A stretch of DNA of 64,000 bases from Desulfosporosinus acididurans (GTDB lineage Bacteria; Bacillota; Desulfitobacteriia; Desulfitobacteriales; Desulfitobacteriaceae), in NCBI RefSeq assembly GCF_001029285.1, contig NZ_LDZY01000004.1:124001-188000 (forward strand), written 5' to 3'. How positions within the stretch are numbered: position 1 is the first letter of the stretch; every line of letters starts with the position of its first letter. The position numbers and the translations under genes were made by a program. A model generated the notes under the pieces. That model did not search any database and was not told the origin of the DNA. It was given only the letters and a program-made list of their open reading frames with translations. Of the stretch, positions 1 to 64,000 are shown in pieces.

Positions 1-48
1 GAAAATGGTTGATTACGGAAGTGATCATATCTAAAATAAGTCGCGGAT

Positions 49-74
49 AAGCCATTGGGAAAAGTCAATGGCTT
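49..74 (-). terminator. weak hairpin at the end of the response regulator gene
   Basis: Arms AAGCCATTG (49-57) and CAATGGCTT (66-74) form a 9-bp stem that overlaps the stop codon of the leftward response regulator gene. There is no clear U-tract on the minus strand, so termination here is only a possibility. Confidence 0.3.
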
Positions 75-1429
75 TAATTGTGGTCATATTTTATACCATA
101 TTTTTGTAGGCGATAAAGCAATGTTGGGCGGGTAATTCCTAAATATTTTGCTACCTTGGTCTGATTATAGTTGTGTTTTTCCAGAGCCTTAATGATAAGA
201 TGTTTCTCTAATTCTCCTAAAGAGAAACCACTTTCAGTAAGCTGTATCTCCGGCGTTGTCAATTCTTCGAGATGATTGAGCAACTCTTTAGGAAAATGTA
301 CCGATTTGATTTCCGAACCCTGACAAACAATAAGGGCTCTTTCAATAACATTTTGCAGCTCTCTGATGTTTCCGGGCCAGTTGTATTGGGTTAAGGTTTT
401 CATAGCTTCTGAGGAAATTTTTTTACTTTTAGTAGGGTCGAATTTTTCTAAAAAATGATTAACAAGAAGAGGAATATCCTCTTTTCGTGATCGAAGGGGA
501 GGCATGACAATGCCCATGACATTTAAGCGATAGTAAAGATCTTCTCGAAAGGTTCCGCTGGATATAGCCGCGGCAAGGTCCCGATTCGTTGTGGCGATGA
601 CTCGAACATCAACGTGGATTGTTTCGGTTCCGCCAACTCTTTGAAAACAGCGTTCTTGTAATACTCTTAACAACTTTGCTTGCATGTTAATAGGCATTTC
701 TCCAATTTCATCAAGGAGGATTGATCCCTTATCGGCGACCTCAAAGCGCCCTTTTTTTCTGCTGGTTGCGCCGGTAAAGGCCCCTTTCTCGTGGCCGAAT
801 AATTCACTTTCTAAGAGGTGTTCCGGAAGAGCGGCACAGTTTACTGCCACGAAGGGTTTGTTGAAACGATTGCTGGCTTTGTGAATTTCTAAAGCAGCAA
901 CTTCTTTTCCCGTTCCGCTTTCACCGGTAATCAGTACTGTTGTACCGGTTTTGGCAACCTGACGGATTAAGAGTGAAACTTCTTTCATCGGTTCACTCTG
1001 CCCAATAAGTTTACCATATTGTTTTCCCAATTCCTGACGTAAAAAATCAACTTGATTTTCCAGATTGGAAAGATGAAGCGCTTGTTGAACCTGGACTTTG
1101 ATTTTTTCAAGCTTGAACGGCTTTGTGATATAGTCCATAGCACCAATTTTCATCGCCTCTATGGCCGTATCAATAGTCCCATGGGCGGTAATCATGATGA
1201 CAGGTACATTAGGGTATAAAGATTTTAGCTCTTTTAATACTTCGATGCCATCGAGATCAGGCATTTTTAAGTCTAAAATTACCAGCGAGGGTTCATTTTC
1301 TTTGGCCAATCGAATGCCCTCTAACCCCCTTGTGGCAGTCATCACCTGATATCCTTCATGGCTGAGTGCCCTCTCGAGGGCCCAGCACATTCTTTCCTCA
1401 TCGTCAATGACCAGAATTTTTGGTGTCAA
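74..1429 (-). CDS. sigma-54-dependent response regulator (NtrC/AtoC type)
   Basis: Cytoplasmic transcription activator that uses ATP hydrolysis to open sigma-54 promoters when phosphorylated by its kinase. The receiver domain has the acidic pair near the N-terminus and the phospho-acceptor Asp in ILDLKMPD (about residue 53). The AAA+ domain carries Walker A GESGTGKE, the sigma-54 contact loop GAFTGA and Walker B ILLDEIGE; a Fis-type helix-turn-helix closes the protein (NYNQTKVAKYLGITRPTLL). Length (about 451 residues) is normal. I chose TTG at 1429 because AGGAG lies 8 bases upstream; a GTG at 1438 overlaps the kinase stop but has no spaced ribosome site. It follows the kinase gene and probably acts at the palindromes at 2989-3098 and the promoter at 3149. 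The ligand or signal is not evident. Confidence 0.95.
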   Translation of the reverse strand: MTPKILVIDDEERMCWALERALSHEGYQVMTATRGLEGIRLAKENEPSLVILDLKMPDLDGIEVLKELKSLYPNVPVIMITAHGTIDTAIEAMKIGAMDYITKPFKLEKIKVQVQQALHLSNLENQVDFLRQELGKQYGKLIGQSEPMKEVSLLIRQVAKTGTTVLITGESGTGKEVAALEIHKASNRFNKPFVAVNCAALPEHLLESELFGHEKGAFTGATSRKKGRFEVADKGSILLDEIGEMPINMQAKLLRVLQERCFQRVGGTETIHVDVRVIATTNRDLAAAISSGTFREDLYYRLNVMGIVMPPLRSRKEDIPLLVNHFLEKFDPTKSKKISSEAMKTLTQYNWPGNIRELQNVIERALIVCQGSEIKSVHFPKELLNHLEELTTPEIQLTESGFSLGELEKHLIIKALEKHNYNQTKVAKYLGITRPTLLYRLQKYGIKYDHN

Positions 1430-1434
1430 GAAGA

Positions 1435-2967
1435 TCACTCCTGTCTTAGAATTTTAGGCAGTACAGGAAGATTAATCCGGAAAGTAGTTCCTTTTCCCAT
1501 TTTGCTGTCAACGTCAATGGTTCCGCCGTGCAATTTTATACTTTGATAGGAAATTGACAATCCAAGGCCGGTACCGGCCTTTTTTGTTGTATAAAAGGGA
1601 TCAAATATTCTTGATTTATCGTTTAGAGGGATTCCCTCTCCAGTATCCGCAAAGCTTATGGCAATGATGTTCTCCTTTTCTTCCGTGGTTATTGCCAGTT
1701 CGCCGCCTTCGGGCATCGCTTCTGACGCATTAACAATGATGTTTACAAAAACTTGTTTAAGCTTTTCGGTATCAGCTAAGATTTGAGAGAGGTTATTTGC
1801 CAGATCTAATTTTACGTGGACCTTTTGCTTGCGCAGCATTGCGGCGGAGAAAGAGAGGACACCTTTGATAAGATCATTAATGGAACATTCTTTAGAGGCA
1901 ACTTTAGTAGGACGTCCGAAATCTAAAAGTTCCTGAATCTCAAAATCTTGGCGGTCGATTTGTTCTTCTATTGCCCGCGTAAATTCTTCAATACCGGTCA
2001 CTTGAGAATATTCCTCTTTCATCAATTCAACCAAGGTTTTAATGATAGCAATTGGATTGCGTAATTCATGAGCTACACCGGTTGCCAGACGGCCAAGAGC
2101 AATCAGGTGCTCTGATTGTCTCAACTGATCTTCCAATCGTTCCTTTTCGCTGAGGCCAACGGCCAAGCGGTTAACTGCTTGAGCTACCTGACCAAGTTCT
2201 CCAGGCATTTCAGGAAGCAAAAGATGAATATCATTTTCCATGCGGTTTAACCCCTGCTTTAAGCGGTTAACTCCGGTCATTAAGTTTCTGATAACAATAA
2301 GGGCACCAATCATAACAATGGCCAAGACTGCAAGAATAAAATACCTTTCGAGTTTTCGAAAGAAGCTGCTCTGATAAAAGAAAGGATTAAGCCGCTCTTC
2401 GACCCACATTACGGCGACGACTTTCTTATCTAAAACTACAGGGGATATATATTCAACGACTTGATCATTCCATGAACCGGATATGCGAAAGAGCGGAGTA
2501 TTGCTCATCTGAGTCGCAACTAATCCCGGTTTTGTATTGTCAAAGATATCCTTTTCCCTTTGAGCTTCTTCTTCTTGTGAGAGGTTACGATAGTTATGCA
2601 GGAAACCAAGTACGGTGATCTTTTCCGTTTGGGGAATATACAAGCCAAAGCGAATTCCTAAATTAGCCTGTATCTGTGGGTTCACAACTTGAGTGAATTC
2701 GTCTTGAAGCAAGGATGAAGAAATTTTATGTGATCCTAAGGACAATGATTGAAGATTTTTCGAAAAGTCCTTATTGATACTGTTGACCAGGGCTTCAAGC
2801 CGTTGTTCTTTGTCTAGGAAAACAACTTCATCTGTCTTTGAAGCGAAAAAAATGTCATACATTAGAGCAACGGATGGTACAAGCATGATAATGGCTATTA
2901 TAATTACGATCTGATTTCGTAAACTGCTGCTTTTAAAAGTAGAGAATAATTTGTTTTTTCTCAGCAT
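1435..2967 (-). CDS. membrane sensor histidine kinase, partner of the sigma-54 regulator
   Basis: Senses an unknown, probably extracytoplasmic signal and phosphorylates the adjacent response regulator. One membrane segment near residues 20-42 and another near 207-228 frame an extracytoplasmic sensor region of about 160 residues; a HAMP-like linker follows, then the HisKA box GVAHELRNPIAIIKT with the phospho-His, and an ATPase domain with N box (VNIVNASEAM), DTGEGIP and GTGLGLSI. The 510-residue length fits an intact NtrB/AtoS-like kinase. ATG start follows GGAAGTGA. Stop and regulator start lie within a few bases, so the pair is one operon. An upstream palindrome (2989-3008) sits about 22 bp before the start and may couple its expression to the regulator. 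Confidence 0.93.
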   Translation of the reverse strand: MLRKNKLFSTFKSSSLRNQIVIIIAIIMLVPSVALMYDIFFASKTDEVVFLDKEQRLEALVNSINKDFSKNLQSLSLGSHKISSSLLQDEFTQVVNPQIQANLGIRFGLYIPQTEKITVLGFLHNYRNLSQEEEAQREKDIFDNTKPGLVATQMSNTPLFRISGSWNDQVVEYISPVVLDKKVVAVMWVEERLNPFFYQSSFFRKLERYFILAVLAIVMIGALIVIRNLMTGVNRLKQGLNRMENDIHLLLPEMPGELGQVAQAVNRLAVGLSEKERLEDQLRQSEHLIALGRLATGVAHELRNPIAIIKTLVELMKEEYSQVTGIEEFTRAIEEQIDRQDFEIQELLDFGRPTKVASKECSINDLIKGVLSFSAAMLRKQKVHVKLDLANNLSQILADTEKLKQVFVNIIVNASEAMPEGGELAITTEEKENIIAISFADTGEGIPLNDKSRIFDPFYTTKKAGTGLGLSISYQSIKLHGGTIDVDSKMGKGTTFRINLPVLPKILRQE

Positions 2968-2988
2968 ATAATCACTTCCGTTGTTATA

Positions 2989-3008
2989 ACTGTAGTATAT
3001 GCTACAGT
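2989..3008. promoter_or_regulatory. palindromic activator site 1
   Basis: The core TGTAGTATATGCTACA (2991-3006) is a near-perfect palindrome, embedded in ACTG...CAGT. It matches site 2 at 3082-3097 at 14 of 16 positions. It lies about 140 bp upstream of the -24 element at 3149 and just before the histidine kinase gene. I infer that it is an upstream activating sequence for the sigma-54 regulator and perhaps an autoregulatory site. Confidence 0.7.
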
Positions 3009-3080
3009 TGTTATTTAAAAAAGTGGGGGGCTTAAAAACTGGATAAATAGCTCAAATGAGCATAGAATCCCTGTGGTAAG

Positions 3081-3098
3081 GTGTAGCATTTGCTACAC
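3081..3098. promoter_or_regulatory. palindromic activator site 2
   Basis: GTGTAGCA-TT-TGCTACAC is a perfect 8+8 palindrome. It shares the TGTAG(C/T)AT.TGCTACA core with site 1 and lies about 50 bp upstream of the -24 box. Two like-spaced palindromes before a -24/-12 promoter are the usual arrangement for NtrC-family activators. Confidence 0.75.
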
Positions 3099-3148
3099 TT
3101 TTTAATTATTTAATTGGCGAAGATCTTGATCTATGGCCTTTTAGAGTC

Positions 3149-3165
3149 TGGCACGCTTTTTGCTA
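3149..3165 (+). promoter_or_regulatory. sigma-54 (-24/-12) promoter
   Basis: TGGCACGCTTTTTGCTA matches the sigma-54 consensus TGGCACR-N4-TTGCW at every conserved position. It points at the gene starting at 3263 and is preceded by two palindromes of the kind bound by NtrC-family regulators, one of which is encoded next door. Confidence 0.9.
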
Positions 3166-3262
3166 TGTAACTTAGGTATATAAAATTATACCACAATCTC
3201 AAAGTAAAGCGTGATATTGTTCCTATGGCGCATTAATTCAAATACGAAAGGTGGAATTACCT

Positions 3263-3895
3263 TTGTCTAGCTTAGTACTTAATAAGTATTCACCTTTAGT
3301 TGATAAAATAGAAACAGAGTCCGGAGATCGATCTTCCCATTTTTGGCTTTTAGTTAATCCTAAGTATCCGGCTGTCCGTAATGACATCTGGGTACCGGTT
3401 CTTGAAGTGATCCAGGATCAAGTATACCGAAAACTCAAAAAAAGAATTGAGACTAGAAATATCTATATAAAAAGTATGGTCAGCGATATTGGCTTAGTTT
3501 CTAATGCTTCCCATTTATGGTCAACATCTGAAATTGCAGATGATATTATATCGTTCAAGGAAAGTATTCTCGAATATCGGCCCAAACTATTAGTTACCTT
3601 TGGTACTCTAACATATGAATTAGTAAATCGTATCTGTGAATCGGGATCAGAAAGAGAAACTAAGTATTGGAACAGCGCAAATTTAGAATACGAATTCGAA
3701 AAATCTATTGCAAACTTTGATATCAACAGCACAAATAGGATCCCTCTGCCTCGTCGAGTTATGACAAGGGGTAAGTTAATGGAAGACTACGATTCTTCTT
3801 GGGAAGTTTGTGAAAATTACTTTAAGGATGTTGGAACAAAGATTGCTGAGAGAATCATTGAACATGAGCATGAACTTAATATTTGGATTAATTGA
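3263..3895 (+). CDS. protein of unknown function, sigma-54-controlled
   Basis: I do not recognise this protein of about 210 residues. No signal peptide or membrane segment is visible, so it is probably cytoplasmic. Features seen: HFWLLVNPKYP near the N-terminus, a central hydrophobic strand in PKLLVTFGTLTYELV, and a charged C-terminal helix. The strand followed by a helix vaguely recalls uracil-DNA-glycosylase-like folds, but no catalytic motif can be assigned. I chose TTG at 3263 because AAAGGTGG lies 8 bases before it; a GTG at 3251 would lie inside that ribosome site. It is monocistronic: sigma-54 promoter upstream, strong terminator at 3937. Its control by the divergent two-component system is inferred from the sites, not shown. 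Confidence 0.75.
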   Translation: MSSLVLNKYSPLVDKIETESGDRSSHFWLLVNPKYPAVRNDIWVPVLEVIQDQVYRKLKKRIETRNIYIKSMVSDIGLVSNASHLWSTSEIADDIISFKESILEYRPKLLVTFGTLTYELVNRICESGSERETKYWNSANLEYEFEKSIANFDINSTNRIPLPRRVMTRGKLMEDYDSSWEVCENYFKDVGTKIAERIIEHEHELNIWIN

Positions 3896-3936
3896 TGTGT
3901 CTGAATTTCATTAGATATGGAATAGATTTAGATATA

Positions 3937-3965
3937 AAAAACCGCTTTGAAAGCGGTTTTTTTTT
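3937..3965 (+). terminator. rho-independent terminator
   Basis: Arms ACCGCTTT and AAGCGGT flank a tiny loop and are followed by nine T. It ends the sigma-54-controlled transcription unit. Confidence 0.93.
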
Positions 3966-4050
3966 GCATGAAGCTAATAGACATTAATTCAGCTAGTGAA
4001 CGCAGTCTGCGCAACGGGCAGCACCTATAGCTGTGCTTGGCCACGATTGT

Positions 4051-4785
4051 TTAGGCCACAATAGAATTTGTCTCGGTTAGACAATCTTTTATTACGTTAT
4101 ATATTCTGTCCGACAATTCATTGGCCTGATCTTTTGTGAGACTGTCGGTGGGGATGGGATCTGAAATAATAATTTCAACATGGGTCGGCTTAATCAGAAA
4201 GCCATTTTGTTCCATAATCTTATAAGAACCGCGAATTGCAATGGGAACAATAGGAACTCCGGCCTTTATTCCCAATTTTAAGCTTCCAGGCTTAAATTCA
4301 CCTAACGTTTCACTCTTACTTCTCGTCCCTTCGGGGAAGATAACCATGGAATAGCCCTTTTTAAGATGATCTGCGGCCTGATTAATAACTTTGAGTGATT
4401 GGCGGATATCGGAACGGTCCATAAAGACACATTGCATATGTGTCATCCAAGTACGAATAAAGGGTATTTTAAGCAGCTCAATTTTAGCTATAAAGGCCTT
4501 GGGTTTTTCTATGTATCCCAAGAGTAAAGGGATGTCAAAGTTACCTTGATGGTTGCTCACAAAAAGGACGGGGCCGGAAGGGATTTTCTCCTCTCCGGAG
4601 ATTGTAACTGTTACTCCTGCACACTTTATTAAGGATCGAGCCCAGTTTTTAGCCATTTCAGCAGTGATTTTGTCACGTTCGGAAATTCGTCCCAGCTTGG
4701 ACAGACGATTAATCTTCATTAGGGCGGGTTCGATAGCGATAAGGTAGAGCCAAAAGTAGATAAACCAAATAAATGTCCGGATCAT
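4051..4785 (-). CDS. plsC: 1-acyl-sn-glycerol-3-phosphate acyltransferase
   Basis: Transfers an acyl chain to lysophosphatidate to make phosphatidate at the inner face of the membrane (phospholipid synthesis). The family signatures are present: NHQGNFD (the HX4D catalytic motif, about residue 78), FMDRSD, FPEGTRSKS (glycerophosphate-binding) and VPIVPIAI. An N-terminal hydrophobic stretch (residues 4-20) would anchor it. At 244 residues it has the usual length. ATG start is preceded by AGGAACG. It stands alone, convergent with the sigma-54-controlled gene. Other PlsC-family specificities cannot be excluded. Confidence 0.92.
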   Translation of the reverse strand: MIRTFIWFIYFWLYLIAIEPALMKINRLSKLGRISERDKITAEMAKNWARSLIKCAGVTVTISGEEKIPSGPVLFVSNHQGNFDIPLLLGYIEKPKAFIAKIELLKIPFIRTWMTHMQCVFMDRSDIRQSLKVINQAADHLKKGYSMVIFPEGTRSKSETLGEFKPGSLKLGIKAGVPIVPIAIRGSYKIMEQNGFLIKPTHVEIIISDPIPTDSLTKDQANELSDRIYNVIKDCLTETNSIVA

Positions 4786-4905
4786 TATTTCGTTCCTCTC
4801 AATACTGTTTTATAGATATTATAGCTTAGAGGAAGGATTGATAAAATATTCATGTGAAAAAAGTGATGATTATTTTTTAATCTTGGATATAATGGGGTAT
4901 TGTTT

Positions 4906-4953
4906 CTTCAAACTCCTTGACTACTTAAGACGTAATAGGTAAGGAGTTTGAAG
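4906..4953. terminator. hairpin between plsC promoter side and nitroreductase end
   Basis: A perfect 13-bp stem, CTTCAAACTCCTT (4906-4918) with AAGGAGTTTGAAG (4941-4953), lies just past the stop of the leftward nitroreductase gene. The U-tract is poor, so it may be a terminator or an mRNA 3'-end stabiliser. Confidence 0.55.
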
Positions 4954-4976
4954 TTTAAACGTTTGTTTTGGAAGTT

Positions 4977-5495
4977 TCAGAAAGATTCATATCGGACGGT
5001 ATTATCCAAGCTCTTACGCAAGGTACCATGCCGATCGCTGGATGCCGGTTCAGCTGCGGAATAACCGATTACTAAAATAGTTAAGGGTTCATAGTTGTCG
5101 GGAATGTTGAATTCTTGGCGTAGAGTTGTTTCATCAAAGTAGCAGATCCAACATGTTCCTAATTCAAGTTCGGTTGCCTGAAGCATCATATGATCCGTCA
5201 CAATGCTGACATCAATTTCTCCAATATCTTTGCCATCGAGAGGCCTTTTCCAGGTAACACTGTGATCAACACAGACAATTAAAGCGACAGGTGCTTTATA
5301 GATGTTCGCACATTTGGATATCTTTTCTAACCCCTCCTTTGAGCAAATGGCGAGGATTCTTTGGGGCTGTGTATTTGCCCCCGTTGGGGCAACTCTGCCG
5401 GCTTCGAGAATCTTTAGCAGTTTTTCTTCCTCAACTTCCTTGGTTTGGTATTTGCGAACCGAAAAGCGTTTTTTAGCGAGTTCTAAAAATTTCAA
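4977..5495 (-). CDS. nitroreductase-family flavoprotein
   Basis: FMN-dependent NAD(P)H oxidoreductase of the nitroreductase fold; the natural substrate is unknown. N-terminal KRFSVRKYQTKEV and GRVAPTGANTQPQR are the FMN-binding signature of the family; the C-terminal half contains the LGTCWICYFDE segment seen in small Clostridial members. At 172 residues it is one of the short forms. The start is TTG at 5495, 7 bases after AAAGGGTG; an ATG at 5500 opens a two-codon reading frame in another phase. Single-gene unit. Confidence 0.88.
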   Translation of the reverse strand: MKFLELAKKRFSVRKYQTKEVEEEKLLKILEAGRVAPTGANTQPQRILAICSKEGLEKISKCANIYKAPVALIVCVDHSVTWKRPLDGKDIGEIDVSIVTDHMMLQATELELGTCWICYFDETTLRQEFNIPDNYEPLTILVIGYSAAEPASSDRHGTLRKSLDNTVRYESF

Positions 5496-5701
5496 TCCAT
5501 ATCACCCTTTCTCAGTATGCTTTAAGTATTATAACTAAAAACAAAAGCTGGTATGAATTCGAAACATATAATCATAAGTTAAATTCTCTCAGTAAAAAAG
5601 AAGTGTAATGGCAGTTCACTCTGCATCGTCTTAAAATTACGATATAGAAAAAATTTTAGTATTGTCATATAATAGGTCTGTTAATCGAAAGAAGGGTTTA
5701 T

Positions 5702-7969
5702 ATGCTAAATTTATGGCTGAGCATAGCTCTCATAGTTCTTATAATATTGTTTTTTTTAATTCTTATTCATTTAATAAGAAAGAAGAATAAAGAACTGAAA
5801 GTTTTAAACAGTTATTTGCATTTGAGAAATGAATTTTTTACCGAAGTGTTCAAGAATACTCAAGATGGTATTCTAATTATTAATCAAAAAGGGCAGATAC
5901 TTAATGTTAATGAATCATTAAGAAGAATGTTTGATGTTGAAAACTTAGAAATTATGGGTTCGGTTGTTAGTGATGTCATGATTGTCACGGATAAAGAGGA
6001 ATTTCGGAAAATTTATAATGAAATTTTGGAAGGAAGAACAGTAATTTCTGATATATCATGTTTTCGCAAAGATGGATCTCCTATTCAGGTTCGAATGATG
6101 GCGTTCCCTTTGAAAATCGAACCAGGCGAAACCAGAATCTGTATACTTTTGAACGATCTTGCTAATACAAAGAGCTCTCTAAAAGATTTGGAATTGCAAA
6201 AAGTATATTTCCGCAAGCTTTTTGAAAACTCCCCGGAGGCTATTTGCATCTTGGATACTGAAGATAAGTTTATAGATGTGAACTGTGCCTTTGAAAAAGT
6301 GTTTGGATACTCAAAAGAGGAACTGATTGGCTCGACAATTAACGATAAAATTGTTGCCTTAGAGCAGATCGACAAAGCCACTGAGCTTTCCAAAAAGGTT
6401 ATCAAGGGAAATATCGTTGAATATGATACTCTCAGATCGCGTAAGGATGGGAGTTTTGTTCATGTACATATACTCGGCTACCCTTTAATATTTGAAGATA
6501 AACGTATTGGCCTGTTCGGAATTTACAAAGATATTACGGAGCAAAAAAGGGCTGAAGAGGCTTTAAAAGCAAGTGAACATACGTTTAGAACTCTCTTTGA
6601 AGGTTCCTCTGATGCAATTTTGATCCTGGATGATAACAAATTTATAGACTGTAATCCTGCGACGATAGGACTATTAGGATATGATTCTAAAGGGAGTATT
6701 ATCGGCAAAAGTTTTTGGGAGCTTTCACCGCCATTCCAAGCCAAAGGAGTTTCTTCTCAGGAGAAAGCTATGGAAATCATTAAGACTACTCGTAGGAATA
6801 AGAAGTTTGAGTGGCTTTTGAAAAAGAAGGATGGGACAATTATTCCCGGAGAAGTCATGCTGACGTCCATCCTAATTAATGAAAAAAGAGTGTTTCATGT
6901 CTTATGGCGAGATATCAGCGAACGTAAAAAAATGGAACGACGGTTTGAGTTTTTGAGTTATCGTGATTTTTTGACAGGATTATATAATCGCCGATTTTTT
7001 GAAGAAGAGCTTAAACGTTTAGATGTGCAGAGAAACTATCCTTTAACTGTTGTTTTTGTCGATGTTAACGGTCTTAAGCTTATTAACGATTCTTTTGGTC
7101 ACAGTATGGGGGATCAACTTCTAAAAACAGTGGCCGAGGTTATAAAAGGTTCCTGCCGATCCGACGACATTATTGCCCGCCTAGGCGGGGATGAATTCGT
7201 TCTTCTTCTGCCTAAAACCAGTGCCAGTGAAACAGATCAAATTCTTAAGCGCATTAAAACTCGGGCCTTAGAAGAGAAAGTAGGGTCCATTGCTTTATCG
7301 GTCTCTTTCGGATATGAGACAAAGACACATAAAGGTGAAAATATTTATGAGATTTTAAAAAAGGCCGAAGATTATATGTATAAGAAAAAGCTCTTTGAAA
7401 GCCCGAGCATGAGAGGAAAAACCATTAAGGCGATAATTAGCACTCTGCATGAGAAAAATAAACGTGAAGAGCAGCATTCTCATCGAGTATCAGCACTTTG
7501 TGAACGAATTGGCAAAGCTCTGGACCTTCCCGAAGGGCAAATTGAAGAACTAAAAACTGTTGGCTTGCTTCATGATATCGGTAAAATCGCCGTTGAAGAA
7601 GCAATCTTAAACAAGCCTGGCAAATTAACCGATGATGAATGGGAAGAAATAAAAAAGCACCCGGAAATAGGTTATCGCATCCTTAGCACGGTCAATGATA
7701 TGTCTGAAATGGCGGATTATGTTTTATCTCATCATGAACGTTGGGATGGGAAGGGATATCCTAAAGGGCTAAAGGGTATAGCGATCCCACTGCAGTCTAG
7801 AATTATTGCCATTGCTGATACTTATGATGCTATGACCAGTGAACGAAGCTATCGCAAGGCTTTGCCTGAAACCATTGCCTTGCGGGAATTGAAAATTAAC
7901 GCTGGAGTTCAGTTTGATCCTCAGTTAGTAGAGATTTTTCTTCATGACGTAGAAAATTACTCAGCATAA
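5702..7969 (+). CDS. membrane PAS-PAS-PAS-GGDEF-HD-GYP cyclic-di-GMP protein
   Basis: Likely both makes and degrades cyclic-di-GMP in response to PAS-sensed signals. In order: one N-terminal membrane segment (residues 4-27), three PAS domains (about 45-155, 165-285, 290-410), a GGDEF domain with an intact RLGGDEF active site (about residue 495) and an inhibitory I-site RSDD five residues before it, then an HD-GYP domain with LLHDIGKI (about 622) and HHERWDGKGYP (about 680). All catalytic motifs are present, so either activity is possible. The 755-residue length fits. ATG at 5702 follows AGAAGGG. It is followed by a palindromic repeat and the promoter of the next unit, so it is probably monocistronic. 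Confidence 0.93.
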   Translation: MLNLWLSIALIVLIILFFLILIHLIRKKNKELKVLNSYLHLRNEFFTEVFKNTQDGILIINQKGQILNVNESLRRMFDVENLEIMGSVVSDVMIVTDKEEFRKIYNEILEGRTVISDISCFRKDGSPIQVRMMAFPLKIEPGETRICILLNDLANTKSSLKDLELQKVYFRKLFENSPEAICILDTEDKFIDVNCAFEKVFGYSKEELIGSTINDKIVALEQIDKATELSKKVIKGNIVEYDTLRSRKDGSFVHVHILGYPLIFEDKRIGLFGIYKDITEQKRAEEALKASEHTFRTLFEGSSDAILILDDNKFIDCNPATIGLLGYDSKGSIIGKSFWELSPPFQAKGVSSQEKAMEIIKTTRRNKKFEWLLKKKDGTIIPGEVMLTSILINEKRVFHVLWRDISERKKMERRFEFLSYRDFLTGLYNRRFFEEELKRLDVQRNYPLTVVFVDVNGLKLINDSFGHSMGDQLLKTVAEVIKGSCRSDDIIARLGGDEFVLLLPKTSASETDQILKRIKTRALEEKVGSIALSVSFGYETKTHKGENIYEILKKAEDYMYKKKLFESPSMRGKTIKAIISTLHEKNKREEQHSHRVSALCERIGKALDLPEGQIEELKTVGLLHDIGKIAVEEAILNKPGKLTDDEWEEIKKHPEIGYRILSTVNDMSEMADYVLSHHERWDGKGYPKGLKGIAIPLQSRIIAIADTYDAMTSERSYRKALPETIALRELKINAGVQFDPQLVEIFLHDVENYSA

Positions 7970-7990
7970 TTCCTTGCTTCGGTGGGGATA

Positions 7991-8020
7991 GGGCCCAGCT
8001 TTAGCTGAACGAGTTTACTC
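7991..8020 (+). repeat. palindromic intergenic repeat, copy A (partial)
   Basis: CAGCTTTAGCTGAACGAGTT followed by TACTCA matches the 3' half of the repeat family described at 11023-11090, 27445, 62093 and 63070. The first hairpin of the family is missing. It abuts the -35 box at 8023. Confidence 0.75.
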
Positions 8021-8022
8021 AC

Positions 8023-8051
8023 TTGACAAGCAGGTGGTTTTCAATTATACT
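8023..8051 (+). promoter_or_regulatory. sigma-A promoter of the riboswitch-ATPase unit
   Basis: TTGACA, a 17-bp spacer and TATACT form a near-consensus housekeeping promoter. The predicted start near 8058 lies just before the riboswitch aptamer. Confidence 0.9.
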
Positions 8052-8060
8052 GAGAGAGTT

Positions 8061-8148
8061 AAAAGGGAGTAGTTTTAAATTACAAAGTCAACATACCCGG
8101 CAAGAACTCTTGCCTGGCTTTGTAAGCCCAAGTGGTAACAAGACTTTT
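8061..8148 (+). promoter_or_regulatory. yybP-ykoY (manganese) riboswitch aptamer
   Basis: The leader contains the family's conserved blocks in the correct order: AAAAGGGAGTAG at the 5' side of P1, ACAAAGTC pairing with GGCTTTGT, a variable hairpin (GGCAAG...CTTGCC), and the 3' block ACAAGACTTTT that closes P1. These blocks match my memory of the structurally studied Lactococcus yybP-ykoY RNA. Established knowledge: this class binds Mn2+ and usually turns exporter genes on. Here the 3' strand of P1 (AAGACTTTT) is also the 5' arm of the terminator at 8140, so ligand binding should prevent termination. Confidence 0.88.
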
Positions 8149-8186
8149 GACATGGTCTTAAATGACTATGTCAAAAGTCTTTTTTA
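8140..8186 (+). terminator. riboswitch expression-platform terminator
   Basis: An 18-bp stem, AAGACTTTTGACATGGTC with GACTATGTCAAAAGTCTT (one G-U pair), with a 6-base loop and a T-rich tail. Its 5' arm overlaps the P1 3' strand of the aptamer, which makes the two structures mutually exclusive. Confidence 0.92.
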
Positions 8187-8291
8187 TTTACCTCAAGGTT
8201 TATATTTGAAGTGAGGAGTGGTTATATTCATTAAGTAAATCGAAATTTAATAGGGGGTAGGGGATAATAGGAAAGCAAAAGGAGGATCTAT

Positions 8292-10973
8292 GTGAATTAT
8301 TATCAAAAAGAAGCCCAGGCGGTTATTGCCGAATTAAAGAGCGACGAAGACAGTGGATTATCTTTTTCTGAAGTTAGAGCCAGAATTCAGCGTTATGGGA
8401 AAAATGTTTTTACTCCTAAGCCCAAAGAGAGCCTTTTGGTCAAAATTATGGAAAGCTTAAAAGAACCTTTAATTATAATTCTTTTAATATCAGGGGTAAT
8501 ATCATTGCTCATGGGGCACCTGCCGGATGGGCTGGGAATCTTCGCAGCCGTTCTTATAGCCACAACTATTTCCGTAATTCAGGAAGGCAAATCGGATAAA
8601 GCCTTCGAAGCCTTGGCTAAGCTGAGTGATGATGTTCTGGTGAAAGCAGTGAGAGATCGCCAGATAATTCATATACCGCAAAGTGAGCTTACTATCGGTG
8701 ATATTATCCATTTAGAAACAGGGGAAAAAGTTCCGGCAGATGCCAGAGTTATCCATTGTTCAAACCTCGGAATTGATGAATCTCTGCTGACTGGTGAAGC
8801 AGAATCTGTCACCAAAAAATCCAAGCCTATTGAGCGGGAAAATTGTCCCCTGGCTGAACAAACCAATATGCTGTTTTCAGGCACCATGGCCATCGAAGGA
8901 CGGGCTATTGCTATAGTAACTGCTGTTGGCGATCAAACAGAAATGGGTAAAATTGCTGAAGAGTTAAAGGGGGAGACGACGGCTCAAACTCCCCTGCAGG
9001 AGAAATTAGCGGATCTTGGCAAAAAAATCTCAATTATTGGATCGATAGTAGCAGCTGCAATTTTTCTTTTCGAGTTGTTTATCATGTATCGACAAGGGTT
9101 GTTTGTTCCGGGTAATATCGCTTCGGCCTTGCCGGGAGTTAAAGACGCTTTTATCACTTCCGTAGCTCTTATCGTGGCTGCGGTTCCGGAAGGCTTACCG
9201 ACTATGGTGGCAATTACCCTTGCATTTAACATGCAGAAAATGGCTAAAAATAATGCTTTAGTCCGTAAGTTAATTGCCTGTGAAACAATTGGTTCTGTGA
9301 ACGTCATATGTTCCGATAAAACAGGAACGTTAACAGAAAACAAGATGACTGTGGTAGAGGCTTGGTGTAATGGTCAAGAGGCATCCGCTGAGAGCCTGAA
9401 TTGTCCTGCATTATTAGAGAATTTCTGTCTTAATACGACAGCAGATATCACGAAAAAGGATGGTCAATATACGTTTCTGGGAAATCCAACGGAATGTTCG
9501 CTTCTTGTCTATGCTGATACGAAACAAATTAACTATCGGGACCATCGCAAACGGTTTGGCGAGCCAGTTGCCGAATACAATTTTACGTCAGCAAGAAAAA
9601 TGATGTCCACGGCTTATGAAACGGCAGATGGCTACCGTATTTATACCAAGGGCTCCCCGGAAAAAGTCCTTAAGATTAGTGATAGAGTCTTGGTAAATAA
9701 TGAGATTGTTCCCTTAACTCAGGAACACAAAGATAGAATTGAAGCTGGAATTAAAGAACTTCAGGATCATGCACGGAGAGTATTAGCCTTTGCTTACACC
9801 GATTTTAGAGCAGAGCCTCAATGGGAAGATATCTACAATGTGGAAAAAAATCTTATTTTTACAGGCTTTGTTGGAATTGAAGATCCTTTGCGCAAGGACG
9901 TCAAGGAGGCTATTGATCAGTGTCGTCGGGCTGGTATTGCGGTTAAAATTTTAACCGGGGATAACATTAACACTGCTAAAGCTATCGCCGATCAACTGGA
10001 AATTATCCGCAAGGATTCTCTGGCTCTCGAGGTTACAGATATTGATGCCATGAGTGATGAGGAGCTGAAAAGCAAACTCAGTAACATTGTTGTCATAGCG
10101 CGTTCAAATCCTACGGCTAAAATGAGAGTTGTTAAATTGCTGCGTGAAAACAATGCTTCCGTAGTTGTTACCGGCGATGGCATCAACGATGCTCCTGCTT
10201 TGAAAGCGGCTGATGTTGGAGTTGCTATGGGAATCACCGGAACTGAAGTTACCAAGGAGGCTTCGGATATTGTCTTGTTGGATGATTCATTTTCCAGCAT
10301 CGTCAAAGCTATAAAGTGGGGGCGAGGCATTTATGAAAACTTTCAGCGCTTCATTCAGTTTCAGTTGACTGTTAATATTGTAGCCTTCATCACAGTTATT
10401 TTGGCAGAAATCATAGGTTATAAAATGCCGTTTACAACCCTGCAATTGCTGTGGGTAAATATTATTATGGACGGACCGCCGGCCTTAACTTTAGGTTTAG
10501 AACCTCCCAGAGAACATTTGCTTGAAAAACGGCCGATTAAACGGAATGCCTCTATTGTTACTAAAGATATGTTATTAAAAATCATAGCCAACGGTTTGTT
10601 TATCGTGGCTGCCTTAATTTTCCTTCTGAGAACTCAAATTCTTGGGGGAAGTGAAGCACAGCAATCGACCATTGTCTTTACGTCGTTTGTACTCTTCCAG
10701 TTATGGAATGCCTTTAACTGCAGAGAATTTGGAGAAAAGAGCATCTTCCCTTATATTCATAAAAATAAAACTATGCTCGGCGTCGTATTTCTAACCTTTT
10801 TAATTCAAATTATGGTTACCCAATTTGGCGGGCAGGTATTTAAAACAGTTCCTCTTGAACCTTATCTATGGTTAAGAATGCTTGGATTTACGTTTAGTAT
10901 CGTTGTGTTCAGTGAATTTTTAAAACTTATTATGAGAGTTGGGCAAAAGTTCGTTAAGATTAATAACTTATAG
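8292..10973 (+). CDS. P2-type cation ATPase, probable Mn2+/Ca2+ exporter
   Basis: ATP-driven export of divalent cations across the cytoplasmic membrane. It has the phosphorylation motif SDKTGTLTE (about residue 342), the actuator motif LLTGEA, TGDGINDAPALKAADVG, the M4 motif VPEGLP (about 298) and M6 NIIMDGPPA (about 722). In M5 the residue corresponding to the site-I Glu of muscle Ca-ATPase is Ala (QLTVNIVAF), as in single-site SPCA/PMR1-type pumps, which carry Ca2+ or Mn2+. With the manganese riboswitch upstream, Mn2+ export is the better guess. At 893 residues it is full length. The start is GTG at 8292, 6 bases after GGAGG; an overlapping ATG at 8290 is followed at once by TGA. Monocistronic. 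Confidence 0.95.
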   Translation: MNYYQKEAQAVIAELKSDEDSGLSFSEVRARIQRYGKNVFTPKPKESLLVKIMESLKEPLIIILLISGVISLLMGHLPDGLGIFAAVLIATTISVIQEGKSDKAFEALAKLSDDVLVKAVRDRQIIHIPQSELTIGDIIHLETGEKVPADARVIHCSNLGIDESLLTGEAESVTKKSKPIERENCPLAEQTNMLFSGTMAIEGRAIAIVTAVGDQTEMGKIAEELKGETTAQTPLQEKLADLGKKISIIGSIVAAAIFLFELFIMYRQGLFVPGNIASALPGVKDAFITSVALIVAAVPEGLPTMVAITLAFNMQKMAKNNALVRKLIACETIGSVNVICSDKTGTLTENKMTVVEAWCNGQEASAESLNCPALLENFCLNTTADITKKDGQYTFLGNPTECSLLVYADTKQINYRDHRKRFGEPVAEYNFTSARKMMSTAYETADGYRIYTKGSPEKVLKISDRVLVNNEIVPLTQEHKDRIEAGIKELQDHARRVLAFAYTDFRAEPQWEDIYNVEKNLIFTGFVGIEDPLRKDVKEAIDQCRRAGIAVKILTGDNINTAKAIADQLEIIRKDSLALEVTDIDAMSDEELKSKLSNIVVIARSNPTAKMRVVKLLRENNASVVVTGDGINDAPALKAADVGVAMGITGTEVTKEASDIVLLDDSFSSIVKAIKWGRGIYENFQRFIQFQLTVNIVAFITVILAEIIGYKMPFTTLQLLWVNIIMDGPPALTLGLEPPREHLLEKRPIKRNASIVTKDMLLKIIANGLFIVAALIFLLRTQILGGSEAQQSTIVFTSFVLFQLWNAFNCREFGEKSIFPYIHKNKTMLGVVFLTFLIQIMVTQFGGQVFKTVPLEPYLWLRMLGFTFSIVVFSEFLKLIMRVGQKFVKINNL

Positions 10974-11022
10974 TTTTTGTTTCTATCCTGAAAGAATTTG
11001 TTATGGGCTAGGCGCTTTTAGC

Positions 11023-11090
11023 GAAAGTGTCCATAGGACACTTTCATCACTGAAGCCTCGATGTTCGGCTTTAGCTGAACGAGTTCACTA
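11023..11090 (+). repeat. palindromic intergenic repeat, copy D (full length)
   Basis: A perfect 10-bp hairpin GAAAGTGTCC-ATA-GGACACTTTC (11023-11045) is followed by ATCACTGAAGCCTCGATG, a second hairpin (TTCGGCT-TT-AGCTGAA) and CGAGTTCACT. This is the most complete forward copy of the family. Confidence 0.85.
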
Positions 11091-11138
11091 GGATCGATTT
11101 ACTGAATAGGATGTTTACGTTTATCATTATAGTTCAGC

Positions 11139-11170
11139 AGGAGTATCCATTCACAAGGATACTCCTTTAC
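11139..11170 (+). terminator. terminator-like hairpin after the ATPase gene
   Basis: AGGAGTATCC and GGATACTCCT form a 10-bp stem with a 7-9 base loop, followed by TTTACTGTTT. It is the first plausible stop for the ATPase transcript. Confidence 0.65.
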
Positions 11171-11379
11171 TGTTTCCTTTAAACTTTCTGGAAAAGCAAT
11201 AGCTTCAAGGGAGGAGCCTTGCCAATAATAGTAGACTCTCCCCTCTTGCCGTCTATGGTTTGTGAGATTCGGCGATCCATGGCCTAAGGCTCGCCTAGCT
11301 TATTATACAAATGTTTACAAAACCTTAACGTTCAAGGGTGTGTCTTTTAGTATAATAAGCTTGAAAGTGGGTGCCAAAA

Positions 11380-12084
11380 ATGTCTCATGATCTAGATATA
11401 GTCGATAAGTTAATTTCTTTAATGTCCTCAGGAAAATATAACGCCCATGATAGACTGCCCTCTGAAAATGAAATTGCCGATACTTACGAGGTTCCTCGAA
11501 TTACAGCGCGGAAAGCTTACGAAAGACTTGAAGAAATGGGATATATCTATAAAAAGCAGGGAAAAGGGAGCTATGTCAAAGACCGATATCAGCAAATTGA
11601 ACTTGTTCTGACAGGAGATGTGAGTTTCAGTCAAAAAATGATCGAGAAAGGGTATGACTTCCAATCGAAAACGATCTTTTGCCAAGAAATTAAGTACAAC
11701 AAGAAAATTTATAATTACTTAGAAACTACTAAAGAGGATAAGATCTTCAAAGTCGGCAGGTTAAGGTATATTGATCGTCAACCAATAGCGCTGCATGTCT
11801 CTTATCTTGCAAAATCGGTCTTTGAGGATATTGATGACGTCGGCAGGGATATAACCTCAATGTTTCAGTATTATCACAGTAAAGGGTATACACAATTTGA
11901 CTCTAAACCCAGCGTCTTAAGTGTTTCTTTTCCCACGGCGTCTCAGAGAACATTGTTTAATTGTCCTCATTTGATTCCTCTCTTAGTTTTGGAATCGGGT
12001 TGCATGGATAAGAAAACGGGTAAGGTATTGGAGTATCTCAAAATTTATTATCGAAGCGATTGCTTTTCTTATGTTCTATGTTAA
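11380..12084 (+). CDS. phnF: GntR-family regulator of the phosphonate cluster (PhnF-like)
   Basis: DNA-binding repressor with an effector domain. The N-terminal winged helix reads RLPSENEIADTYEVPRITARKAYERLEEMGYIYKKQGKGSYV, typical of GntR proteins; residues 85-230 form a UTRA ligand-binding domain (FKVGRLRYIDRQPIALHVSYL). Position directly before phnG-phnM makes it the likely local regulator, as in other phn clusters. I chose ATG at 11380 because AAAGTGGG lies 8 bases before it; GTG at 11371 is an in-frame alternative. A strong terminator (12147) separates it from phnG, so the cluster has its own promoter. Possible operator: the inverted repeat at 12306. Confidence 0.88.
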   Translation: MSHDLDIVDKLISLMSSGKYNAHDRLPSENEIADTYEVPRITARKAYERLEEMGYIYKKQGKGSYVKDRYQQIELVLTGDVSFSQKMIEKGYDFQSKTIFCQEIKYNKKIYNYLETTKEDKIFKVGRLRYIDRQPIALHVSYLAKSVFEDIDDVGRDITSMFQYYHSKGYTQFDSKPSVLSVSFPTASQRTLFNCPHLIPLLVLESGCMDKKTGKVLEYLKIYYRSDCFSYVLC

Positions 12085-12146
12085 GGAACAAGACCAACTT
12101 TTACGCTCTCGCCCTGAATCCTAACTTAATAAGTTAATTGTATTAC

Positions 12147-12213
12147 AAAAAACGGCATTTCCAAGGGTTATTTGCTGAACTGACAGCGAATAACCCTGGA
12201 AATGCCGTTTTTT
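12147..12213. terminator. strong bidirectional terminator after phnF
   Basis: Arms AAAAACGGCATTTCC-AAGGGTTATT and the matching AATAACCCT-GGAAATGCCGTTTTT make a stem of about 25 bp, A-rich before and T-rich after. It ends phnF and isolates the phnG promoter region. Confidence 0.92.
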
Positions 12214-12241
12214 AATTGAACTATTTCCGACGGGGTAGAGC

Positions 12242-12360
12242 CCATCCTTCAGTGCATTTTATTTACGAAGATTTAACGGAGCCCATACAGAGCTTTAACA
12301 CAGCCAACTTGGCAACAAGTTATGCTCAATATGTAAACGATAAACGCTTGCAAAGGATGG
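12242..12360 (+). promoter_or_regulatory. possible ribosome-site sequestering pair in the phnG leader
   Basis: CCATCCTT at 12242-12249 is exactly complementary to AAGGATGG at 12353-12360, the ribosome binding site of phnG. If both lie in one transcript the site could be masked. Eight bases can pair by chance, and no promoter was identified with certainty upstream, so this is tentative. Confidence 0.3.
12306..12321. promoter_or_regulatory. inverted repeat before phnG, candidate PhnF operator
   Basis: AACTTG-GCAA-CAAGTT is a perfect 6+6 inverted repeat in the space between the phnF terminator and phnG. Size and symmetry suit a dimeric GntR-family regulator; assignment is by position only. Confidence 0.4.
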
Positions 12361-12367
12361 CTGGGTC

Positions 12368-12793
12368 ATGATTAGAAAACAGCGAACAGAGATCTTAATT
12401 AAAGGTTCTGCGGAAGTTTCTGCAAAATTAGCCCATGAAATACTCCAGATTTATGACGTTAGGACCATTGAAGAAAGCAAGAATAGTTTAGTCATGGTAA
12501 AAGTTCGGGAGGGCGCTCAGCGAAGCTTATTTTACTTAGGTGAGGTACTTGTTACCGAATGTAAGGTGATGATCAACGGTTTTTTGGGAATTGGTATGGT
12601 CAAAGGGCATGAACCAAACTTAGCCTATAACCTGGCAATTATTGATGCGGCCTATAATGGGGATTTGCCAGAAACCAAAGCATGGACTAAGGCCTTATTG
12701 CAAGAACAATTTCACATTAACGAAAACTATGAGGCCCTAAAGAAGCAAGTCTTAAAAACAAAAGTTAACTTTAACACCATGGATGTTCAATAA
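12368..12793 (+). CDS. phnG: C-P lyase subunit PhnG
   Basis: Small subunit of the PhnGHIJ core complex, needed with PhnI and PhnL to attach phosphonate to the ribose C1 of ATP with release of adenine. The 141-residue length and motifs RTEILIKGSAEVSAKLAH and VLVTECKVMINGFLGIGMVKG fit the family (the EC.V.. G.G...G segment is typical). ATG at 12368 follows AAGGATGG. It is the first gene of the phnGHIJK-M run; phnH follows 16 bp later. Confidence 0.93.
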   Translation: MIRKQRTEILIKGSAEVSAKLAHEILQIYDVRTIEESKNSLVMVKVREGAQRSLFYLGEVLVTECKVMINGFLGIGMVKGHEPNLAYNLAIIDAAYNGDLPETKAWTKALLQEQFHINENYEALKKQVLKTKVNFNTMDVQ

Positions 12794-12809
12794 GAGGGGG
12801 GATAAGTAG

Positions 12810-13406
12810 ATGAAACTAGATCTCGTTCATGATATCCAAACAGCTTATCGCAAAACGCTTGCTTCCATGTCTCGGCCGGGCTTAATCAAAAACCTTCGTG
12901 ATCAGGCAGATAAGGTGGCTATGGAGATTGGATGTTTTAACTCAACTCTAGTATTGGCCCTGATGCTTTTCGATACAGAAGTAACCTTTAAAATATGCTC
13001 GGAACATGAAGCTGAGATGGCCAAACTTATTAATCAGTTAACGTACGCCAAAGCAACAGAACTGGAGAGTGCCGATTATATTCTGATCTTACATGACTCG
13101 AAACCGGGGGATTTGGAGGAGGCTTTTCAAATAGCCCGCAGCGGAGATTTGCTGGACCCTCACAAAGGAGCAACCTTGATCATTGAAACAGACGTCGTGA
13201 GTAATGAACGGAACCTCACTCTGAAAGGGCCCGGAATCGAAAAAGAAAACTATATGGATGTAACGCTGAACGGCCAGTGGGTTGATTGGCGGGAAGAAAA
13301 AAACTCTGAATATCCTCTGGGAATTGATTTAATCTTTACAGATCGGGAAGATAACATTTTGTGCCTCCCGCGGACAACTCAAATTATAAAACAGGTGGTT
13401 GGATAG
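12810..13406 (+). CDS. phnH: C-P lyase subunit PhnH
   Basis: Core-complex subunit with a PLP-transferase-like fold but no cofactor; it stabilises the PhnGHIJ assembly. The N-terminus VHDIQTAYRKTLASMSRPG matches the family signature, and the C-terminal YPLGIDLIFTD followed by LPRTTQI is characteristic. At 198 residues it has normal length. The start follows AGAGGGGG. It abuts phnI with no gap, indicating translational coupling. Confidence 0.94.
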   Translation: MKLDLVHDIQTAYRKTLASMSRPGLIKNLRDQADKVAMEIGCFNSTLVLALMLFDTEVTFKICSEHEAEMAKLINQLTYAKATELESADYILILHDSKPGDLEEAFQIARSGDLLDPHKGATLIIETDVVSNERNLTLKGPGIEKENYMDVTLNGQWVDWREEKNSEYPLGIDLIFTDREDNILCLPRTTQIIKQVVG

Positions 13407-14528
13407 ATGGGGTATGTTGCTGTTAAAGGCGGGACTCTTGCCATTGAAGAATCGCTGAAACGACTAAAATATGAGCGGTTAAAAAAGGGAGTCGTTGTTG
13501 ATTGTCAGAGAATTGAAAGCGGAATGCGCTGCTTAATTGACCAAGTTATGTCGGAAAGCAGTCTATATAATGAAACGTTGGCAGCTTTGGCCATAAAGCA
13601 AGCGGAAGGAAGTCCTGAAGAAGCTGTCTTTTTAATGAGAGCCTACCGTTCAACTCTGCCACGCAATCATTATTCCCGCGTTGTTGAGCCTGAGGACATG
13701 ATGGTCGAACGCAGAATATCTGCAAGTTTTAAAGATATACCCGGCGGACAGATTTTAGGTGCTGCTAATGATTATACTCATCGTTTGCTTGACTTTAACT
13801 TAAGTGAGGAAAGCGATGAAGAGGCGATCAATTGGGTATGTGATTATGTCCTGGAAGGCGGAGAAGGTAACGATAGAACAGATTTGGCTAATTTACCTAA
13901 GGTGGTGGATTATCTGCGGGAAAATGGTTTGATGTCAGTTTGTGATAATGATAACCACGAACCGGATGATGTTACAAAAGAGAGTCTCCAGTTTCCGGCA
14001 AGCCGAAGTGAACGGCTGCAGATTTTAACCCGAGGGCAGACAGGAGCTGTTACGTCTCTGGGGTATGTAGCCTTACGCAGTTTCGGGGCCCTTCATCCTA
14101 CGGTGGGGGAACTGCGAATGGGAAACCTGCCCCTTTATGTGGATAATCCCTTTAATGAACAAAATGAAAAAGACGATGGTTACTACATCGGTGAAATTAA
14201 AGTCACGGAAGTCGAGACATTGTTTCCAGAAGATATTCAGAACATTAATGGGGAAAAAGAGATTGAATTTAAGCTCGGCTATGGACTTTGTTATGGCCAA
14301 AATGAGACAAAAGCAATTGCCATGAGTATTCTTGACCACTGTTTAGAAGTGGGTGAATCAGAGCATGCCATTAATGACGAGGAGTTTGTCCTGCTGCATA
14401 TCGATTCCGTCGAGTCTCCGGGTTTTATCTCACATCTGAAATTGCCCCACTATGTAACGTTTCAGTCCAAGTTGGACAGCGTGCGACAATCGAAAAAAGA
14501 ACCTGCCCTAAACCAAGGGAAAGAATGA
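13407..14528 (+). CDS. phnI: C-P lyase subunit PhnI
   Basis: Catalytic nucleosidase subunit of the core complex that displaces adenine from ATP in favour of the phosphonate. MGYVAVKGGTLAIEESL and the SERLQILTRGQTGAVTSLGY segment are strongly conserved PhnI signatures, as is LRSFGALHPTVGELR. The 373-residue length is normal. The ATG directly follows the phnH stop; phnJ begins 12 bp after the end. Confidence 0.96.
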   Translation: MGYVAVKGGTLAIEESLKRLKYERLKKGVVVDCQRIESGMRCLIDQVMSESSLYNETLAALAIKQAEGSPEEAVFLMRAYRSTLPRNHYSRVVEPEDMMVERRISASFKDIPGGQILGAANDYTHRLLDFNLSEESDEEAINWVCDYVLEGGEGNDRTDLANLPKVVDYLRENGLMSVCDNDNHEPDDVTKESLQFPASRSERLQILTRGQTGAVTSLGYVALRSFGALHPTVGELRMGNLPLYVDNPFNEQNEKDDGYYIGEIKVTEVETLFPEDIQNINGEKEIEFKLGYGLCYGQNETKAIAMSILDHCLEVGESEHAINDEEFVLLHIDSVESPGFISHLKLPHYVTFQSKLDSVRQSKKEPALNQGKE

Positions 14529-14540
14529 GGAGCTGCATTC

Positions 14541-15386
14541 ATGAAGATTGAATATAATTTCGCTTTTTTTGATGAAGGGTCTAAACGGGAAATTAGAAGG
14601 GCAACCTTAAAAGCTATTGCCATCCCCGGTTATCAGGTGCCTTTTGCTTCCAGGGAAATGCCCATCGCCAGAGGATGGGGAACGGGAGGACTTCAATTAA
14701 CCCTTTCCCTGGTGGGAAAAGAAGATATTCTGAAAGTTATTGATCAAGGCTCTGATGAATCGGTAAATGCCGTCAATATTAAGAAACTAATTGCCCTTAC
14801 AACAGGAATTGTTGTTACAGACGAAACGACTGAAGCGACCATCATCCAATCGAGACATCGGATCCCCGAAACCCCCCTGCAAGAAGATCAGATCCTCGTT
14901 CTCCAAGTACCGATACCAGAACCTCTTAGGTATTATGAACCGAGTGAATATGAAACTAAAAAACTTCATGCGGAACATGAATACAGTGGTGCTTGGCTCA
15001 TGCTCTTTGAGCAGATCGTGAACTATGGGGCCATGTCCACAGGAGCAGATCATCCTGTTATGGTTCACAGCAGATATGTGATGGCACCCAGCCCTATTCC
15101 GAGATTCGATAACCCCAAGCTGAATCAGAATAAAGCCTTGATTCTTTTGGGCGCCGGACGTGAAAAGAAGGTTTATGCAGTACCTCCCTACACAAAGGTT
15201 GCGTCTCTGGATTTTGCGGACTATCCCTTTAGGGTTGAAACGTTTCAGGATAAGTGCTGCAGATTATGTGGAGCTAAGGACGTATTTCTGGATGAACTAT
15301 TGAATGATATTACGGGTGAAGCCTTATATCAATGCAATGACACCAGCTATTGCCTGCAAAGAATGAATGGAATTTCAAAAGAATGA
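14541..15386 (+). CDS. phnJ: alpha-D-ribose 1-methylphosphonate 5-phosphate C-P lyase PhnJ
   Basis: Radical-SAM enzyme that breaks the C-P bond, giving the hydrocarbon and ribose 1,2-cyclic phosphate 5-phosphate. YNFAFFDEGSKREIRRA at the N-terminus and the REMPIARGWGTGGLQ segment are PhnJ signatures. The C-terminal cysteines that bind the 4Fe-4S cluster are present (KCCRLCGAKD, then YQCNDTSYC). Two regions rich in His and Tyr (HAEHEYSGAWL) also match. At 281 residues it is complete. ATG follows GAGGAG. Oxygen sensitivity suits the anaerobic setting. Confidence 0.97.
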   Translation: MKIEYNFAFFDEGSKREIRRATLKAIAIPGYQVPFASREMPIARGWGTGGLQLTLSLVGKEDILKVIDQGSDESVNAVNIKKLIALTTGIVVTDETTEATIIQSRHRIPETPLQEDQILVLQVPIPEPLRYYEPSEYETKKLHAEHEYSGAWLMLFEQIVNYGAMSTGADHPVMVHSRYVMAPSPIPRFDNPKLNQNKALILLGAGREKKVYAVPPYTKVASLDFADYPFRVETFQDKCCRLCGAKDVFLDELLNDITGEALYQCNDTSYCLQRMNGISKE

Positions 15387-15397
15387 GGGATTGCAAT

Positions 15398-16243
15398 ATG
15401 GATGATTCCGAACGGCCTGTTTTAGCGGTGCGAAATATTAATAAACAATATGGTCAAGGATGTGTCAATTGCCGTGGGGCAAAAGGGGAGGGTTTGCTGA
15501 AAAATTATTGTCCCGTTTGTGGTACGGTATATGCCTGCAGGGATATCTCCTTTGAAGTTTATGCGGGAGAGATTTTAGGAATCGTGGGAGAAAGCGGCAG
15601 CGGTAAGTCGACGATGATGGAGTGCCTTTATTTTGACCAGGAAGTAAGCAGCGGCGAAGCTTATATTGCCTCCTATAAAGGCGGTGAAACAAATGTCTTC
15701 GAGGAATCTTCACAGCAGAAACGCTATATAAGGAATCATCTCATGGGAAAGGTGTATCAAAACCCCCTCATGAGTCTCAAGATGAATTTCTCCTCCATTG
15801 GAAATATCGCCGAGAAGCTGATTTCAGCCGGAAACAGGAATGTGGGACAGATGAAGGTCCGCGGGGAAGAACTGTTGGAGCACGTTAATATCCCTGTCTA
15901 CCGTATGAAAGAAGCTCCTAAGAACTTCTCGGGAGGGATGCAGCAGAGGGTTCAAATTGCTAAAGCTTTGTCGAACAATCCGCCGCTGCTGCTCCTCGAT
16001 GAGGTCACGACAGGATTGGACTTATCCGTTCAAGCCAGTGTCCTGGATTTAATCAAGAGCATTCAGAGACAGTTAAAGATTTCTATGATTATCGTGTCTC
16101 ATGATTTAGGTGTTATCAGAATGTTGGCTGATCGAACTCTTGTTATGCTTGACGGACAGGTAATTGAACAAGGTTTAACGGATCAAATTTTAGAAGATCC
16201 CCAGCATGGTTATACTCAGAAACTTGTCCAATCCTTGTTATAA
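15398..16243 (+). CDS. phnK: C-P lyase ATP-binding protein PhnK with Cys-rich insertion
   Basis: ABC-type ATPase that docks on the PhnGHIJ core and drives conformational change. Walker A GESGSGKST, signature FSGGMQQRVQIAKA, Walker B LLLLDEVTTGLD and the H-loop VSHD are intact. Odd feature: between the Tyr that normally stacks on adenine (QYGQG) and the first core strand (CRDISFEV) lies an insertion with Cys at CVNC and CPVCGTVYAC, which resembles a zinc ribbon or small metal site and is absent from the E. coli protein. I chose ATG at 15398 (GAGGGA before it); upstream in-frame codons overlap phnJ. Length about 281. Confidence 0.93.
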   Translation: MDDSERPVLAVRNINKQYGQGCVNCRGAKGEGLLKNYCPVCGTVYACRDISFEVYAGEILGIVGESGSGKSTMMECLYFDQEVSSGEAYIASYKGGETNVFEESSQQKRYIRNHLMGKVYQNPLMSLKMNFSSIGNIAEKLISAGNRNVGQMKVRGEELLEHVNIPVYRMKEAPKNFSGGMQQRVQIAKALSNNPPLLLLDEVTTGLDLSVQASVLDLIKSIQRQLKISMIIVSHDLGVIRMLADRTLVMLDGQVIEQGLTDQILEDPQHGYTQKLVQSLL

Positions 16244-16269
16244 GTGCTAGCAGATGAAGGAGATAGCAT

Positions 16270-17460
16270 ATGTTTATAATCACTAATGCTCAGATCATTA
16301 CGGAAGAGTCAATCTTGACAGGGTATGACCTTCTGATCAAAGACGATCGAATTTTCAAGATCGTGGCCCAAGGTGAAGACGCTCTAACCGAGGAACTTCA
16401 AGAAGACATTCAAGTTATTGACGGGGCAGGCGGCTATGTCGCACCGGGGTTTATTGATATTCACTCGGACTATATTGAGACAATGGCAGCACCAAGACCG
16501 ACCTGCCTAATGGATTTTCAAATGAGTCTTCGCGAAACTGAGAGACAGTTAGTCTCTCATGGAATTACCACTATGTTCCATTCTTTATCCCTTTTTAAAG
16601 ACACTGAGTATAAGCGCAAACCCATCCGCAATCCTGAAAATGTTCGGAAATTCATCGATTTAGTTGCCGGAACTGGAACCAACCATTACTTGATACGACA
16701 TAAATTTCACGCCCGGTTTGAAATAGACAATGTTAACGACGTGGAGGAATTAAAGGAGTATATCGAGGAGAAAAAGGTTCAACTTGTTTCCTTCATGGAC
16801 CATTCACCTGGCCAGGGACAATACCGGGATTTAGAGGTTTATAGGAATATGGTCAAAAGCTATAACGATTTAGAGGATCAGGTGATTGATCAAATTATTG
16901 ACCGTCATCAAAGGAAGGAAAAAGTAACGATTGATGGGATTCGGCAAATCGCAGAACTGGCTCGGGAAAAGGGTATCGCTATTGCGTCCCATGATGATGA
17001 CACTGTCGGAAAATTAGACTTGGTACAAAGCTGGGGAGTGACAATCAGTGAATTTCCCATCTCTTTGGCAATAGCTCAAAAAGCCAAAAAGAAAGGATTA
17101 TTCACCATGGCAGGTGCCCCCAATATTCTCTTGGGAGGTTCCCACAGTGGAAATTTATCTGCAGCTGAAGCAATCCTAGCGAACGCTATTGACATCCTCT
17201 GCAGTGATTATTATCCGCCTGGGATGCTGCATGCTGTGTTCATGCTTCATGAAACGCATAAATTTGGTCTTGTCGATGCTTTCAAATTAGTAACCCTAAA
17301 TCCGGCCAAAGCAGTCTCTCTGGATCAGGAAATCGGCTCCATCAGAGAAGGAAAAAAAGCAGACCTCTTGATTATACAAATGATTGAAGAGAATTATCCA
17401 GTTATTACCGCGGTAATCATTGACGGGAAGTTAAAGCAAACAACATCGTATTCAGCATGA
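16270..17460 (+). CDS. phnM: alpha-D-ribose 1-methylphosphonate 5-triphosphate diphosphatase PhnM (first copy)
   Basis: Amidohydrolase-superfamily enzyme that removes pyrophosphate from the ribose-phosphonate triphosphate before PhnJ acts. Metal and substrate motifs are in place: PGFIDIHSDYIE, HGITTMFHSL, MDHSPGQGQ, SHDDDT, and CSDYYPPGML. At 396 residues it is full length. ATG follows GAAGGAG. A second phnM lies at 22695; the two share the same motifs but differ clearly elsewhere. Confidence 0.95.
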   Translation: MFIITNAQIITEESILTGYDLLIKDDRIFKIVAQGEDALTEELQEDIQVIDGAGGYVAPGFIDIHSDYIETMAAPRPTCLMDFQMSLRETERQLVSHGITTMFHSLSLFKDTEYKRKPIRNPENVRKFIDLVAGTGTNHYLIRHKFHARFEIDNVNDVEELKEYIEEKKVQLVSFMDHSPGQGQYRDLEVYRNMVKSYNDLEDQVIDQIIDRHQRKEKVTIDGIRQIAELAREKGIAIASHDDDTVGKLDLVQSWGVTISEFPISLAIAQKAKKKGLFTMAGAPNILLGGSHSGNLSAAEAILANAIDILCSDYYPPGMLHAVFMLHETHKFGLVDAFKLVTLNPAKAVSLDQEIGSIREGKKADLLIIQMIEENYPVITAVIIDGKLKQTTSYSA

Positions 17461-17497
17461 AGGTTGAGTAAGTTGGGAAAGGTCGGATGAAATAATT

Positions 17498-18121
17498 ATG
17501 ATCGAAAGGCTTAGTCAGAAACCTTGTATTCATGAGAACTGCCAGCTGGACAATGTTGAATTGGGTCAGTATACAGAAGTAGGGATTTATAACGTCTTGG
17601 AAAATGTCAAATTGGCTGATTTTTCCTATACAGGGCCCTTTTGCATTGCCCAAAACGCCGAAATCGGCAAATTTGCCAATATTGCGGCGATGGTAAGAAT
17701 CGGACCTACCGATCATCCCATGGATAGGCCTACCCTGCATCATTTTACCTACCGCCGCAGGAAGTATGGTTTGGCAGAATCCGATGATGAACAGTTCTTT
17801 CAATGGAGGAAGGAGCAGAGGCTCGTAATTGGCCATGATACTTGGATTGGACATGCTGCCATCATTATGCCTGGTGTGAAAATCGGCAATGGAGCGGTGG
17901 TAGGCAGTGGTGCAGTGGTTACGAAGGATGTGGATCCCTATACTGTTGTAGTCGGAGTGGAGGCTAAACCCATCAAGAAACGATTTTCTGAAGAGTCTGT
18001 TCAAATACTTGAGGAGATTAAGTGGTGGGACTGGTCCTATGAAATGATTAAAGAAAGGCTTAATGATTTTTATCTTCCTATCCATGAATTTCTAGAGAAG
18101 TATAAAAAAGCAGGTGCGTAA
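17498..18121 (+). CDS. hexapeptide-repeat transferase of phosphonate clusters
   Basis: Left-handed beta-helix protein of the phosphonate-associated transferase family, seen in many phn operons; probably an acyltransferase but the substrate is not known. Visible: imperfect hexapeptide turns from about residue 20 to 60, an insertion with [13 protein letters not shown], then [29 protein letters not shown] with the catalytic-type His. The 207-residue length fits. It abuts phnL (stop and ATG touch), so the two are coupled. It resembles xenobiotic and chloramphenicol acetyltransferases in the insertion; context argues against resistance. Confidence 0.88.
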
Positions 18122-18829
18122 ATGGAAGAAATATTAGTTGTCCAGGATTTAACCAAATCCTTTATCATTCACAATTTAGCTAAGCACATCGAAGCGCTTC
18201 ATGATATTTCCCTTAACCTAAAAGGAGGTGAATTCGTCGGGATTACAGGGAAAAGCGGCAGCGGAAAATCAACGGTCTTTAAGTGCATATATCGTACTTA
18301 TGTACCCCAGAATGGACAAATTTGGTATAACTCGCAAAAATATGGCTTTGTAAATTTAGCAGAACTCTCAGAACGACAAATGATCTATCTTCGGAAACAT
18401 GAAATCGGTTACGTATCACAGTTTCTAAATATAATGCCGCGGACAACCGCACGGGAACTGGTAAAACAAGCCGTTTTAGAAATGGGATCTGGTGAAGATT
18501 ATGCCAATATGGAAGCTCAGCGAATGCTGGAACATTTTGAATTGGACAAAGAATTATGGGATTGTTATCCCGGAACCTTTTCCGGCGGTGAAAAGCTGCG
18601 CTTAAATATTGCCAGGGCTATGGTCAAGCGTCCTAGGTTACTGCTTCTGGATGAACCTACTGCCAGTTTGGATCATGCTTCAAAAATAAAAGTGCGGGAA
18701 CTGATTGAGCAATTGAAACGAGAAGGAACAACGATGATGGGAATCTTTCATGACCTGGAATTTATGGAAAACCTCTGTACTCGGGTTTATACAATGAGTA
18801 ATGGGATATTACATGATCTTCAAATTTAA
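18122..18829 (+). CDS. phnL: C-P lyase ATP-binding protein PhnL
   Basis: ABC-type ATPase required with PhnG, PhnH and PhnI for ribose-phosphonate formation; in known structures it dimerises on PhnK. Walker A GKSGSGKST, Q-loop YVSQF, signature FSGGEKLRLNIARA, Walker B LLLLDEPTASLD and H-loop are complete. At 235 residues it matches E. coli PhnL. The ATG directly follows the preceding stop, with only AGGTG as ribosome site, so translation is probably coupled. Confidence 0.94.
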   Translation: MEEILVVQDLTKSFIIHNLAKHIEALHDISLNLKGGEFVGITGKSGSGKSTVFKCIYRTYVPQNGQIWYNSQKYGFVNLAELSERQMIYLRKHEIGYVSQFLNIMPRTTARELVKQAVLEMGSGEDYANMEAQRMLEHFELDKELWDCYPGTFSGGEKLRLNIARAMVKRPRLLLLDEPTASLDHASKIKVRELIEQLKREGTTMMGIFHDLEFMENLCTRVYTMSNGILHDLQI

Positions 18830-18939
18830 CCTAAATATTACAATTGTTTAATGGGAACATAATTATTGTTAGGTAAAATACAGATAAGGCTTATGGACAT
18901 CGCAATCATATTTTAAACATCGAGAGGAGAATAAAAAAC

Positions 18940-20010
18940 GTGAAAAAAGCCACTTTATCGGTCATGGCAGTTCTTCTAATGTCTTCCCTGCTGGCGGGAT
19001 GCGGCACTGCCGCTTCTTCAAGCTCATCTGCAAATTCTGGTTCAGGTTCAGGTGTTAAAGAGCCTGCAACAATTACCATCGCCTGGCTGCCTAATAATTC
19101 AGGAGATAATGAAAAGGCTTTTCGTGAGGAATTTGACCAGATCATCGCAAAAGCAACAGGAAAAAAAGTTGAAAATAAATTGACTACTGATTATGCTATA
19201 GCCATTTCAGCCTTGGAAAGTGGAGACGCTCAATTAGGGTATTTCGGACCGAATGAATACATTGTCTCACATGCTAAAGATCCCAAGGTCATACCTTTGG
19301 TGGTGGAAAGCGGAGATTCAGGGACTTTGAACGATGCCCTTTACCACAGCCGTTTTCTCGTAAAAAAAGGCAATGAAGATCAGTACAAATCGGGTGACAG
19401 TTACGACATTGATAACATAGCAGGAAAAAAAATGTCCTTCGTTTCCACCAGCTCGACATCCGGTTTTAATATGCCTGCCGCAGCAATACTGGGGAAATTC
19501 AACAGTCAGGACAAGTGGAAAAGTCTTACCAAAGATGACCTGGCCCAAGGCGGGAGCGGAAAATTTTTCAGCCAAGTTCTCTTTGCCGGCTCACACCAAT
19601 TGTCCTTAGTAAATGTACTTACGGGCAAATCTGATGTTTCAGCAGTTGATGATCTTGATGTAGCCCAATATGTAACTCTCAGCTCAGGAAAAGACAATGA
19701 GACTGGGGCTGTATATACAGTTAAACAGGGTGCCGATGCTCCATTTAACACTCTTGCCGGCGCTCAATTTGAGATCATTAAATCCATACCGGTCTTTAAC
19801 ACACCCCTTGAAGCCAACAGCGCAGTGCTGAGTCAAAAAACCCTGGACGAAATAACTCAGGCACTTACCTCTGATGAGACAACAAAGGATACCAAGATAT
19901 TTGCTCCGAAAGGTTCTCAAGGATCTGTCTTTGTCCAGCCCCACCGCTTCTTGAAAGTTGATGATTCCTGGTACGATCCCATGAGAAAAGTTCTTGGCTA
20001 TTCAAAATAG
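18940..20010 (+). CDS. phnD: phosphonate-binding lipoprotein PhnD
   Basis: Extracytoplasmic binding protein that captures phosphonates for the PhnCE transporter. The signal peptide ends in the lipobox LLAGC, so it is tethered to the outer face of the membrane, followed by a Ser/Gly-rich linker. The mature part begins ITIAWLPNNSGDN and includes YFGPNEYIVSH and FVSTSSTSGFNMP, typical of PhnD/SsuA-type type II binding proteins. 356 residues. The start (GTG at 18940) follows AGAGGAG. A 110-bp gap precedes it and a stem-loop follows it. Confidence 0.93.
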   Translation: MKKATLSVMAVLLMSSLLAGCGTAASSSSSANSGSGSGVKEPATITIAWLPNNSGDNEKAFREEFDQIIAKATGKKVENKLTTDYAIAISALESGDAQLGYFGPNEYIVSHAKDPKVIPLVVESGDSGTLNDALYHSRFLVKKGNEDQYKSGDSYDIDNIAGKKMSFVSTSSTSGFNMPAAAILGKFNSQDKWKSLTKDDLAQGGSGKFFSQVLFAGSHQLSLVNVLTGKSDVSAVDDLDVAQYVTLSSGKDNETGAVYTVKQGADAPFNTLAGAQFEIIKSIPVFNTPLEANSAVLSQKTLDEITQALTSDETTKDTKIFAPKGSQGSVFVQPHRFLKVDDSWYDPMRKVLGYSK

Positions 20011-20066
20011 AAGCAATAGTTTAAGTAACTAGTAATTATTGTTTTTCAATTAAGTAGTTAAGGTTT

Positions 20067-20101
20067 GGGGGAGAGGGGCGTTGCCTTGACGCCTCTCTCC
20101 C
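20067..20101 (+). other. intercistronic stem-loop after phnD
   Basis: GGGAGAGGGGCG pairs with CGCCTCTCTCCC (12 bp, one G-U) across a short loop. No U-tract follows. Such hairpins after binding-protein genes usually protect the upstream mRNA or partly terminate, keeping PhnD more abundant than the membrane subunits. Confidence 0.7.
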
Positions 20102-20122
20102 AATAAGAAAGGGGGACTATGA

Positions 20123-20944
20123 ATGAAACTGGAACTAGGTGTGAACCGAGAATTTTGTGAACCTTTGTTGGAGTTAAAACATGTCACCAAGTATTATCAT
20201 GGTGCGGCACCGGCCCTGGAAGACATCAATTTTTCGGTTGCGGAGGGAGAGTTTATCTCTGTTATAGGCCCATCCGGTGCCGGGAAATCCACCCTTCTCC
20301 GTTGTATTAACCGGATGATTGAAGCGACCAGCGGCGAGATTTCCTTTGATGGAGTCCTTATTTCGAAACTGAAGAAACGAGACCTGAGAAAGCTGAGAAC
20401 AAGGATCGGCATGATATTTCAGCATTATAATTTAGTTGATAAGTTATCAGTCATTGAGAATGTTCTTCATGGCAGGTTAGGTTACAAATCCACCCTTGCC
20501 GGGGTAATGGGACGGTATAGCCCAGAAGAAAAACAACAAGCGATGAGGATTATTGACTTATTAGGTTTGCATGACCAGGTCTATAAACGCTGTGACCAAC
20601 TAAGCGGCGGTCAGAAGCAGCGGGTTGGTATTGCCAGGGCTTTAATTCAAGATCCCAAGCTGATTTTATGTGATGAGCCCATTGCATCCTTAGATCCCAA
20701 TTCAGCCAAAATTATTATGGATCACCTCAGAGATGTTTCTGCTCAGATGGGCATAACAGTTATTGTTAATTTGCATCAAGTCAGTGCTGCTCTCAAATAT
20801 TCGGATCGCATTATCGGTGTCAATCAGGGAAAAATCGTTTTCGACGGCTCCCCAAGTGCTTTAACTGCCGAAAAAATCGCAGAAATTTATGGGTCGGAGT
20901 CCAATGATCTCATGGTTGAATTAGGAGAACGCTATGCAATCTGA
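20123..20944 (+). CDS. phnC: phosphonate ABC transporter ATPase PhnC
   Basis: Energises phosphonate import with two PhnE permeases. Walker A GPSGAGKST, Q-loop MIFQHYNLV, signature LSGGQKQRVGIARA, Walker B LILCDEPIASLD and H-loop VNLHQV are present; QHYNLVDKLSVIENVLHGRLG is characteristic of PhnC. 273 residues. The ATG at 20123 has GGGGG 7 bases before; a closer ATG at 20119 is out of frame. Its end overlaps phnE by 11 bp. Confidence 0.95.
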   Translation: MKLELGVNREFCEPLLELKHVTKYYHGAAPALEDINFSVAEGEFISVIGPSGAGKSTLLRCINRMIEATSGEISFDGVLISKLKKRDLRKLRTRIGMIFQHYNLVDKLSVIENVLHGRLGYKSTLAGVMGRYSPEEKQQAMRIIDLLGLHDQVYKRCDQLSGGQKQRVGIARALIQDPKLILCDEPIASLDPNSAKIIMDHLRDVSAQMGITVIVNLHQVSAALKYSDRIIGVNQGKIVFDGSPSALTAEKIAEIYGSESNDLMVELGERYAI

Positions 20945-21719
20945 TATTTTTGCTAAACGCAAAAAGGACAGTCTGATATTTTTTTCCTTATTAATAGTGG
21001 TTACCGTTGGCTCGGTCGTCATTACCCAGTATGATGTGTCGAAAGGGTTTACCAGTCTTCTTAAGGCTTTTATCTGGGGAGGTTCCAATTTTTATCCCGA
21101 TGGTAAGTCACTGACCATATTGCCTGATGTACTGCGAAAATTATGGGATACGATCCTGATGTCTATTGCGGCAACGACAGTTGCCACGGTTTTCGCAACG
21201 CTTTTGGCTTTGGTTGGTTCCCGAACCACAAGGATGAACAGAGTGTTTAGTCTGGTTGCCCGGGGCATTGCCTCACTCTTTCGCAACATTCCTCTCGTCG
21301 CTTGGGCCATGGTCTTAATGTTAGCTTTTAGTCAAAGCTCAATTACAGGCTACTTGGCTCTTTTTTTAGGATCGTTTGGGTTTCTGTCAAGAGCCTTTAT
21401 TGAAACCATTGACGAAGTGTCCAACGACTCCGTTGAAGCCTTGTCAGCTACCGGGGCCAGCTATTCCCATATAATTTTTCAATCAGTTTTGCCGTCCAGT
21501 CTCCCCCAGATGATCAGTTGGATATTATTTATGATTGACACGAATATTCGTGATGCCACCTTAGTTGGTCTTCTAACAGGCACAGGAATCGGGTTTTCCT
21601 TTGATTTGTACTATAAGAGTTTTAATTTTCATGCCGCAAGCCTTGTCGTGATTTTAATTGTCATTACTGTAATTCTTATTGAAATGGTTTCCAATACTAT
21701 CAGAAGGGTGATTATGTGA
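20934..21719 (+). CDS. phnE: phosphonate ABC transporter permease PhnE (first)
   Basis: Integral membrane channel subunit. About six membrane segments; the coupling-loop EAA motif appears as EALSATGASYSHIIFQSVLPSSLPQ, and the N-terminal half has the usual VATVFATLLALVGSR. 261 residues. It overlaps phnC by 11 bp and the second phnE by 4 bp, so all three are translationally coupled. Confidence 0.94.
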   Translation: MQSDIFAKRKKDSLIFFSLLIVVTVGSVVITQYDVSKGFTSLLKAFIWGGSNFYPDGKSLTILPDVLRKLWDTILMSIAATTVATVFATLLALVGSRTTRMNRVFSLVARGIASLFRNIPLVAWAMVLMLAFSQSSITGYLALFLGSFGFLSRAFIETIDEVSNDSVEALSATGASYSHIIFQSVLPSSLPQMISWILFMIDTNIRDATLVGLLTGTGIGFSFDLYYKSFNFHAASLVVILIVITVILIEMVSNTIRRVIM

Positions 21720-22540
21720 AGAAGATTGAGGAAGCAATTATACCCTCGAAACCCTTGACTAGGGAGTCTTTTACCATGTGGATATTATTGCTTGTTTTAT
21801 CCCTGTTGACTATCTATGCCCTGGCCACCATTGATTACACGAGTGTGGATATGGGAAAGGCAATGGCTGATACTCTCAATAATTTCAAAACTATATTTTT
21901 CCATCCTGCAGCTCACCGGCTTAGCTTGTGGGACGCATTTTACGAAGTTTTAATAACCATGGGCTTGGCATTTTTAACGACCTTGTTTGGCGGTATCATT
22001 GCTATGCTCCTGGGATTGTTGGCCGCCCAGAATTTGGCGCCAAAACAAGTTACCAATATTATCAAGGGTTTTGTCGCTTTTATTCGTGCAGTTCCCAGCA
22101 TCTTATGGGTTTTGATCTTTGCCGTGGCGGCGGGCCTGGGCAGTGTGGCTGCCGTTATTGGTTTAACCTTTCACTCTGTCAGCTATTTGACGAAGGCTTA
22201 TTCCGAGTCTTTTGAAGAATTGGACAGAAGCGTTATTGAAGCCTTGATGGCCAGCGGGGCGAATTGGTGGCAGATCATTTTTCAAGCGGTTATACCTTCC
22301 TCCGTTTCTTCCTTGCTGTCCTGGACGTTTATGAGATTTGAAATCAACTTCGCCAATGCTGTTGCCATGGGCGCTGCTGCCGGGGCAGCTGGAATCGGCT
22401 TTGATTTGTTTATGGACAGCGGCTTTTATTTTGATCTGAGGGAAATAGGACTGGTTACCTATTTTATTATAGCTTTCGCTCTAGTACTCGAAACGATCTC
22501 CACCAATTTGAAAAGTAAGATATTATTGAAAAAGGCTTAG
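21716..22540 (+). CDS. phnE: phosphonate ABC transporter permease PhnE (second)
   Basis: Second permease; the channel is probably a heterodimer of the two PhnE proteins. Six membrane segments and the EAA loop EALMASGANWWQIIFQAVIPSS are visible, with GAAAGAAGIGFDLFM near the C-terminus. 274 residues. GTG start overlaps the previous stop (GTGA). Separate, sequence-divergent PhnE pairs are common in Firmicutes. Confidence 0.93.
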   Translation: MKKIEEAIIPSKPLTRESFTMWILLLVLSLLTIYALATIDYTSVDMGKAMADTLNNFKTIFFHPAAHRLSLWDAFYEVLITMGLAFLTTLFGGIIAMLLGLLAAQNLAPKQVTNIIKGFVAFIRAVPSILWVLIFAVAAGLGSVAAVIGLTFHSVSYLTKAYSESFEELDRSVIEALMASGANWWQIIFQAVIPSSVSSLLSWTFMRFEINFANAVAMGAAAGAAGIGFDLFMDSGFYFDLREIGLVTYFIIAFALVLETISTNLKSKILLKKA

Positions 22541-22694
22541 CCCGAACAAGTACAGAGAGCAAATCATGAATCATAAATTATTGATTACAGATCACTGGCT
22601 AGGCCTTGATGTTCCCTCAAAAATGACATAAAGAAGGATGAAGTCGTAAATTAAGAGGTTTGGAAATAAGGATTTAAAAGGGAGTAAATTTGAC

Positions 22695-23897
22695 GTGAGA
22701 ACAAAAAAGATTTGCATTTACAATGCCAAAATGATTCTGCCTGAGAAGGTTAGCAAAGGGCACATAATTTTAGAAGGAAATAGAATCATCGAGGTAGCGG
22801 AAAGTGATTTTTCCAGAGTGAAGTGTTATTCAGACCTGACGATGATTGATGCCGAAGAATGTTTTGTTATGCCGGGGATGATTGATCTTCACAGCGATGC
22901 TATCGAAAAGGAAATCCAGCCACGGCCCAATACTTTATTCCCCATTCATATGGCCTTTTATGAGTTAGAGAAGAAACTTACGGTCAGCGGTATTACAACT
23001 ATGTTTCATTCTCTTAGCTTAAGTGACGAATGGGGAGTAAGAAATCAAGAGATGGTTGTCGGTGTAATAAATAGCATCAACACCCTTAAAAATGCTCGTT
23101 CTATGATTAATCATAAGATTCATCTGCGCTACGAATTGACGTTTCTTGCCGGGCTTAAAGCCTTGGAAGGTCTTATTAAAAACAAGAGCATTGATTTAAT
23201 GTCGTATATGGATCATACGCCGGGGCAGGGACAGTTTAGAGATGCTGAAGCACTTGAAATTTTTACTCTCCAATCTTATGGCAAAAAAGAGCGGGAATTT
23301 GACGATTTTGTCGATAAAACCATCAAAAACCAATCACGAATTAATTGGGCCAAACTTACGGAACTATCCAAGATTGCCAAACATCAGGGGATTCCTTTAG
23401 CTTTTCATGACGATGATACTCAAGAGAAAATTGATACCCTCCTGGAATGTGAAGGGATCGTCAGTGAATTTCCTATTAATTTGGAAACAGCAGTCTATGC
23501 GGCATCAAAAGGAATTCACGTCTCTGTGGGAGCTCCTAATATTATTCGCGGAAAATCCCACAGCAACAATATGAGAGCGATAGATGCTATTCTCAATCAT
23601 GCGGCAGATATCATTTGTTCCGATTACCTGCCAAGTGCTATGCTTCCGGCAGTTTTTTCTTTAACGCAGGAAGGAATCGCGCTGAATGAGGCGGTTAAGA
23701 TGGTAACCTTAAATCCCGCTAAGGCTTTAAAAATTGACGCTGAGGTCGGTACCATTGAAGTCGGTAAATGTGCAGATTTAATTGTTGTGGAAATGCATCA
23801 GGACTATCCGATCCTTCGGAAAACCCTTGTGGGCGGGAGCACAGTATTTCAATCAGATTATAAGGCCTATAGTGAAAGAGTTGATAATGTATGTTAA
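22695..23897 (+). CDS. phnM: PhnM-family diphosphatase (second copy)
   Basis: Second amidohydrolase of the PhnM family. The same motifs as copy one are intact: PGMIDLHSDAIE, SGITTMFHSL, MDHTPGQGQ, FHDDDT and CSDYLPSAML. Differences: shorter N-terminal loops and a Cys/Ser-containing C-terminus. It opens the second part of the cluster after a 154-bp gap without an obvious terminator, and overlaps the acetyltransferase gene. The duplication may reflect a different phosphonate-nucleotide substrate or stage. The GTG start follows AAAGGGAG at a rather long 10 bases. Confidence 0.92.
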   Translation: MRTKKICIYNAKMILPEKVSKGHIILEGNRIIEVAESDFSRVKCYSDLTMIDAEECFVMPGMIDLHSDAIEKEIQPRPNTLFPIHMAFYELEKKLTVSGITTMFHSLSLSDEWGVRNQEMVVGVINSINTLKNARSMINHKIHLRYELTFLAGLKALEGLIKNKSIDLMSYMDHTPGQGQFRDAEALEIFTLQSYGKKEREFDDFVDKTIKNQSRINWAKLTELSKIAKHQGIPLAFHDDDTQEKIDTLLECEGIVSEFPINLETAVYAASKGIHVSVGAPNIIRGKSHSNNMRAIDAILNHAADIICSDYLPSAMLPAVFSLTQEGIALNEAVKMVTLNPAKALKIDAEVGTIEVGKCADLIVVEMHQDYPILRKTLVGGSTVFQSDYKAYSERVDNVC

Positions 23898-24331
23898 TCC
23901 GACAAGCTAGGGAGCAAGATCTGTCAAGTATAGTAAATCTTTTACAAGCCATGGACGGCGAGGAGAAGATCGATTACGGCGAAGCCGTAACCATATGGCA
24001 GAAAATGAAGGAGTATCCCTATTACAAAGTATTTGTAGTTGAAGACAGCGACCAGATAATCGCTGCCTGCAGTTTGATCATCTTGGAAAATTTGGGCCAT
24101 AGAGGAACTAAGCTTGCCCTTGCCGAAAGTGTGATTGTCGCTGCGAATTACAGAGGCTCTGGTATAGGCAGTATGCTGATGCACTTTATTATGGATGAAG
24201 CTAAGGAGGGAAATTGTTACAAGCTTATGCTTTCCAGCAATAAGAAAAGGCTGCAAGCCCATGCGTTTTATCAGAAGCTGGGCTTTCAACAACATGGGAT
24301 TAGTTTTGCTGTTGAACTTAATCAATACTAG
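23891..24331 (+). CDS. GNAT acetyltransferase (PhnO-like by position)
   Basis: N-acetyltransferase fold: MLIRQAREQDLSSIVNLL at the start, the acetyl-CoA loop NYRGSGIGSMLM (Q/RxxGxG/A type), and AHAFYQKLGFQQHG near the end. 146 residues. It overlaps phnM2 by 7 bp. PhnO of E. coli acetylates aminoalkylphosphonates; a like role is inferred from position only. Confidence 0.85.
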   Translation: MLIRQAREQDLSSIVNLLQAMDGEEKIDYGEAVTIWQKMKEYPYYKVFVVEDSDQIIAACSLIILENLGHRGTKLALAESVIVAANYRGSGIGSMLMHFIMDEAKEGNCYKLMLSSNKKRLQAHAFYQKLGFQQHGISFAVELNQY

Positions 24332-24440
24332 TTCATGGAGCTTGTGAGATCGGTTTTTTTTAAAAGCAGTGGGGCACTTCCGATTGTGGTAAGAGTCATG
24401 GAGGCGCACAAATGATGTTTAGCAAGACGAGGTGCGATTT

Positions 24441-25211
24441 ATGGAAATGAATTATACCGAGTATCTCGAATATGTTGAAATGGTACTTGCGGAAAAAGCG
24501 ATTAGAGAATATGCTCGCCAAATGAAGACTCTGGGAAAATTCAAAGAGTCTACGGAGGGCCTTTGGGAGCCGGTTCCTTATTCAGGCTATACTTTAATCA
24601 CGCCAACATATTTAGATGACGAGGAAAATGTTGATTCCTATAGATTTCTTAGCGATATTCGAGAAGAATTATTTTGGAATATCCCCTTTCCAGGGATAGT
24701 CTGGGCTCCTACGATTGCCCTTCATATGACCATAGGCCGGTTGATATCCGGCGATGTTTTTAAGCAGAGGATTAGAGATTCTCGTGAAGACGAATTTCTG
24801 CTGGCCTGTCATCAGATGTTTTCTCATATGTCTAGTACCGGATCGTTAAGCTATGAAATTAAGGGCTTATCTGTTTTTCCCCAAGGTGTCATAGCCGCTA
24901 TCGTTTCGCCGCTGAACGAAGGTGATTATTCAGGGCTGCAGGCAGTCAGAGACTATCTTTACGATGATAACAATCTTAAACAACTAGGTGTTGAGAGAAA
25001 ACGACGGTTTCAGGGACATATCAGTTTGTTTTATCTAGAGGAAGAGTTATCAGGAAAAGAAAGACGCATAATGGCTGATGCTGTCTCAGAAACAAACAGG
25101 AGATTTTTCAATGCTCCCTTACCCTTTAGGATTAAACAGGCTGAAGTTAGAAAATTCGATAACTTTTCGGAGTTTAACCGCCATGATCATTGGCCTGTTT
25201 TCAGGTTGTAG
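24441..25211 (+). CDS. 2H-type phosphoesterase-like protein in the phn cluster
   Basis: A protein of about 256 residues with the two signatures of the 2H phosphoesterase superfamily: HMTIGR (His95-x-Thr97) and HISLFY (His193-x-Ser195). That superfamily opens 2',3'- or 1'',2''-cyclic phosphates. It resembles the DUF1868 group. No signal peptide. Inference: it could open the cyclic phosphate left by PhnJ, the job done by PhnP (a metallo-beta-lactamase fold) elsewhere; no PhnP is in this window. ATG at 24441 is preferred because GAGG lies 8 bases before; GTG at 24432 is in frame but overlaps that site. It is followed 25 bp later by the IMPase-family gene. Confidence 0.75.
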   Translation: MEMNYTEYLEYVEMVLAEKAIREYARQMKTLGKFKESTEGLWEPVPYSGYTLITPTYLDDEENVDSYRFLSDIREELFWNIPFPGIVWAPTIALHMTIGRLISGDVFKQRIRDSREDEFLLACHQMFSHMSSTGSLSYEIKGLSVFPQGVIAAIVSPLNEGDYSGLQAVRDYLYDDNNLKQLGVERKRRFQGHISLFYLEEELSGKERRIMADAVSETNRRFFNAPLPFRIKQAEVRKFDNFSEFNRHDHWPVFRL

Positions 25212-25236
25212 CTATCTCCATGGTGAAAGGAATTAA

Positions 25237-26073
25237 GTGTTTATGAACGTCGAAGAACGAGAAATGTATGACTTCGCTAAACTCTTAATGTATTCTGCGG
25301 GGTCGAAGCTGAAACAAGAGCGCCGACAATCCGTCATTAAGGTTAAGGAAAAGACGTCTCAGATGGACCTGGTCACAGAACATGATTTACTTATTGAGAA
25401 ATACCTCATTGATGCTATTCTAAGTAACTATCCAGATCATAATATCCTTGCTGAGGAAAGCAGGGAACAGATTTGTTCGAAGCATAATGATGATTATGCG
25501 TGGGTTATCGACCCTATTGACGGTACGGTCAATTATTATAGGTTTGGCAAGGATTATGCCATATCCCTCGCTTTATATAAAAATGAAAATCCGATTTTTG
25601 GTTTAGTTTATGATGTCGCCAATAGCGAGATGTTTAGCGCAGGTCATGGTGAAGGAGCAATCATCAATGGACTCCCTTTAGACGCTCTGCCGGATTCCCA
25701 TGATAAGCTGAGCAAGGCGGTTGTTGGTATTAGTTTGAGAACTATGAGAGAATTCGCAAGTTTGGGTATGGATGTCATGGGGATGTTGTCCCAGGCCCAG
25801 GCCTATAGATATTTGGGCTGCGCCTCTCTGGAAATATGTAAAGTTGCCAACGGTGAATATGATTTGTTTATTTCGTCTAATGTCCATCAATGGGACATTG
25901 CCGCCGCCAGGATTTTTCTCGAACAACGTGGGGGAGAAGTTCTTATTCGAAGAAACAATGAGGACAGATCACCTTTTGGTAAATTATTAGTAGCTGCTTT
26001 TCGCTCGCCGTTAATATGGACAGAGGCTCGCGAATATCTTCCCCTTTGCCTGAGAGATAAGTTTGACGCGTAA
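25237..26073 (+). CDS. inositol-monophosphatase-family phosphatase
   Basis: Mg-dependent, Li-sensitive-type sugar or nucleotide phosphatase. Metal-site motifs are complete: LAEES (Glu73-Glu74), IDPIDGTVNY (92-97) and QWDIAAA (Asp220). 278 residues. The family includes SuhB, CysQ and fructose bisphosphatases, so the substrate cannot be read from sequence. Placement between a 2H and a PHP phosphoesterase at the end of a C-P lyase cluster suggests a phosphorylated ribose such as ribose 1,5-bisphosphate. GTG at 25237 is 6 bases after AAAGG; an in-frame ATG lies two codons on. Confidence 0.85.
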   Translation: MFMNVEEREMYDFAKLLMYSAGSKLKQERRQSVIKVKEKTSQMDLVTEHDLLIEKYLIDAILSNYPDHNILAEESREQICSKHNDDYAWVIDPIDGTVNYYRFGKDYAISLALYKNENPIFGLVYDVANSEMFSAGHGEGAIINGLPLDALPDSHDKLSKAVVGISLRTMREFASLGMDVMGMLSQAQAYRYLGCASLEICKVANGEYDLFISSNVHQWDIAAARIFLEQRGGEVLIRRNNEDRSPFGKLLVAAFRSPLIWTEAREYLPLCLRDKFDA

Positions 26074-26141
26074 TTTGCAGATAAAAAACATCGGTTCCTA
26101 TTTAAAATGGGAGTCTCACGAATGGATAAAAGGGTGATTTT

Positions 26142-26378
26142 ATGCTTCAATATGAAGAAATAATAAGAGAAGAGTCAAAGAGCATTTGTCGAGTATTAAC
26201 GTCCTATATGACAGAGAATGAGGCTTCGGTTTTTTCTGAAGACGTTGTTTTATTGAAGGAGAACTTTGGTAACAATCAAAATTCGTTCTTAAAAAGGGCT
26301 ATTACGATTGTTCGGACCGTGGTATTGATTCTTGCAGCATTAGCATTTCATTATTTTTTTCTGCTGCGATTCTTTTAG
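26142..26378 (+). CDS. small single-span membrane protein
   Basis: 78 residues: a charged N-terminal part rich in Glu and Ser, then one hydrophobic segment at about 52-76 (VRTVVLILAALAFHYFFLL) ending in an Arg-Phe-Phe tail. This is a tail-anchored topology. I do not recognise it. ATG is preceded by AAAAGGG. It lies between the IMPase-family and PHP genes, in the same direction. Confidence 0.55.
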   Translation: MLQYEEIIREESKSICRVLTSYMTENEASVFSEDVVLLKENFGNNQNSFLKRAITIVRTVVLILAALAFHYFFLLRFF

Positions 26379-26547
26379 CGTTAACAATAAGCTAGCTAAA
26401 TGATAGACGGCTGTGCAGCCGGACACTGATCACTTATAGTAGCTTTTTGTAACTTTGTTGGAACGAGCATCTCATTAACCGTATTTTTAAGGAATTAAAA
26501 GTTAACAGTTATTGAGAAAAAATGATTATAAAGGATGATTAGAAACT

Positions 26548-27408
26548 ATGATTGACTTACATGTTCATACGAAAATTTCTGATAATTCCTTAAGTATTGA
26601 TGAAGTCATCAGACAGGCAAAAGAAAAGGGAATTACTCATCTTGCCATTACAGATCATGATACCACAAAGGGGTTAAACGATGCTTTGTGCCTGGGAGCC
26701 GATTTAGGTGTTACCATCGTTCCGGGCATAGAAATATCAGCTTACGATTACGAGAGGAACAAGAGAGCTCATATTCTGGGTTTATATATCGAACCGGGCC
26801 ATTCTTCTCTGGATCGTCTTTGTACGCCTTTAATTGAAAGCAGGAAGCAAGCATCCTACGATATGTTCCTTAAGATTCTTGCGGCGGGGTATGAAATAAC
26901 CTGGGAGGATGTTCTGAAGTATGCTGGGGGGACTGGCGTTTATAAACAGCATTTAATGCATGCCTTATTGGATAAGGGGTATTGTGAGGCCATTTATGAT
27001 GACCTATATAAAAAACTTTTTCACCGTGGAAGTAGTACGCACCCCCAAGGTGAAGCCTTTGTTCCGTTAGAATACGTTGATGTTCGAGAGGCGATTCAGG
27101 CTGTTAGAGAAGCAGGAGGAATCCCTATTCTTGCCCATCCGGGACAACTGGATAATTTTGATGCCATTGATGAGTGGGCAGAAGAAGGACTTGGCGGGAT
27201 CGAAGTTTTTCATCCCAGCCATAATGACACTGACCGACGCCAATCCCTGCATTATGCACAGAAGCATAACTTAGTGATTACAGGCGGTTCGGATTTTCAC
27301 GGTTTTTATAGTGAAAAACCGGTAGAGTTAGGGTGTCCGGAATTGGGGCCAGAGTGTATTAAAGAACTTTCCTTAAGCTTAAAGAGTGCTTTCGCGAGCA
27401 TAGTTTAG
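26548..27408 (+). CDS. PHP-domain phosphoesterase closing the phn cluster
   Basis: Metal-dependent phosphoesterase of the PHP fold. Metal-ligand motifs occur in order: MIDLHVHTKISD, ITDHDT, VPGIEIS, AHILGL, ILAHPG and GGSDFHG. An insertion of about 90 residues after the first half is typical of the TrpH/YciV-type group. 286 residues. From memory, a PHP enzyme (PhnPP type) linked to a phn cluster in Eggerthella hydrolyses the cyclic ribose phosphate made by PhnJ; this protein may do the same or finish the step begun by the 2H protein. RNase AM-type activity on RNA 5' ends is the main alternative. ATG follows AAAGGATG; terminator at 27508. Confidence 0.85.
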   Translation: MIDLHVHTKISDNSLSIDEVIRQAKEKGITHLAITDHDTTKGLNDALCLGADLGVTIVPGIEISAYDYERNKRAHILGLYIEPGHSSLDRLCTPLIESRKQASYDMFLKILAAGYEITWEDVLKYAGGTGVYKQHLMHALLDKGYCEAIYDDLYKKLFHRGSSTHPQGEAFVPLEYVDVREAIQAVREAGGIPILAHPGQLDNFDAIDEWAEEGLGGIEVFHPSHNDTDRRQSLHYAQKHNLVITGGSDFHGFYSEKPVELGCPELGPECIKELSLSLKSAFASIV

Positions 27409-27444
27409 TTTTAGACATCAACTTAGAACAGTAACAAAGAAAAC

Positions 27445-27481
27445 AGTGAACTTGTTCAGCTAAAGCTGAACATCGGGGCTT
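27445..27481 (-). repeat. palindromic intergenic repeat, copy E (reverse)
   Basis: AGTGAACTTGTTCAGCTAAA followed by GCTGAACATCGGGGCTT. The hairpin GTTCAGCT-AA-AGCTGAAC (27454-27471) is perfect. The second hairpin module is missing and is replaced by AAAAATCGAATAAA, which resembles the sequence at 3031-3046. Confidence 0.85.
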
Positions 27482-27507
27482 AAAAATCGAATAAAAATAT
27501 GATTTTG

Positions 27508-27553
27508 TAAAAGAGTGGATATGCTTCTATGGGAGAAGTTATCCACTCTTTTT
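27508..27553 (+). terminator. terminator of the phosphonate cluster
   Basis: AAGAGTGGATA and TATCCACTCTT form the stem, with an inner CTTCT/GAGAAG extension, followed by TTTT. It ends the run that began at phnG and also serves as a border to the leftward gene. Confidence 0.88.
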
Positions 27554-27624
27554 AATAAATTCGGATCATTTTTTAGTTTGCATTTGCCTTAAAGGACAAC
27601 CTAAGGGATTTAAAGAGTTTAAAC

Positions 27625-28536
27625 CTATTCCTTAGCCTTGTTTAGTGCCTTGAGCAAATGTCTAAGATCTTCGGGGAAAGGGGCGCGAATAACGAGAGGA
27701 AGTCCGGTGACTGGATGCAGAAAGGCGTAAACTGAAGAATGTAAGGCCTGACGGTTTATGAGTGAGGTGTCTCCACCATAAAGGTCATCTCCCAGCAGGG
27801 GATGACCTATGCTTTCACAATGGACTCTAATTTGATGCGTCCTCCCAGTCTCTAGGATAAATTCAAGCAAGCACGCTTCAGAATAACGGCGAATGACTCG
27901 ATAATCTGTTCGTGATGGTTCTCCAGTTTCTTGAATTTGGCGCTTGATAAAACTATTGGGAGCAAGACCAATTGGAGAATTAATAGTCCCGCTGTCTGCG
28001 CGCAGGTACCCGTGGACAAAGCCATAGTAACGCTTGTGAATGTGACCGCGCTCTAGCTGCCAAGCAAGTTGCTGATGGGCAAATTGATTTTTGGCAATGA
28101 TCACGACCCCGGAAGTATTGCGGTCAATTCTGTGAATGGGGCGAAAAAGTCTCTGCTCTCCTTTGCGCTCCCAGTAACCCATGACTGCATTCCCCAGGGT
28201 ATTATTAGGGTAACGTCGATTGGGGTGGACAACTTGTCCAACAGGTTTGTTGACAGCTAAAAGATAATCATCCTCATAGAGAATACTTAAGGGCAGATCT
28301 TCGCCCTGAATTGGCGATTCTTCTTCCGCAAAAAGCTGGATAGTGAGAAGTTGACCTTCTTTGCCCCGTGCAGTTAAGTAAGTGAAACATCCGTCTACCC
28401 AGACCCGTTCTCCTTGTTTCAAATGTTGTAAAACTTTAAGCGAAAAATGAAATTTATGTTTTAAGATAGAAAGATATTTTTGACCGGCATCCTCCGGTTG
28501 TAAACGATATTCCCATAAGGTATTGACTGAGTTCAT
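27625..28536 (-). CDS. RluA-family pseudouridine synthase
   Basis: Converts uridine to pseudouridine in rRNA or tRNA. The catalytic motif HRIDRNTSGVVIIAK holds the essential Asp; QLERGHIHKRYYGFVHG and GRTHQIRVHCESIGHPLLGD are family blocks. An S4-like N-terminal part precedes the catalytic domain. About 303 residues from ATG at 28536, which has GGAGG 5 bases before it; an ATG at 28560 would add eight residues but lacks a ribosome site. Exact RNA target unknown (RluD/YlyB-like). Confidence 0.92.
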   Translation of the reverse strand: MNSVNTLWEYRLQPEDAGQKYLSILKHKFHFSLKVLQHLKQGERVWVDGCFTYLTARGKEGQLLTIQLFAEEESPIQGEDLPLSILYEDDYLLAVNKPVGQVVHPNRRYPNNTLGNAVMGYWERKGEQRLFRPIHRIDRNTSGVVIIAKNQFAHQQLAWQLERGHIHKRYYGFVHGYLRADSGTINSPIGLAPNSFIKRQIQETGEPSRTDYRVIRRYSEACLLEFILETGRTHQIRVHCESIGHPLLGDDLYGGDTSLINRQALHSSVYAFLHPVTGLPLVIRAPFPEDLRHLLKALNKAKE

Positions 28537-28744
28537 AGCGGCCTCCATCTTCATCAACATAAATTGAAGTGTATTAAAGGTTCATTTCGGACATAATGCG
28601 TTAATAAAAAGGAAAATGCTAAGGTATGAAGAATATACATACAAACTATTTACTGGTAAATGACCTTAAAATCATTTCTGTTATTGAGATCATTGTGCAC
28701 AGCAATGAGCAATTTAAGGATATCATGTCAGTAGAACAAAGCGA

Positions 28745-28773
28745 TTGACATCAAAAACCATTATAACTATGAT
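28745..28773 (+). promoter_or_regulatory. sigma-A promoter of the aminopeptidase gene
   Basis: TTGACA, 17-bp spacer, TATGAT, about 22 bp before the GTG start, giving a very short leader that still includes AAGGAGG. Confidence 0.8.
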
Positions 28774-28795
28774 TTTAGTCTAAGGAGGCCCTATC

Positions 28796-29911
28796 GTGAA
28801 AGATCCGCGTTTTGAAAAACTAGCCGATTCTTTAATTAATTATTCTATCGCCCTGAAACCTGGAGAAAAAATTCTTATTGAAGTCATTGGAACAGGTATT
28901 CCACTTGCCCAGGCTCTTGTACGGCATGCTTATCAAGCTGGAGGGGTGCCTTTTGTATCTGTCATTAATCATACTCTAATGCGAGACTTATTAAAAGAAT
29001 TCACGGTCGAGCAAGCTGAGGCCATGGCCCGCTGGGACCTTGCAAGAATGAAAGAAATGCAGGCCTATATAGGAATTCGGGCGGGAGAAAACGCTAACGA
29101 GTGGGCAGACGTTCCCGGTGAATCTCTGAAATCATATTCATCCTTTTATCAAAAGAAGGTGCATACTGAACAGCGCGTTCCCCACACTCGTTGGTGTGTC
29201 TTACGGTATCCCAACGCTTCTATGGCACAGTTAGCATCCATGAGTCTGGAAGGATTTGAAAATTTCTACTTTGACGTCTGTAACCTAGATTATGGTAAAA
29301 TGTCCTTGGCGATGAACCTGCTCAAGGACTTGATGGAGAAAACCGATCAAGTACGAATTGTTGGACCGGGTACTGATTTAGTCTTCTCGATTAAAGGAAT
29401 GCCGGCGATTAAATGTGACGGACGCATGAATATTCCTGACGGGGAAATCTATACAGCGCCTGTTAAGGAATCGGTAAACGGGCGGATCAGTTATAATACC
29501 CCTTCTTTGTTTCAAGGATTTACCTATGAAAAAATTGTCTTGGATTTTAAAAACGGTAAAATCATTAAGGCCGTCGCCAATGATACGCAGCGGATTGAAG
29601 ATGTCTTCAATACCGATGAAGGGGCACGGTATGTGGGGGAATTTGCCCTCGGAATAAATCCATACATCTTAAACCCAATGCTGGACACCCTTTTTGACGA
29701 GAAGATCGATGGAAGTTTTCATTTCACCCCCGGTTCCTGCTACGATGACTGTTACAACGGCAACAAATCAGCCGTTCACTGGGACTTGGTGTGTATACAA
29801 AGACCGGATTATGGCGGTGGTGAGATTTATTTTGATGAAAAGTTAATTCGCAAAGATGGCCGTTTTGTTTTACCGGAACTGGAAGTGTTGAATCCGGAAA
29901 ATCTGAAATAA
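28796..29911 (+). CDS. M29-family aminopeptidase
   Basis: Metal-dependent aminopeptidase of the AmpS/PepS/aminopeptidase T family, cytoplasmic peptide breakdown. The N-terminal half contains ALKPGEKILIEV; the C-terminal domain has the family's metal-ligand region: FNTDEGARYVGEFALGIN, DEKIDGSFHFTPGSCY, and SAVHWDLVCIQ. 371 residues, slightly shorter than the 410 of many homologues. GTG start 6 bases after AAGGAGG. Own promoter at 28745. Confidence 0.92.
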   Translation: MKDPRFEKLADSLINYSIALKPGEKILIEVIGTGIPLAQALVRHAYQAGGVPFVSVINHTLMRDLLKEFTVEQAEAMARWDLARMKEMQAYIGIRAGENANEWADVPGESLKSYSSFYQKKVHTEQRVPHTRWCVLRYPNASMAQLASMSLEGFENFYFDVCNLDYGKMSLAMNLLKDLMEKTDQVRIVGPGTDLVFSIKGMPAIKCDGRMNIPDGEIYTAPVKESVNGRISYNTPSLFQGFTYEKIVLDFKNGKIIKAVANDTQRIEDVFNTDEGARYVGEFALGINPYILNPMLDTLFDEKIDGSFHFTPGSCYDDCYNGNKSAVHWDLVCIQRPDYGGGEIYFDEKLIRKDGRFVLPELEVLNPENLK

Positions 29912-29988
29912 CGTTGTCTATGACCTTGGTCGTAAGCCGCATTTAGGAATTGAGCGGGGGCTTACTGAATTCAAATGGAGGCGGTTCG

Positions 29989-30390
29989 ATGGTTAATAAG
30001 TTGCTATCCATTATCTTAGGTGCGGTTTTATGGGGTCTGGGTACTTACATTAATATTGTTGTTGCCATCGCCAAGTACGGATTGCCGGCTTTTTTGGCGG
30101 GAGTACTTCTTGCTCTGGGGTTTTTAGCCACTAAAGCTTTGTCAGAAGAAAAGACAAGTATAGATTTATGGATTATTATTCTCAGAGGCTTAGCTGTAGA
30201 ATCGCTTCTTTTTCCCCTGGCCAATTTGGCGATGGTTTATTTGCTGGCAAAAGGTTTTCCTTTTGAGGAAACGAGAGCCGTGTTAATTGAAAGCGGCCTA
30301 ATTGCTGTTATTTTAGCAGGAGTATTTTTCTTTAATGCGCATTTATTGAACACGAAGATTCGCCGCTGGCGTATGGGAATAAAAAAGTAA
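29989..30390 (+). CDS. small integral membrane protein of unknown function
   Basis: About 133 residues with four predicted membrane segments (near 4-24, 27-47, 60-85 and 95-120) and a basic tail (KIRRWRMGIKK). No recognised domain. I chose ATG at 29989, just behind GGAGGCGG; an in-frame TTG at 29950 has no ribosome site. Lies between the aminopeptidase and the lipid kinase in the same direction. Confidence 0.65.
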   Translation: MVNKLLSIILGAVLWGLGTYINIVVAIAKYGLPAFLAGVLLALGFLATKALSEEKTSIDLWIIILRGLAVESLLFPLANLAMVYLLAKGFPFEETRAVLIESGLIAVILAGVFFFNAHLLNTKIRRWRMGIKK

Positions 30391-30427
30391 GTGGTTTAAC
30401 TATGGAAGAGGAGTCGGATTTATAACA

Positions 30428-31309
30428 ATGTCGAATAAACGCTTGCGTTTAATCTATAATCCTTACGCTGGACGGTGTAAGTTAACAGGTCAATTAGATT
30501 CGGTGATACGTATTTTTCAAGAAAGCGGACATGATGTATGTATTCATCGAGCCTGTTCTCCGGAAGACATTGAAGAGACTGCTTTACAAAGCAGTGATGT
30601 TGATTGTCTGGTAATTGCCGGAGGAGACGGGAGTATTCACCAAGTGGTTAATGGTTTGGTAGAAATTCCGGCATCCCAACGTCCAGCCTTAGGAATTTTG
30701 CCTGTAGGAACAGCCAATGATTTGGCTTATGCTCTCCATCTGCCTAAAAGTGTTCCTGAAGCCTGTAAGGTAATTGGACGAGGAAATATTTACAATATAG
30801 ATACGGGTATGGTCAATAATCGTTATTTTGTTAATGTTGCCAGTGCAGGACTTTTAACAGATGTTTCGCAAAAAGTGGACCTGAGAGTAAAAAACTCTTT
30901 GGGTCAGTTAGCCTATTTTCTGAAAGGGATTGAGACGCTTCCTTCATACCGGCCTTTCGGAGTAGAGTATGATCTTGATGGAAAGCATTATAGTGAAGAA
31001 ATTATTCTTTTTCTAGCTGTTAATGGTCTTTCCGTTGGGGGAATTAGGCAACTAATGCCCAGAGCGTCTTTGTCTGACGGAAAGTTGGATATTTTAATGG
31101 TCCCACTTGTTGGTTGGCCGGAAACTCTTCGAATTCTTCTGAGAGTTTTACGCGGAGAACAGGTAAGTACCCCCAAAATGAAAGAATTTCAGATCTCAGA
31201 ACTAACGATTCATACTGATCGGCTCATAACCTCGGATCTTGACGGGGAACATGGCCCGGAAAGCCCTTGGCATATCTGTGTTGGCCCCAAAATTTCTGTG
31301 TTTTGTTAA
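30428..31309 (+). CDS. diacylglycerol/lipid kinase (YegS/BmrU family)
   Basis: Phosphorylates diacylglycerol or a related lipid using ATP, recycling it to phosphatidate. The DAGK catalytic motif is clear: NPYAGR at the start, VIAGGDGSIHQVVNGL (about 62-76) and LGILPVGTANDLAYAL; GKLDILMVP and SDLDGEHG fall in the C-terminal beta-sandwich. 293 residues. Downstream CCA-adding enzyme gene follows after 50 bp. Confidence 0.93.
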   Translation: MSNKRLRLIYNPYAGRCKLTGQLDSVIRIFQESGHDVCIHRACSPEDIEETALQSSDVDCLVIAGGDGSIHQVVNGLVEIPASQRPALGILPVGTANDLAYALHLPKSVPEACKVIGRGNIYNIDTGMVNNRYFVNVASAGLLTDVSQKVDLRVKNSLGQLAYFLKGIETLPSYRPFGVEYDLDGKHYSEEIILFLAVNGLSVGGIRQLMPRASLSDGKLDILMVPLVGWPETLRILLRVLRGEQVSTPKMKEFQISELTIHTDRLITSDLDGEHGPESPWHICVGPKISVFC

Positions 31310-31361
31310 TTTTGGCCTTGAGGCTTGACAGTGATTTTAAAGGTTAAATGGGGGGGACTTG

Positions 31362-32747
31362 ATGCTTGGCTCATCCTTTCAACAGGAAGTTTTAAAACGT
31401 CTAAGCCTAATTTGTCCTGTTTATTGTGTCGGCGGTGCAGTGCGAGATGCAGAACTGGGAATACCTAACAAAGATGTGGATGCTGTCGCTGCCCTGCCCC
31501 CTGAAGAAATCTTTAACCTTTTAACCCATTGGGGCTATACACCTCATTTGCTGGGCGCAAAACTACAAACGATAAGTTTGTTTCAGGAGTCGGATCGCTT
31601 AGACTTAGTCTCCTTCCCCGGTGAGCTTGAAAGGGATGCTCTGCGTCGTGATTTTACGATTAATGCCATCTATCAAGATGTTAACACAGGGGAAATAGAG
31701 GATCCTTTTCAGGGTCTGAGTGACTTGAGAAATCGGTATTTACGAACTTGCGGCAATCCTTCCGAGCGATTTGAGGAAGATCCTTTAAGGGTTTTGCGAA
31801 TGATACGCTTTGCTGTTAAATACGGCTTAAGTATAGAGAATGAGACCTGGCAGTCGGCAGTTATCTTTGTCCCTCAACTTTCAGAGGTTTCCAAAGAACG
31901 AGTTACTGAAGAATTGGGAAAAATCTTGGTTTTAGAGAATATTGCTCAGAGCCTTTCACTATTAGATCGGATTGGATTTTTCCAACTATATATTCCTGAA
32001 CTATTCAGGCTTAAAGGATTGGCCCAAAATCGCTTTTATACTAAAGATGTGTGGGATCACACTTTGAAGGTGGTTCAGTATAGCCCAGAGCAGATAACTT
32101 TACGTTTAGCAGCTTTATTTCATGATCTGGGAAGATGGCAAACCGTCGGCAGAGAGAAAGGACATTATTTTCCTCACGATAAAGAAAGTGCCCGGCTTTC
32201 GCGGGAAATTTTTTCCCGCTTTCGTTGGAGTATGGTTCTTCCCGGGGGGGCTCATGGGGAACAAGAAGTTGAATATCTCGTAAGGCATCATAGTCTGGGG
32301 TCTCGTACCTTTAGAAAGGAATTGAGAGGAGAAGCTGATTGGCGGAAGGTATCCTTTAAAGCACGCTGTTTCGCTTGGAAGATTGGCTGGAACGGCCAGT
32401 TTTTTGATCCTCTTAGAGTCGAAAATTTACTAAAACTGTGGCTGGCGGATCTTCAAGGCGGAAGGCAAGTATACTGGGATAATTTTGAACGGTATACAAG
32501 AATTCAAAGTGAGGTAAGGGCTGCTTCGTTATGGATAACTGAGCGAATAAAGACTCTGGATTGGAAGGTATTCACTCAATTTGTTCAGGAAAAAGGCTTA
32601 AGAGGTAAGAGCTATGGACGATTTAAAGAACAGGTGCGCAGAGTCCTTATACGATGCCCAGAGTATTGTTTGAATGATACCACCTTTCTGGAAGCAGAAT
32701 ACCAGACTTATTTACTGAGAGATGCTCAGCGTTTGGGGCAGCTATAA
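31362..32747 (+). CDS. cca: CCA tRNA nucleotidyltransferase with HD domain
   Basis: Adds or repairs the 3' CCA of tRNA. The nucleotidyltransferase motif VYCVGGAVRDAELGIPNKDVDAV (catalytic Asp pair) is near the N-terminus, RRDFTINAIYQD follows, then the RFEEDPLRVLRMIRFA segment; an HD phosphohydrolase region with LAALFHDLGRW lies about residue 245. About 461 residues. ATG at 31362 is behind a run of seven G. Could also be a poly(A) polymerase, which shares the fold; the HD domain favours CCA activity. Confidence 0.88.
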   Translation: MLGSSFQQEVLKRLSLICPVYCVGGAVRDAELGIPNKDVDAVAALPPEEIFNLLTHWGYTPHLLGAKLQTISLFQESDRLDLVSFPGELERDALRRDFTINAIYQDVNTGEIEDPFQGLSDLRNRYLRTCGNPSERFEEDPLRVLRMIRFAVKYGLSIENETWQSAVIFVPQLSEVSKERVTEELGKILVLENIAQSLSLLDRIGFFQLYIPELFRLKGLAQNRFYTKDVWDHTLKVVQYSPEQITLRLAALFHDLGRWQTVGREKGHYFPHDKESARLSREIFSRFRWSMVLPGGAHGEQEVEYLVRHHSLGSRTFRKELRGEADWRKVSFKARCFAWKIGWNGQFFDPLRVENLLKLWLADLQGGRQVYWDNFERYTRIQSEVRAASLWITERIKTLDWKVFTQFVQEKGLRGKSYGRFKEQVRRVLIRCPEYCLNDTTFLEAEYQTYLLRDAQRLGQL

Positions 32748-32824
32748 GGAATTTAACCTTGTGAGACAATTAAATATCTTATCTGAATAGAGTGAAGATT
32801 GAGCTCTAAAAGGAAAAATATGTC

Positions 32825-32853
32825 TTGACCGGTAGCGACGATAAGTTTATAAT
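32825..32853 (+). promoter_or_regulatory. sigma-A promoter of the rubredoxin-flavin reductase gene
   Basis: TTGACC, 17-bp spacer, TATAAT, ending 24 bp before the ATG at 32878. Confidence 0.85.
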
Positions 32854-32877
32854 TACTGCTAAAAAAGAGGTGCTTTT

Positions 32878-33525
32878 ATGGAGAAGCGTTGGCGATGCAA
32901 CGTATGTGGTTATATACATACGGGCGATAATCCGCCTGAAGTTTGCCCTGTTTGTAGTGTTGATGCTAGTAATTTTGAGCTGGTAACAGGTGACCCTGAA
33001 TTGAACGCAACCTCAAATGTCAAATCGGCAGCGAAGATTGCCTCGTCTCAATCGGACGGTCCCCAGGTCATTCGCCAAGCACTTTATAAGATTTCTTATG
33101 GCCTTTATATTATTACGGCTGAAGCCGATGGAAGAGATAATGGACAATGTGCCAATACATGTTTTCAAGTGACATCGGATCCGGCGAGATTAGCGATTGG
33201 CATTAATAAATCAAATTTTACGCATGAACTAATCCAAAAAAGCGGGAGATTTGGAGTATCCGTTTTAAGCCAAACAGGTCAGGACTATGCTCGTAAGTTC
33301 GGATATCGTTCAGGGCGTGACGCGGATAAGTTTGAAGGAGTAGCAGTTCATCGCGGGGAATCGGGTGTTTTGCTGCTTGATGATGTACTTGCTACAATGG
33401 AAGCTAAAGTGGTAGGCCAACTCGATGCGGGAACTCATACCCTCTTTTTGGCGGATGTTATTGCGGCTGAGATCCTTCAAGAGGGAGAACCGATGACCTA
33501 TGCCTTTTTTAGAGCCAGCAAATAA
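32878..33525 (+). CDS. rubredoxin-flavin reductase fusion (Hrb-like)
   Basis: Electron carrier between NAD(P)H or flavin and oxygen-reducing partners such as rubrerythrin or flavodiiron protein. Residues 1-38 form a rubredoxin-like domain (CNVC at 7-10, CPVC at 23-26), then after a linker residues 60-215 form an FMN-binding flavin reductase domain (YKISYGLYIITAEADGRDNGQCANT). The domain order, rubredoxin first, is the reverse of the Moorella high-molecular-weight rubredoxin as I recall it. The short, rubrerythrin-type iron knot lacks the longer loop of free rubredoxins. 215 residues, own promoter, terminator at 33554. Confidence 0.9.
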   Translation: MEKRWRCNVCGYIHTGDNPPEVCPVCSVDASNFELVTGDPELNATSNVKSAAKIASSQSDGPQVIRQALYKISYGLYIITAEADGRDNGQCANTCFQVTSDPARLAIGINKSNFTHELIQKSGRFGVSVLSQTGQDYARKFGYRSGRDADKFEGVAVHRGESGVLLLDDVLATMEAKVVGQLDAGTHTLFLADVIAAEILQEGEPMTYAFFRASK

Positions 33526-33553
33526 AGGCTGCAGGAATCTATAGAAAAAAGTG

Positions 33554-33596
33554 ATCAGGCTAATTCGTGTAAAACAGAATTAGCCTGATTCTATTC
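33554..33596 (+). terminator. terminator after the Hrb-like gene
   Basis: Perfect 13-bp stem ATCAGGCTAATTC (33554-33566) with GAATTAGCCTGAT (33577-33589), followed by TCTATTC. Confidence 0.75.
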
Positions 33597-33658
33597 ACAA
33601 ATCCATAAAGGTTTTTGGTAGTGGATCAGTGGATAAATTAGGTGTTAGGGGGATCATT

Positions 33659-34179
33659 ATGCATTCAGAGGTTAAGAGATCAGTTTGTCCTTATGATTGT
33701 CCTGACACTTGTGGGCTTAGGGTCGAACTGATAGCCGGACTCCTTCGGGAAAAATCGAACTTTATAATCCCCAGGAACCAGCCCCTCTGCCCCGCTATAT
33801 CGAACCTCATGGAGATAAAACTCCATTTTTCCTGATGAGTAGTCCTAATTTGTATTCTTTGAATTCATCGTCTAATGAGCGAGAAGATTTATTAAAGAAG
33901 AAGAAAACAGCCTATCTTTTAATGAATGTGGAGGATGCTCTGGCAAAGAATTTAAAGGATCTTCAGCAGGTGCTTGCCTTTAATGAACGTGGTGAAGTTA
34001 ACTTCATTCTTAAAACAACGACTAAGGTTCCCCGCGGAGTTGTTGTTACCGAAGGGCTGTTTTGGAATGGGAATTCTAGAACATCATCGGTTAATGCTCT
34101 TACTTCTCAACGTTTGACTGATCGAGCTTCGGCAAGCACACTTTATGATGTTAAAGTGGATGTGCGAGGGGGCGAGTGA
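33659..34179 (+). pseudogene. molybdopterin oxidoreductase remnant with large internal deletion
   Basis: The first 22 codons (from ATG 33659) give the N-terminal 4Fe-4S signature SVCPYDCPDTCGL of molybdopterin oxidoreductases. From about 33742 the homology continues in another frame: TPSGKIELYNPQ, PLPRYIEPHGD, SPNLYSLNSSSNERED, LMNVEDA and C-terminal LYDVKVDV, which are the end of the same family (molybdopterin dinucleotide-binding domain). The roughly 500 central residues that normally carry the active site are gone, and the two ends are out of frame. A stop at 33834 ends the N-terminal frame. This is a clear deletion pseudogene, not a small protein. Confidence 0.88.
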
Positions 34180-34257
34180 ACTTGGTAGGGGACCCGCTCC
34201 TACTTGAAGAAGTAAAAGTCTTAGAGGTTAAAATGTAAAAAAATTTTTCAAAACCCC

Positions 34258-34286
34258 TTGATTTTTATTTAAAGTAATTGTAAAAT
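34258..34286 (+). promoter_or_regulatory. promoter of the rubrerythrin gene
   Basis: TTGATT, 17-bp spacer, TAAAAT, about 45 bp before the ATG at 34332. Confidence 0.75.
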
Positions 34287-34331
34287 AAGAACATAAATTA
34301 ATTGATAACAACTTTGAGGGGGTTAATTTAA

Positions 34332-34880
34332 ATGATTAAGAAGTTTGTATGTTCAGTATGTGGTTATGTTTTTGAAGGGAATGAGGCTCCGGAAAAATGT
34401 CCGCAATGTGGAGCTTCTAAAGACAAATTCTCCGAGAAAAAAGACGGCCTTCTGCAATGGGCTGATGAGCATAAAATTGGAGTAGCCCAGGGTGTTGATC
34501 CAGAAATTCTTGAAGGTTTAAGAGCTAATTTTACCGGAGAATGTACTGAAGTTGGTATGTACCTAGCTATGAGCCGTCAAGCAGACCGAGAAGGTTATCC
34601 TGAAGTTGCAGAAGCTTATAAGAGAATTGCTTTTGAAGAAGCAGAACATGCTGCTAAATTTGCCGAGCTGCTTGGCGAAGTAGTGTTTGCCGACACTAAA
34701 AAGAATTTAGAAGCTAGAGTGGAAGCCGAATATGGAGCTTGCCAAGGCAAAAAAGAAATCGCCACCAAAGCAAAACAACTGAACTACGATGCTATCCATG
34801 ATACGGTTCATGAAATGTGCAAGGATGAAGCTAGACATGGTAAAGCTTTCAAAGGATTATTAGACAGATATTTCAAATAA
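34332..34880 (+). CDS. rubrerythrin with N-terminal rubredoxin domain (reverse type)
   Basis: Di-iron peroxidase that reduces hydrogen peroxide in anaerobes. The rubredoxin-like iron site (CSVC at 7-10, CPQC at 23-26) is at the N-terminus, the arrangement called reverse rubrerythrin; the four-helix ferritin-like part supplies the Glu/His ligands in [22 protein letters not shown] and [11 protein letters not shown]. 182 residues, complete. ATG follows GAGGGGG. It lies beside the Hrb-like electron carrier, which could feed it electrons. Confidence 0.95.
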
Positions 34881-34908
34881 ACCGGCCACATAAACTTTGG
34901 CGGCTCAC

Positions 34909-34956
34909 AAAGCTCATACAACCCTTTATAAATAAAGGGTTATATGAGCTTTTTTA
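34909..34956 (+). terminator. terminator of the rubrerythrin gene
   Basis: AAAGCTCATA-AACCCTTTAT pairs with ATAAAGGGTT-TATGAGCTTT across a short loop (one bulge), followed by TTTT. Confidence 0.9.
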
Positions 34957-35426
34957 TGTACAACTCTATGTACGCAGTACATGGATTGAGAAAGGAAGGT
35001 ATATGCCTAAAAATTACTTGCTGTAGGGCATTAGACAGCAGGACAATTAAGGAAGTCCAGACTGCAAGTGACTAATATTTATTAATTTTTAAATATAATA
35101 TAATTACAGTTTGTGTAATTTGAAACTTGGAACTATAAATGGTATACTTGAAAAGTAAATAAGAGGAACAAACTAGTGAACATGCTCCCACCACTTACGT
35201 TCTGCGAACGTTGAAGTGGAAGAAGTTCTTATAAGCCTTCTCAAGATTAAGCTGAGCGTTGGCTAAGGCCAAACTATCGACCTCTTTGAGTCAAGGAAAC
35301 GTAGTTTTGTATTGTGCAGGGGTGTTTTTCAACATCGTTTGAGTGGTTTTACCGGTGCTTCAAAAACAAATGCCCTTGGAGAGGGACACTAAAAACTACT
35401 ACTGTATAATATAAGAGGTGATGAAT
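34957..35426. other. 470-bp non-coding stretch, possible IS200/IS605-type relic
   Basis: No open reading frame is convincing. At 35190-35218 a hairpin with arms CCACTTACGTTC and GAACGT..AAGTGG is followed by GAAGAAGTTCTTATAAGCC; the style is that of terminal hairpins of tnpB-type elements. A related CCACTTAT/AAGTG hairpin occurs at 63213-63232. No tnpA or tnpB coding remains. A TATAAT at 35405 lies almost on the ribosome site of the TetR gene and is probably fortuitous. Confidence 0.3.
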
Positions 35427-36008
35427 TTGGATAAGGTCTCGTTAGATAAAGAAATAATCCTCAATGCAACAGAAGAAGTTATTCGCCGTTTCGGACCAGA
35501 CAAAGCGAATATCACTGACGTAGCAAAGCTATTAAAGGTTAGCCATGCTGCCCTTTATAGATATTATAATGGAAAAACTGACCTTTGGAATGCTGTTACA
35601 GAACGTTGGCTCACAAGTTTGCATGCCCATTCAAATGATATTTTGAAAGAAGATAATCCTGCTGATATTAAACTTTTTCATTTACTCGAAGACTTTGCGG
35701 AAGCTAAACGTCGAAGTAGCGTTAATGACCCGGAAATGTTTGCAAATTACATCAAACTAGCACACAGCTCAATGGAAGTAATAGAAAAAAGTATAGAAGA
35801 AGGTATTGATCGTATCAAAGAGATCATAGTTCAAGGAATTTCGGAAGGTATATTTTTCACGGAATCTCCTGGTCAAGCGGCAAGAACCGTATATTTTGCA
35901 ACCGGTGTTTTTATCAATCCAAACACATTTGAAGATCCAAATCGGAAACAGAACATAGAATCTGTTATAAATCTTCTGATAAGAGGACTTAAAAATCCTA
36001 ATAAATGA
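35427..36008 (+). CDS. TetR/AcrR-family regulator
   Basis: Transcription repressor. The N-terminal helix-turn-helix reads ATEEVIRRFGPDKANITDVAKLLKVSHAALYRYYNGKTDLW, typical of the family; the C-terminal ligand-binding part resembles YbjK/YbiH-type members (AVTERWLTSLHAHSN). I prefer TTG at 35427, 8 bases after AAGAGG; the GTG/ATG codons at 35418-35423 lie inside that site. About 193 residues. The next gene, an oxidoreductase of foreign composition, may be its target. Confidence 0.88.
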   Translation: MDKVSLDKEIILNATEEVIRRFGPDKANITDVAKLLKVSHAALYRYYNGKTDLWNAVTERWLTSLHAHSNDILKEDNPADIKLFHLLEDFAEAKRRSSVNDPEMFANYIKLAHSSMEVIEKSIEEGIDRIKEIIVQGISEGIFFTESPGQAARTVYFATGVFINPNTFEDPNRKQNIESVINLLIRGLKNPNK

Positions 36009-36301
36009 ATCGAAGTTTGACAAAGCTCCAAAAAATAAGTTAACATTTTTTCGCCCTTGGCTTTCCTAATAGGATTGTTGAGGGCGTTAGTTATTGGTAT
36101 TTCAAGAATTTGACCATACTTTATAAAAACAGGGTCAAATTGAGAGCGGAAGCAATGCTCCTTTGTATTTTTTTTGTGACAAGTTACAGGTTAAATATAT
36201 TGTGTTTTTATAGTGTGATGTGATATTATAAATTTAACAAATTACGATAATTAAAACATGTAACTTATAGCGTTAATTTTGAAGTTTAAAGGAGAATTTT
36301 T
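36009..36301. other. A+T-rich regulatory gap before the foreign oxidoreductase
   Basis: An imperfect hairpin CGCCCT...AGGGCG (36052-36086) follows the TetR gene. AAGTTACA (36181-36188) and TGTAACTT (36259-36266) are an 8-bp inverted pair about 70 bp apart that flank the presumed promoter; they could be half-sites for the TetR protein. No gene is visible. Confidence 0.4.
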
Positions 36302-37240
36302 ATGTGTAATTTTGTAAGCAGAGCGGTCCAGCTCGAGTCATTCGGTGGTCCTGATGTCCTCAACGTCCGCGAAGTACCCGTGCCGCAGGCCGGATTGGGG
36401 CAGATTCGCGTGCGCGTCACCGCGGCCGGACTGAATCCGATGGACTGGTTCATGACCTCCGACGCAGACACCGCCGCTCGATTCGGCTTGAGCCTGCCGT
36501 CCGGGTTCGGAACCGACTATGCCGGGATCGTGGACCAGGTCGGTGAAGGCGTGACCGAGTTCGCGGTCGGCGACCGAGTGTTCGGCGGCGCCTTCTCCCG
36601 CGCGGTAGCCGACTACGTAGTAGTAGAGGTGGTAGGAACCATCGCGGCGGGCGTTGTCGCGTACCACACCCCCGACGGGGTCGATGACCGTACCGCCGCC
36701 ACCCTTACTATCGCGGGCTGCACGGCCTCTGCCGCCCTCGCCGTGGTCAACCTTGGCCCGGACGACACGGTACTTATTGGCGGCGCGGGAGGCGGGGTCG
36801 GCGTGTTCGCCGTCCAGCTCGCTCGGCTCGCGGGCGCGCGAGTGATCGGAACGGGATCGTCGACATCTGCCGATGCCCTGCGTGCCCTCGGGGCCGAGCC
36901 GGTCACTTATGGCGACGGCATGGTCAACCGGCTTCGCGCCATGGCTCCTGCCGGCGTCACTGCGGCGATCGATCTATACGGGACAGATACGATGCAGGCG
37001 GCACGGGAACTTGGCGTTCCGGACGAGCGCATCACCACCATCGCTGCACAGGTCGACGGGATCACGCCGGCAAACGGTGCTAACGCCGCCCCCGGCGCCA
37101 TAGAAGAGATTGCTCGCCTGGTCGCGGCGGACCAGCTCCATGTGCCCATCGCAGCAAGTTTCCCGATGGAGCAGATCCGCGCGGCGGTCGAGCTTCAAGC
37201 CGGCCGGCACGTGCACGGCAAGGTCGTCATCGACATCTAG
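36302..37240 (+). CDS. G+C-rich zinc-free alcohol dehydrogenase/quinone oxidoreductase, recently acquired
   Basis: NADPH-dependent medium-chain oxidoreductase of the quinone-oxidoreductase type; substrate unknown. AVQLESFGGPDVLNVREVPVPQAG is the family's N-terminal pattern, GTDYAGIVDQVGEGVTEFAVGDRVFG the next, and GGAGGGVGVFAVQLARLAGA (about residue 158) the dinucleotide site. No zinc ligands. Composition is unlike everything around it: two sampled 60-base lines hold 40 and 50 G/C, against 19 and 28 in the TetR gene. Codons are dominated by GCG, GTC, CTC. The first seven codons (MCNFVSR) are A+T-rich and not part of the family; homology begins at codon 8. This suggests an actinobacterial-type gene joined to a host start and ribosome site (AAAGGAG). 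Confidence 0.92.
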   Translation: MCNFVSRAVQLESFGGPDVLNVREVPVPQAGLGQIRVRVTAAGLNPMDWFMTSDADTAARFGLSLPSGFGTDYAGIVDQVGEGVTEFAVGDRVFGGAFSRAVADYVVVEVVGTIAAGVVAYHTPDGVDDRTAATLTIAGCTASAALAVVNLGPDDTVLIGGAGGGVGVFAVQLARLAGARVIGTGSSTSADALRALGAEPVTYGDGMVNRLRAMAPAGVTAAIDLYGTDTMQAARELGVPDERITTIAAQVDGITPANGANAAPGAIEEIARLVAADQLHVPIAASFPMEQIRAAVELQAGRHVHGKVVIDI

Positions 37241-37612
37241 GTATTGTTCCACGAGCTTGTCGTCGTTAGCTTAGCTGGTCAGGTCACATTCCAGCGGCAG
37301 GCGAGGATAGACTACATGAATCGAAGGTTGTTACAGTTGACTCTGCCAAAACGGATCACGCTCCGCTTGTGTTTTCTTAATGAAATACTTCTAAAAGGGC
37401 GCAGCGTTGTGAAATTATTAGTTCACAACGCTGCGCCTTTTTTTATAATATTAGGCGGGAAAGCAGACATGTCATTCCTTTTCATTCCACAGTTTAATTG
37501 ACAGAGCCACTTTAGCATTAGAAATATCAAGGATGTTTAGTTTGAGAAAAGTGAGTTAAAATGTAAATACTGATGCAAGATCACATTTTGCCTTGTTAGG
37601 GAGGATGGTTTA
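37241..37612. other. gap between the foreign gene and queG
   Basis: G+C falls from high to host level within about 37250-37320, the likely 3' border of the transferred segment. A strong terminator lies at 37394. No gene is supported in the stretch; the short open frame over 37244-37501 crosses the terminator and has no ribosome site. Confidence 0.55.
37394..37445 (+). terminator. terminator downstream of the foreign gene
   Basis: GGCGCAGCGTTGTGAA pairs with TTCACAACGCTGCGCC (16 bp) and is followed by seven T. Confidence 0.95.
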
Positions 37613-38701
37613 TTGAGCTTGGAGGAATGGCAAGATTGGAAAAAGAAGCTTAGGAAATGGGCTTTAGATTTAGGGTTTATAGCAGTTGGGTTTACCACTG
37701 CCCAACCGATTAAGGGGCTTAATGGTTTATTACAGGATCGCCTTGAACAAGGTGTGTCCACCCCTTTTGAGAGTCAAATAATTCAGCAGAGGGTTGATCC
37801 CAAGGCTGTGTGGCAGGATTGTCGGGGCGTTGTTGCGTTAGGTTATGAGCTTCCTCTTACGGTCGCTCCCGAGAAGGGAGAGGGCATTTTAGCCCGCTCG
37901 GCCATCGGGGAGGACTACCACCGGGTAATTAATCAGAAATTAAAAGAGCTCGCTGAGATAATGGCAGAAAACCATTGGCCCGGAGCTATTCGCTGGCAGG
38001 TCGACACGGGACCTTTAGTTGAAAGAGCCTTTGCGGTTCGGGCAGGGCTCGGTTGGATCGGCCGAAATCAGCAACTGATTATACCTGGTTACGGTTCCTT
38101 TGTGGGGTTAGCGTTGTTGCTGCTGAATCATGAACTTCCCAGCGATGAAATGATTTTAGACAAGTGCGGTTCTTGTCGTAAATGTATTCAAGCTTGCCCT
38201 GCCCAAATTCTTGGTAAGGAGATCTTTGCAGCTAAACGTTGTTATTCTTATCTCACTCAGAGCAAAGAAGTGCTAACGCCAGGCGAGAGAATAGGTTTAG
38301 GAAATCGAATTTTTGGCTGCGACACTTGTCAGGAAGCTTGCCCTCATAATCAACAACGGCTTCAGGAAGAGACGCGGATGGTATCGGCAGCGGGGAAAAA
38401 GCGCGGTGTCGATTTAGTGGATACATTGAATTTAACCAAAGGGGAGTTTCGAGAGCGTTTTCTTCATACGGCAGCCGGATGGCGTGGTAAAGGTATCCTG
38501 CAGCGAAATGCCTTTCTCGCTTTGCGTAACCTGCAGGATCCTAGACTTAAATCTTGGCTGGTAGATAAAGAAAGAGCCCTTCCACCAATATTGACTCCAT
38601 ATCTGGAAGAAGTAATGGAAGATGACGTTCAAAGGGAGAATCTCCGTTCAACAAACCGACCGATTCGCTGTAATGCTTCTTCAAGCTGTTCCAGAGAATA
38701 A
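37613..38701 (+). CDS. queG: epoxyqueuosine reductase QueG
   Basis: Cobalamin- and Fe-S-dependent reductase for the last step of queuosine tRNA modification. The N-terminal cobalamin-binding domain includes QVDTGPLVERAFAVRAGLGWIG with the catalytic Asp; two 4Fe-4S clusters are bound by CGSCRKCIQACPA and CDTCQEACPHN; a HEAT-like C-terminal part follows. TTG start 8 bases after AGGGAGG. Odd: the last 24 codons run antisense into the 3' end of the aminotransferase gene (73-bp convergent overlap), so the tail NLRSTNRP onward is probably not conserved. Confidence 0.93.
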   Translation: MSLEEWQDWKKKLRKWALDLGFIAVGFTTAQPIKGLNGLLQDRLEQGVSTPFESQIIQQRVDPKAVWQDCRGVVALGYELPLTVAPEKGEGILARSAIGEDYHRVINQKLKELAEIMAENHWPGAIRWQVDTGPLVERAFAVRAGLGWIGRNQQLIIPGYGSFVGLALLLLNHELPSDEMILDKCGSCRKCIQACPAQILGKEIFAAKRCYSYLTQSKEVLTPGERIGLGNRIFGCDTCQEACPHNQQRLQEETRMVSAAGKKRGVDLVDTLNLTKGEFRERFLHTAAGWRGKGILQRNAFLALRNLQDPRLKSWLVDKERALPPILTPYLEEVMEDDVQRENLRSTNRPIRCNASSSCSRE

Positions 38702-39795
38702 GCGTAGGAACAGCGAATGAATCCTTCACCGGATGGCCCGAAGGCGGTCCCGGGGACGACAGCGACTTTTTCCTCTTTTAAGAGTTCTTCGGCAAAGGCC
38801 TCCGAGGATAATTTCGTTTTCGATATATCGGGAAAGACATAAAAGGCACCCAGGGGCTCAAAACAATCCAGACCCATGGATCGAAAACCATGGACCATAA
38901 GCCGGCGTCGACGATCATAGGCGGCGACCATTTCGTCTTTAGCTTCGGAAGCAGAGCGCAAAGCCTCAAGAGCGGCAATTTGGCCAGTGATTGGGGCACA
39001 GAGCATGGTATATTGATGAATTTTGGTCATTCCGCTGATTAGGTCAGGGTGCCCGGCAACGTAGCCGATTCGCCAGCCTGTCATGGCGTATGATTTGGAG
39101 AAACCGCTGACGAAGAGTGTTCTGTCGTGCATATCCGGTAAACTGGCAAATGAAGTATGAGTGCCTTCATAGGTAAGATCGGAATAAATATCATCGGCCA
39201 GCACGAGCAAATCATGCTCTTTGACAAATTCGGCTATGGGCAGGAGGTCTTCGCGCTGCATAATAGCCCCTGTCGGGTTATTAGGGTAGGATAATACTAA
39301 GAGCTTGACTTCGGGTGAGTAGGCTTGGGTCAGGTCCTTAACCCGCAAACGGAAATTTTCTTCAGCGTGGGTCGGAACATAGCGAACATTGGCTCCCGCT
39401 AAAGTTGCGCAGGGTCCGTAAGATACGTAAGAGGGGTCTGGCACTAAAACAATATTTCCCGGTTCAAGGACAGCGCGCATAACGAGATCAACAGCCTCAC
39501 TGGCACCGGTTGTAATCAAAATTTCTTTAAGGGGGTCATAGGAAAGGCCCATAGTAACGTTTAAATGATGGGCCAGCTCTTCCCGCAGTTCAAAAAGTCC
39601 CGCGTTGCTGGTATACATCGTCTGCCCCTGCTCAAGGGAAAATATACCGCTTTCCCGCACAGTCCAGGGAGTTACAAAGTCAGGTTCGCCGACTCCTAGA
39701 GATATTACGTCTTTCATCGTGGCAACAAGATCAAAAAATTTGCGGATTCCTGAAGGCGGCATATTGGCAACATGGTTCGCTAGATAACGCTTCAC
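38629..39795 (-). CDS. PLP-dependent class I/II aminotransferase
   Basis: Fold-type I transaminase, aspartate/aromatic group (PatA/AspB-like). SYPNNPTGA, LADDIYSDLTYEG and the PLP-lysine motif SGFSKSYAMTGWRIGY are intact; GAFYVFPD and the C-terminal Arg in GFIRCSYAYS bind the carboxylate. 388 residues. GTG start overlaps the stop of the Lrp gene (GTGA), so they are coupled. Exact amino acid substrate cannot be told. Confidence 0.93.
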   Translation of the reverse strand: MKRYLANHVANMPPSGIRKFFDLVATMKDVISLGVGEPDFVTPWTVRESGIFSLEQGQTMYTSNAGLFELREELAHHLNVTMGLSYDPLKEILITTGASEAVDLVMRAVLEPGNIVLVPDPSYVSYGPCATLAGANVRYVPTHAEENFRLRVKDLTQAYSPEVKLLVLSYPNNPTGAIMQREDLLPIAEFVKEHDLLVLADDIYSDLTYEGTHTSFASLPDMHDRTLFVSGFSKSYAMTGWRIGYVAGHPDLISGMTKIHQYTMLCAPITGQIAALEALRSASEAKDEMVAAYDRRRRLMVHGFRSMGLDCFEPLGAFYVFPDISKTKLSSEAFAEELLKEEKVAVVPGTAFGPSGEGFIRCSYAYSLEQLEEALQRIGRFVERRFSL

Positions 39796-40289
39796 GGTGA
39801 GATCACGAGACGTTGAAGTGTCTCTTCCTCACCCATAAGTTCTACACCGTCCTGTTTATAGCGGCGCAGCACAAAATGAGTGGCCGTACTCTGGATATGC
39901 TCAAGGGGGGCTAGTTTTTCTGCAACAAAAAGAGCAACATCTTGCATCGTCTTGCCTTCAATAAGTAACGCCAAATCATATCCGCCGGACATAAGCATTA
40001 ATGATTTGATTTCCGGGAATTTTTGCAGCCGTTTAGCAATTTTGTCAAAACCATAACCGCGTTGAGGGAGAACTCTTACTTCGATAAGAGCGGAAACTTT
40101 TTCTTCGCCCGTTCGCTCCCAATTGATTACAGGTTGATAACCGGCAATAATTTTTTCTTTATCCCAGTCCTTGATCCGCTTTTTGATGTATTCCGCAGAT
40201 AAGCCGGTTTGCAGTGAAAGTTCTTCCGGTGTATAGCGGCAGTCTTTAGCTATAATTTTAAGTAATTTGCGATCTTCTGGAGTGAGCAT
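39792..40289 (-). CDS. Lrp/AsnC-family regulator
   Basis: Amino-acid-responsive DNA-binding protein. An N-terminal winged helix (LLKIIAKDCRYTPEELSLQTGLSAEYIKKRIKDWD) precedes a RAM/AsnC ligand domain (SALIEVRVLPQRGYGFDKIA, GGYDLALLIEGKTMQ). 165 residues. ATG follows AAGAGGTG. It is co-transcribed with, and probably regulates, the aminotransferase. Confidence 0.92.
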   Translation of the reverse strand: MLTPEDRKLLKIIAKDCRYTPEELSLQTGLSAEYIKKRIKDWDKEKIIAGYQPVINWERTGEEKVSALIEVRVLPQRGYGFDKIAKRLQKFPEIKSLMLMSGGYDLALLIEGKTMQDVALFVAEKLAPLEHIQSTATHFVLRRYKQDGVELMGEEETLQRLVISP

Positions 40290-40624
40290 CCTTTTACACC
40301 TCTTTAAACAATCTAATAAGGTCGATAAACATTATCATAACTTAGAACAACAATAATTACAAGGAAGTTTTATATAACAGATACCTTGTTTTGTAATATT
40401 CTGGTGTAATTATATAAAATATCTGTCCTGCGGGGGATAGATAGACGATATATTTAGTAAAGTTTATATGGTCAATATTTAATTCTCTAATAAAGGGGAA
40501 ATAAAGGGGAAAAAAACAGACAAAAGTTTGGGTTTGCAATAATTTCAGGTTATAATAGGTAATCATAAGCAAAACCTTTTATAAGATCTGAAATAAGCTT
40601 TAAGTAGTGGGAGGCTGCATTAAA
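40290..40624. other. A+T-rich gap between the Lrp gene and the FmdB-type gene
   Basis: Divergent promoter region without a gene. A TATAAT at 40551-40556 has TTGGGT 17 bp upstream and is a fair candidate promoter for the rightward genes. AAAGGGGAAATAAAGGGGAA at 40493-40512 is a short direct repeat of unknown meaning. Confidence 0.5.
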
Positions 40625-40840
40625 TTGCCCATGTATGAATTCAAGTGTCCAAGCTGTGGCTTGCTTACCACAGAATTATGCAGATTAGGCGAAAATGGAG
40701 AGTCCCTAGCATGCCCGAGCTGCGGACATAAAGGACTTTTCAAACAATTATCCAAATTTTCAAGTCCCGGAGTGACTAAAGGAAACAGCGGCGGAACGTG
40801 TTCACCCGGGTGCCATGGAAATTGTTCCGGGTGTCATTGA
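40625..40840 (+). CDS. FmdB-family zinc-ribbon protein
   Basis: Small putative regulatory protein with a zinc ribbon. From TTG 40625 it reads MPMYEFKCPSCG, which matches the family's MPxYEFxCxxCG start; the second Cys pair is CPSCGHKG, and a Gly/Cys/His-rich tail (CSPGCHGNCSGCH) could bind another metal. 71 residues. GGGAGG lies 10 bases upstream. The trmL gene follows 15 bp later. Confidence 0.87.
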   Translation: MPMYEFKCPSCGLLTTELCRLGENGESLACPSCGHKGLFKQLSKFSSPGVTKGNSGGTCSPGCHGNCSGCH

Positions 40841-40855
40841 AAGGGGAACCAGGTT

Positions 40856-41326
40856 TTGAACAATCGACTTAATATAGTAATGGTTGAGCCGGAAATCCCG
40901 CCTAATACGGGGAATGTGGCTCGGCTTTGCGCTGCAACAGGAGCTGCACTCCATCTGGTTAAACCATTGGGTTTTAGCATTGACGATAAGCATTTAAAGC
41001 GTGCCGGCTTAGATTATTGGCACCTTCTTGATATCTACTATTATGACAATTTTAACGATTTTGAAGAAAAAAACCCTGACGGACTCCGTTACTTAGCAAC
41101 GACAAAAGGTGGCCGTTCCTACACTGACATGGTTTATGAACCGGGGGGATATTTAATTTTCGGTAAGGAAACGAAAGGATTATCACCCGAAATTTTGGGC
41201 CGTTACCCGGACAAGACTATAAGACTGCCGATGCGTGCGGAAGCGCGTTCCCTAAATCTATCCAATTCAGTAGCTGTTGTTGTTTATGAAGTATTGCGTC
41301 AATGGGGCTTTCCGAATCTTGTTTAA
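40856..41326 (+). CDS. trmL: tRNA (cytidine/uridine-34-2'-O)-methyltransferase TrmL
   Basis: SPOUT methyltransferase that modifies the wobble base of leucine tRNAs. VMVEPEIPPNTGNVARLCAATG, LIFGKETKGLSPEI and RSLNLSNSVAVVVYEVLRQ are the three SAM-knot motifs. 156 residues, normal length. TTG start behind AAAGGGG at a long distance. Note that a tRNA-Leu(CAA), a classical substrate type, is encoded at 53278. Confidence 0.93.
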   Translation: MNNRLNIVMVEPEIPPNTGNVARLCAATGAALHLVKPLGFSIDDKHLKRAGLDYWHLLDIYYYDNFNDFEEKNPDGLRYLATTKGGRSYTDMVYEPGGYLIFGKETKGLSPEILGRYPDKTIRLPMRAEARSLNLSNSVAVVVYEVLRQWGFPNLV

Positions 41327-41341
41327 AAAGGGGGAGAAACT

Positions 41342-42184
41342 ATGATACCCAACGTTGACGTAGGGTTAATATGTGGTTCAAGTACTAATTCGATTTCCTT
41401 TCCTAAAGATTTAAAAATACCCGGAACAAAGGTGCTGGGTGAGGCCTTGATTTTTGATACTCCTTATGGGCCGTCGCCGGAATTTACCCATTTTTCTTAT
41501 GCAGGCAAAGAGGCTTTAACATGCCGGATGCATGGCTGGAGACAGGGAGTCACCAGAACTCAGGCTTCTCAGCAAATTTTTTGGGTTTTTCATCAAGCAG
41601 GGGTCCACGTGGTTTTAACTGAGGGCGGGGTCGGGGGAATTAATCATCTGCTAAAACCTCGTGATATTGTTATTCCTCACGATTATTTGGATTTTTCAAT
41701 GCGGAAAGATGTATCCATCGGACTTCCCTATCTGTTAACCATGCGCAATGCAGTTTGCCCGGACTTGATTAAGCTCTTACATGAGACCGTTTTACAAAAC
41801 CAGCCACCGCGCTATGTCTTTGAACGAGGGGTTTATGTTTGTACGGACGGGCGTCATTTTGAAAGTCCATCTGAAGTTCAGATGTTTAAACAGATGGGCG
41901 GTGATATCATCGGACAATCCATGTGTCCGGAAGTATATCTGGCCCGAGAAATCGGAGCCCATTACGCTACGGTCCAGCTTGTTGTTAACTATGCTGAAGG
42001 TATCATCAAGGATTGGGAACACGAGGAATTAGCTGATATTTTTTATAATCAGTCCAATTTCGCCGGCAGAATTTTGTTAAGCGCGATGGCTATGCTTCCT
42101 CAAACCTTTTCCTGTTCTTGTTTGGAACTGCGCCAACCGACAATGCTGCGTGATAAGCTTGAGCCTAAGACTGCGGAGGAATAA
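41342..42184 (+). CDS. purine nucleoside/MTA phosphorylase family protein
   Basis: Phosphorylase-superfamily protein resembling 5'-methylthioadenosine phosphorylase. GLICGSSTN at the start, FTHFSYAGKEALTCRMHGWR, TEGGVGGINHLLKPRDIVIPHDYLDF and the GGDIIGQSMCPEVYLAREIGAHYATVQLVVNYAEG block (with the conserved Met-Glu region altered to MCPE) all fit. 280 residues. Substrate could be methylthioadenosine, S-methylthioinosine or a purine nucleoside. ATG behind GGGGGAG; the TagO-like gene follows in 2 bp. Confidence 0.85.
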   Translation: MIPNVDVGLICGSSTNSISFPKDLKIPGTKVLGEALIFDTPYGPSPEFTHFSYAGKEALTCRMHGWRQGVTRTQASQQIFWVFHQAGVHVVLTEGGVGGINHLLKPRDIVIPHDYLDFSMRKDVSIGLPYLLTMRNAVCPDLIKLLHETVLQNQPPRYVFERGVYVCTDGRHFESPSEVQMFKQMGGDIIGQSMCPEVYLAREIGAHYATVQLVVNYAEGIIKDWEHEELADIFYNQSNFAGRILLSAMAMLPQTFSCSCLELRQPTMLRDKLEPKTAEE

Positions 42185-42186
42185 TC

Positions 42187-43227
42187 ATGGCCTATATAAT
42201 AACCTTTGCCTTGGCCTTAGTAATTGCAGTTGTTTGTACACCGCTGACGATGAAACTGGCCCAAAAATGGGGGGCTATTGCTTATCCGGGAGGGCGTCAC
42301 GTTCATAAAAAGCCTATTCCCCGCTTAGGCGGATTGGCCTTGTACGCCGGTTTTTGGCTGGCGGCTGCATTAACTCAAAAATGGGATCTATCATTCTGGG
42401 GGTTATTTTTAGGCAGTACGTTAATTATGGTGGTCGGTGTATGTGATGACATATGGGAAATTCGTCCGCTCGTAAAGCTCTTTTGGCAAATTGTTTCAGC
42501 GGCGTTGCTCTTTGGCTTTAATTTTTCCATGGATTTTATTTCCCTGCCTATAATCGGGCAGATTAATTTCACAGGTTTTTGGCTTAGTACTATAGGTTTT
42601 GCTTTAATGCTCTTTTGGATCGTTGGCCTGGTTAATACGGTCAATATCTCTGATGGTTTAGACGGTCTTGCCGCAGGGATATGTTTTATGGCGGCACTGC
42701 TATTGTTCTGGTCGGCTAATCGAATCAGTAGTCCTGCAGCGCATCTGACCTTGGCTTTAGCTGGATCACTGCTGGGATTTTTATTGTTTAATTTTCCCCC
42801 GGCAAAGGTATTTATGGGGGATTCCGGTAGTATGTTTCTTGGCTATATTATTGGTGGCCTTTCCATTTACGGATTGCTTAAAACCGCGACAATTTTAGGC
42901 GTGGTTTTTCCGCTTCTCGTTATGGGCATGCCGGTAACGGACTTAACCTTTGCTATTATTCGCCGTAAACTTAGAGGTCAATCCGTGGCCACCGCCGATC
43001 GGGGACATTTGCATCATCGCCTGCTTGACGCGGGACTTACCCAGCGTCAGGCGGTTTTGTCAATGTATGGAATCAGTGCTTGTTTCGGGATTTCTGCAGT
43101 CTTAGGAGCTAAAGGACAATGGATTATGGCTTTAGCCATTCTCATCCTTGTCTTTGCGCTCCTGGTGATTATTTTAATGCGCAGAACTGCGATGCTGGCG
43201 GTTTTTGGCAGACGTCACTCAAAATAA
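42187..43227 (+). CDS. undecaprenyl-phosphate N-acetylhexosamine-1-phosphate transferase (TagO/WecA-like)
   Basis: Polytopic membrane enzyme that begins wall polymer or polysaccharide synthesis on undecaprenyl phosphate. About ten membrane segments; catalytic motifs GVCDDIWEIRP, NISDGLDGLAAG, FMGDSGSMFLG and the cytosolic HLHHRLLDAGLTQRQ loop are intact. 346 residues. ATG behind GGAGGA, coupled to the phosphorylase gene. MraY is excluded by the His-rich loop typical of WecA/TagO. Confidence 0.93.
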   Translation: MAYIITFALALVIAVVCTPLTMKLAQKWGAIAYPGGRHVHKKPIPRLGGLALYAGFWLAAALTQKWDLSFWGLFLGSTLIMVVGVCDDIWEIRPLVKLFWQIVSAALLFGFNFSMDFISLPIIGQINFTGFWLSTIGFALMLFWIVGLVNTVNISDGLDGLAAGICFMAALLLFWSANRISSPAAHLTLALAGSLLGFLLFNFPPAKVFMGDSGSMFLGYIIGGLSIYGLLKTATILGVVFPLLVMGMPVTDLTFAIIRRKLRGQSVATADRGHLHHRLLDAGLTQRQAVLSMYGISACFGISAVLGAKGQWIMALAILILVFALLVIILMRRTAMLAVFGRRHSK

Positions 43228-43269
43228 AATCTTGATTATCCCGAATCTGTTCTTTATAGTTTTCTTCAC

Positions 43270-43317
43270 ACTTATACCCCCCGCGATGCATATGATGATC
43301 GGAAAGGGGGTATAAGT
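43270..43317 (+). promoter_or_regulatory. perfect inverted repeat masking the GH18 ribosome site
   Basis: ACTTATACCCCC (43270-43281) and GGGGGTATAAGT (43306-43317) are exact complements. The right arm contains the GGGGG ribosome site and ends on the base before the ATG at 43318. If transcribed it forms a 12-bp stem with a 24-base loop that would hide the site. It could alternatively be a protein operator. Confidence 0.7.
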
Positions 43318-44274
43318 ATGCCATTGAATGTTTTTGCCTTTTACAATGGTCTGACGGAACAAGTAAAGGGTTACCCATATTTAGCACGTTACGGAAATAC
43401 TATCGATCAGTTGGATATTTTTCAAGTATCCATTCAGAATGATGGAACACTTCAGGGCCGACCCAGTCAAAAAATAATAACCGAAGCCCATGCCAAGGGG
43501 ATCAAGGTTTTTTTAACCGTCAGCAACTTGACACAGAGGGGACTCTTTTCGACAGATTTAATGACCCAGTTGGTGCGGGACCGACAATTCGCCGATTATA
43601 CTTGGGGGAACATACGGAATCTTCTGGCACAGTATCAGTTTGATGGAGTCAATCTAGATTTGGAAAAGACGAGTCCTGGGGACCGATATCTTTTCACTCA
43701 GCTTATCCAAAGATGGTCAACTTTGTTTCATCAAGCGAACTATATTGTTACTATTGATGTTCCGGCAAAGTCCTCGAGTGAACCTCTTGATCCGTGGAAA
43801 GGTGTCTTTGACTATCAGGCTCTCGGCCAGGTTGTTGATGAGGTTATCATCATGACTTATGAAGAGCATTGGCCGGCAAGTCCTCCGGGATCAGTAGCTT
43901 CCTTGCCTTGGGTCAATGAGAGTTTAAACTATGCTTTAGCAAATATCCCGGCCCGTAAAATCTATATGGGTATTCCTCTTTATGGCTATGATTGGTCAGA
44001 ACGAGGCGGGGCGCAGAGCATCAGTTACCAAAGGGCAGTAGACCTTGCTAAACGTTATGGCGCCCCCATCCTTTGGGATTCAAGACAACACGGCTTGCAT
44101 TTTCGCTATGAAACTATGGGTGTTAAACATACTGTTTATTTTGAAGATCCTCGCAGCTTGAAGGATAAGCTGGATCTTGCTTTAAGTAAGGGCATTCGAG
44201 GAGTAGCCCTTTGGGAAATGAATTTAAGTTATCCTGCAGTGTGGGAAGTACTTCAAGTATATTCAGCGCGTTAA
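43318..44274 (+). CDS. glycoside hydrolase family 18 protein (YaaH/YdhD-like)
   Basis: TIM-barrel hydrolase acting on N-acetylglucosamine polymers, probably cell-wall or spore-cortex related. The catalytic motif is FDGVNLDLE (about residues 107-115, with the acid Glu), followed by IIMTYEEHWPASPPGSVASLPWV and IYMGIPLYGYDW, typical of spore-germination GH18 proteins. 318 residues. No LysM domain and no signal peptide, unlike many relatives. ATG at 43318. Confidence 0.9.
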   Translation: MPLNVFAFYNGLTEQVKGYPYLARYGNTIDQLDIFQVSIQNDGTLQGRPSQKIITEAHAKGIKVFLTVSNLTQRGLFSTDLMTQLVRDRQFADYTWGNIRNLLAQYQFDGVNLDLEKTSPGDRYLFTQLIQRWSTLFHQANYIVTIDVPAKSSSEPLDPWKGVFDYQALGQVVDEVIIMTYEEHWPASPPGSVASLPWVNESLNYALANIPARKIYMGIPLYGYDWSERGGAQSISYQRAVDLAKRYGAPILWDSRQHGLHFRYETMGVKHTVYFEDPRSLKDKLDLALSKGIRGVALWEMNLSYPAVWEVLQVYSAR

Positions 44275-44297
44275 AGCGATCAGATGGAGGTTAAAGA

Positions 44298-44999
44298 ATG
44301 AATATTCGTTTCCACGGACATTCGTGTTTTGAAATTGAGAGCGAGGCGGGAAAAATCATCATTGATCCCTATCTGAGAGGGAACCCAAGTACTACAGCGA
44401 AACCTGAAGACTTTAAACAGCTTGATGCTATTTTGGTTACCCACGGTCATCACGATCATTTAGGCGATGCTGTAGAATTGTCGCAACAAACAGGTGCTCC
44501 AGTTATTGCAGTCTATGAGCTGGCAGCCTATTGCCAAAGTCAAGGTGCAGCAACTCATGGTATGCATATTGGAGGGAAATATCTTTTTCCTTTCGGATGG
44601 GTTAAGCTTACATTGGCACTTCATGGTTCAGGGATTGAAGAAACAGCAGGAGGGCCTATGATTTATGGCGGCCCGCCCTGCGGTTTTCTTCTTCAAATAG
44701 AAGGGAAATGGATTTACCATGCCGGAGATACCGGGTTATTTGGAGACATGGAGCTGATTGGTTTGCGGCATCCTTTGGAAGTCGCCATGCTGCCTATTGG
44801 TGATAACTTTGTCATGGGCGTCGAAGAAGCGGCCCACGCATCCCAATTACTGCGTTCCAAAGTAGTTATCCCCATGCATTACAATACTTTTCCCCTTATC
44901 AACCAAGATGTTAACGAGTTCCTGCGCATGCTGCAGCGCAGAGTACCTGAGACGAAGGGCATAGTACTTAAAGCAGGGGAATCTTTTGAAATAGCTTAG
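44298..44999 (+). CDS. metal-dependent hydrolase of the beta-lactamase fold (UPF0173/YtkL type)
   Basis: Metallo-beta-lactamase-fold hydrolase of unknown substrate. Metal motifs: FHGHSCFEIE at the N-terminus, VTHGHHDHLGDAVE, HAGDTGLFGDM and VVIPMHYNTFPLI. 233 residues, the usual length. ATG behind TGGAGG. Related to UlaG-like lactonases; role not known. Confidence 0.9.
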   Translation: MNIRFHGHSCFEIESEAGKIIIDPYLRGNPSTTAKPEDFKQLDAILVTHGHHDHLGDAVELSQQTGAPVIAVYELAAYCQSQGAATHGMHIGGKYLFPFGWVKLTLALHGSGIEETAGGPMIYGGPPCGFLLQIEGKWIYHAGDTGLFGDMELIGLRHPLEVAMLPIGDNFVMGVEEAAHASQLLRSKVVIPMHYNTFPLINQDVNEFLRMLQRRVPETKGIVLKAGESFEIA

Positions 45000-45053
45000 T
45001 CCATATACATAGAACATATTAAATAAAATAAATACTGAACAATAATTTTGCTG

Positions 45054-45092
45054 AAATATTCCGCTTGTAGATCAGGCGGGATATTTTTATTT
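45054..45092 (+). terminator. terminator after the MBL hydrolase gene
   Basis: AAATATTCCGC pairs with GCGGGATATTT (one T-G) and is followed by TTATTT. Confidence 0.8.
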
Positions 45093-45128
45093 AAAAAGGG
45101 TAAAACTTTTAGAAAAGGAGATGAGAAC

Positions 45129-45269
45129 ATGACCAGAAAAATGTGTGCGCTTCGTTGCCTTTACGGAGTTGACGGACGTTGCCGCTTAGAACATTTGCTA
45201 GGAGATAGAGGACCAAATTGTCCGCATTATGAAGAAGATGCATTTACCATGAGCAGGGGGAGAATATAA
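45129..45269 (+). CDS. 46-residue Cys-rich protein
   Basis: MTRKMCALRCLYGVDGRC then NCPHYEE: four Cys and a His in 46 residues suggest a small metal-binding knuckle. ATG is preceded by AAAAGGAG at proper distance, which supports translation. It abuts the SspF-like gene and the two are likely co-transcribed. I do not know a function. Confidence 0.7.
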   Translation: MTRKMCALRCLYGVDGRCRLEHLLGDRGPNCPHYEEDAFTMSRGRI

Positions 45270-45270
45270 G

Positions 45271-45468
45271 ATGAAATCAGCAAAACCAAGAGTAAGGCGA
45301 ACAGACCCCTTAGAGCCATTGAAAATGGAAATAGCCGCAGAATTGGGACTTTTAGAGCAAGTTAAGACCAAAGGATGGCACTCCTTAAACGCCAAAGATG
45401 CCGGCAAGATCGGCGGGTTAATGACCCAACGGCGGAGACGGGAAAATCTTAAAGATAGAAACGAATAA
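45271..45468 (+). CDS. alpha/beta-type small acid-soluble spore protein (SspF-like)
   Basis: DNA-binding protein of dormant spores. After a basic N-terminus it reads LKMEIAAELGLLEQVKTKGW, followed by LNAKDAGKIGGLMTQRRRR, matching the SspF pattern (acidic-hydrophobic helix, GW, DAG, Gly-rich turn, basic end). 65 residues. ATG behind GGGGGAG. Implies a spore-former. The extra basic tails are not in standard alpha/beta SASPs. Confidence 0.82.
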   Translation: MKSAKPRVRRTDPLEPLKMEIAAELGLLEQVKTKGWHSLNAKDAGKIGGLMTQRRRRENLKDRNE

Positions 45469-45536
45469 GCTAGTTCGATCTTCAATCATATGGTATAATC
45501 AATGATTGTATAGTAATAGGTGGGGAGCGTTATCAC

Positions 45537-46799
45537 TTGACAAAACATCAACAAATATTAACATTCATTGAAGATTTAGCTATCGGAAGTAAGGTTTCTG
45601 TCCGTTTTATTGCTAAAGCCTTAGACGTCAGTGAAGGGACAGCTTATCGTGCCATTAAAGAAGCTGAGGCTAAGGGGTTAGTTCGCTCAATTCCCAAAGT
45701 TGGTACCATACGAATTGAAGGGGTTAAGGAACGCCAGATCGAGGATTTAACGTTGCGCGAAGTGTCTCAGATCGCCGAAGGTGTTGTTATCTGTGGCTTT
45801 GAGCATCTCGATCGCTCCCCTCATAAATTTGTTATTGCATCTATGGAGCTTGATGCAATGGGGCGTTATTTGGAAGAAAATGCTTTGTGCATTATGGGCA
45901 ATCGTCATGATGCTCAGATTCTGGCTTTAGAACATAATGCTTCCTTATTAATTACAGGAGGCTTAGAACCTGACGAAGACGTTGTAGCTTTGGCGCGGCA
46001 GCGTGAGTTAGTCATTATTCAATCACCCTATGATACCTTTGCCGTGACTTCGATGATTAATCGCGCTCTCTATGATCGGTTAATTCAAAAAGAACTCATT
46101 TTAGTCGAAGATATTATGGTCAAAGATGTTAAGTATTTGAATGTTGATGCTACCGTAGAAGATTGGCGGAATCTTTCCCAAAGTACAGACCATAGCCGTT
46201 TTCCAGTCGTTGATAATGACATGAATCTTGTGGGAATTGTCACGGCGGTTGATGTTGCCGGGGAGGATCTCAAAGCTCCGATCAAGGACGTTATGAACGG
46301 CAATCCCTTTATGGTTGGCCGCGATGATCCTGTAACCCATATTTCGCGAATTATGGTTTGGGAAGGATGGGAAATTGCGGTCGTAGCGGATCAGGGTAAG
46401 TTAATAGGCATTGTTAGTTTACAAGATGTCATTGAAGCTTATCAGCAAGTCCAGAAACAGCCTCAGTTCGGAGAGACCGTTGATAATCTAGTGTTAAGCG
46501 GATTTCGGTTTGTTGATGATTCCGAACATCTTTCCATTGAAGGTGAAATTACCAATGCCATGGTGGATGACTACGGATCAGCCAGTTGTGGTGTTATAGT
46601 TACAGTCATGAACATGGCTGGATATATCGGGCTTCGCAAGAAATACAAACTCAACGCAATTACCGAAAACTTTACCCTCTATCAGCTTCAGCCCATACCC
46701 GTAGGGACGGAAATTACCGTTACTGCTAAACTTCTCTTGGTAGCTAAGAAACATTGTAATATTGAAGTAGAAGTTAAGGTGGGGTTGAAAATGAAATAG
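45537..46799 (+). CDS. HTH-DRTGG-CBS-hotdog regulator (YtoI-like)
   Basis: Probable ligand-sensing transcription regulator. In order: a winged helix (RFIAKALDVSEGTAYRAIKEAEAKGLV, residues 20-50), a DRTGG domain (about 70-185), two CBS motifs (about 190-310; VEDIMVKDVKYLNVDATVEDW, PIKDVMNGNPFMVGRDDPV) and a C-terminal hotdog thioesterase-like domain (330-418). CBS pairs usually bind adenine nucleotides. 420 residues. TTG start about 9 bases behind GGGGAG. Confidence 0.9.
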   Translation: MTKHQQILTFIEDLAIGSKVSVRFIAKALDVSEGTAYRAIKEAEAKGLVRSIPKVGTIRIEGVKERQIEDLTLREVSQIAEGVVICGFEHLDRSPHKFVIASMELDAMGRYLEENALCIMGNRHDAQILALEHNASLLITGGLEPDEDVVALARQRELVIIQSPYDTFAVTSMINRALYDRLIQKELILVEDIMVKDVKYLNVDATVEDWRNLSQSTDHSRFPVVDNDMNLVGIVTAVDVAGEDLKAPIKDVMNGNPFMVGRDDPVTHISRIMVWEGWEIAVVADQGKLIGIVSLQDVIEAYQQVQKQPQFGETVDNLVLSGFRFVDDSEHLSIEGEITNAMVDDYGSASCGVIVTVMNMAGYIGLRKKYKLNAITENFTLYQLQPIPVGTEITVTAKLLLVAKKHCNIEVEVKVGLKMK

Positions 46800-46936
46800 T
46801 TGCTAAAGGTCTGATGACAGCACGTATCGGAGATAAAAAACTGGTGAATGAAAGCAGTTCATTAATTTAATTGAAGATGAATTTATCCCTTGACAAAGTT
46901 ACAAGTTACAAATGAATCAACAATTATTAAATGACG

Positions 46937-46957
46937 GGTCTTGAATTTTTCAAGGCC
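46937..46957 (+). terminator. short hairpin before dnaE
   Basis: GGTCTTGAA-TTT-TTCAAGGCC (one T-G pair) followed by TTTGC. It may terminate the preceding gene or act as a leader hairpin for dnaE; the U-tract is only three bases. Confidence 0.4.
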
Positions 46958-46986
46958 TTTGCTAATATCTTGAGGAGAGATATGTG

Positions 46987-49900
46987 ATGTTTGTTCACCT
47001 CCACAACCATACGGAGTACAGTCTGCTTGACGGAGCTGCCCGCATTAATAATTTAGTCAAGCGTGCTGCTGAATTGAATATGCCGGCACTGGCAATTACC
47101 GATCATGGGGTAATGTATGGAGTCGTTGATTTCTACAAAGCGTGCCGCAAAATGGGCATTAAGCCGATTATCGGATGTGAAGTTTATGTTGCGCCCAATA
47201 AGCGGACGGATAAAGTTCCGGGAAGAGATGATAAAAACTACCATCTAGTTCTTCTCGCGGAGAATGAAGAAGGATATCGTAACTTGATCCGCTTAGTATC
47301 CATGGCTCATATTGAAGGCTTTTACTATAAGCCTAGAGTAGATAAAGAAATTCTGCACAACTATTCCCGCGGAATTATTGCCCTTAGTGCCTGTTTGGCC
47401 GGTGAAGTGGCAGATTTTCTCCTTAATGATCAATTAGAAATGGCAGTTCAAAGCGCGCTGGATTATGAAAGGATTTTTGGCAAAGGTAATTTTTATCTTG
47501 AAATTCAGGACCATGGAATTGACAAACAGCTAAAGGTTATGCAGGGAATATGGAAGATTCATGAACTCACGGGAATTCCTATTGCAGCAACTAATGACGT
47601 GCATTATGTAAATCGTGACGATGCTCTTGTCCAAGATGCACTGCTGAGTATCCAAACCGGCAAGACCTTAACAGATACCTCGAGAATGAGGTTTTCAAGT
47701 CAGGAACTTTTTCTTAAATCAGAACAAGAAATGGCCCTGCTGTTTGGAGAACATCCTGAGGTTTTAGACAATACTGTTAAAATTGCCGAACGTTGTCAGG
47801 TAGATTTTAAGTTTGGCGAAAATTTCTTGCCGGTTTTTGACGTTCCCCCCGGATACACCTTAGACGGATATCTGGAAGCTCAATGCCAAGAGGCTTTTCC
47901 GCGCTTCTATCCCCAAATGACTAAAAATGAATGTGATCGTTTAGACTATGAGCTTCGAATTATTTCTCAGACCGGCTTTTCGGGATATTTCCTGATTGTT
48001 GCTGACTTTTGCCGATTTGCCAGAGAGAACGGGGTAGCTGTCGGTCCGGGACGGGGCTCTGCTGCTGCCAGCATGGTCGCGTACTTGCTTGGAATCACTT
48101 CCGTTGAACCACTTAGTCATGATTTGTTGTTCGAACGTTTTTTAAATCCGGAGCGAATTTCTATGCCGGATATTGATATAGATTTTGACCCGGAGGGCCG
48201 TGAGCGAGTTATTCGCTATGTGACGGAAAAATACGGTTCAGACAAGGTTTGCCAGATTATTACCTTTGGAACCATGGGGGCCAAAGCAGCTATTCGAGAC
48301 GGGGGGAGGGTGTTGGCGATTCCTTTGGCCCGTGTGGATAAAGTTGCCAAGGCCATTCCTTCAGATCCGGGTATAACTTTGGAAAAGGCTCTGCAGGTGT
48401 CTCCGGATTTAGCTCAAATGGTCGAAGAGGATGAAGAAATTAGGAGGCTTTATAAGCTGGCCCAATCCCTTGAAGGTATGACGAGGCACGCATCTACCCA
48501 TGCCGCAGGGGTCGTGATTTCTAAAGATCCCTTGATGAATCATTTGCCTCTGCAGAGAACTTCAGAGGATTTTGTAATGACTCAATTTCCTATGAAAATA
48601 GTTGAAGAAATTGGGTTGTTAAAGATGGACTTTCTCGGCTTGAGAAATTTAACTATCATCCAAGAGGCAGTGAAACGGGTAGAGGAAACTCAGGGGATCA
48701 AACTTGATTTGCGGGCGCTGTCTTTAGATGATCGTAAAACTTATCAACTGCTTGCCTCAGGAAACAGCACTGGGATCTTTCAGTTTGAGTCCGGTGGGAT
48801 GAGAGCCGTCCTCAAAGAAGTAAAACCAACCTGTTTCGAGGATATTATTGCAGTGGGAGCATTATATCGGCCGGGTCCTATGGATCAGATCCCCGAGTTT
48901 ATTCGCCGCAAGCATGGGGGCCAAATCACCTACTTACACCCCAAATTAGAACCCATACTTAGATCAACCTACGGAATTATCGTTTATCAGGAACAGGTTA
49001 TGCAGATTGCCAGAGATTTGGCAGGTTATTCTTTAGGGCGGGCAGATTTGTTAAGACGGGCTATGGGAAAAAAGAAAAAGGAGATTATGGCTGAGGAACG
49101 TCAGAACTTTATTTACGGCCTGCAGGATGAAAAGGGACAGTGGCTTATTCCGGGGGCCCTTCGCCTCGGTTTAACCAGTGAAAAGGCTGAAGAAATTTTT
49201 GATTTAATGGCCAAGTTTGCGGAATACGGTTTTAATAAAGGGCATGCTACTGCTTATGCTGTGATCTCGTATCAGACAGCTTATTTAAAGGCAAACTATC
49301 CCTTAGAATTTATGGCAGCTCTTTTAAGCAGTGTCATGGGTTCTCCCGATAAAATATCGTTCTATATACAGGATGCCAAACAAAATGGAATTGAAGTTCT
49401 TCCGCCGGATGTGCAGTACAGTCAAATAGGATTTTCCACAGAAAAAAGGGCCATTCGTTTTGGACTGGGGGCCATCCGCAATGTTGGAGTCAATGTGCTG
49501 GAAAAAATCTTGGAAGTCAGACAAGACGGCCCCTTCAAATCTCTTTATGATTTCTGTATGCGCGTGGATCAAAAGGTCTTAAACCGACGTGTTCTGGAAA
49601 GCTTAATTCGGTCGGGAGCCATGAGTTCCTTTGGCACTCGGGTTCAGGCCTTGGCAGTTCTCGATCAGGTTCTGGACACTGCTCAGCGGCGGCAAAAAGA
49701 TCGGAATAATGGTCAATTCTCCCTTTTTGATCTAACCGAAGATATGGACCAAGGAATTACCCTGCCTGAACTGCCCGAGTTTAATGAACGAGAAATTCTG
49801 GAGATGGAACGCGAATATTTGGGCCTTTATTTAAGCGGTCATCCCCTTTCGACGGTTATTCCACAACTAAAGCCTTTTGTCTCTTCGGATATTTTGACTT

Positions 49901-50469
49901 GCCTTGAAAGCGAAGAAGAAAAAAAAGTTGTTCTTGGAGGTCTAGTGACCAGCTTACGGCAAACAGTAACTAAAAAGGGCGAAATGATGGCGAGCTTTAT
50001 TTTAGAAGATTTGACCAGCGGAATTGAAGTCTTAGTGTTCCCGCGAGTCTTTGCCTTCACTCGGTCCTTGAATAATGACCAAGTGGTTGTTGTAGCCGGC
50101 AGGTACAATATTCGCGATGATGAAAAGAAGATCTTTGCCGAGAGGATTACCCGCCTAGAAGAACTTAAACCCTCTGCAGAACTTGTATATGAGACTAAAT
50201 CTCCAAATTCCTCGGCTCAAGATGCGGGGCAGCGGCTTTTTTTAAGATTTTCCAGCAATGAAAGCAACCACATGGCGGACGTTTTGGAAATTTTGAGACG
50301 TTATCCAGGGAATCAGCCAGTTTATTTTTATTTTGCGGATAATCAGAAGGTTATTGAGGGTAATCGTGAGTTTTGGGTAACTGATGATGAGGAATTACGA
50401 AATGCTTTGCTTAGGGTTCTGGGTAAAAGTAATGTTGTCTGGAAACCAGGAAAAATTTCACCGAAATAA
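46987..50469 (+). CDS. dnaE: DNA polymerase III alpha subunit DnaE
   Basis: Replicative polymerase of the DnaE1-like group. An N-terminal PHP domain (FVHLHNHTEYSLLDG, ITDHGVMYGVVDF) is followed by the family C palm with catalytic acids in PDIDIDFD, FLNPERISM, then helix-hairpin-helix and an OB fold (KKVVLGGLVTSLRQTVTKKGEMM) near 985-1070. 1160 residues, complete. ATG at 46987, 7 bases after GAGGAGA; an ATG at 46982 opens directly into TGA. PHP metal residues appear conserved, so intrinsic exonuclease activity is possible. Confidence 0.96.
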   Translation: MFVHLHNHTEYSLLDGAARINNLVKRAAELNMPALAITDHGVMYGVVDFYKACRKMGIKPIIGCEVYVAPNKRTDKVPGRDDKNYHLVLLAENEEGYRNLIRLVSMAHIEGFYYKPRVDKEILHNYSRGIIALSACLAGEVADFLLNDQLEMAVQSALDYERIFGKGNFYLEIQDHGIDKQLKVMQGIWKIHELTGIPIAATNDVHYVNRDDALVQDALLSIQTGKTLTDTSRMRFSSQELFLKSEQEMALLFGEHPEVLDNTVKIAERCQVDFKFGENFLPVFDVPPGYTLDGYLEAQCQEAFPRFYPQMTKNECDRLDYELRIISQTGFSGYFLIVADFCRFARENGVAVGPGRGSAAASMVAYLLGITSVEPLSHDLLFERFLNPERISMPDIDIDFDPEGRERVIRYVTEKYGSDKVCQIITFGTMGAKAAIRDGGRVLAIPLARVDKVAKAIPSDPGITLEKALQVSPDLAQMVEEDEEIRRLYKLAQSLEGMTRHASTHAAGVVISKDPLMNHLPLQRTSEDFVMTQFPMKIVEEIGLLKMDFLGLRNLTIIQEAVKRVEETQGIKLDLRALSLDDRKTYQLLASGNSTGIFQFESGGMRAVLKEVKPTCFEDIIAVGALYRPGPMDQIPEFIRRKHGGQITYLHPKLEPILRSTYGIIVYQEQVMQIARDLAGYSLGRADLLRRAMGKKKKEIMAEERQNFIYGLQDEKGQWLIPGALRLGLTSEKAEEIFDLMAKFAEYGFNKGHATAYAVISYQTAYLKANYPLEFMAALLSSVMGSPDKISFYIQDAKQNGIEVLPPDVQYSQIGFSTEKRAIRFGLGAIRNVGVNVLEKILEVRQDGPFKSLYDFCMRVDQKVLNRRVLESLIRSGAMSSFGTRVQALAVLDQVLDTAQRRQKDRNNGQFSLFDLTEDMDQGITLPELPEFNEREILEMEREYLGLYLSGHPLSTVIPQLKPFVSSDILTCLESEEEKKVVLGGLVTSLRQTVTKKGEMMASFILEDLTSGIEVLVFPRVFAFTRSLNNDQVVVVAGRYNIRDDEKKIFAERITRLEELKPSAELVYETKSPNSSAQDAGQRLFLRFSSNESNHMADVLEILRRYPGNQPVYFYFADNQKVIEGNREFWVTDDEELRNALLRVLGKSNVVWKPGKISPK

Positions 50470-50555
50470 TTTTGTTAGCAGGATTTCTGTGTTTTAAGGC
50501 GAAACCCATGAAAATATCCTGATATCTTGGTATCCTGAAATAAAGGAGATTGAAT

Positions 50556-51065
50556 GTGCGAACAGCGATTTATCCGGGAACCTTTGATCCGGTTACGAAT
50601 GGACATCTTGATATTTTAATTCGTGGCAAGGAACTCTTCGAAGGGGTAACGATTGCCATAGCAGCTGACAGTAAAAAGACGCCCCTGTTTACTCTTGGCG
50701 AGAGAATGGAGCTGCTTATTGAAGCTACAAAAGATATGCCCAATGTAAATGTTCGTGTTTTTGAAGGCTTAACAGTGGAATTTGCCCGTAAATGTGGTGC
50801 TGTGGCAATTTTGAGAGGTCTGCGCGCTTTATCTGACTTTGAATATGAGTTTCAATTGGCCCTGATGAATAAAAAAATTGCTCCTGATATCGAAACTGTT
50901 TTCTTAATGACGCAAAGCAAATATTCATTTATTAGTTCAAGTGCTATAAAATGGGCTTCCAGCTTACATGCCGGAGTATCAGATTTTGTAACACCTAATG
51001 TGGAAAAAGCTTTAATGGCCAAATTCTCTAATCTTCGCTCAGAAGTTCATGATGAGGATTTATAA
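50556..51065 (+). CDS. coaD: phosphopantetheine adenylyltransferase
   Basis: Fourth step of coenzyme A synthesis: 4'-phosphopantetheine plus ATP to dephospho-CoA. AIYPGTFDPVTNGHLDIL carries the TxGH-type nucleotide motif, RGLRALSDFEYEFQLALMN the substrate block, and KYSFISSSAIKWASS the ISS motif. About 169 residues from GTG 50556, 7 bases after AAGGAG; a TTG at 50550 overlaps that site. Confidence 0.96.
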   Translation: MRTAIYPGTFDPVTNGHLDILIRGKELFEGVTIAIAADSKKTPLFTLGERMELLIEATKDMPNVNVRVFEGLTVEFARKCGAVAILRGLRALSDFEYEFQLALMNKKIAPDIETVFLMTQSKYSFISSSAIKWASSLHAGVSDFVTPNVEKALMAKFSNLRSEVHDEDL

Positions 51066-51077
51066 TTGGGCCCTTTG

Positions 51078-51106
51078 TTGCACAATTAATTGGGCTATGG
51101 TATCAT
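51078..51106 (+). promoter_or_regulatory. candidate promoter of the DUF2007-accDA unit
   Basis: TTGCAC, 17-bp spacer, TATCAT, about 30 bp before the GTG at 51136. Confidence 0.6.
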
Positions 51107-51135
51107 AATACGGATTTAATAAGGGGGCTATTACT

Positions 51136-51336
51136 GTGTGGACCGTCATTTATATTGCACCCAACAAGTTAATTGCGGAAAAATATAAAACAATTCTCAC
51201 AGACGAAGGAATGCTTGTTCAATTAAGACCCATTGGTTCTGCTCATTTGGGGGATCATGCTTCTGTGGAAATTCTTGTACCTGAATCTGAAGCCGATGAA
51301 GCCTATGAAATTATTACCGGCGCAATAGGGAGCTAA
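51136..51336 (+). CDS. DUF2007-type small protein
   Basis: 66 residues with the ferredoxin-like pattern of putative signal-transducing DUF2007 proteins: [22 protein letters not shown] then [17 protein letters not shown]. Function unknown. GTG behind AAGGGGG. Ends 2 bp before accD, so it is co-translated with fatty-acid synthesis genes. Confidence 0.8.
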
Positions 51337-51338
51337 CT

Positions 51339-52253
51339 ATGTTCAAAGATATCTTCCGAAGAACGAAATACGTTACGATTCAATCGGCTCCTGCTCCCAA
51401 GCGTACGACGGCTGTAGGTACACGCCAAGAACCTAAAACTGTCAAGAAAGAACTGCCTGACGGGCTGTGGGTAAAATGTCCAAAATGCGGTGAAGTACTT
51501 TTCATTAAAGATCTTGAGGAAAATGCACGAGTTTGTACAACTTGTTTCTATCATTTTCGGATTTCCGGTCGAGCTCGTTTAGCGCTGCTAGCTGATGAAA
51601 ACAGCTTTGAAGAATGGGATTCGGAAATACTTACTCTTGATCCCTTAGAGTTTCCCGGTTATGAAGAGAAACTTCTTGAGGCTCAGGAAAAGGCGGGAAT
51701 GATTGAAGGGGTTCTTACAGGCCGGGCTATGATTGAGGGAGTTCCTGTTGTTTTAGCTTTTAATGAAGCTAATTTCATGATGGGCAGTATGGGTTCTGTA
51801 GTTGGGGAAAAGATTGCTCGGGCAGTTGAACGGGCGATTGATTTACGCCTGCCCGTTGTTATTTTCTCTACTTCCGGCGGTGCCCGAATGCAGGAGGGAA
51901 TCCTTTCACTCTATCAGATGGCTAAGACAAGTGCAGCTTTGGGACGTTTAGCTGCCAATCATTTGTTATATATTTCGGTACTTACAGATCCAACTTTTGG
52001 AGGGGTTACGGCCAGCTATGCTTCTCTTGGTGATATTTTAATTGCTGAACCGAATGCTTTAATAGGATTTACCGGACCAAGAGTCATCAAGCAGACAATG
52101 AGGCAAGAATTGCCGGCGGGAGCCCAAACGGCAGAGTTTAACCAAATGCACGGTTTGATCGATCTCATTGTAGAACGTGCTCAAATGCGGTCTACACTGG
52201 CACGTTTGTTGCGGTACCATCAGGAAGGGGTTCAGCATGGCGCAACTGTTTGA
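51339..52253 (+). CDS. accD: acetyl-CoA carboxylase carboxyltransferase beta subunit
   Basis: With AccA transfers CO2 from biotin to acetyl-CoA, the first committed step of fatty acid synthesis. An N-terminal zinc finger ([13 protein letters not shown], then CTTC) and the crotonase-fold motifs [14 protein letters not shown]-like ([12 protein letters not shown]), [12 protein letters not shown] and [13 protein letters not shown] are present. 304 residues; the stop lies inside the start of accA (17-bp overlap). Confidence 0.96.
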
Positions 52254-53199
52254 ATTTGAAAAGCCTATTATAGAGCTTGAACGGAAAATAGCGGAACTGC
52301 AAAAGTTTTCTGCTGAAAAAGATATTGATCTTTCCCGTGAAGTAGAGACCTTAGAGAAAAAAGTCTCTCTTCTTAAGAAAGAAATTTACGGCAATCTTGA
52401 ACCGTGGCAAAAAGTCCAGATTGCCCGACATCCAGAGCGACCAAACTTTTACGATTATGCGCCGCTCTTATTTGACGATTTTATTGAACTCAAGGGAGAC
52501 CGGCTGTATGCTGACGATCAGGCTATTGCCGGCGGAATGGCCCTTTTCCGTGGTGTACCTGTGACGGTGGTCGCTCAAGTTAAAGGAAAAGACACCAAGG
52601 AAAACATTAAGCGCAATTTCGGTATGCCCCATCCTGAAGGGTATCGCAAAGCCTTGCGCTTAATGGATCAGGCCGAGAAGTTCGGACGACCGATTTTGAC
52701 CTTTATTGATACACCTGGTGCAGCCTGCGATTTAGCAGCTGAAGAACGGGGACAAGGTGAAGCTATTGCAAGATGTTTGTTGGCTATGTCCGGGTACCAT
52801 GTTCCTGTGATCAGTACGGTTATCGGAGAGGGTGGAAGCGGCGGTGCACTGGCACTTGGGGTAGGAAATGTTATTTTAATGCTGGAGAATTCCTTTTACT
52901 CTGTCATTGCTCCGGAAAGCTGCGCATCTATTCTTTGGAAAGATACCTCAAAGGCTAAAGAAGCTGCGGCGGCCCTGAAGTTCACAGCTCAAGATCTGTT
53001 GAAATTGGGAGTCGCTGACGAAGTAATCAGGGAACCTCAAGGCGGAGCTCATTATAATTCAAGACAGACAGCTGATGAATTGTCAGCGGTTATTGCCAAG
53101 TACCTCGTCCGTCTGCGGACAGAGTCTCCTGAAGCCCTGCAGGAGAAACGGTATCAGAAGCTTCGGGCTATTGGTCCGTTCCAAGAAAAATCGATTTAA
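52237..53199 (+). CDS. accA: acetyl-CoA carboxylase carboxyltransferase alpha subunit
   Basis: Partner of Acc[16 protein letters not shown] at the N-terminus, [51 protein letters not shown] and [15 protein letters not shown] are diagnostic. 320 residues from ATG 52237, which follows AGGAAGGGG; an in-frame ATG 60 bases earlier lies deep in accD and adds non-conserved residues. Confidence 0.96.
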
Positions 53200-53213
53200 T
53201 TCCTAAAAAAAGC

Positions 53214-53242
53214 TTGACTTAAGTGTTCAAATAAGTTATTAT
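53214..53242 (+). promoter_or_regulatory. promoter of tRNA-Leu
   Basis: TTGACT, 17-bp spacer, TATTAT, about 35 bp before the tRNA 5' end. Confidence 0.8.
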
Positions 53243-53277
53243 AGTTAAGTCGTATTAATTCATTGCGAATATGATTT

Positions 53278-53363
53278 GGGCGAGTGGCGGAATGGCAGAC
53301 GCGTCGGTCTCAAAATCCGATATACGTGAGTATGTGGGGGTTCAAGTCCCCCCTCGCCCACCA
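53278..53363 (+). tRNA. tRNA-Leu (CAA)
   Basis: Acceptor arms GGGCGAG and CTCGCCC pair fully; the D arm is GCG/CGC; the anticodon loop CTCAAAA gives anticodon CAA (reads TTG); a long variable arm (TACG-TGAG-TATG region) marks a class II tRNA; the T arm is GGGGG-TTCAAGT-CCCCC. CCA is encoded. The pair closing the anticodon loop is T-T, a slight irregularity. 86 nt. Confidence 0.97.
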
Positions 53364-53377
53364 AAATGAAATTTTCA

Positions 53378-53400
53378 AGAGCCTTTAGGGGCTCTATTTT
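53378..53400 (+). terminator. terminator after tRNA-Leu
   Basis: AGAGCC and GGCTCT (6 bp) with a 6-base loop, then ATTTTATT. Confidence 0.7.
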
Positions 53401-53430
53401 ATTATATATATATACTTTATACACTATTTC

Positions 53431-53468
53431 TTCAGCAAACTTTCAGGAACTCTTCAGTACTAATTCAG
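53431..53468 (+). promoter_or_regulatory. four TTCAG direct repeats at exact 11-bp spacing
   Basis: TTCAG occurs at 53431, 53442, 53453 and 53464, an exact 11-bp period. Tandem half-sites one helical turn apart are how PhoB/OmpR-type regulators bind DNA, and the next gene encodes one. Likely an autoregulatory site. Confidence 0.65.
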
Positions 53469-53544
53469 CTGCATATAGGAAAATAAATTAAAAACTTTGA
53501 GAATGATGTCTGAATAAAGGTTCTATGATTGGGAGGACTTAGGA

Positions 53545-54228
53545 ATGCAGAGCTTAAAAGGTATAAAAATACTTCTTGTAGATGATGAACCTAATATTTT
53601 GCAGTTTTTAGAAATGGGACTTCTGAATGAAGGCTTAGAGGTCCAAACGGCTCAAGATGGAATGACAGCGGTTACCCTTGCTAAAGAGTTTCAACCTCAC
53701 ATTATTATCCTGGATGTTATGATGCCGGGCATGGATGGTTTTGAAGTATGCCGAATGCTTAAAAAAACCGAAAATGTAGCGATCATTATGCTCACTGCTA
53801 AAGATGAAGTTGACGATCGTGTAAAGGGACTGACTTTGGGCGCGGACGATTATATGATGAAACCATTTAGTTTTGAGGAGCTTTTGGCGCGTATACAAGC
53901 GCGAATACGCAATCAATTCCCAAATCTTATGGGAGAGGTAGTCATCGGAGACTTTCGAATCGATGACCGGCGTAAAGAAATTCTCTATCAACAGCGCGTA
54001 CTGGAGCTTTCAACTACAGAATATGAGCTGCTCAAATTTATGGTGCTGAATCAAGGTATCGTCTTAAGTAAAGCGAAAATTTTAGACAAAGTATGGGGTT
54101 ATGATTTCGGGGGAGACGAAAATATTGTGGAGGTTTATATTCGGTCTTTGCGAGATAAACTTAATGACAAAGAACACCGCCTAATTCGAACGTTACGCGG
54201 AGCGGGATACAGAGTTGACATATCATGA
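53545..54228 (+). CDS. OmpR/PhoB-family response regulator
   Basis: Receiver domain with ILLVDDEPNI, phospho-Asp in IIILDVMMPG, Thr in MLTAKDE and Lys in MMKPFS; C-terminal winged helix with LSTTEYELLKFMVLNQGIVLSKAKILDKVWGYDF. 227 residues. ATG behind GGGAGGA. It overlaps the kinase gene by 4 bp. Closest in style to PhoP/WalR/CssR-type regulators; the target genes are not evident here, except its own upstream repeats. Confidence 0.94.
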   Translation: MQSLKGIKILLVDDEPNILQFLEMGLLNEGLEVQTAQDGMTAVTLAKEFQPHIIILDVMMPGMDGFEVCRMLKKTENVAIIMLTAKDEVDDRVKGLTLGADDYMMKPFSFEELLARIQARIRNQFPNLMGEVVIGDFRIDDRRKEILYQQRVLELSTTEYELLKFMVLNQGIVLSKAKILDKVWGYDFGGDENIVEVYIRSLRDKLNDKEHRLIRTLRGAGYRVDIS

Positions 54229-55724
54229 CCATAAAAACTCGGCTGAGACGTTATATAGTTCCTAATTCCCTGCGCTTTCAGCTCTTGTCCAGTTCCCTTA
54301 TGCTCTTGGCTGGATTATTAATCGTTATTGGGTTCTTGCAATACATTTTTATGCAGGGATTTATTTATCAGAATCAGGCCAAAAGCATTCAGAGCCAGAT
54401 TCAGTCCCTGCCCCCTGATGCTTGGATGATGATGGCCAAAAGTGTTCATGATACCATAGATGTTCCAGATTCAAGTTCGTTGGGGCCTCATCGTCATGGG
54501 CCTTTCTTTTTGCTTCAAGACGCCCACATTGCCCTTATCGATCAGAAGGGGACATTAACAGAGCTTACGAATGGCTCCGGGGATGGGGGAACATCCCCTC
54601 GTTTAGCAGAGGAAGATTATAAGAATGCTTTGCAAAGCAATGAGCATCATTTATCCTATCAAATTGTCAATCCAACAGGGGAAAATGAGCAGCTTATCGT
54701 TCTCCAGACAATTCGCACAAAAAATCATACTCAGGAATTAATTCAGGTGAGTATCAGTACAAAACCTCTAAAGAATATGATGTTGCATCAACTGCTTGTT
54801 TTCCTTGGGGTTTCTCTAATCGCTCTTGTCATTGGGATATTAACCTTTATTCCGGTGCTGAGAAAAACACTTGTCCCTCTATCAAACATGGTTGACAAGG
54901 TGGAACAAATTGATGCCGGAAATCTTGCTGAACGTATACCGGTTGATCAAGGTCAAGTTGAGATCGATCATTTGGCTAATTCCTTTAATGGGATGCTGCA
55001 GCGGATCGAGTCATCCTTCGATGCGGAAATAGAGTCCAAAGAGCAAATGCGCCGCTTTGTTGCTGACGCTTCTCATGAACTGCGAACTCCCTTGACGGCT
55101 ATTCATGGCTTTTTAGAGGTGCTATTGCGCGGTGCCGTAAATCAACCAGATATGCTTGATCGTTCTTTAAAGAGTATGTACGTAGAATCGGAACGTATGA
55201 AGAAGTTGGTCGAAGACCTTCTTTTATTGGCTAAACTTGATCGCTCACCCAATATTCAGAGAAAAGAAGTTGTCTTAGACGATGTTATTAAGGAAATGGC
55301 GCCTCAGCTAAGATTATTGGCCGGAGACCGGAAGGTTATCTTAGAACTGGCGTCTGATTTAAGAGGCTGGTTTGATGTTGACCGTCTTAAACAAGTTATC
55401 TTAAATCTCTTTCATAATGCGGTTCAACACACCGACTCTGCAAAAGGTGAACTTATAGTTTCGTTAATTAATGTCAAAGGCGGCGTGGAACTGTCTATCC
55501 GTGATAATGGTTCAGGGATCTCTGAGAGACATTTACCAAAATTGTTTGATCGTTTTTACCGCAGCGATTCTTCCAGAACTCGAAAATACGGGGGTTCAGG
55601 GCTTGGCTTAGCAATTACAAAATCAATTGTGGAACTTCACGGCGGTACAATAAGGGTCGATAGTGTTGTTGACGAAGGAACTGCGTTTTGCGTTTGGCTC
55701 CCCCTTACAGAAACATCTGAATAA
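54225..55724 (+). CDS. membrane sensor histidine kinase
   Basis: Partner of the preceding regulator. Two membrane segments (about 20-46 and 186-208) frame an extracytoplasmic sensor region rich in His (SLGPHRHGPFF); then HAMP (LVPLSNMVDKVEQIDAGNLAERI), HisKA with FVADASHELRTPLTAIHGF, and an ATPase domain with NLFHNAVQHT, DNGSGIS and GGSGLGLAI. 499 residues, intact. Followed by a terminator at 55736. Confidence 0.94.
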   Translation: MTIKTRLRRYIVPNSLRFQLLSSSLMLLAGLLIVIGFLQYIFMQGFIYQNQAKSIQSQIQSLPPDAWMMMAKSVHDTIDVPDSSSLGPHRHGPFFLLQDAHIALIDQKGTLTELTNGSGDGGTSPRLAEEDYKNALQSNEHHLSYQIVNPTGENEQLIVLQTIRTKNHTQELIQVSISTKPLKNMMLHQLLVFLGVSLIALVIGILTFIPVLRKTLVPLSNMVDKVEQIDAGNLAERIPVDQGQVEIDHLANSFNGMLQRIESSFDAEIESKEQMRRFVADASHELRTPLTAIHGFLEVLLRGAVNQPDMLDRSLKSMYVESERMKKLVEDLLLLAKLDRSPNIQRKEVVLDDVIKEMAPQLRLLAGDRKVILELASDLRGWFDVDRLKQVILNLFHNAVQHTDSAKGELIVSLINVKGGVELSIRDNGSGISERHLPKLFDRFYRSDSSRTRKYGGSGLGLAITKSIVELHGGTIRVDSVVDEGTAFCVWLPLTETSE

Positions 55725-55735
55725 TGGCCATTGTA

Positions 55736-55780
55736 AAGGACTCTGAACACAGTGATGTATACAGAGTCCTTATTGTTTTC
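55736..55780 (+). terminator. terminator of the two-component operon
   Basis: AAGGACTCTG (55736-55745) pairs with CAGAGTCCTT (55762-55771), followed by ATTGTTTTCT. Confidence 0.8.
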
Positions 55781-55827
55781 TCCAAATATTCCTCGCCTAA
55801 AAACTTTAAGTATCCATATTAACGATT

Positions 55828-55879
55828 AACCTTGCTTTGAGTCGCGAGACAACAGTGTCTTGACTTGTTGACTAAGGTT
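55828..55879 (-). terminator. long imperfect hairpin after the antiporter gene
   Basis: Outer AACCTT/AAGGTT and inner AGTC..GAGACA/TGTCTTGACT pairings form a long imperfect hairpin downstream of the leftward nhaC-type gene. No U-tract is seen, so its role is uncertain. Confidence 0.35.
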
Positions 55880-55902
55880 ATTCAATCATAAGACTCACAC
55901 TT

Positions 55903-57291
55903 CTACAAGTGGGAGCGGTTCCCATACCTTGTTTCGCTCCTCAAACGATGTACTGGTGATGATAGAGATTTGATTAGGCTAGAAAAGATTATTTGAGTCA
56001 GTGGCAACAGATAAAGATAAAAGGCATAGGGGATGAATCCCATCAAACTAACATTAAGTGTGGCAGTAGGAACAAAGGCTGCAGTGTTCCAGGGGATGAC
56101 AGCTGCTAAGGGGACTGACGTATTTTCTAAGTCAAGAGCTAATTGAGTCCTTGATGATTGACCATTGGTATAAACGTCGTTCATCAAGGAATGGGTTAAA
56201 ACGATAGAGATCGTTTGACTGCAGCCGAGAATTGAGGTGAGAAGACTCATGAGTGTCGTCATCAGAAATCTTGCGGACGGTGAATTTATCGTCCTAAGAA
56301 ATTCATTTAAATCCTTTAAAATGTCTGTTTCAGCAAATAGACCGGCCCAACAGCAGGATACGTAAATAACCACAGATACTTTCCACATCGATAGGATACC
56401 ACCGCCCTGGAGAATTGCGGAAAGAGGGCTGCCAGCGTGAAGAGTGAAGCCAAATAGAATAAATTTCAGTATTTCAAGAATTTGATAATGTTGTACTTCT
56501 AAACTAATAAAAATGGCCAGCAAAATACTGACAACCATAGAGATTTGAACGTCAACTCGAAAAACAGCAAGCACCAAGATCGCCAGGGCAGGCAGCAAAA
56601 CAATCCAGTGAAGAGTAAATAGAAGAGAAATCTCGTTAATCATCGTAGTCCCGGTGAATCGTAATGGCTGGGAGATTGATAATCCAAGATAGGCTAGAAC
56701 AGAGAGAAGAAAGGGTAACATCCCTGTGCGAAACATGCCTTTAATATTAGCATACAGGTCAGAATGAGTTAAATGAGCAACTAAATTTGCACTTGAGGAC
56801 ATGGGGGAGCAGCGGTCACCAAAATAGGATCCGGCAATAATGGCTCCTGCCGCAATGTTGCTGTTAATGTGACCGCCTTTCGCCATGATCATCAAAGCTA
56901 AGCCAACCGTGCTGACGGTGCCGAAGGAGGTTCCCAGCAAAAAGGAAACTGCAGAGCTGATCAGAAAGGTGTACAGAATGAATAAGTGGGGATTCATCCG
57001 GAGCATTCCATAATAAAGAATGGCCGGGGTCGTTCCGGAGGCTATCCAGAGAGAGGTAATAGCACCTACCAGAACAAGAATACGTAAAACAAGGAGAGAT
57101 TTTTTGCCGCCCCGGTATGACATTCCCATAATCTCTCGAAGGGGATATCCGCGTTGATGTGCAATGCAGGCAAAGTTTAAAAAACATAGAATCAGGGGAA
57201 AACCTATAAATATGCCTTTGAGGGTACTAAAGAGGAGAAGGAAAAAAGTAATAAGCACACTGAACAAAAGATACATATTCTTATATTTCAC
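55903..57291 (-). CDS. NhaC-family Na+/H+ antiporter
   Basis: Integral membrane exchanger with about eleven hydrophobic segments. GTSFGTVSTVGLALMIMAKGG, AAGAIIAGSYFGDRCSPMSSSANLVA and LENTSVPLAAVIPWNTAAF are the NhaC-family blocks. Could exchange organic acids (malate/lactate) instead of simple cations, as some NhaC members do. 462 residues. GTG start behind GAAAGGAAA. Confidence 0.9.
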   Translation of the reverse strand: MKYKNMYLLFSVLITFFLLLFSTLKGIFIGFPLILCFLNFACIAHQRGYPLREIMGMSYRGGKKSLLVLRILVLVGAITSLWIASGTTPAILYYGMLRMNPHLFILYTFLISSAVSFLLGTSFGTVSTVGLALMIMAKGGHINSNIAAGAIIAGSYFGDRCSPMSSSANLVAHLTHSDLYANIKGMFRTGMLPFLLSVLAYLGLSISQPLRFTGTTMINEISLLFTLHWIVLLPALAILVLAVFRVDVQISMVVSILLAIFISLEVQHYQILEILKFILFGFTLHAGSPLSAILQGGGILSMWKVSVVIYVSCCWAGLFAETDILKDLNEFLRTINSPSARFLMTTLMSLLTSILGCSQTISIVLTHSLMNDVYTNGQSSRTQLALDLENTSVPLAAVIPWNTAAFVPTATLNVSLMGFIPYAFYLYLLPLTQIIFSSLIKSLSSPVHRLRSETRYGNRSHL

Positions 57292-57514
57292 GCTAGGTTT
57301 CCTTTCGGTGTCGAAATTTTAAATGGCTCTGATGAATGTAAGAAGTAGTTTTTGTGAACTAATGTTAACTTTATTGTAGCACTGCACTTGATCCTAGAGC
57401 AAAAAACAACAAAAAAAATCAACAGGAAGTTGAGAACTTCGGGAAGGGTAGTAGTGTTTGTTAGAAACAAGTGGGTATGATATAGTAAAGTGCGAAGAGA
57501 AAGGGGTTTTCACG

Positions 57515-60148
57515 ATGCCGAAAATGCTGATATTAGACGGAAACAGCTTAGCGAATCGCGCTTTCTATGCTTTACCTTTACTAACAACATCCGATGGACG
57601 CCCGACCAATGTGCTGCAGGGTTTTCTGACGATGTTATTTCGTCTAGAACAAGAACAACATCCGGACTACTGGGTGGTGGCTTTCGATAAAACCAAGGCA
57701 ACGGTGCGTATAGAGCAGTACGCAGGGTATAAAGCCCAAAGAAAAGCTACTCCGGAAGGTTTGCGTCCGCAATTTGACTATCTCAAAGAAATTCTCGCCG
57801 AATTGGACGTGCCGATGCTGGAACTTGCAGGCTACGAAGCTGATGATCTCATCGCGGCCGTGACAAAGCAAGCTGAAGCGCAGGGGATGCAGATTCAGGT
57901 CTACACCGGTGATAGAGATGCTTTACAACTGATCTCGCCTAAGACTCATATTTATTTAACGAAGAAGGGAATCAGCGAGGTTGAATGCTATGATGAGCAT
58001 GCTTTATGGGAGCGTTATCAGCTGCGTCCTCACCAAATTATTGATTTAAAAGGCTTGATGGGAGATACTTCCGATAATATTCCCGGTGTTCCAGGTGTTG
58101 GGGAGAAAACTGCCCTAAAATTGCTTTGGGAATATGAAACAGTCGAGGGCGTTTTAGCGAACGCTGAGAAGGTCTCCGGGAAAAAACTGCAAAGCAGTTT
58201 AAAGGAATATGCAGACCAAGCAAGATTAAGTAAAACCTTAGCAACGATGTTAACGGAGATTCCTCTGGAATTTTCCTTGGAGGACTTTATTTATCGGCGG
58301 CCTCAAGCCAATAAAGTTCTTCCCGCGTTAAATAAATACGATCTAAGAAATGTCACACGTATATGGCAGGAACGTCATTCCAAGGATGAAGAGGCAAGGC
58401 AGGATACTGCAGAAATGTCTCTAGCGACCTGGCCGGTCCGTGAACTTTCTGAAGAAGGCTGGCTAACTCAGATTAAACAATGGCAAAACTCAAAAACCGC
58501 CCTTACGTTGACTTGCCGTTATGAGAGAACTGGGCTGCAAGGAGGACGTTGGCTTGAGTGGGGAGTTGCTGTTTCAGGGGAGTCTTTTAAACTGTCCCGC
58601 GAAGAAGTATCCTCAAAGGTTTCTGAGGCATGGCTGGAGCTGTTGGCAAATGAACAAGTTCCCAAGATTTTGGCTGATTCAAAAACGGTGGACTTATTAC
58701 TTGGGAACGAGAATAAGTGCTTAAAGGGAGTGTCCTTTGACCTTGGCTTAGCATCCTATTTGATTCAAGCGTCCCGCACGAAGTTTACTCCCCTGGATTT
58801 AGTCAAAGAATATGTTCCTATGCTAGACGCTTTTGATAGTATCGCAGAGGAGGCTGCAGCCCTGGCTCAAGTTGCTCCGAAATATCAAAAGGACATCGAA
58901 AATTTGGGCTTGGAAGATTTGCTGCATACGATTGAAGAGCCTTTAAGTCTGGTCTTGGCTCAAATGGAGCGTCAAGGGATTGGCATTGATATTGAGCAAT
59001 TGAAACATTTCGGTGAAGGAATCAGTATTACCTTAAAACAGTTGGAACAAGACATCTATGATTTAGCCGAATCGTCCTTTAACATTAATTCTCCGAAACA
59101 GTTAGGAACGATATTGTTTGAAAAACTCGGATTAGTCGCCGCTAAAAAGACTAAAACGGGATATTCCACAGATGCTGAGACGTTGGAAGAGCTTCGCTCG
59201 GCCCATCCGGTTATCGAGAAAATTTTAGATTATCGCCAGCTGAATAAACTTATGTCAACCTATGTCAATGGGCTACTTGCCCAAGAGAAAGAGGGCAGAA
59301 TTCATACGACCTTTCAGCAGACCGTTACGGCAACGGGACGACTGTCCAGTACGGAGCCGAACTTGCAAAACATCCCTATTCGCTTGGAACAAGGGCGGCA
59401 GTTAAGAAAAATCTTCCATGCAACTGAACCGGGCTATCTCCTTCTTTCGGCAGATTATTCTCAGATTGAACTGCGTATTTTGGCCCACTATTCGCAAGAT
59501 CCCCTGCTCTGCGAGTCTTTTGCCTTAGGTCAAGATGTTCATACGAGAACTGCTGCCGAAGTTTTTGGAGTTTCCCTGGAAGCAGTTACCTCAGATATGC
59601 GCAGAAGCGCCAAGGCTGTCAATTTTGGGCTCGTTTATGGTTTAACCGAGTTCGGCTTGTCCAGGGATTTGGGAATTCCCCGCAAAGAGTCTAAGTTTTA
59701 TATAGAACAATATTTTAAACGTTACAGCGGCGTAAAATACTATTTGGAAAGTATAGTCGCTCAAGCTAAACAAGATGGACAAGTCCGTACTTTATTTAAT
59801 CGCCTGCGCCGGATTCCCGAATTATATCATGCTAACAGAGTCCAAAGGCAGCTTGGAGAAAGGATTGCTATGAATACGCCGGTTCAGGGAACAGCGGCAG
59901 ATATTATGAAATTGGCGATGATTCAAGTCGCAGAAGGAATAAAACCCTATCGAGCTGCTGTTCTCCTGCAGGTCCATGACGAACTGCTGCTCCAAGTTGC
60001 TCCGGAAGATTTGAAGAAGGTAGCTCTGATTTTAAAAGAAACTATGGAAAATGCTTTTCCTTTATCAGTTCCCATGACTGTCGATTGCAAAGTCGGACCA
60101 AATTGGTATGATATGAAACCATATCAGCCTAATGATAACAAGGAGTAA
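57515..60148 (+). CDS. polA: DNA polymerase I
   Basis: Repair and Okazaki-fragment polymerase. N-terminal 5'-3' exonuclease (LILDGNSLANRAFYALP, GYEADDLIAA, GLMGDTSDNIPGVPGVGEKTA), a degenerate 3'-5' exonuclease domain (residues about 300-450; the DxE motif is replaced by TLTCRYE, so no proofreading is expected), and an intact polymerase domain (SADYSQIELRILAHYSQD, RRSAKAVNFGLVYG, QVHDELLLQV). 877 residues from ATG 57515, behind AAAGGGG; the upstream TTG at 57458 only adds a non-conserved leader. mutM follows in 2 bp. Confidence 0.96.
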   Translation: MPKMLILDGNSLANRAFYALPLLTTSDGRPTNVLQGFLTMLFRLEQEQHPDYWVVAFDKTKATVRIEQYAGYKAQRKATPEGLRPQFDYLKEILAELDVPMLELAGYEADDLIAAVTKQAEAQGMQIQVYTGDRDALQLISPKTHIYLTKKGISEVECYDEHALWERYQLRPHQIIDLKGLMGDTSDNIPGVPGVGEKTALKLLWEYETVEGVLANAEKVSGKKLQSSLKEYADQARLSKTLATMLTEIPLEFSLEDFIYRRPQANKVLPALNKYDLRNVTRIWQERHSKDEEARQDTAEMSLATWPVRELSEEGWLTQIKQWQNSKTALTLTCRYERTGLQGGRWLEWGVAVSGESFKLSREEVSSKVSEAWLELLANEQVPKILADSKTVDLLLGNENKCLKGVSFDLGLASYLIQASRTKFTPLDLVKEYVPMLDAFDSIAEEAAALAQVAPKYQKDIENLGLEDLLHTIEEPLSLVLAQMERQGIGIDIEQLKHFGEGISITLKQLEQDIYDLAESSFNINSPKQLGTILFEKLGLVAAKKTKTGYSTDAETLEELRSAHPVIEKILDYRQLNKLMSTYVNGLLAQEKEGRIHTTFQQTVTATGRLSSTEPNLQNIPIRLEQGRQLRKIFHATEPGYLLLSADYSQIELRILAHYSQDPLLCESFALGQDVHTRTAAEVFGVSLEAVTSDMRRSAKAVNFGLVYGLTEFGLSRDLGIPRKESKFYIEQYFKRYSGVKYYLESIVAQAKQDGQVRTLFNRLRRIPELYHANRVQRQLGERIAMNTPVQGTAADIMKLAMIQVAEGIKPYRAAVLLQVHDELLLQVAPEDLKKVALILKETMENAFPLSVPMTVDCKVGPNWYDMKPYQPNDNKE

Positions 60149-60150
60149 TC

Positions 60151-60972
60151 ATGCCAGAATTACCAGAAGTTGAAACTATTCGACGAACTTTAGCAGCACA
60201 CATTAAAGATTCAAGGATAAAAGACATATCTCTCATTTGGCCCTCCGCTGTCTGCGGCTGGAAGGATAAAGGTTTTAAAGAACTAGTCCTGGGACGACGT
60301 ATAACACGTCTTGACCGGCGGGGAAAATATCTCCTCATCCGCTTGGATGAGGAGATGACCTTAATTGCCCATATGCGTATGACGGGGCGGCTAAATTATT
60401 ATCCGGATCATAGAGAACCGGAAAAGCATACTCATGTAGTTTTTACCTTGGAGCATGGCGAAGTGCATTTTTCGGATGTCCGAAAATTTGGCAGAATACA
60501 AGCTATTCCAACGTCACTCTGTATCCAAGAGTCCTCACTAAGTAAGCTTGGCCCGGAACCCTTGGAACCTGAATTTACACCAATCGTGCTCAAGGATCAT
60601 TTAGCCAAGAAAAGAGTTGCCCTTAAGGCTGCCTTGTTGGATCAGTGTGTCCTTGCCGGATTAGGGAACATTTATGTAGATGAATCTTTATTTCGAGCGG
60701 GAATATCTCCGCAGCGGCAGGCCAATACTCTTTCGGAAGAGGAAATCAAGCAGCTGCATAAGTCAATACAAGACGTCTTACAAGCGGGTATTGATGCCCG
60801 AGGGACTTCTTTTAGAGATTACCGAGATGCCAATGGAGAAAAGGGACAGTTTGAACAGGCTCTCCAGGTTTATGGCAGAGGGGGAAAGCCCTGTCGTATT
60901 TGTGGTAAAACTTTAGAACGCCTGCGTTTGGCTGGTCGTACAACGGTCTATTGTCCAAAATGCCAGAAGTAA
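60151..60972 (+). CDS. mutM: formamidopyrimidine-DNA glycosylase
   Basis: Base-excision repair of oxidised purines. The catalytic N-terminal Pro-Glu is present (MPELPEVETIRR), with MRMTGRL, the H2TH region (LAGLGNIYVDESLFRAGI) and a C-terminal zinc finger (CRICGKTLERLRLAGRTTVYCPKCQ). 273 residues. Co-transcribed with polA, a common pairing in Firmicutes. Confidence 0.97.
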   Translation: MPELPEVETIRRTLAAHIKDSRIKDISLIWPSAVCGWKDKGFKELVLGRRITRLDRRGKYLLIRLDEEMTLIAHMRMTGRLNYYPDHREPEKHTHVVFTLEHGEVHFSDVRKFGRIQAIPTSLCIQESSLSKLGPEPLEPEFTPIVLKDHLAKKRVALKAALLDQCVLAGLGNIYVDESLFRAGISPQRQANTLSEEEIKQLHKSIQDVLQAGIDARGTSFRDYRDANGEKGQFEQALQVYGRGGKPCRICGKTLERLRLAGRTTVYCPKCQK

Positions 60973-60996
60973 CATTACTCAGCGGTAACATCTAAT

Positions 60997-61022
60997 CAGC
61001 CCGTTTTGAAGGGCTGTTTTTA
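60997..61022 (+). terminator. terminator after mutM
   Basis: CAGCCC and GGGCTG (6 bp, 8-base loop) followed by five T. Confidence 0.8.
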
Positions 61023-61070
61023 GTGGGTAAGTTATCGATGAAAATCTGAGGTAAGTACGAGGTATGCACA

Positions 61071-61994
61071 ATGGAAAAGCAAATTGGCCCCCAAAATACT
61101 AACAAAATATCTTTCAATCGGGAATATCCATCCACATTTACAGATATAATTCTCCCTAAACTTCGAGCCGACTGTGAAAATTGCTTTGGTTTGTGCTGTG
61201 TTGCACTCTATTTTTCGGCTTCAGAAGGTTTTCCGATCGACAAAAAGGCTGGTCAGCCTTGTCTTAACCTGCAATCTGATTTTCGTTGCCGCATTCATAA
61301 AGATCTTCAGGAACGCGGCTTAAAAGGATGTCTTGCTTTTGACTGCTCTGGCGCCGGTCAGAAGGTTTCCCAGGTCAGCTATGCCGGAAAGGATTGGCGA
61401 ACAGCCTCGGAATCGGCAAAACAAATGTTTGAGGTATTTCTAATTATGCGGCAGCTTCATGAATTACTTTGGTATTTAACTGAAGCGCTGACTTTAAAGG
61501 CTGCCTTTCCTATTCATGGCGGAATCAGCACTATGCTTGAAGAGATAGAGACCTTGACGCAGCTGAGACCGGATTTAGTTCTGGGACTTGACGTTGCTGC
61601 CCTTCGAGCTGATGCCAATGTATTGCTCCTAAAAGCCAGCGAACTTCTACGCACTGATGCCTGCCTGGAGCAAAAAGTTCATGCAGGGCGGCGAAAGACA
61701 TTTTCACGGGGAGCTGATCTTATTGGCAAAGATTTAAGGAAGTTTGATCTTAGAGGGGCTAATTTAAGGGGAGCTTTTCTTATTGCTGCAGACCTGAGAG
61801 GAGCCGACCTCAGCGGTACAGATTTTATCGGTGCTGATTTTCGTGACACAGACATAAGAGGAGCTGATTTAAGTAAGAGCATTTTTCTTACACAAGGACA
61901 AATAAACGCCGCCAAAGGTGATAACAGCACCCTGTTGCCATACTCACTGCTTCGCCCAGCTTCTTGGAATCATAAGCTTGGAACCATAGGATAG
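61071..61994 (+). CDS. Cys-rich N-domain plus pentapeptide-repeat protein
   Basis: 307 residues in two parts. Residues 30-95 contain CENCFGLCC (Cys 35, 38, 42, 43) and further Cys at 64, 73, 87 and 92, a spacing like the CxxCxxxCC metal-chelating domain. Residues about 213-270 hold pentapeptide repeats of the A(D/N)LxG type (GADLIGKDLRKFDLRGANLR...), which fold as a right-handed quadrilateral helix. No signal peptide. Function unknown; a regulator or scaffold is a guess. ATG at 61071, behind GAGGT. Confidence 0.8.
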   Translation: MEKQIGPQNTNKISFNREYPSTFTDIILPKLRADCENCFGLCCVALYFSASEGFPIDKKAGQPCLNLQSDFRCRIHKDLQERGLKGCLAFDCSGAGQKVSQVSYAGKDWRTASESAKQMFEVFLIMRQLHELLWYLTEALTLKAAFPIHGGISTMLEEIETLTQLRPDLVLGLDVAALRADANVLLLKASELLRTDACLEQKVHAGRRKTFSRGADLIGKDLRKFDLRGANLRGAFLIAADLRGADLSGTDFIGADFRDTDIRGADLSKSIFLTQGQINAAKGDNSTLLPYSLLRPASWNHKLGTIG

Positions 61995-62055
61995 AAACGA
62001 CTGATCCATCATCCTTGAAAGGGCGGCATCTGTTCTGGATTATAATTACTAATTT

Positions 62056-62080
62056 AAAAGGACCGGATACCCGGTCCTTT
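62056..62080. terminator. bidirectional terminator
   Basis: AAAGGACCGG and CCGGTCCTTT (10 bp) around a four-base loop (ATAC), with A before and T after. Confidence 0.85.
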
Positions 62081-62092
62081 GTGAATATTATC

Positions 62093-62157
62093 CAGTGCCC
62101 ACAGGACACTTTCGTCACCGAAGCCCTGATGTTCAGCTATAGCTGAATGAGTTCACT
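62093..62157 (+). repeat. palindromic intergenic repeat, copy C
   Basis: CAGTGCCC-ACA-GGACACTTTC, then GTCACCGAAGCCCTGATG, the hairpin TTCAGCT-AT-AGCTGAA and TGAGTTCACT. Same order of modules as copy D at 11023; the first hairpin is less perfect. Confidence 0.85.
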
Positions 62158-62172
62158 TTGTTCTGTGTAAAA

Positions 62173-62883
62173 TTATAAAACCCTTTGAGCCCCTTTATAG
62201 GCGTTTAGCCAATAGGATGAAGTCAGTGGGTAAATGGCCACACCTTTGTGAGTTGTAGCACTAATGAATTGTGAGTTACCGAGATAAATACCTACATGGT
62301 CAATGGTTCCGTTTCCAGCTGTGGAGAAAAAGACTAAATCACCAGGTTTCAGGTCTCCATAGGATACTGAAGTTCCGACCTTTGCCTGATCCTGACTGGT
62401 ACGAGGCAGATTAATCCCCTGGGAAGCGAAAACATATTGAGTAAAACCGGAACAGTCAAAACCACTAGAAGTAGTGCCTCCCCATAAATACGGTGTTCCA
62501 AGCAGACTTTTGGCTTTGGCAATGATCCCATCAATTTGAGAGGAATTTGTGGCAGGAGCTTGGGTAGTTAGATCCTTATCTAAGGCGCTTTGAGTCAGCG
62601 GGCCAACGATTCCATCTACTTGGAGATGATCATTTTGTTGGAAATTCTCGACAGCTGAAAATGTTTTGGAACCGAAAATTCCGTCGATTGGGCCAACAGT
62701 ATATCCCAAATTAACTAATTCCTTTTGCAAGGTTACGACATTATTACCAGTTGAGCCAAATCTCATAAGGGTTGCTGCCTGAACTGTCGGTGTGAAAGTT
62801 ACCAGGCTTGTAAAGATAAATGTACTGGCTGCTAAAAGCTTAAGTGTTTGACTCCATTTTTTAGATGAATAATTCTGCTGCAT
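62173..62883 (-). CDS. secreted NlpC/P60 endopeptidase with peptidoglycan-binding domain
   Basis: Cell-wall hydrolase that cuts gamma-D-glutamyl bonds. Signal peptide (residues 1-36, ending VQAAT), a peptidoglycan-binding domain (MRFGSTGNNVVTLQKELVNLGY...), and a C-terminal NlpC/P60 domain with catalytic Cys in GFDCSGFTQYVF, His in DHVGIYLG and the third residue near SATTHKGVAIY. 236 residues. ATG behind AGGAGG. Probably involved in wall turnover or germination. Confidence 0.94.
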   Translation of the reverse strand: MQQNYSSKKWSQTLKLLAASTFIFTSLVTFTPTVQAATLMRFGSTGNNVVTLQKELVNLGYTVGPIDGIFGSKTFSAVENFQQNDHLQVDGIVGPLTQSALDKDLTTQAPATNSSQIDGIIAKAKSLLGTPYLWGGTTSSGFDCSGFTQYVFASQGINLPRTSQDQAKVGTSVSYGDLKPGDLVFFSTAGNGTIDHVGIYLGNSQFISATTHKGVAIYPLTSSYWLNAYKGAQRVL

Positions 62884-63069
62884 TTTTGCCTCCTAATGAA
62901 TTTTATCACTTTTTAGGTTTTCCGCTGCAATGTTCATGGACAAGTTATGGTTTAAATCTTAGCATCTAAAAACTCATGTGAAAAGTAAAGGTTGTTGGTT
63001 TAATATCCGTATTTTTCCTTCATATTAAATTTTTAATAAACATGTTTCGCATAATAAATATAAACTCTT

Positions 63070-63138
63070 AGTGAACTCGTTTACGCTAAAGCTGAACATC
63101 GGGGCTTCAGATACAATAATGTCCAGTGGACATTATTG
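63070..63138 (-). repeat. palindromic intergenic repeat, copy B (reverse, full length)
   Basis: AGTGAACTCG, TTTACGCTAAAGCTGAA, CATCGGGGCTTCAG and the perfect 11-bp hairpin CAATAATGTCC-AGT-GGACATTATTG (63114-63138). The hairpin keeps the GTCC/GGAC core of copy D, but the outer arm is changed on both sides together. Confidence 0.87.
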
Positions 63139-63237
63139 CCGAGCTGCCTTTCCCAATAGGAATACTTAGCGGCGAAGGAGGACTCTACCCCACCTGAAGT
63201 TATCGAAGGACCTACCACCACTTATAGAAGTGTGGGT

Positions 63238-63253
63238 CTTAAAAACTGGATAA
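63238..63253 (+). repeat. 16-mer shared with 3031-3046
   Basis: CTTAAAAACTGGATAA occurs exactly here and at 3031-3046, in both places after a G-rich run, and resembles the flank of copy E (CTTAAAAATCGAATAA at 27479). It is probably a fragment of the same repeat family. Confidence 0.6.
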
Positions 63254-63269
63254 GCAAAGGAAGTTAACA

Positions 63270-63322
63270 AAACCCTGCATAAATAGTGGCTTAAATCCTC
63301 CACTTATATGCAGGGTCTTGTT
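63270..63322 (-). terminator. terminator of the DMT transporter gene
   Basis: ACCCTGCATA-AATAGTGG and CCACTTAT-ATGCAGGGT pair around a short loop; on the minus strand the stem is followed by TTTTGTT. Confidence 0.8.
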
Positions 63323-63395
63323 TATAAAAAGGATAGATTTTCATTATGCAACGGACTCAGTAATCGCCAATCTTCACTTCATATATTCCCAACTC

Positions 63396-64000
63396 TCATT
63401 TGCTTGCTAAATCTGCTTGCTGAGCAGATGATTCAAGGTTTAGTCCTATTGCTTCCGGTTCGCGGCTCATCCGGGATAACAGAAGCACGGCTATCCAAAC
63501 TATGGCAAAACCAACCCATTGTCCCAGATCAATAGTCTGATGTAAAATCAGCCAGTTAAGAAGTAAGCCAGTTGCAGGAAAGGCAAGTTCCGCGATGGTG
63601 GCATGAGAGGCCTTGACGCCATCTAACCCACGGTAGTAAAGAAGTAAACTTACAAGGCTTGGTACGAGCGTTTGAAACAAAAGGTTTGCCCAAACAGGTG
63701 CCAGACTAAGGGCTTGACCGATGATAAGCCAGTTTGGATGTTGGACTAAGATAATTACTGTCAACAAAGGCAGAGCAACAGCGAAGCGAAGTGCCGTTAA
63801 AGTAGTAAACGACAATTTGCCAACGAGATGTTTACCCATCACTGTAGATCCCCCCCAAAGTGCGGCAGCACCGATGGCAAATAAGGACCCAATTAGCTGT
63901 GAGGTATTAGCAGCGGTAGTTGGAATGTGCAGGCCAAAGGTGAGTAAGTAGGCACCGATGAGTGCAGCAATAAATAATTTCCAATAGTTTTTCCGCAGTT
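63396..64000 (-). CDS. EamA/DMT-family transporter (5' end beyond the window)
   Basis: Drug/metabolite transporter. The frame stays open from the stop at 63396 to the window edge (at least 201 residues), so the Met at 63842 is internal, not a start. About six membrane segments are visible, with the EamA pattern AAALWGGSTVMGKHLVGKLS and PAVLL-like repeats (FQTLVPSLVSLLLYYRGLDGVKASHATIAELAFPATGLLLNWLILHQ is split here only in description). Substrate unknown. Confidence 0.85.
   Translation of the reverse strand, partial: LRKNYWKLFIAALIGAYLLTFGLHIPTTAANTSQLIGSLFAIGAAALWGGSTVMGKHLVGKLSFTTLTALRFAVALPLLTVIILVQHPNWLIIGQALSLAPVWANLLFQTLVPSLVSLLLYYRGLDGVKASHATIAELAFPATGLLLNWLILHQTIDLGQWVGFAIVWIAVLLLSRMSREPEAIGLNLESSAQQADLASK

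Follow-up and report, generated by a model that had tools for sequence, protein, structure and literature searches.

In the canonical carbon-phosphorus (C-P) lyase pathway, PhnJ releases 5-phosphoribosyl 1,2-cyclic phosphate (PRcP), and the exit from this intermediate runs through PhnP and PhnN and ends in PRPP. Proteins of the 2H superfamily open rings of a related kind, that of ADP-ribose 1'',2''-cyclic phosphate. A further type of enzyme is PhnPP, which we take to be Elen0235, the PHP enzyme of Eggerthella lenta, and the protein described by NF041661 (phosphoribosyl 1,2-cyclic phosphate diphosphodiesterase). In two papers, the Eggerthella lenta enzyme is cited as hydrolysing both ester bonds in a cyclic phosphodiester (PMC11656708, PMC5460133). 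What becomes of the cyclic ribose phosphate in C-P lyase bacteria that have neither PhnP nor PhnN is incompletely understood. Exits through a PhnPP-type PHP enzyme are already known in kind, and 2H substitutes for PhnP have been proposed; the newer point of the locus described here is a phosphatase of the inositol monophosphatase family (IMPase). Our preferred reading, to which we give a probability of roughly 60%, is that this phn cluster closes, at its 3' end, with a PRPP-free exit module: a PHP protein and the IMPase, with a 2H protein as an optional member, would produce ribose 5-phosphate and phosphate.

The window, that is, the whole stretch of DNA analysed, comprises 64,000 nt of Desulfosporosinus acididurans (GCF_001029285.1, NZ_LDZY01000004.1, forward strand, 124,001-188,000); its genome, G000 in our numbering, has a completeness figure of 100%. 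The complete phn cluster, on the (+) strand throughout, starts with a GntR/UTRA regulator (11371..12084; PF00392 and PF07702 above cut-off) that is PhnF by position and scores 91.1 bits against TIGR02325 (PhnF), under the cut-off of 156.8, with that family not its top-scoring one. The core C-P lyase genes phnG, phnH, phnI, phnJ and phnK follow (12368..16243), PhnJ being identified by PF06007 (468.5 bits, G000:C4:138550-139365) and the others by order, length and sequence. Next come a first phnM (16270..17460; TIGR02318, 413.9 bits, cut-off 390.55), a hexapeptide acetyltransferase of phosphonate clusters (17498..18121; TIGR03308, 278.8 bits, cut-off 201.65), and the ATPase and phosphonate transporter genes phnL, phnD, phnC, phnE and phnE (18122..22540), which were named by order and sequence and keep this order in relatives. 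The second phnM (22695..23897) exceeds the NF011990 cut-off (442.7 bits against 233) and falls short of that of TIGR02318 (364.2 bits against 390.55). Its end is overlapped by 7 nt by the start of a GNAT acetyltransferase (23891..24331; PF00583, 64.7 bits), which is PhnO by position only, scoring 31.5 bits against the PhnO model's cut-off of 142.

Collinear with these genes at the 3' end of the cluster lie four open reading frames, all at the positions and on the (+) strand given in the earlier note: a 2H-superfamily phosphoesterase-like protein (24441..25211, 256 aa), the IMPase (25243..26073, 276 aa), a 78-aa membrane protein recognised by a C-terminal hydrophobic stretch in its hydropathy profile (26142..26378), and a PHP phosphoesterase of the PhnPP type (26548..27408). 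The gaps from the GNAT gene through to the PHP gene measure 109, 31, 68 and 169 nt. The 78-aa protein reaches no Pfam cut-off and has relatives in G024 and G008 only among the 15 family loci searched. The stretch between its gene and the PHP gene folds more stably than nearly all of its shuffled versions (z -2.43; one in 200 does equally well), so the PHP gene may be regulated separately from the genes upstream. Between the PHP gene and a convergent RluD-like gene is a terminator-like hairpin with a T run (27509..27553, + strand), spotted by eye, for which the segment 27500-27565 folds at -26.6 kcal/mol (z -5.83; none of 200 shuffles equally stable). The terminator pattern scan, which missed this hairpin, was barely above shuffles (8 versus 4.9, sd 2.7), and a promoter scan did no better than shuffles (20 versus 16.1, sd 4.9).

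The absence of phnN and phnP from the window, to which the earlier note had drawn attention, extends to the whole genome: both were looked for elsewhere in it, and neither reaches its family cut-off. For PhnN there are two sub-threshold matches, the better one reaching 50.3 bits where the cut-off is 156 and lying in a 204-aa frame that we guess to be a guanylate kinase; for PhnP there are also two, the better at 24.1 bits against 272.25. Across 34 phn-bearing genomes (this one and 33 others) neither protein was found over its cut-off, which the E. coli control exceeds; the PhnN search was limited to scoring 72 of the first-look candidates, in 15 of the 34 genomes, and in the window's own genome all 80 were scored. 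PRPP might still be made by enzymes encoded elsewhere in the genome that resemble PhnP and PhnN too remotely to be recognised, and the sub-threshold matches above, together with PhnP-like proteins scoring 115-132 bits in three relatives (G009, G018, G297; below cut-off and on contigs other than that of the phn genes), could be taken in that sense. Weak matches of this sort are usual, since 10 of 14 control genomes have them and only E. coli rises above the cut-offs, and when the open reading frames of 26 loci were compared with PhnN and PhnP from E. coli, none had either as its best match; we regard this explanation as very improbable. Relative to the E. coli exit, the starting intermediate is the same by pathway position, whereas neither PhnP nor PhnN is present above cut-off and the route would be expected to yield ribose 5-phosphate together with phosphate, not PRPP.

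The PHP protein (PF02811, E 8.5e-12) has NF041661 as its best NCBIfam family, at 249.9 bits and with a margin of 107 bits over the next family (143.1). This is only half of the curated cut-off of 500 bits, which is reached in none of the 398 phylum genomes, so that functional identity with PhnPP is unproven and the protein is best called PhnPP-like and not a certified member. It shares with Elen0235 the PHP family, the phn linkage, the best family match and conserved metal-ligand-type residues, and differs from it in this low score and in having an IMPase and a 2H protein encoded alongside. Nine further PHP proteins also have NF041661 as their top family, eight of them phn-linked, and the eight highest NF041661 scores among the 398 phylum genomes all fall on a contig with phnJ. 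Ten aligned phn-linked PHP proteins are invariant at H5, H7, D12, H37, E62, H75, H197, D249 and H251. With PhnN and PhnP below cut-off in the 34 genomes and the PHP protein closest to PhnPP, cited as a hydrolase of both bonds, the non-PRPP exit proposed in the earlier note is supported.

The same cannot be said of the single 2H-IMPase-PHP cassette that the note had envisaged. In the window's bacterial family, 14 phn clusters are complete at the 3' end; of these, 13 have the PHP gene, 7 the IMPase gene and 4 the 2H gene, and all three are intact in 3. The constant enzyme is PHP, not the 2H and IMPase pair. The idea that 2H opens the ring, IMPase dephosphorylates and PHP assists, the three working and evolving as one unit, draws on G000, G024 and G040, where the three genes lie intact and near one another. 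Set against these are G032, with 2H and PHP and no IMPase; G012, G015, G018 and G016, with IMPase and PHP and no intact 2H; and the phylum sample, in which no 2H protein of this kind occurs in the 398 genomes beyond the window's own. The exit module that we prefer has G002 against it as well, a genome with phn genes and none of the three within the 38 kb examined. Surveyed for co-occurrence, the genes do not always travel together: IMPase and 2H are patchy and their remnants indicate separate loss. We accordingly dropped the notion of one conserved cassette and judge joint operation as a unit improbable.

These distributions also bear on the proposal that PHP alone completes the exit, as in Eggerthella, with IMPase and 2H as passengers or acting on other phosphate esters. 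Both steps are ascribed to the Eggerthella enzyme (PMC11656708), and PHP without IMPase is common: it is found in 5 of the phylum sample's 20 genomes with phnJ (G008, G266, G281, G314, G395), one with an IMPase remnant, and in family loci of G035, G033, G009 and, with 2H, G032. IMPase and 2H come and go among the family loci and leave remnants; those of IMPase occur with a retained PHP gene in G008 and G023, and because they show IMPase loss with PHP kept, the IMPase step is dispensable in these genomes. Yet the IMPase subfamily occurs in phn clusters of seven families at varied positions, and the 2H genes, four intact and two remnant, are without exception located in phn clusters. Such close tracking of phn genes would be unexpected of passengers, and we consider completion by PHP alone unlikely, if worth keeping in view.

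The IMPase itself is a clear member of PF00459 (E 3.5e-50, 171.4 bits, cut-off 27), with its closest relative of solved structure at 119.9 bits. It shares with inositol monophosphatase, SuhB and dual FBPase-IMPase enzymes the family profile and the metal-site and catalytic motif residues, E71, D90, D93, T95, W217 and D218 of the DPIDGT and WDxAA motifs being kept in all 13 phn-linked IMPases. It departs from them in its phn linkage and in having Ser211 where the human enzyme has Glu213. The phylum search gave 112 matches in 96 of the 398 genomes, and the seven highest, the query itself included, all lie inside phn clusters, one from each of seven families, in which the position of the gene differs. 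The IMPase gene adjoins that for PHP in G012, G015 and G018 (family) and in G308, G453 and G422 (phylum); in G113 it adjoins a gene for a metallo-beta-lactamase-fold protein instead. One study associates Glu or Gln at position 213 with inositol-specific IMPases and Asp, His, Ser or Thr with enzymes that take fructose 1,6-bisphosphate (PMC2080633). The phn-linked proteins have Ser there in 13 of 13 rows, which represent seven families, the window's own contributing 7 of them, compared with 2 of 24 others, and so lack the inositol-specific residue; a neighbouring non-phn group shares Ser or Thr at this position. Because a residue of the Ser type goes with fructose 1,6-bisphosphate use in that study, Ser at this position fits a sugar-bisphosphate substrate for the phn-linked IMPases.

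On an IMPase tree to which each family contributes a single phn row, two changes account for the phn label, compared with a mean of 6.5 for shuffled labels (0 of 500 as low). A proven single clade was dropped as a description: bootstrap values are 6% and 2% in two trees, and the data neither establish monophyly nor reject it (p-AU 0.13). Two proteins from genomes with no phnJ match, L129 and L133, sit among or beside the phn-linked rows, and in the one-row-per-family tree the window's IMPase has a long branch and a non-phn row as its nearest by path. A search of the open-access literature found no paper pairing phnJ with inositol monophosphatase. The earlier note knew of no precedent for the combination of 2H and IMPase; the 2H part is already in print, as 2H proteins have been proposed as PhnP substitutes in phn operons (review, PMC10574752), and the IMPase link holds up through the phylum matches. 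This link is the less expected part of the locus, and is better supported than a sequence-only reading could show.

The 2H protein was assigned by its two HxT/S motifs and the Pfam scores of its relatives. Its frame opens at a GTG (24432), and the relatives align from the ATG at 24441, the start given in the earlier note. The four intact members all carry HMT (H95) and HIS/HIT (H193). The window's protein stays below every Pfam cut-off (LigT_PEase at E 0.17), its relative L042 passes that of LigT_PEase (23.9 bits, cut-off 23.3), and its relative L043 stands at that of AKAP7_NLS (24.4 bits, cut-off 24.4). An AlphaFold2 model built from only four sequences has a mean pLDDT of 38.2, and a search of solved structures with the protein and its profile returned nothing credible. 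In the searches run, the intact and remnant genes belong to a single bacterial family: a contig scan with the 2H alignment, whose two peptide patterns are limited to close relatives, found four loci (three intact, one fragment), a plasmid search found none, and searches of the class and the phylum yielded no member beyond the family. The RcsF/DUF1045 proteins of proteobacterial phn operons, which on our reading are one family, likewise belong to the 2H superfamily, reside in phn operons and have been proposed to replace PhnP. An assignment of the window's protein to DUF1045 (PF06299) was dropped: none of the four members matches at E up to 10, in a test where HMMER filters drop most weak matches, and hhalign gives a probability of 1% against the one DUF1045 protein compared, a weak test of four sequences against one, so that no significant profile similarity is seen. 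In an annotated Paracoccus phn cluster the DUF1045 protein stands with phnN, whereas the cluster described here has PHP and no phnN. An open-access search for 2H phosphoesterase with carbon-phosphorus lyase returned one paper, through a citation in its reference list (PMC3840354). The 2H protein is probably a second ring opener.

For the PRPP-free exit that we prefer, we infer the following substrates and order of reactions. The PHP protein, as a PhnPP-type cyclic phosphate hydrolase, would open the ring of PRcP, and could cleave the second ester as well and so finish the conversion. The IMPase would remove the phosphate that the ribose bisphosphate still carries at C1 or C2. Where present, the 2H protein may serve as an optional second ring opener, supplying ribose 1,5-bisphosphate to the IMPase. 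The end products would be ribose 5-phosphate and free phosphate, and PRPP, where required, would be remade by ordinary PRPP synthetase. We more tentatively suggest, as a possibility less likely than not, that an interchangeable module of this kind extends across the phylum, in which a dedicated IMPase, acting as a ribose bisphosphate phosphatase, would be the shared second step to ribose 5-phosphate and phosphate and the ring openers would be swapped. The folds exchanged would be PHP, a non-PhnP metallo-beta-lactamase and 2H; in clusters without IMPase, a CbiR-like TIM barrel is perhaps the ring opener.

The phn-tracking IMPase subfamily, which the phylum sample shows in seven families, is a concrete candidate for a missing step. 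If the module is indeed interchangeable, ribose 1,5- or 2,5-bisphosphate phosphatase activity would join phosphonate catabolism as a newly assigned step. Such degraders would be overlooked in surveys based on counts of phnN or phnP. Moreover, the proposed route predicts immediate release of phosphate, which would matter to phosphate-starved cells.

The phn cluster of the window (contig C4, 124001-188000, of a 4.64-Mb genome) is complete and spans 11371-27408. It contains two phnM genes (16270-17460 and 22695-23897), a hexapeptide acetyltransferase (TIGR03308) and, in the slot of E. coli phnO, a GNAT gene. Downstream of the second phnM and the GNAT gene, on the plus strand throughout, follow a 2H-like protein (24441-25211), an IMPase (25243-26073), a 78-residue protein with a C-terminal hydrophobic stretch (26142-26378) and a PHP protein (26548-27408), with a long hairpin and T run 3′ to the last; the earlier note had described this gene content correctly. 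Several relatives retain only the second kind of phnM, and two loci (L027 and L029) carry an additional diverged phnM copy adjoining PHP. Relatives of the 78-residue protein were found in only two genomes, G024 (86%) and G008 (45%), among the 15 family loci searched. The earlier note's interpretation, an exit without PhnP, PhnN and PRPP, depended on the absence of phnN and phnP from the rest of the genome, and it stands on that point because neither reaches its cut-off there, PhnN (TIGR02322) scoring 50.3 of 156 bits with all 80 candidates scored and PhnP (TIGR03307) 24.1 of 272.25 bits. The same holds across 34 genomes searched together: the 20 of 398 phylum genomes that have phnJ, 13 further family members with phnJ, plus G040, which lacks a phnJ match and has its phn genes on a short contig. 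The highest PhnN-like score in this set was 65.2 bits, the search having scored just 72 first-look candidates in 15 of the 34 genomes, and the PhnP-like matches (131.7 bits in G009, 130.1 in G297 and 115.5 in G018) each lie on a non-phn contig.

The top NCBIfam match of the window's PHP protein is NF041661, the phosphoribosyl 1,2-cyclic phosphate 1,2-diphosphodiesterase PhnPP, at 249.9 bits, followed by RNase RNM (143.1 bits) and nucleoside bisphosphatase (142.8 bits). The score is short of the curated cut-off of 500 bits, which none of the 398 phylum genomes attains, 379 of them having some match. The eight top scores in that sample (at least 219 bits) all fall on a phnJ-bearing contig; the PHP of G281 scores lower (171 bits), yet lies within its phn cluster. 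NF041661 was also the best match of all nine further PHP proteins scanned, eight phn-linked and one from G357, a genome without a phnJ match. Residues H5, H7, D12, H37, E62, H75, H197, D249 and H251, which we take to be the PHP metal ligands, are kept in 10 of 10 aligned phn-linked proteins. On a Mesobacillus foraminis plasmid, a phn cluster has a PhnPP-like PHP gene (L163:4080-4958, 252 bits), and no IMPase appears in its possibly incomplete gene listing. An exit carried by a PhnPP-like enzyme is of a known kind; the Eggerthella enzyme Elen0235 is cited as splitting both bonds of a cyclic phosphodiester (PMC11656708, PMC5460133).

Within the family, phnJ occurs in 15 of 45 genomes. We counted 14 clusters (G000, G024, G032, G035, G033, G012, G009, G015, G018, G008, G016, G023, G002 and G040), leaving out G011 and G042, whose clusters are cut by a contig end, and adding G040. 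PHP is present in 13, an intact IMPase in seven (G000, G024, G012, G015, G018, G016 and G040) and an intact 2H protein in four (G000, G024, G032 and G040), with IMPase remnants in G008 and G023 and 2H remnants in G016 and G023. This pattern of presence and remnants marks PHP as the constant part and IMPase and 2H as accessories, each of which can disappear without the other. The idea of the three genes as a fixed cassette thus fails, all three occurring together in just 3 of the 14 (G000, G024 and G040). The exception for PHP is G002, in whose phn cluster (L039, L166) 38 kb compared with the window's proteins held no PHP, IMPase or 2H. The PHP versions of G033 and G009 are diverged (43% identical) and occupy the same slot (L029:5961-6833 and L032:7750-8622), a PhoB-like response regulator adjoining the one in L029.

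Among the 20 phnJ genomes of the phylum, four have PHP with IMPase (G000, G308, G422 and G453), five have PHP without an intact IMPase (G266, G281, G314, G395 and G008, where a remnant is present) and three have IMPase without PHP (G113, G165 and G187, the contig of the last stopping just past the gene). In G113 the IMPase is directly followed by a metallo-beta-lactamase-fold protein (L109:7164-7931) whose best family is NF041851 (129.9 of 400 bits); the PhnP model had no match in that genome. Six others (G186, G224, G226, G290, G297 and G446) carry 3′ to phnM, in the position held elsewhere by PHP or IMPase, a xylose-isomerase-like TIM barrel (L111:7700-8620, L114:11096-12082, L101:9231-10166, L105:10205-11041, L099:9576-10673 and L110:11866-12954). 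All five scanned with Pfam contain PF01261, and all six weakly resemble CbiR, a phosphodiesterase (27-36 bits against a cut-off of 105); the TIM barrel may be one more exit enzyme. The remaining two neighborhoods, G230 and G242, are cut by contig ends.

Each of the six loci found for the 2H protein is part of a phn cluster. Searches recovered the protein from 6 of 45 genomes of the family (four intact, two fragments), from the same six among 82 genomes of the class, and only from the window's own among the 398 of the phylum. Both HxT/S motifs are unchanged in the four intact members; two relatives reach the Pfam cut-offs of the 2H superfamily, and the window's own protein falls below them. That 2H proteins occur in phn clusters is already known, since a review ties the 2H protein RcsF to phn operons without phnP (PMC10574752) and DUF1045 adjoins phnN on a Paracoccus plasmid. 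Unlike the Paracoccus protein, the window's 2H has no match to the DUF1045 profile, and we rejected that assignment.

The window's IMPase had 112 matches in 96 of the 398 phylum genomes. The top seven (at least 135 bits, its own included) come from seven families and all lie within phn clusters, and the eighth (126.8 bits) is from a genome without a phnJ match; one more cluster-borne match is the short remnant in G008. On a tree of 13 phn-linked IMPases and 24 others (the best 23 of 104 non-phn matches plus E. coli SuhB), the phn label clusters strongly, with 2 changes against a shuffled mean of 11.0 and none of 500 shuffles as low; with one phn row per family the values were 2 against 6.5, again with 0 of 500. 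The phn-linked IMPases were not united in a single group: L129 and L133, whose genomes have no phnJ match, were placed among them or next to them. Monophyly of the phn-linked set had bootstrap frequencies of 6% and 2%, and the AU test did not reject it (p-AU 0.13). In the one-row-per-family tree, the window's sequence sits on a long branch and, by path length, lies closest to a non-phn row. Metal-site and catalytic motif residues are retained in the alignment, and human Glu213 aligns with Ser211 of the window's protein. All 13 phn-linked IMPases, of which the window's family contributes seven, have serine at this position; the 24 others have Glu (16), Thr (5), Ser (2) or Ala (1). According to a study of IMPases (PMC2080633), inositol-specific enzymes have Glu or Gln here, those accepting fructose 1,6-bisphosphate have Asp, His, Ser or Thr, and a shorter loop is a second mark. 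The serine thus favors a sugar bisphosphate as substrate, but Thr or Ser is likewise found in a neighboring group that is not phn-linked, and so the residue alone is not a phn mark.

From gene content, conservation and retained residues, we infer the most likely course of the reactions. PHP would open 5-phosphoribosyl 1,2-cyclic phosphate and be able to finish it, IMPase would take off phosphate remaining on C1 or C2, and the 2H protein would provide a second way of ring opening, the end products being ribose 5-phosphate and phosphate. An exit that bypasses PhnP, PhnN and PRPP, as the earlier note proposed, is retained, with its weight shifted from the three genes to the PhnPP-like PHP that would carry the route. 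The IMPase subfamily, with its tracking of phn clusters, is the element that merits follow-up.
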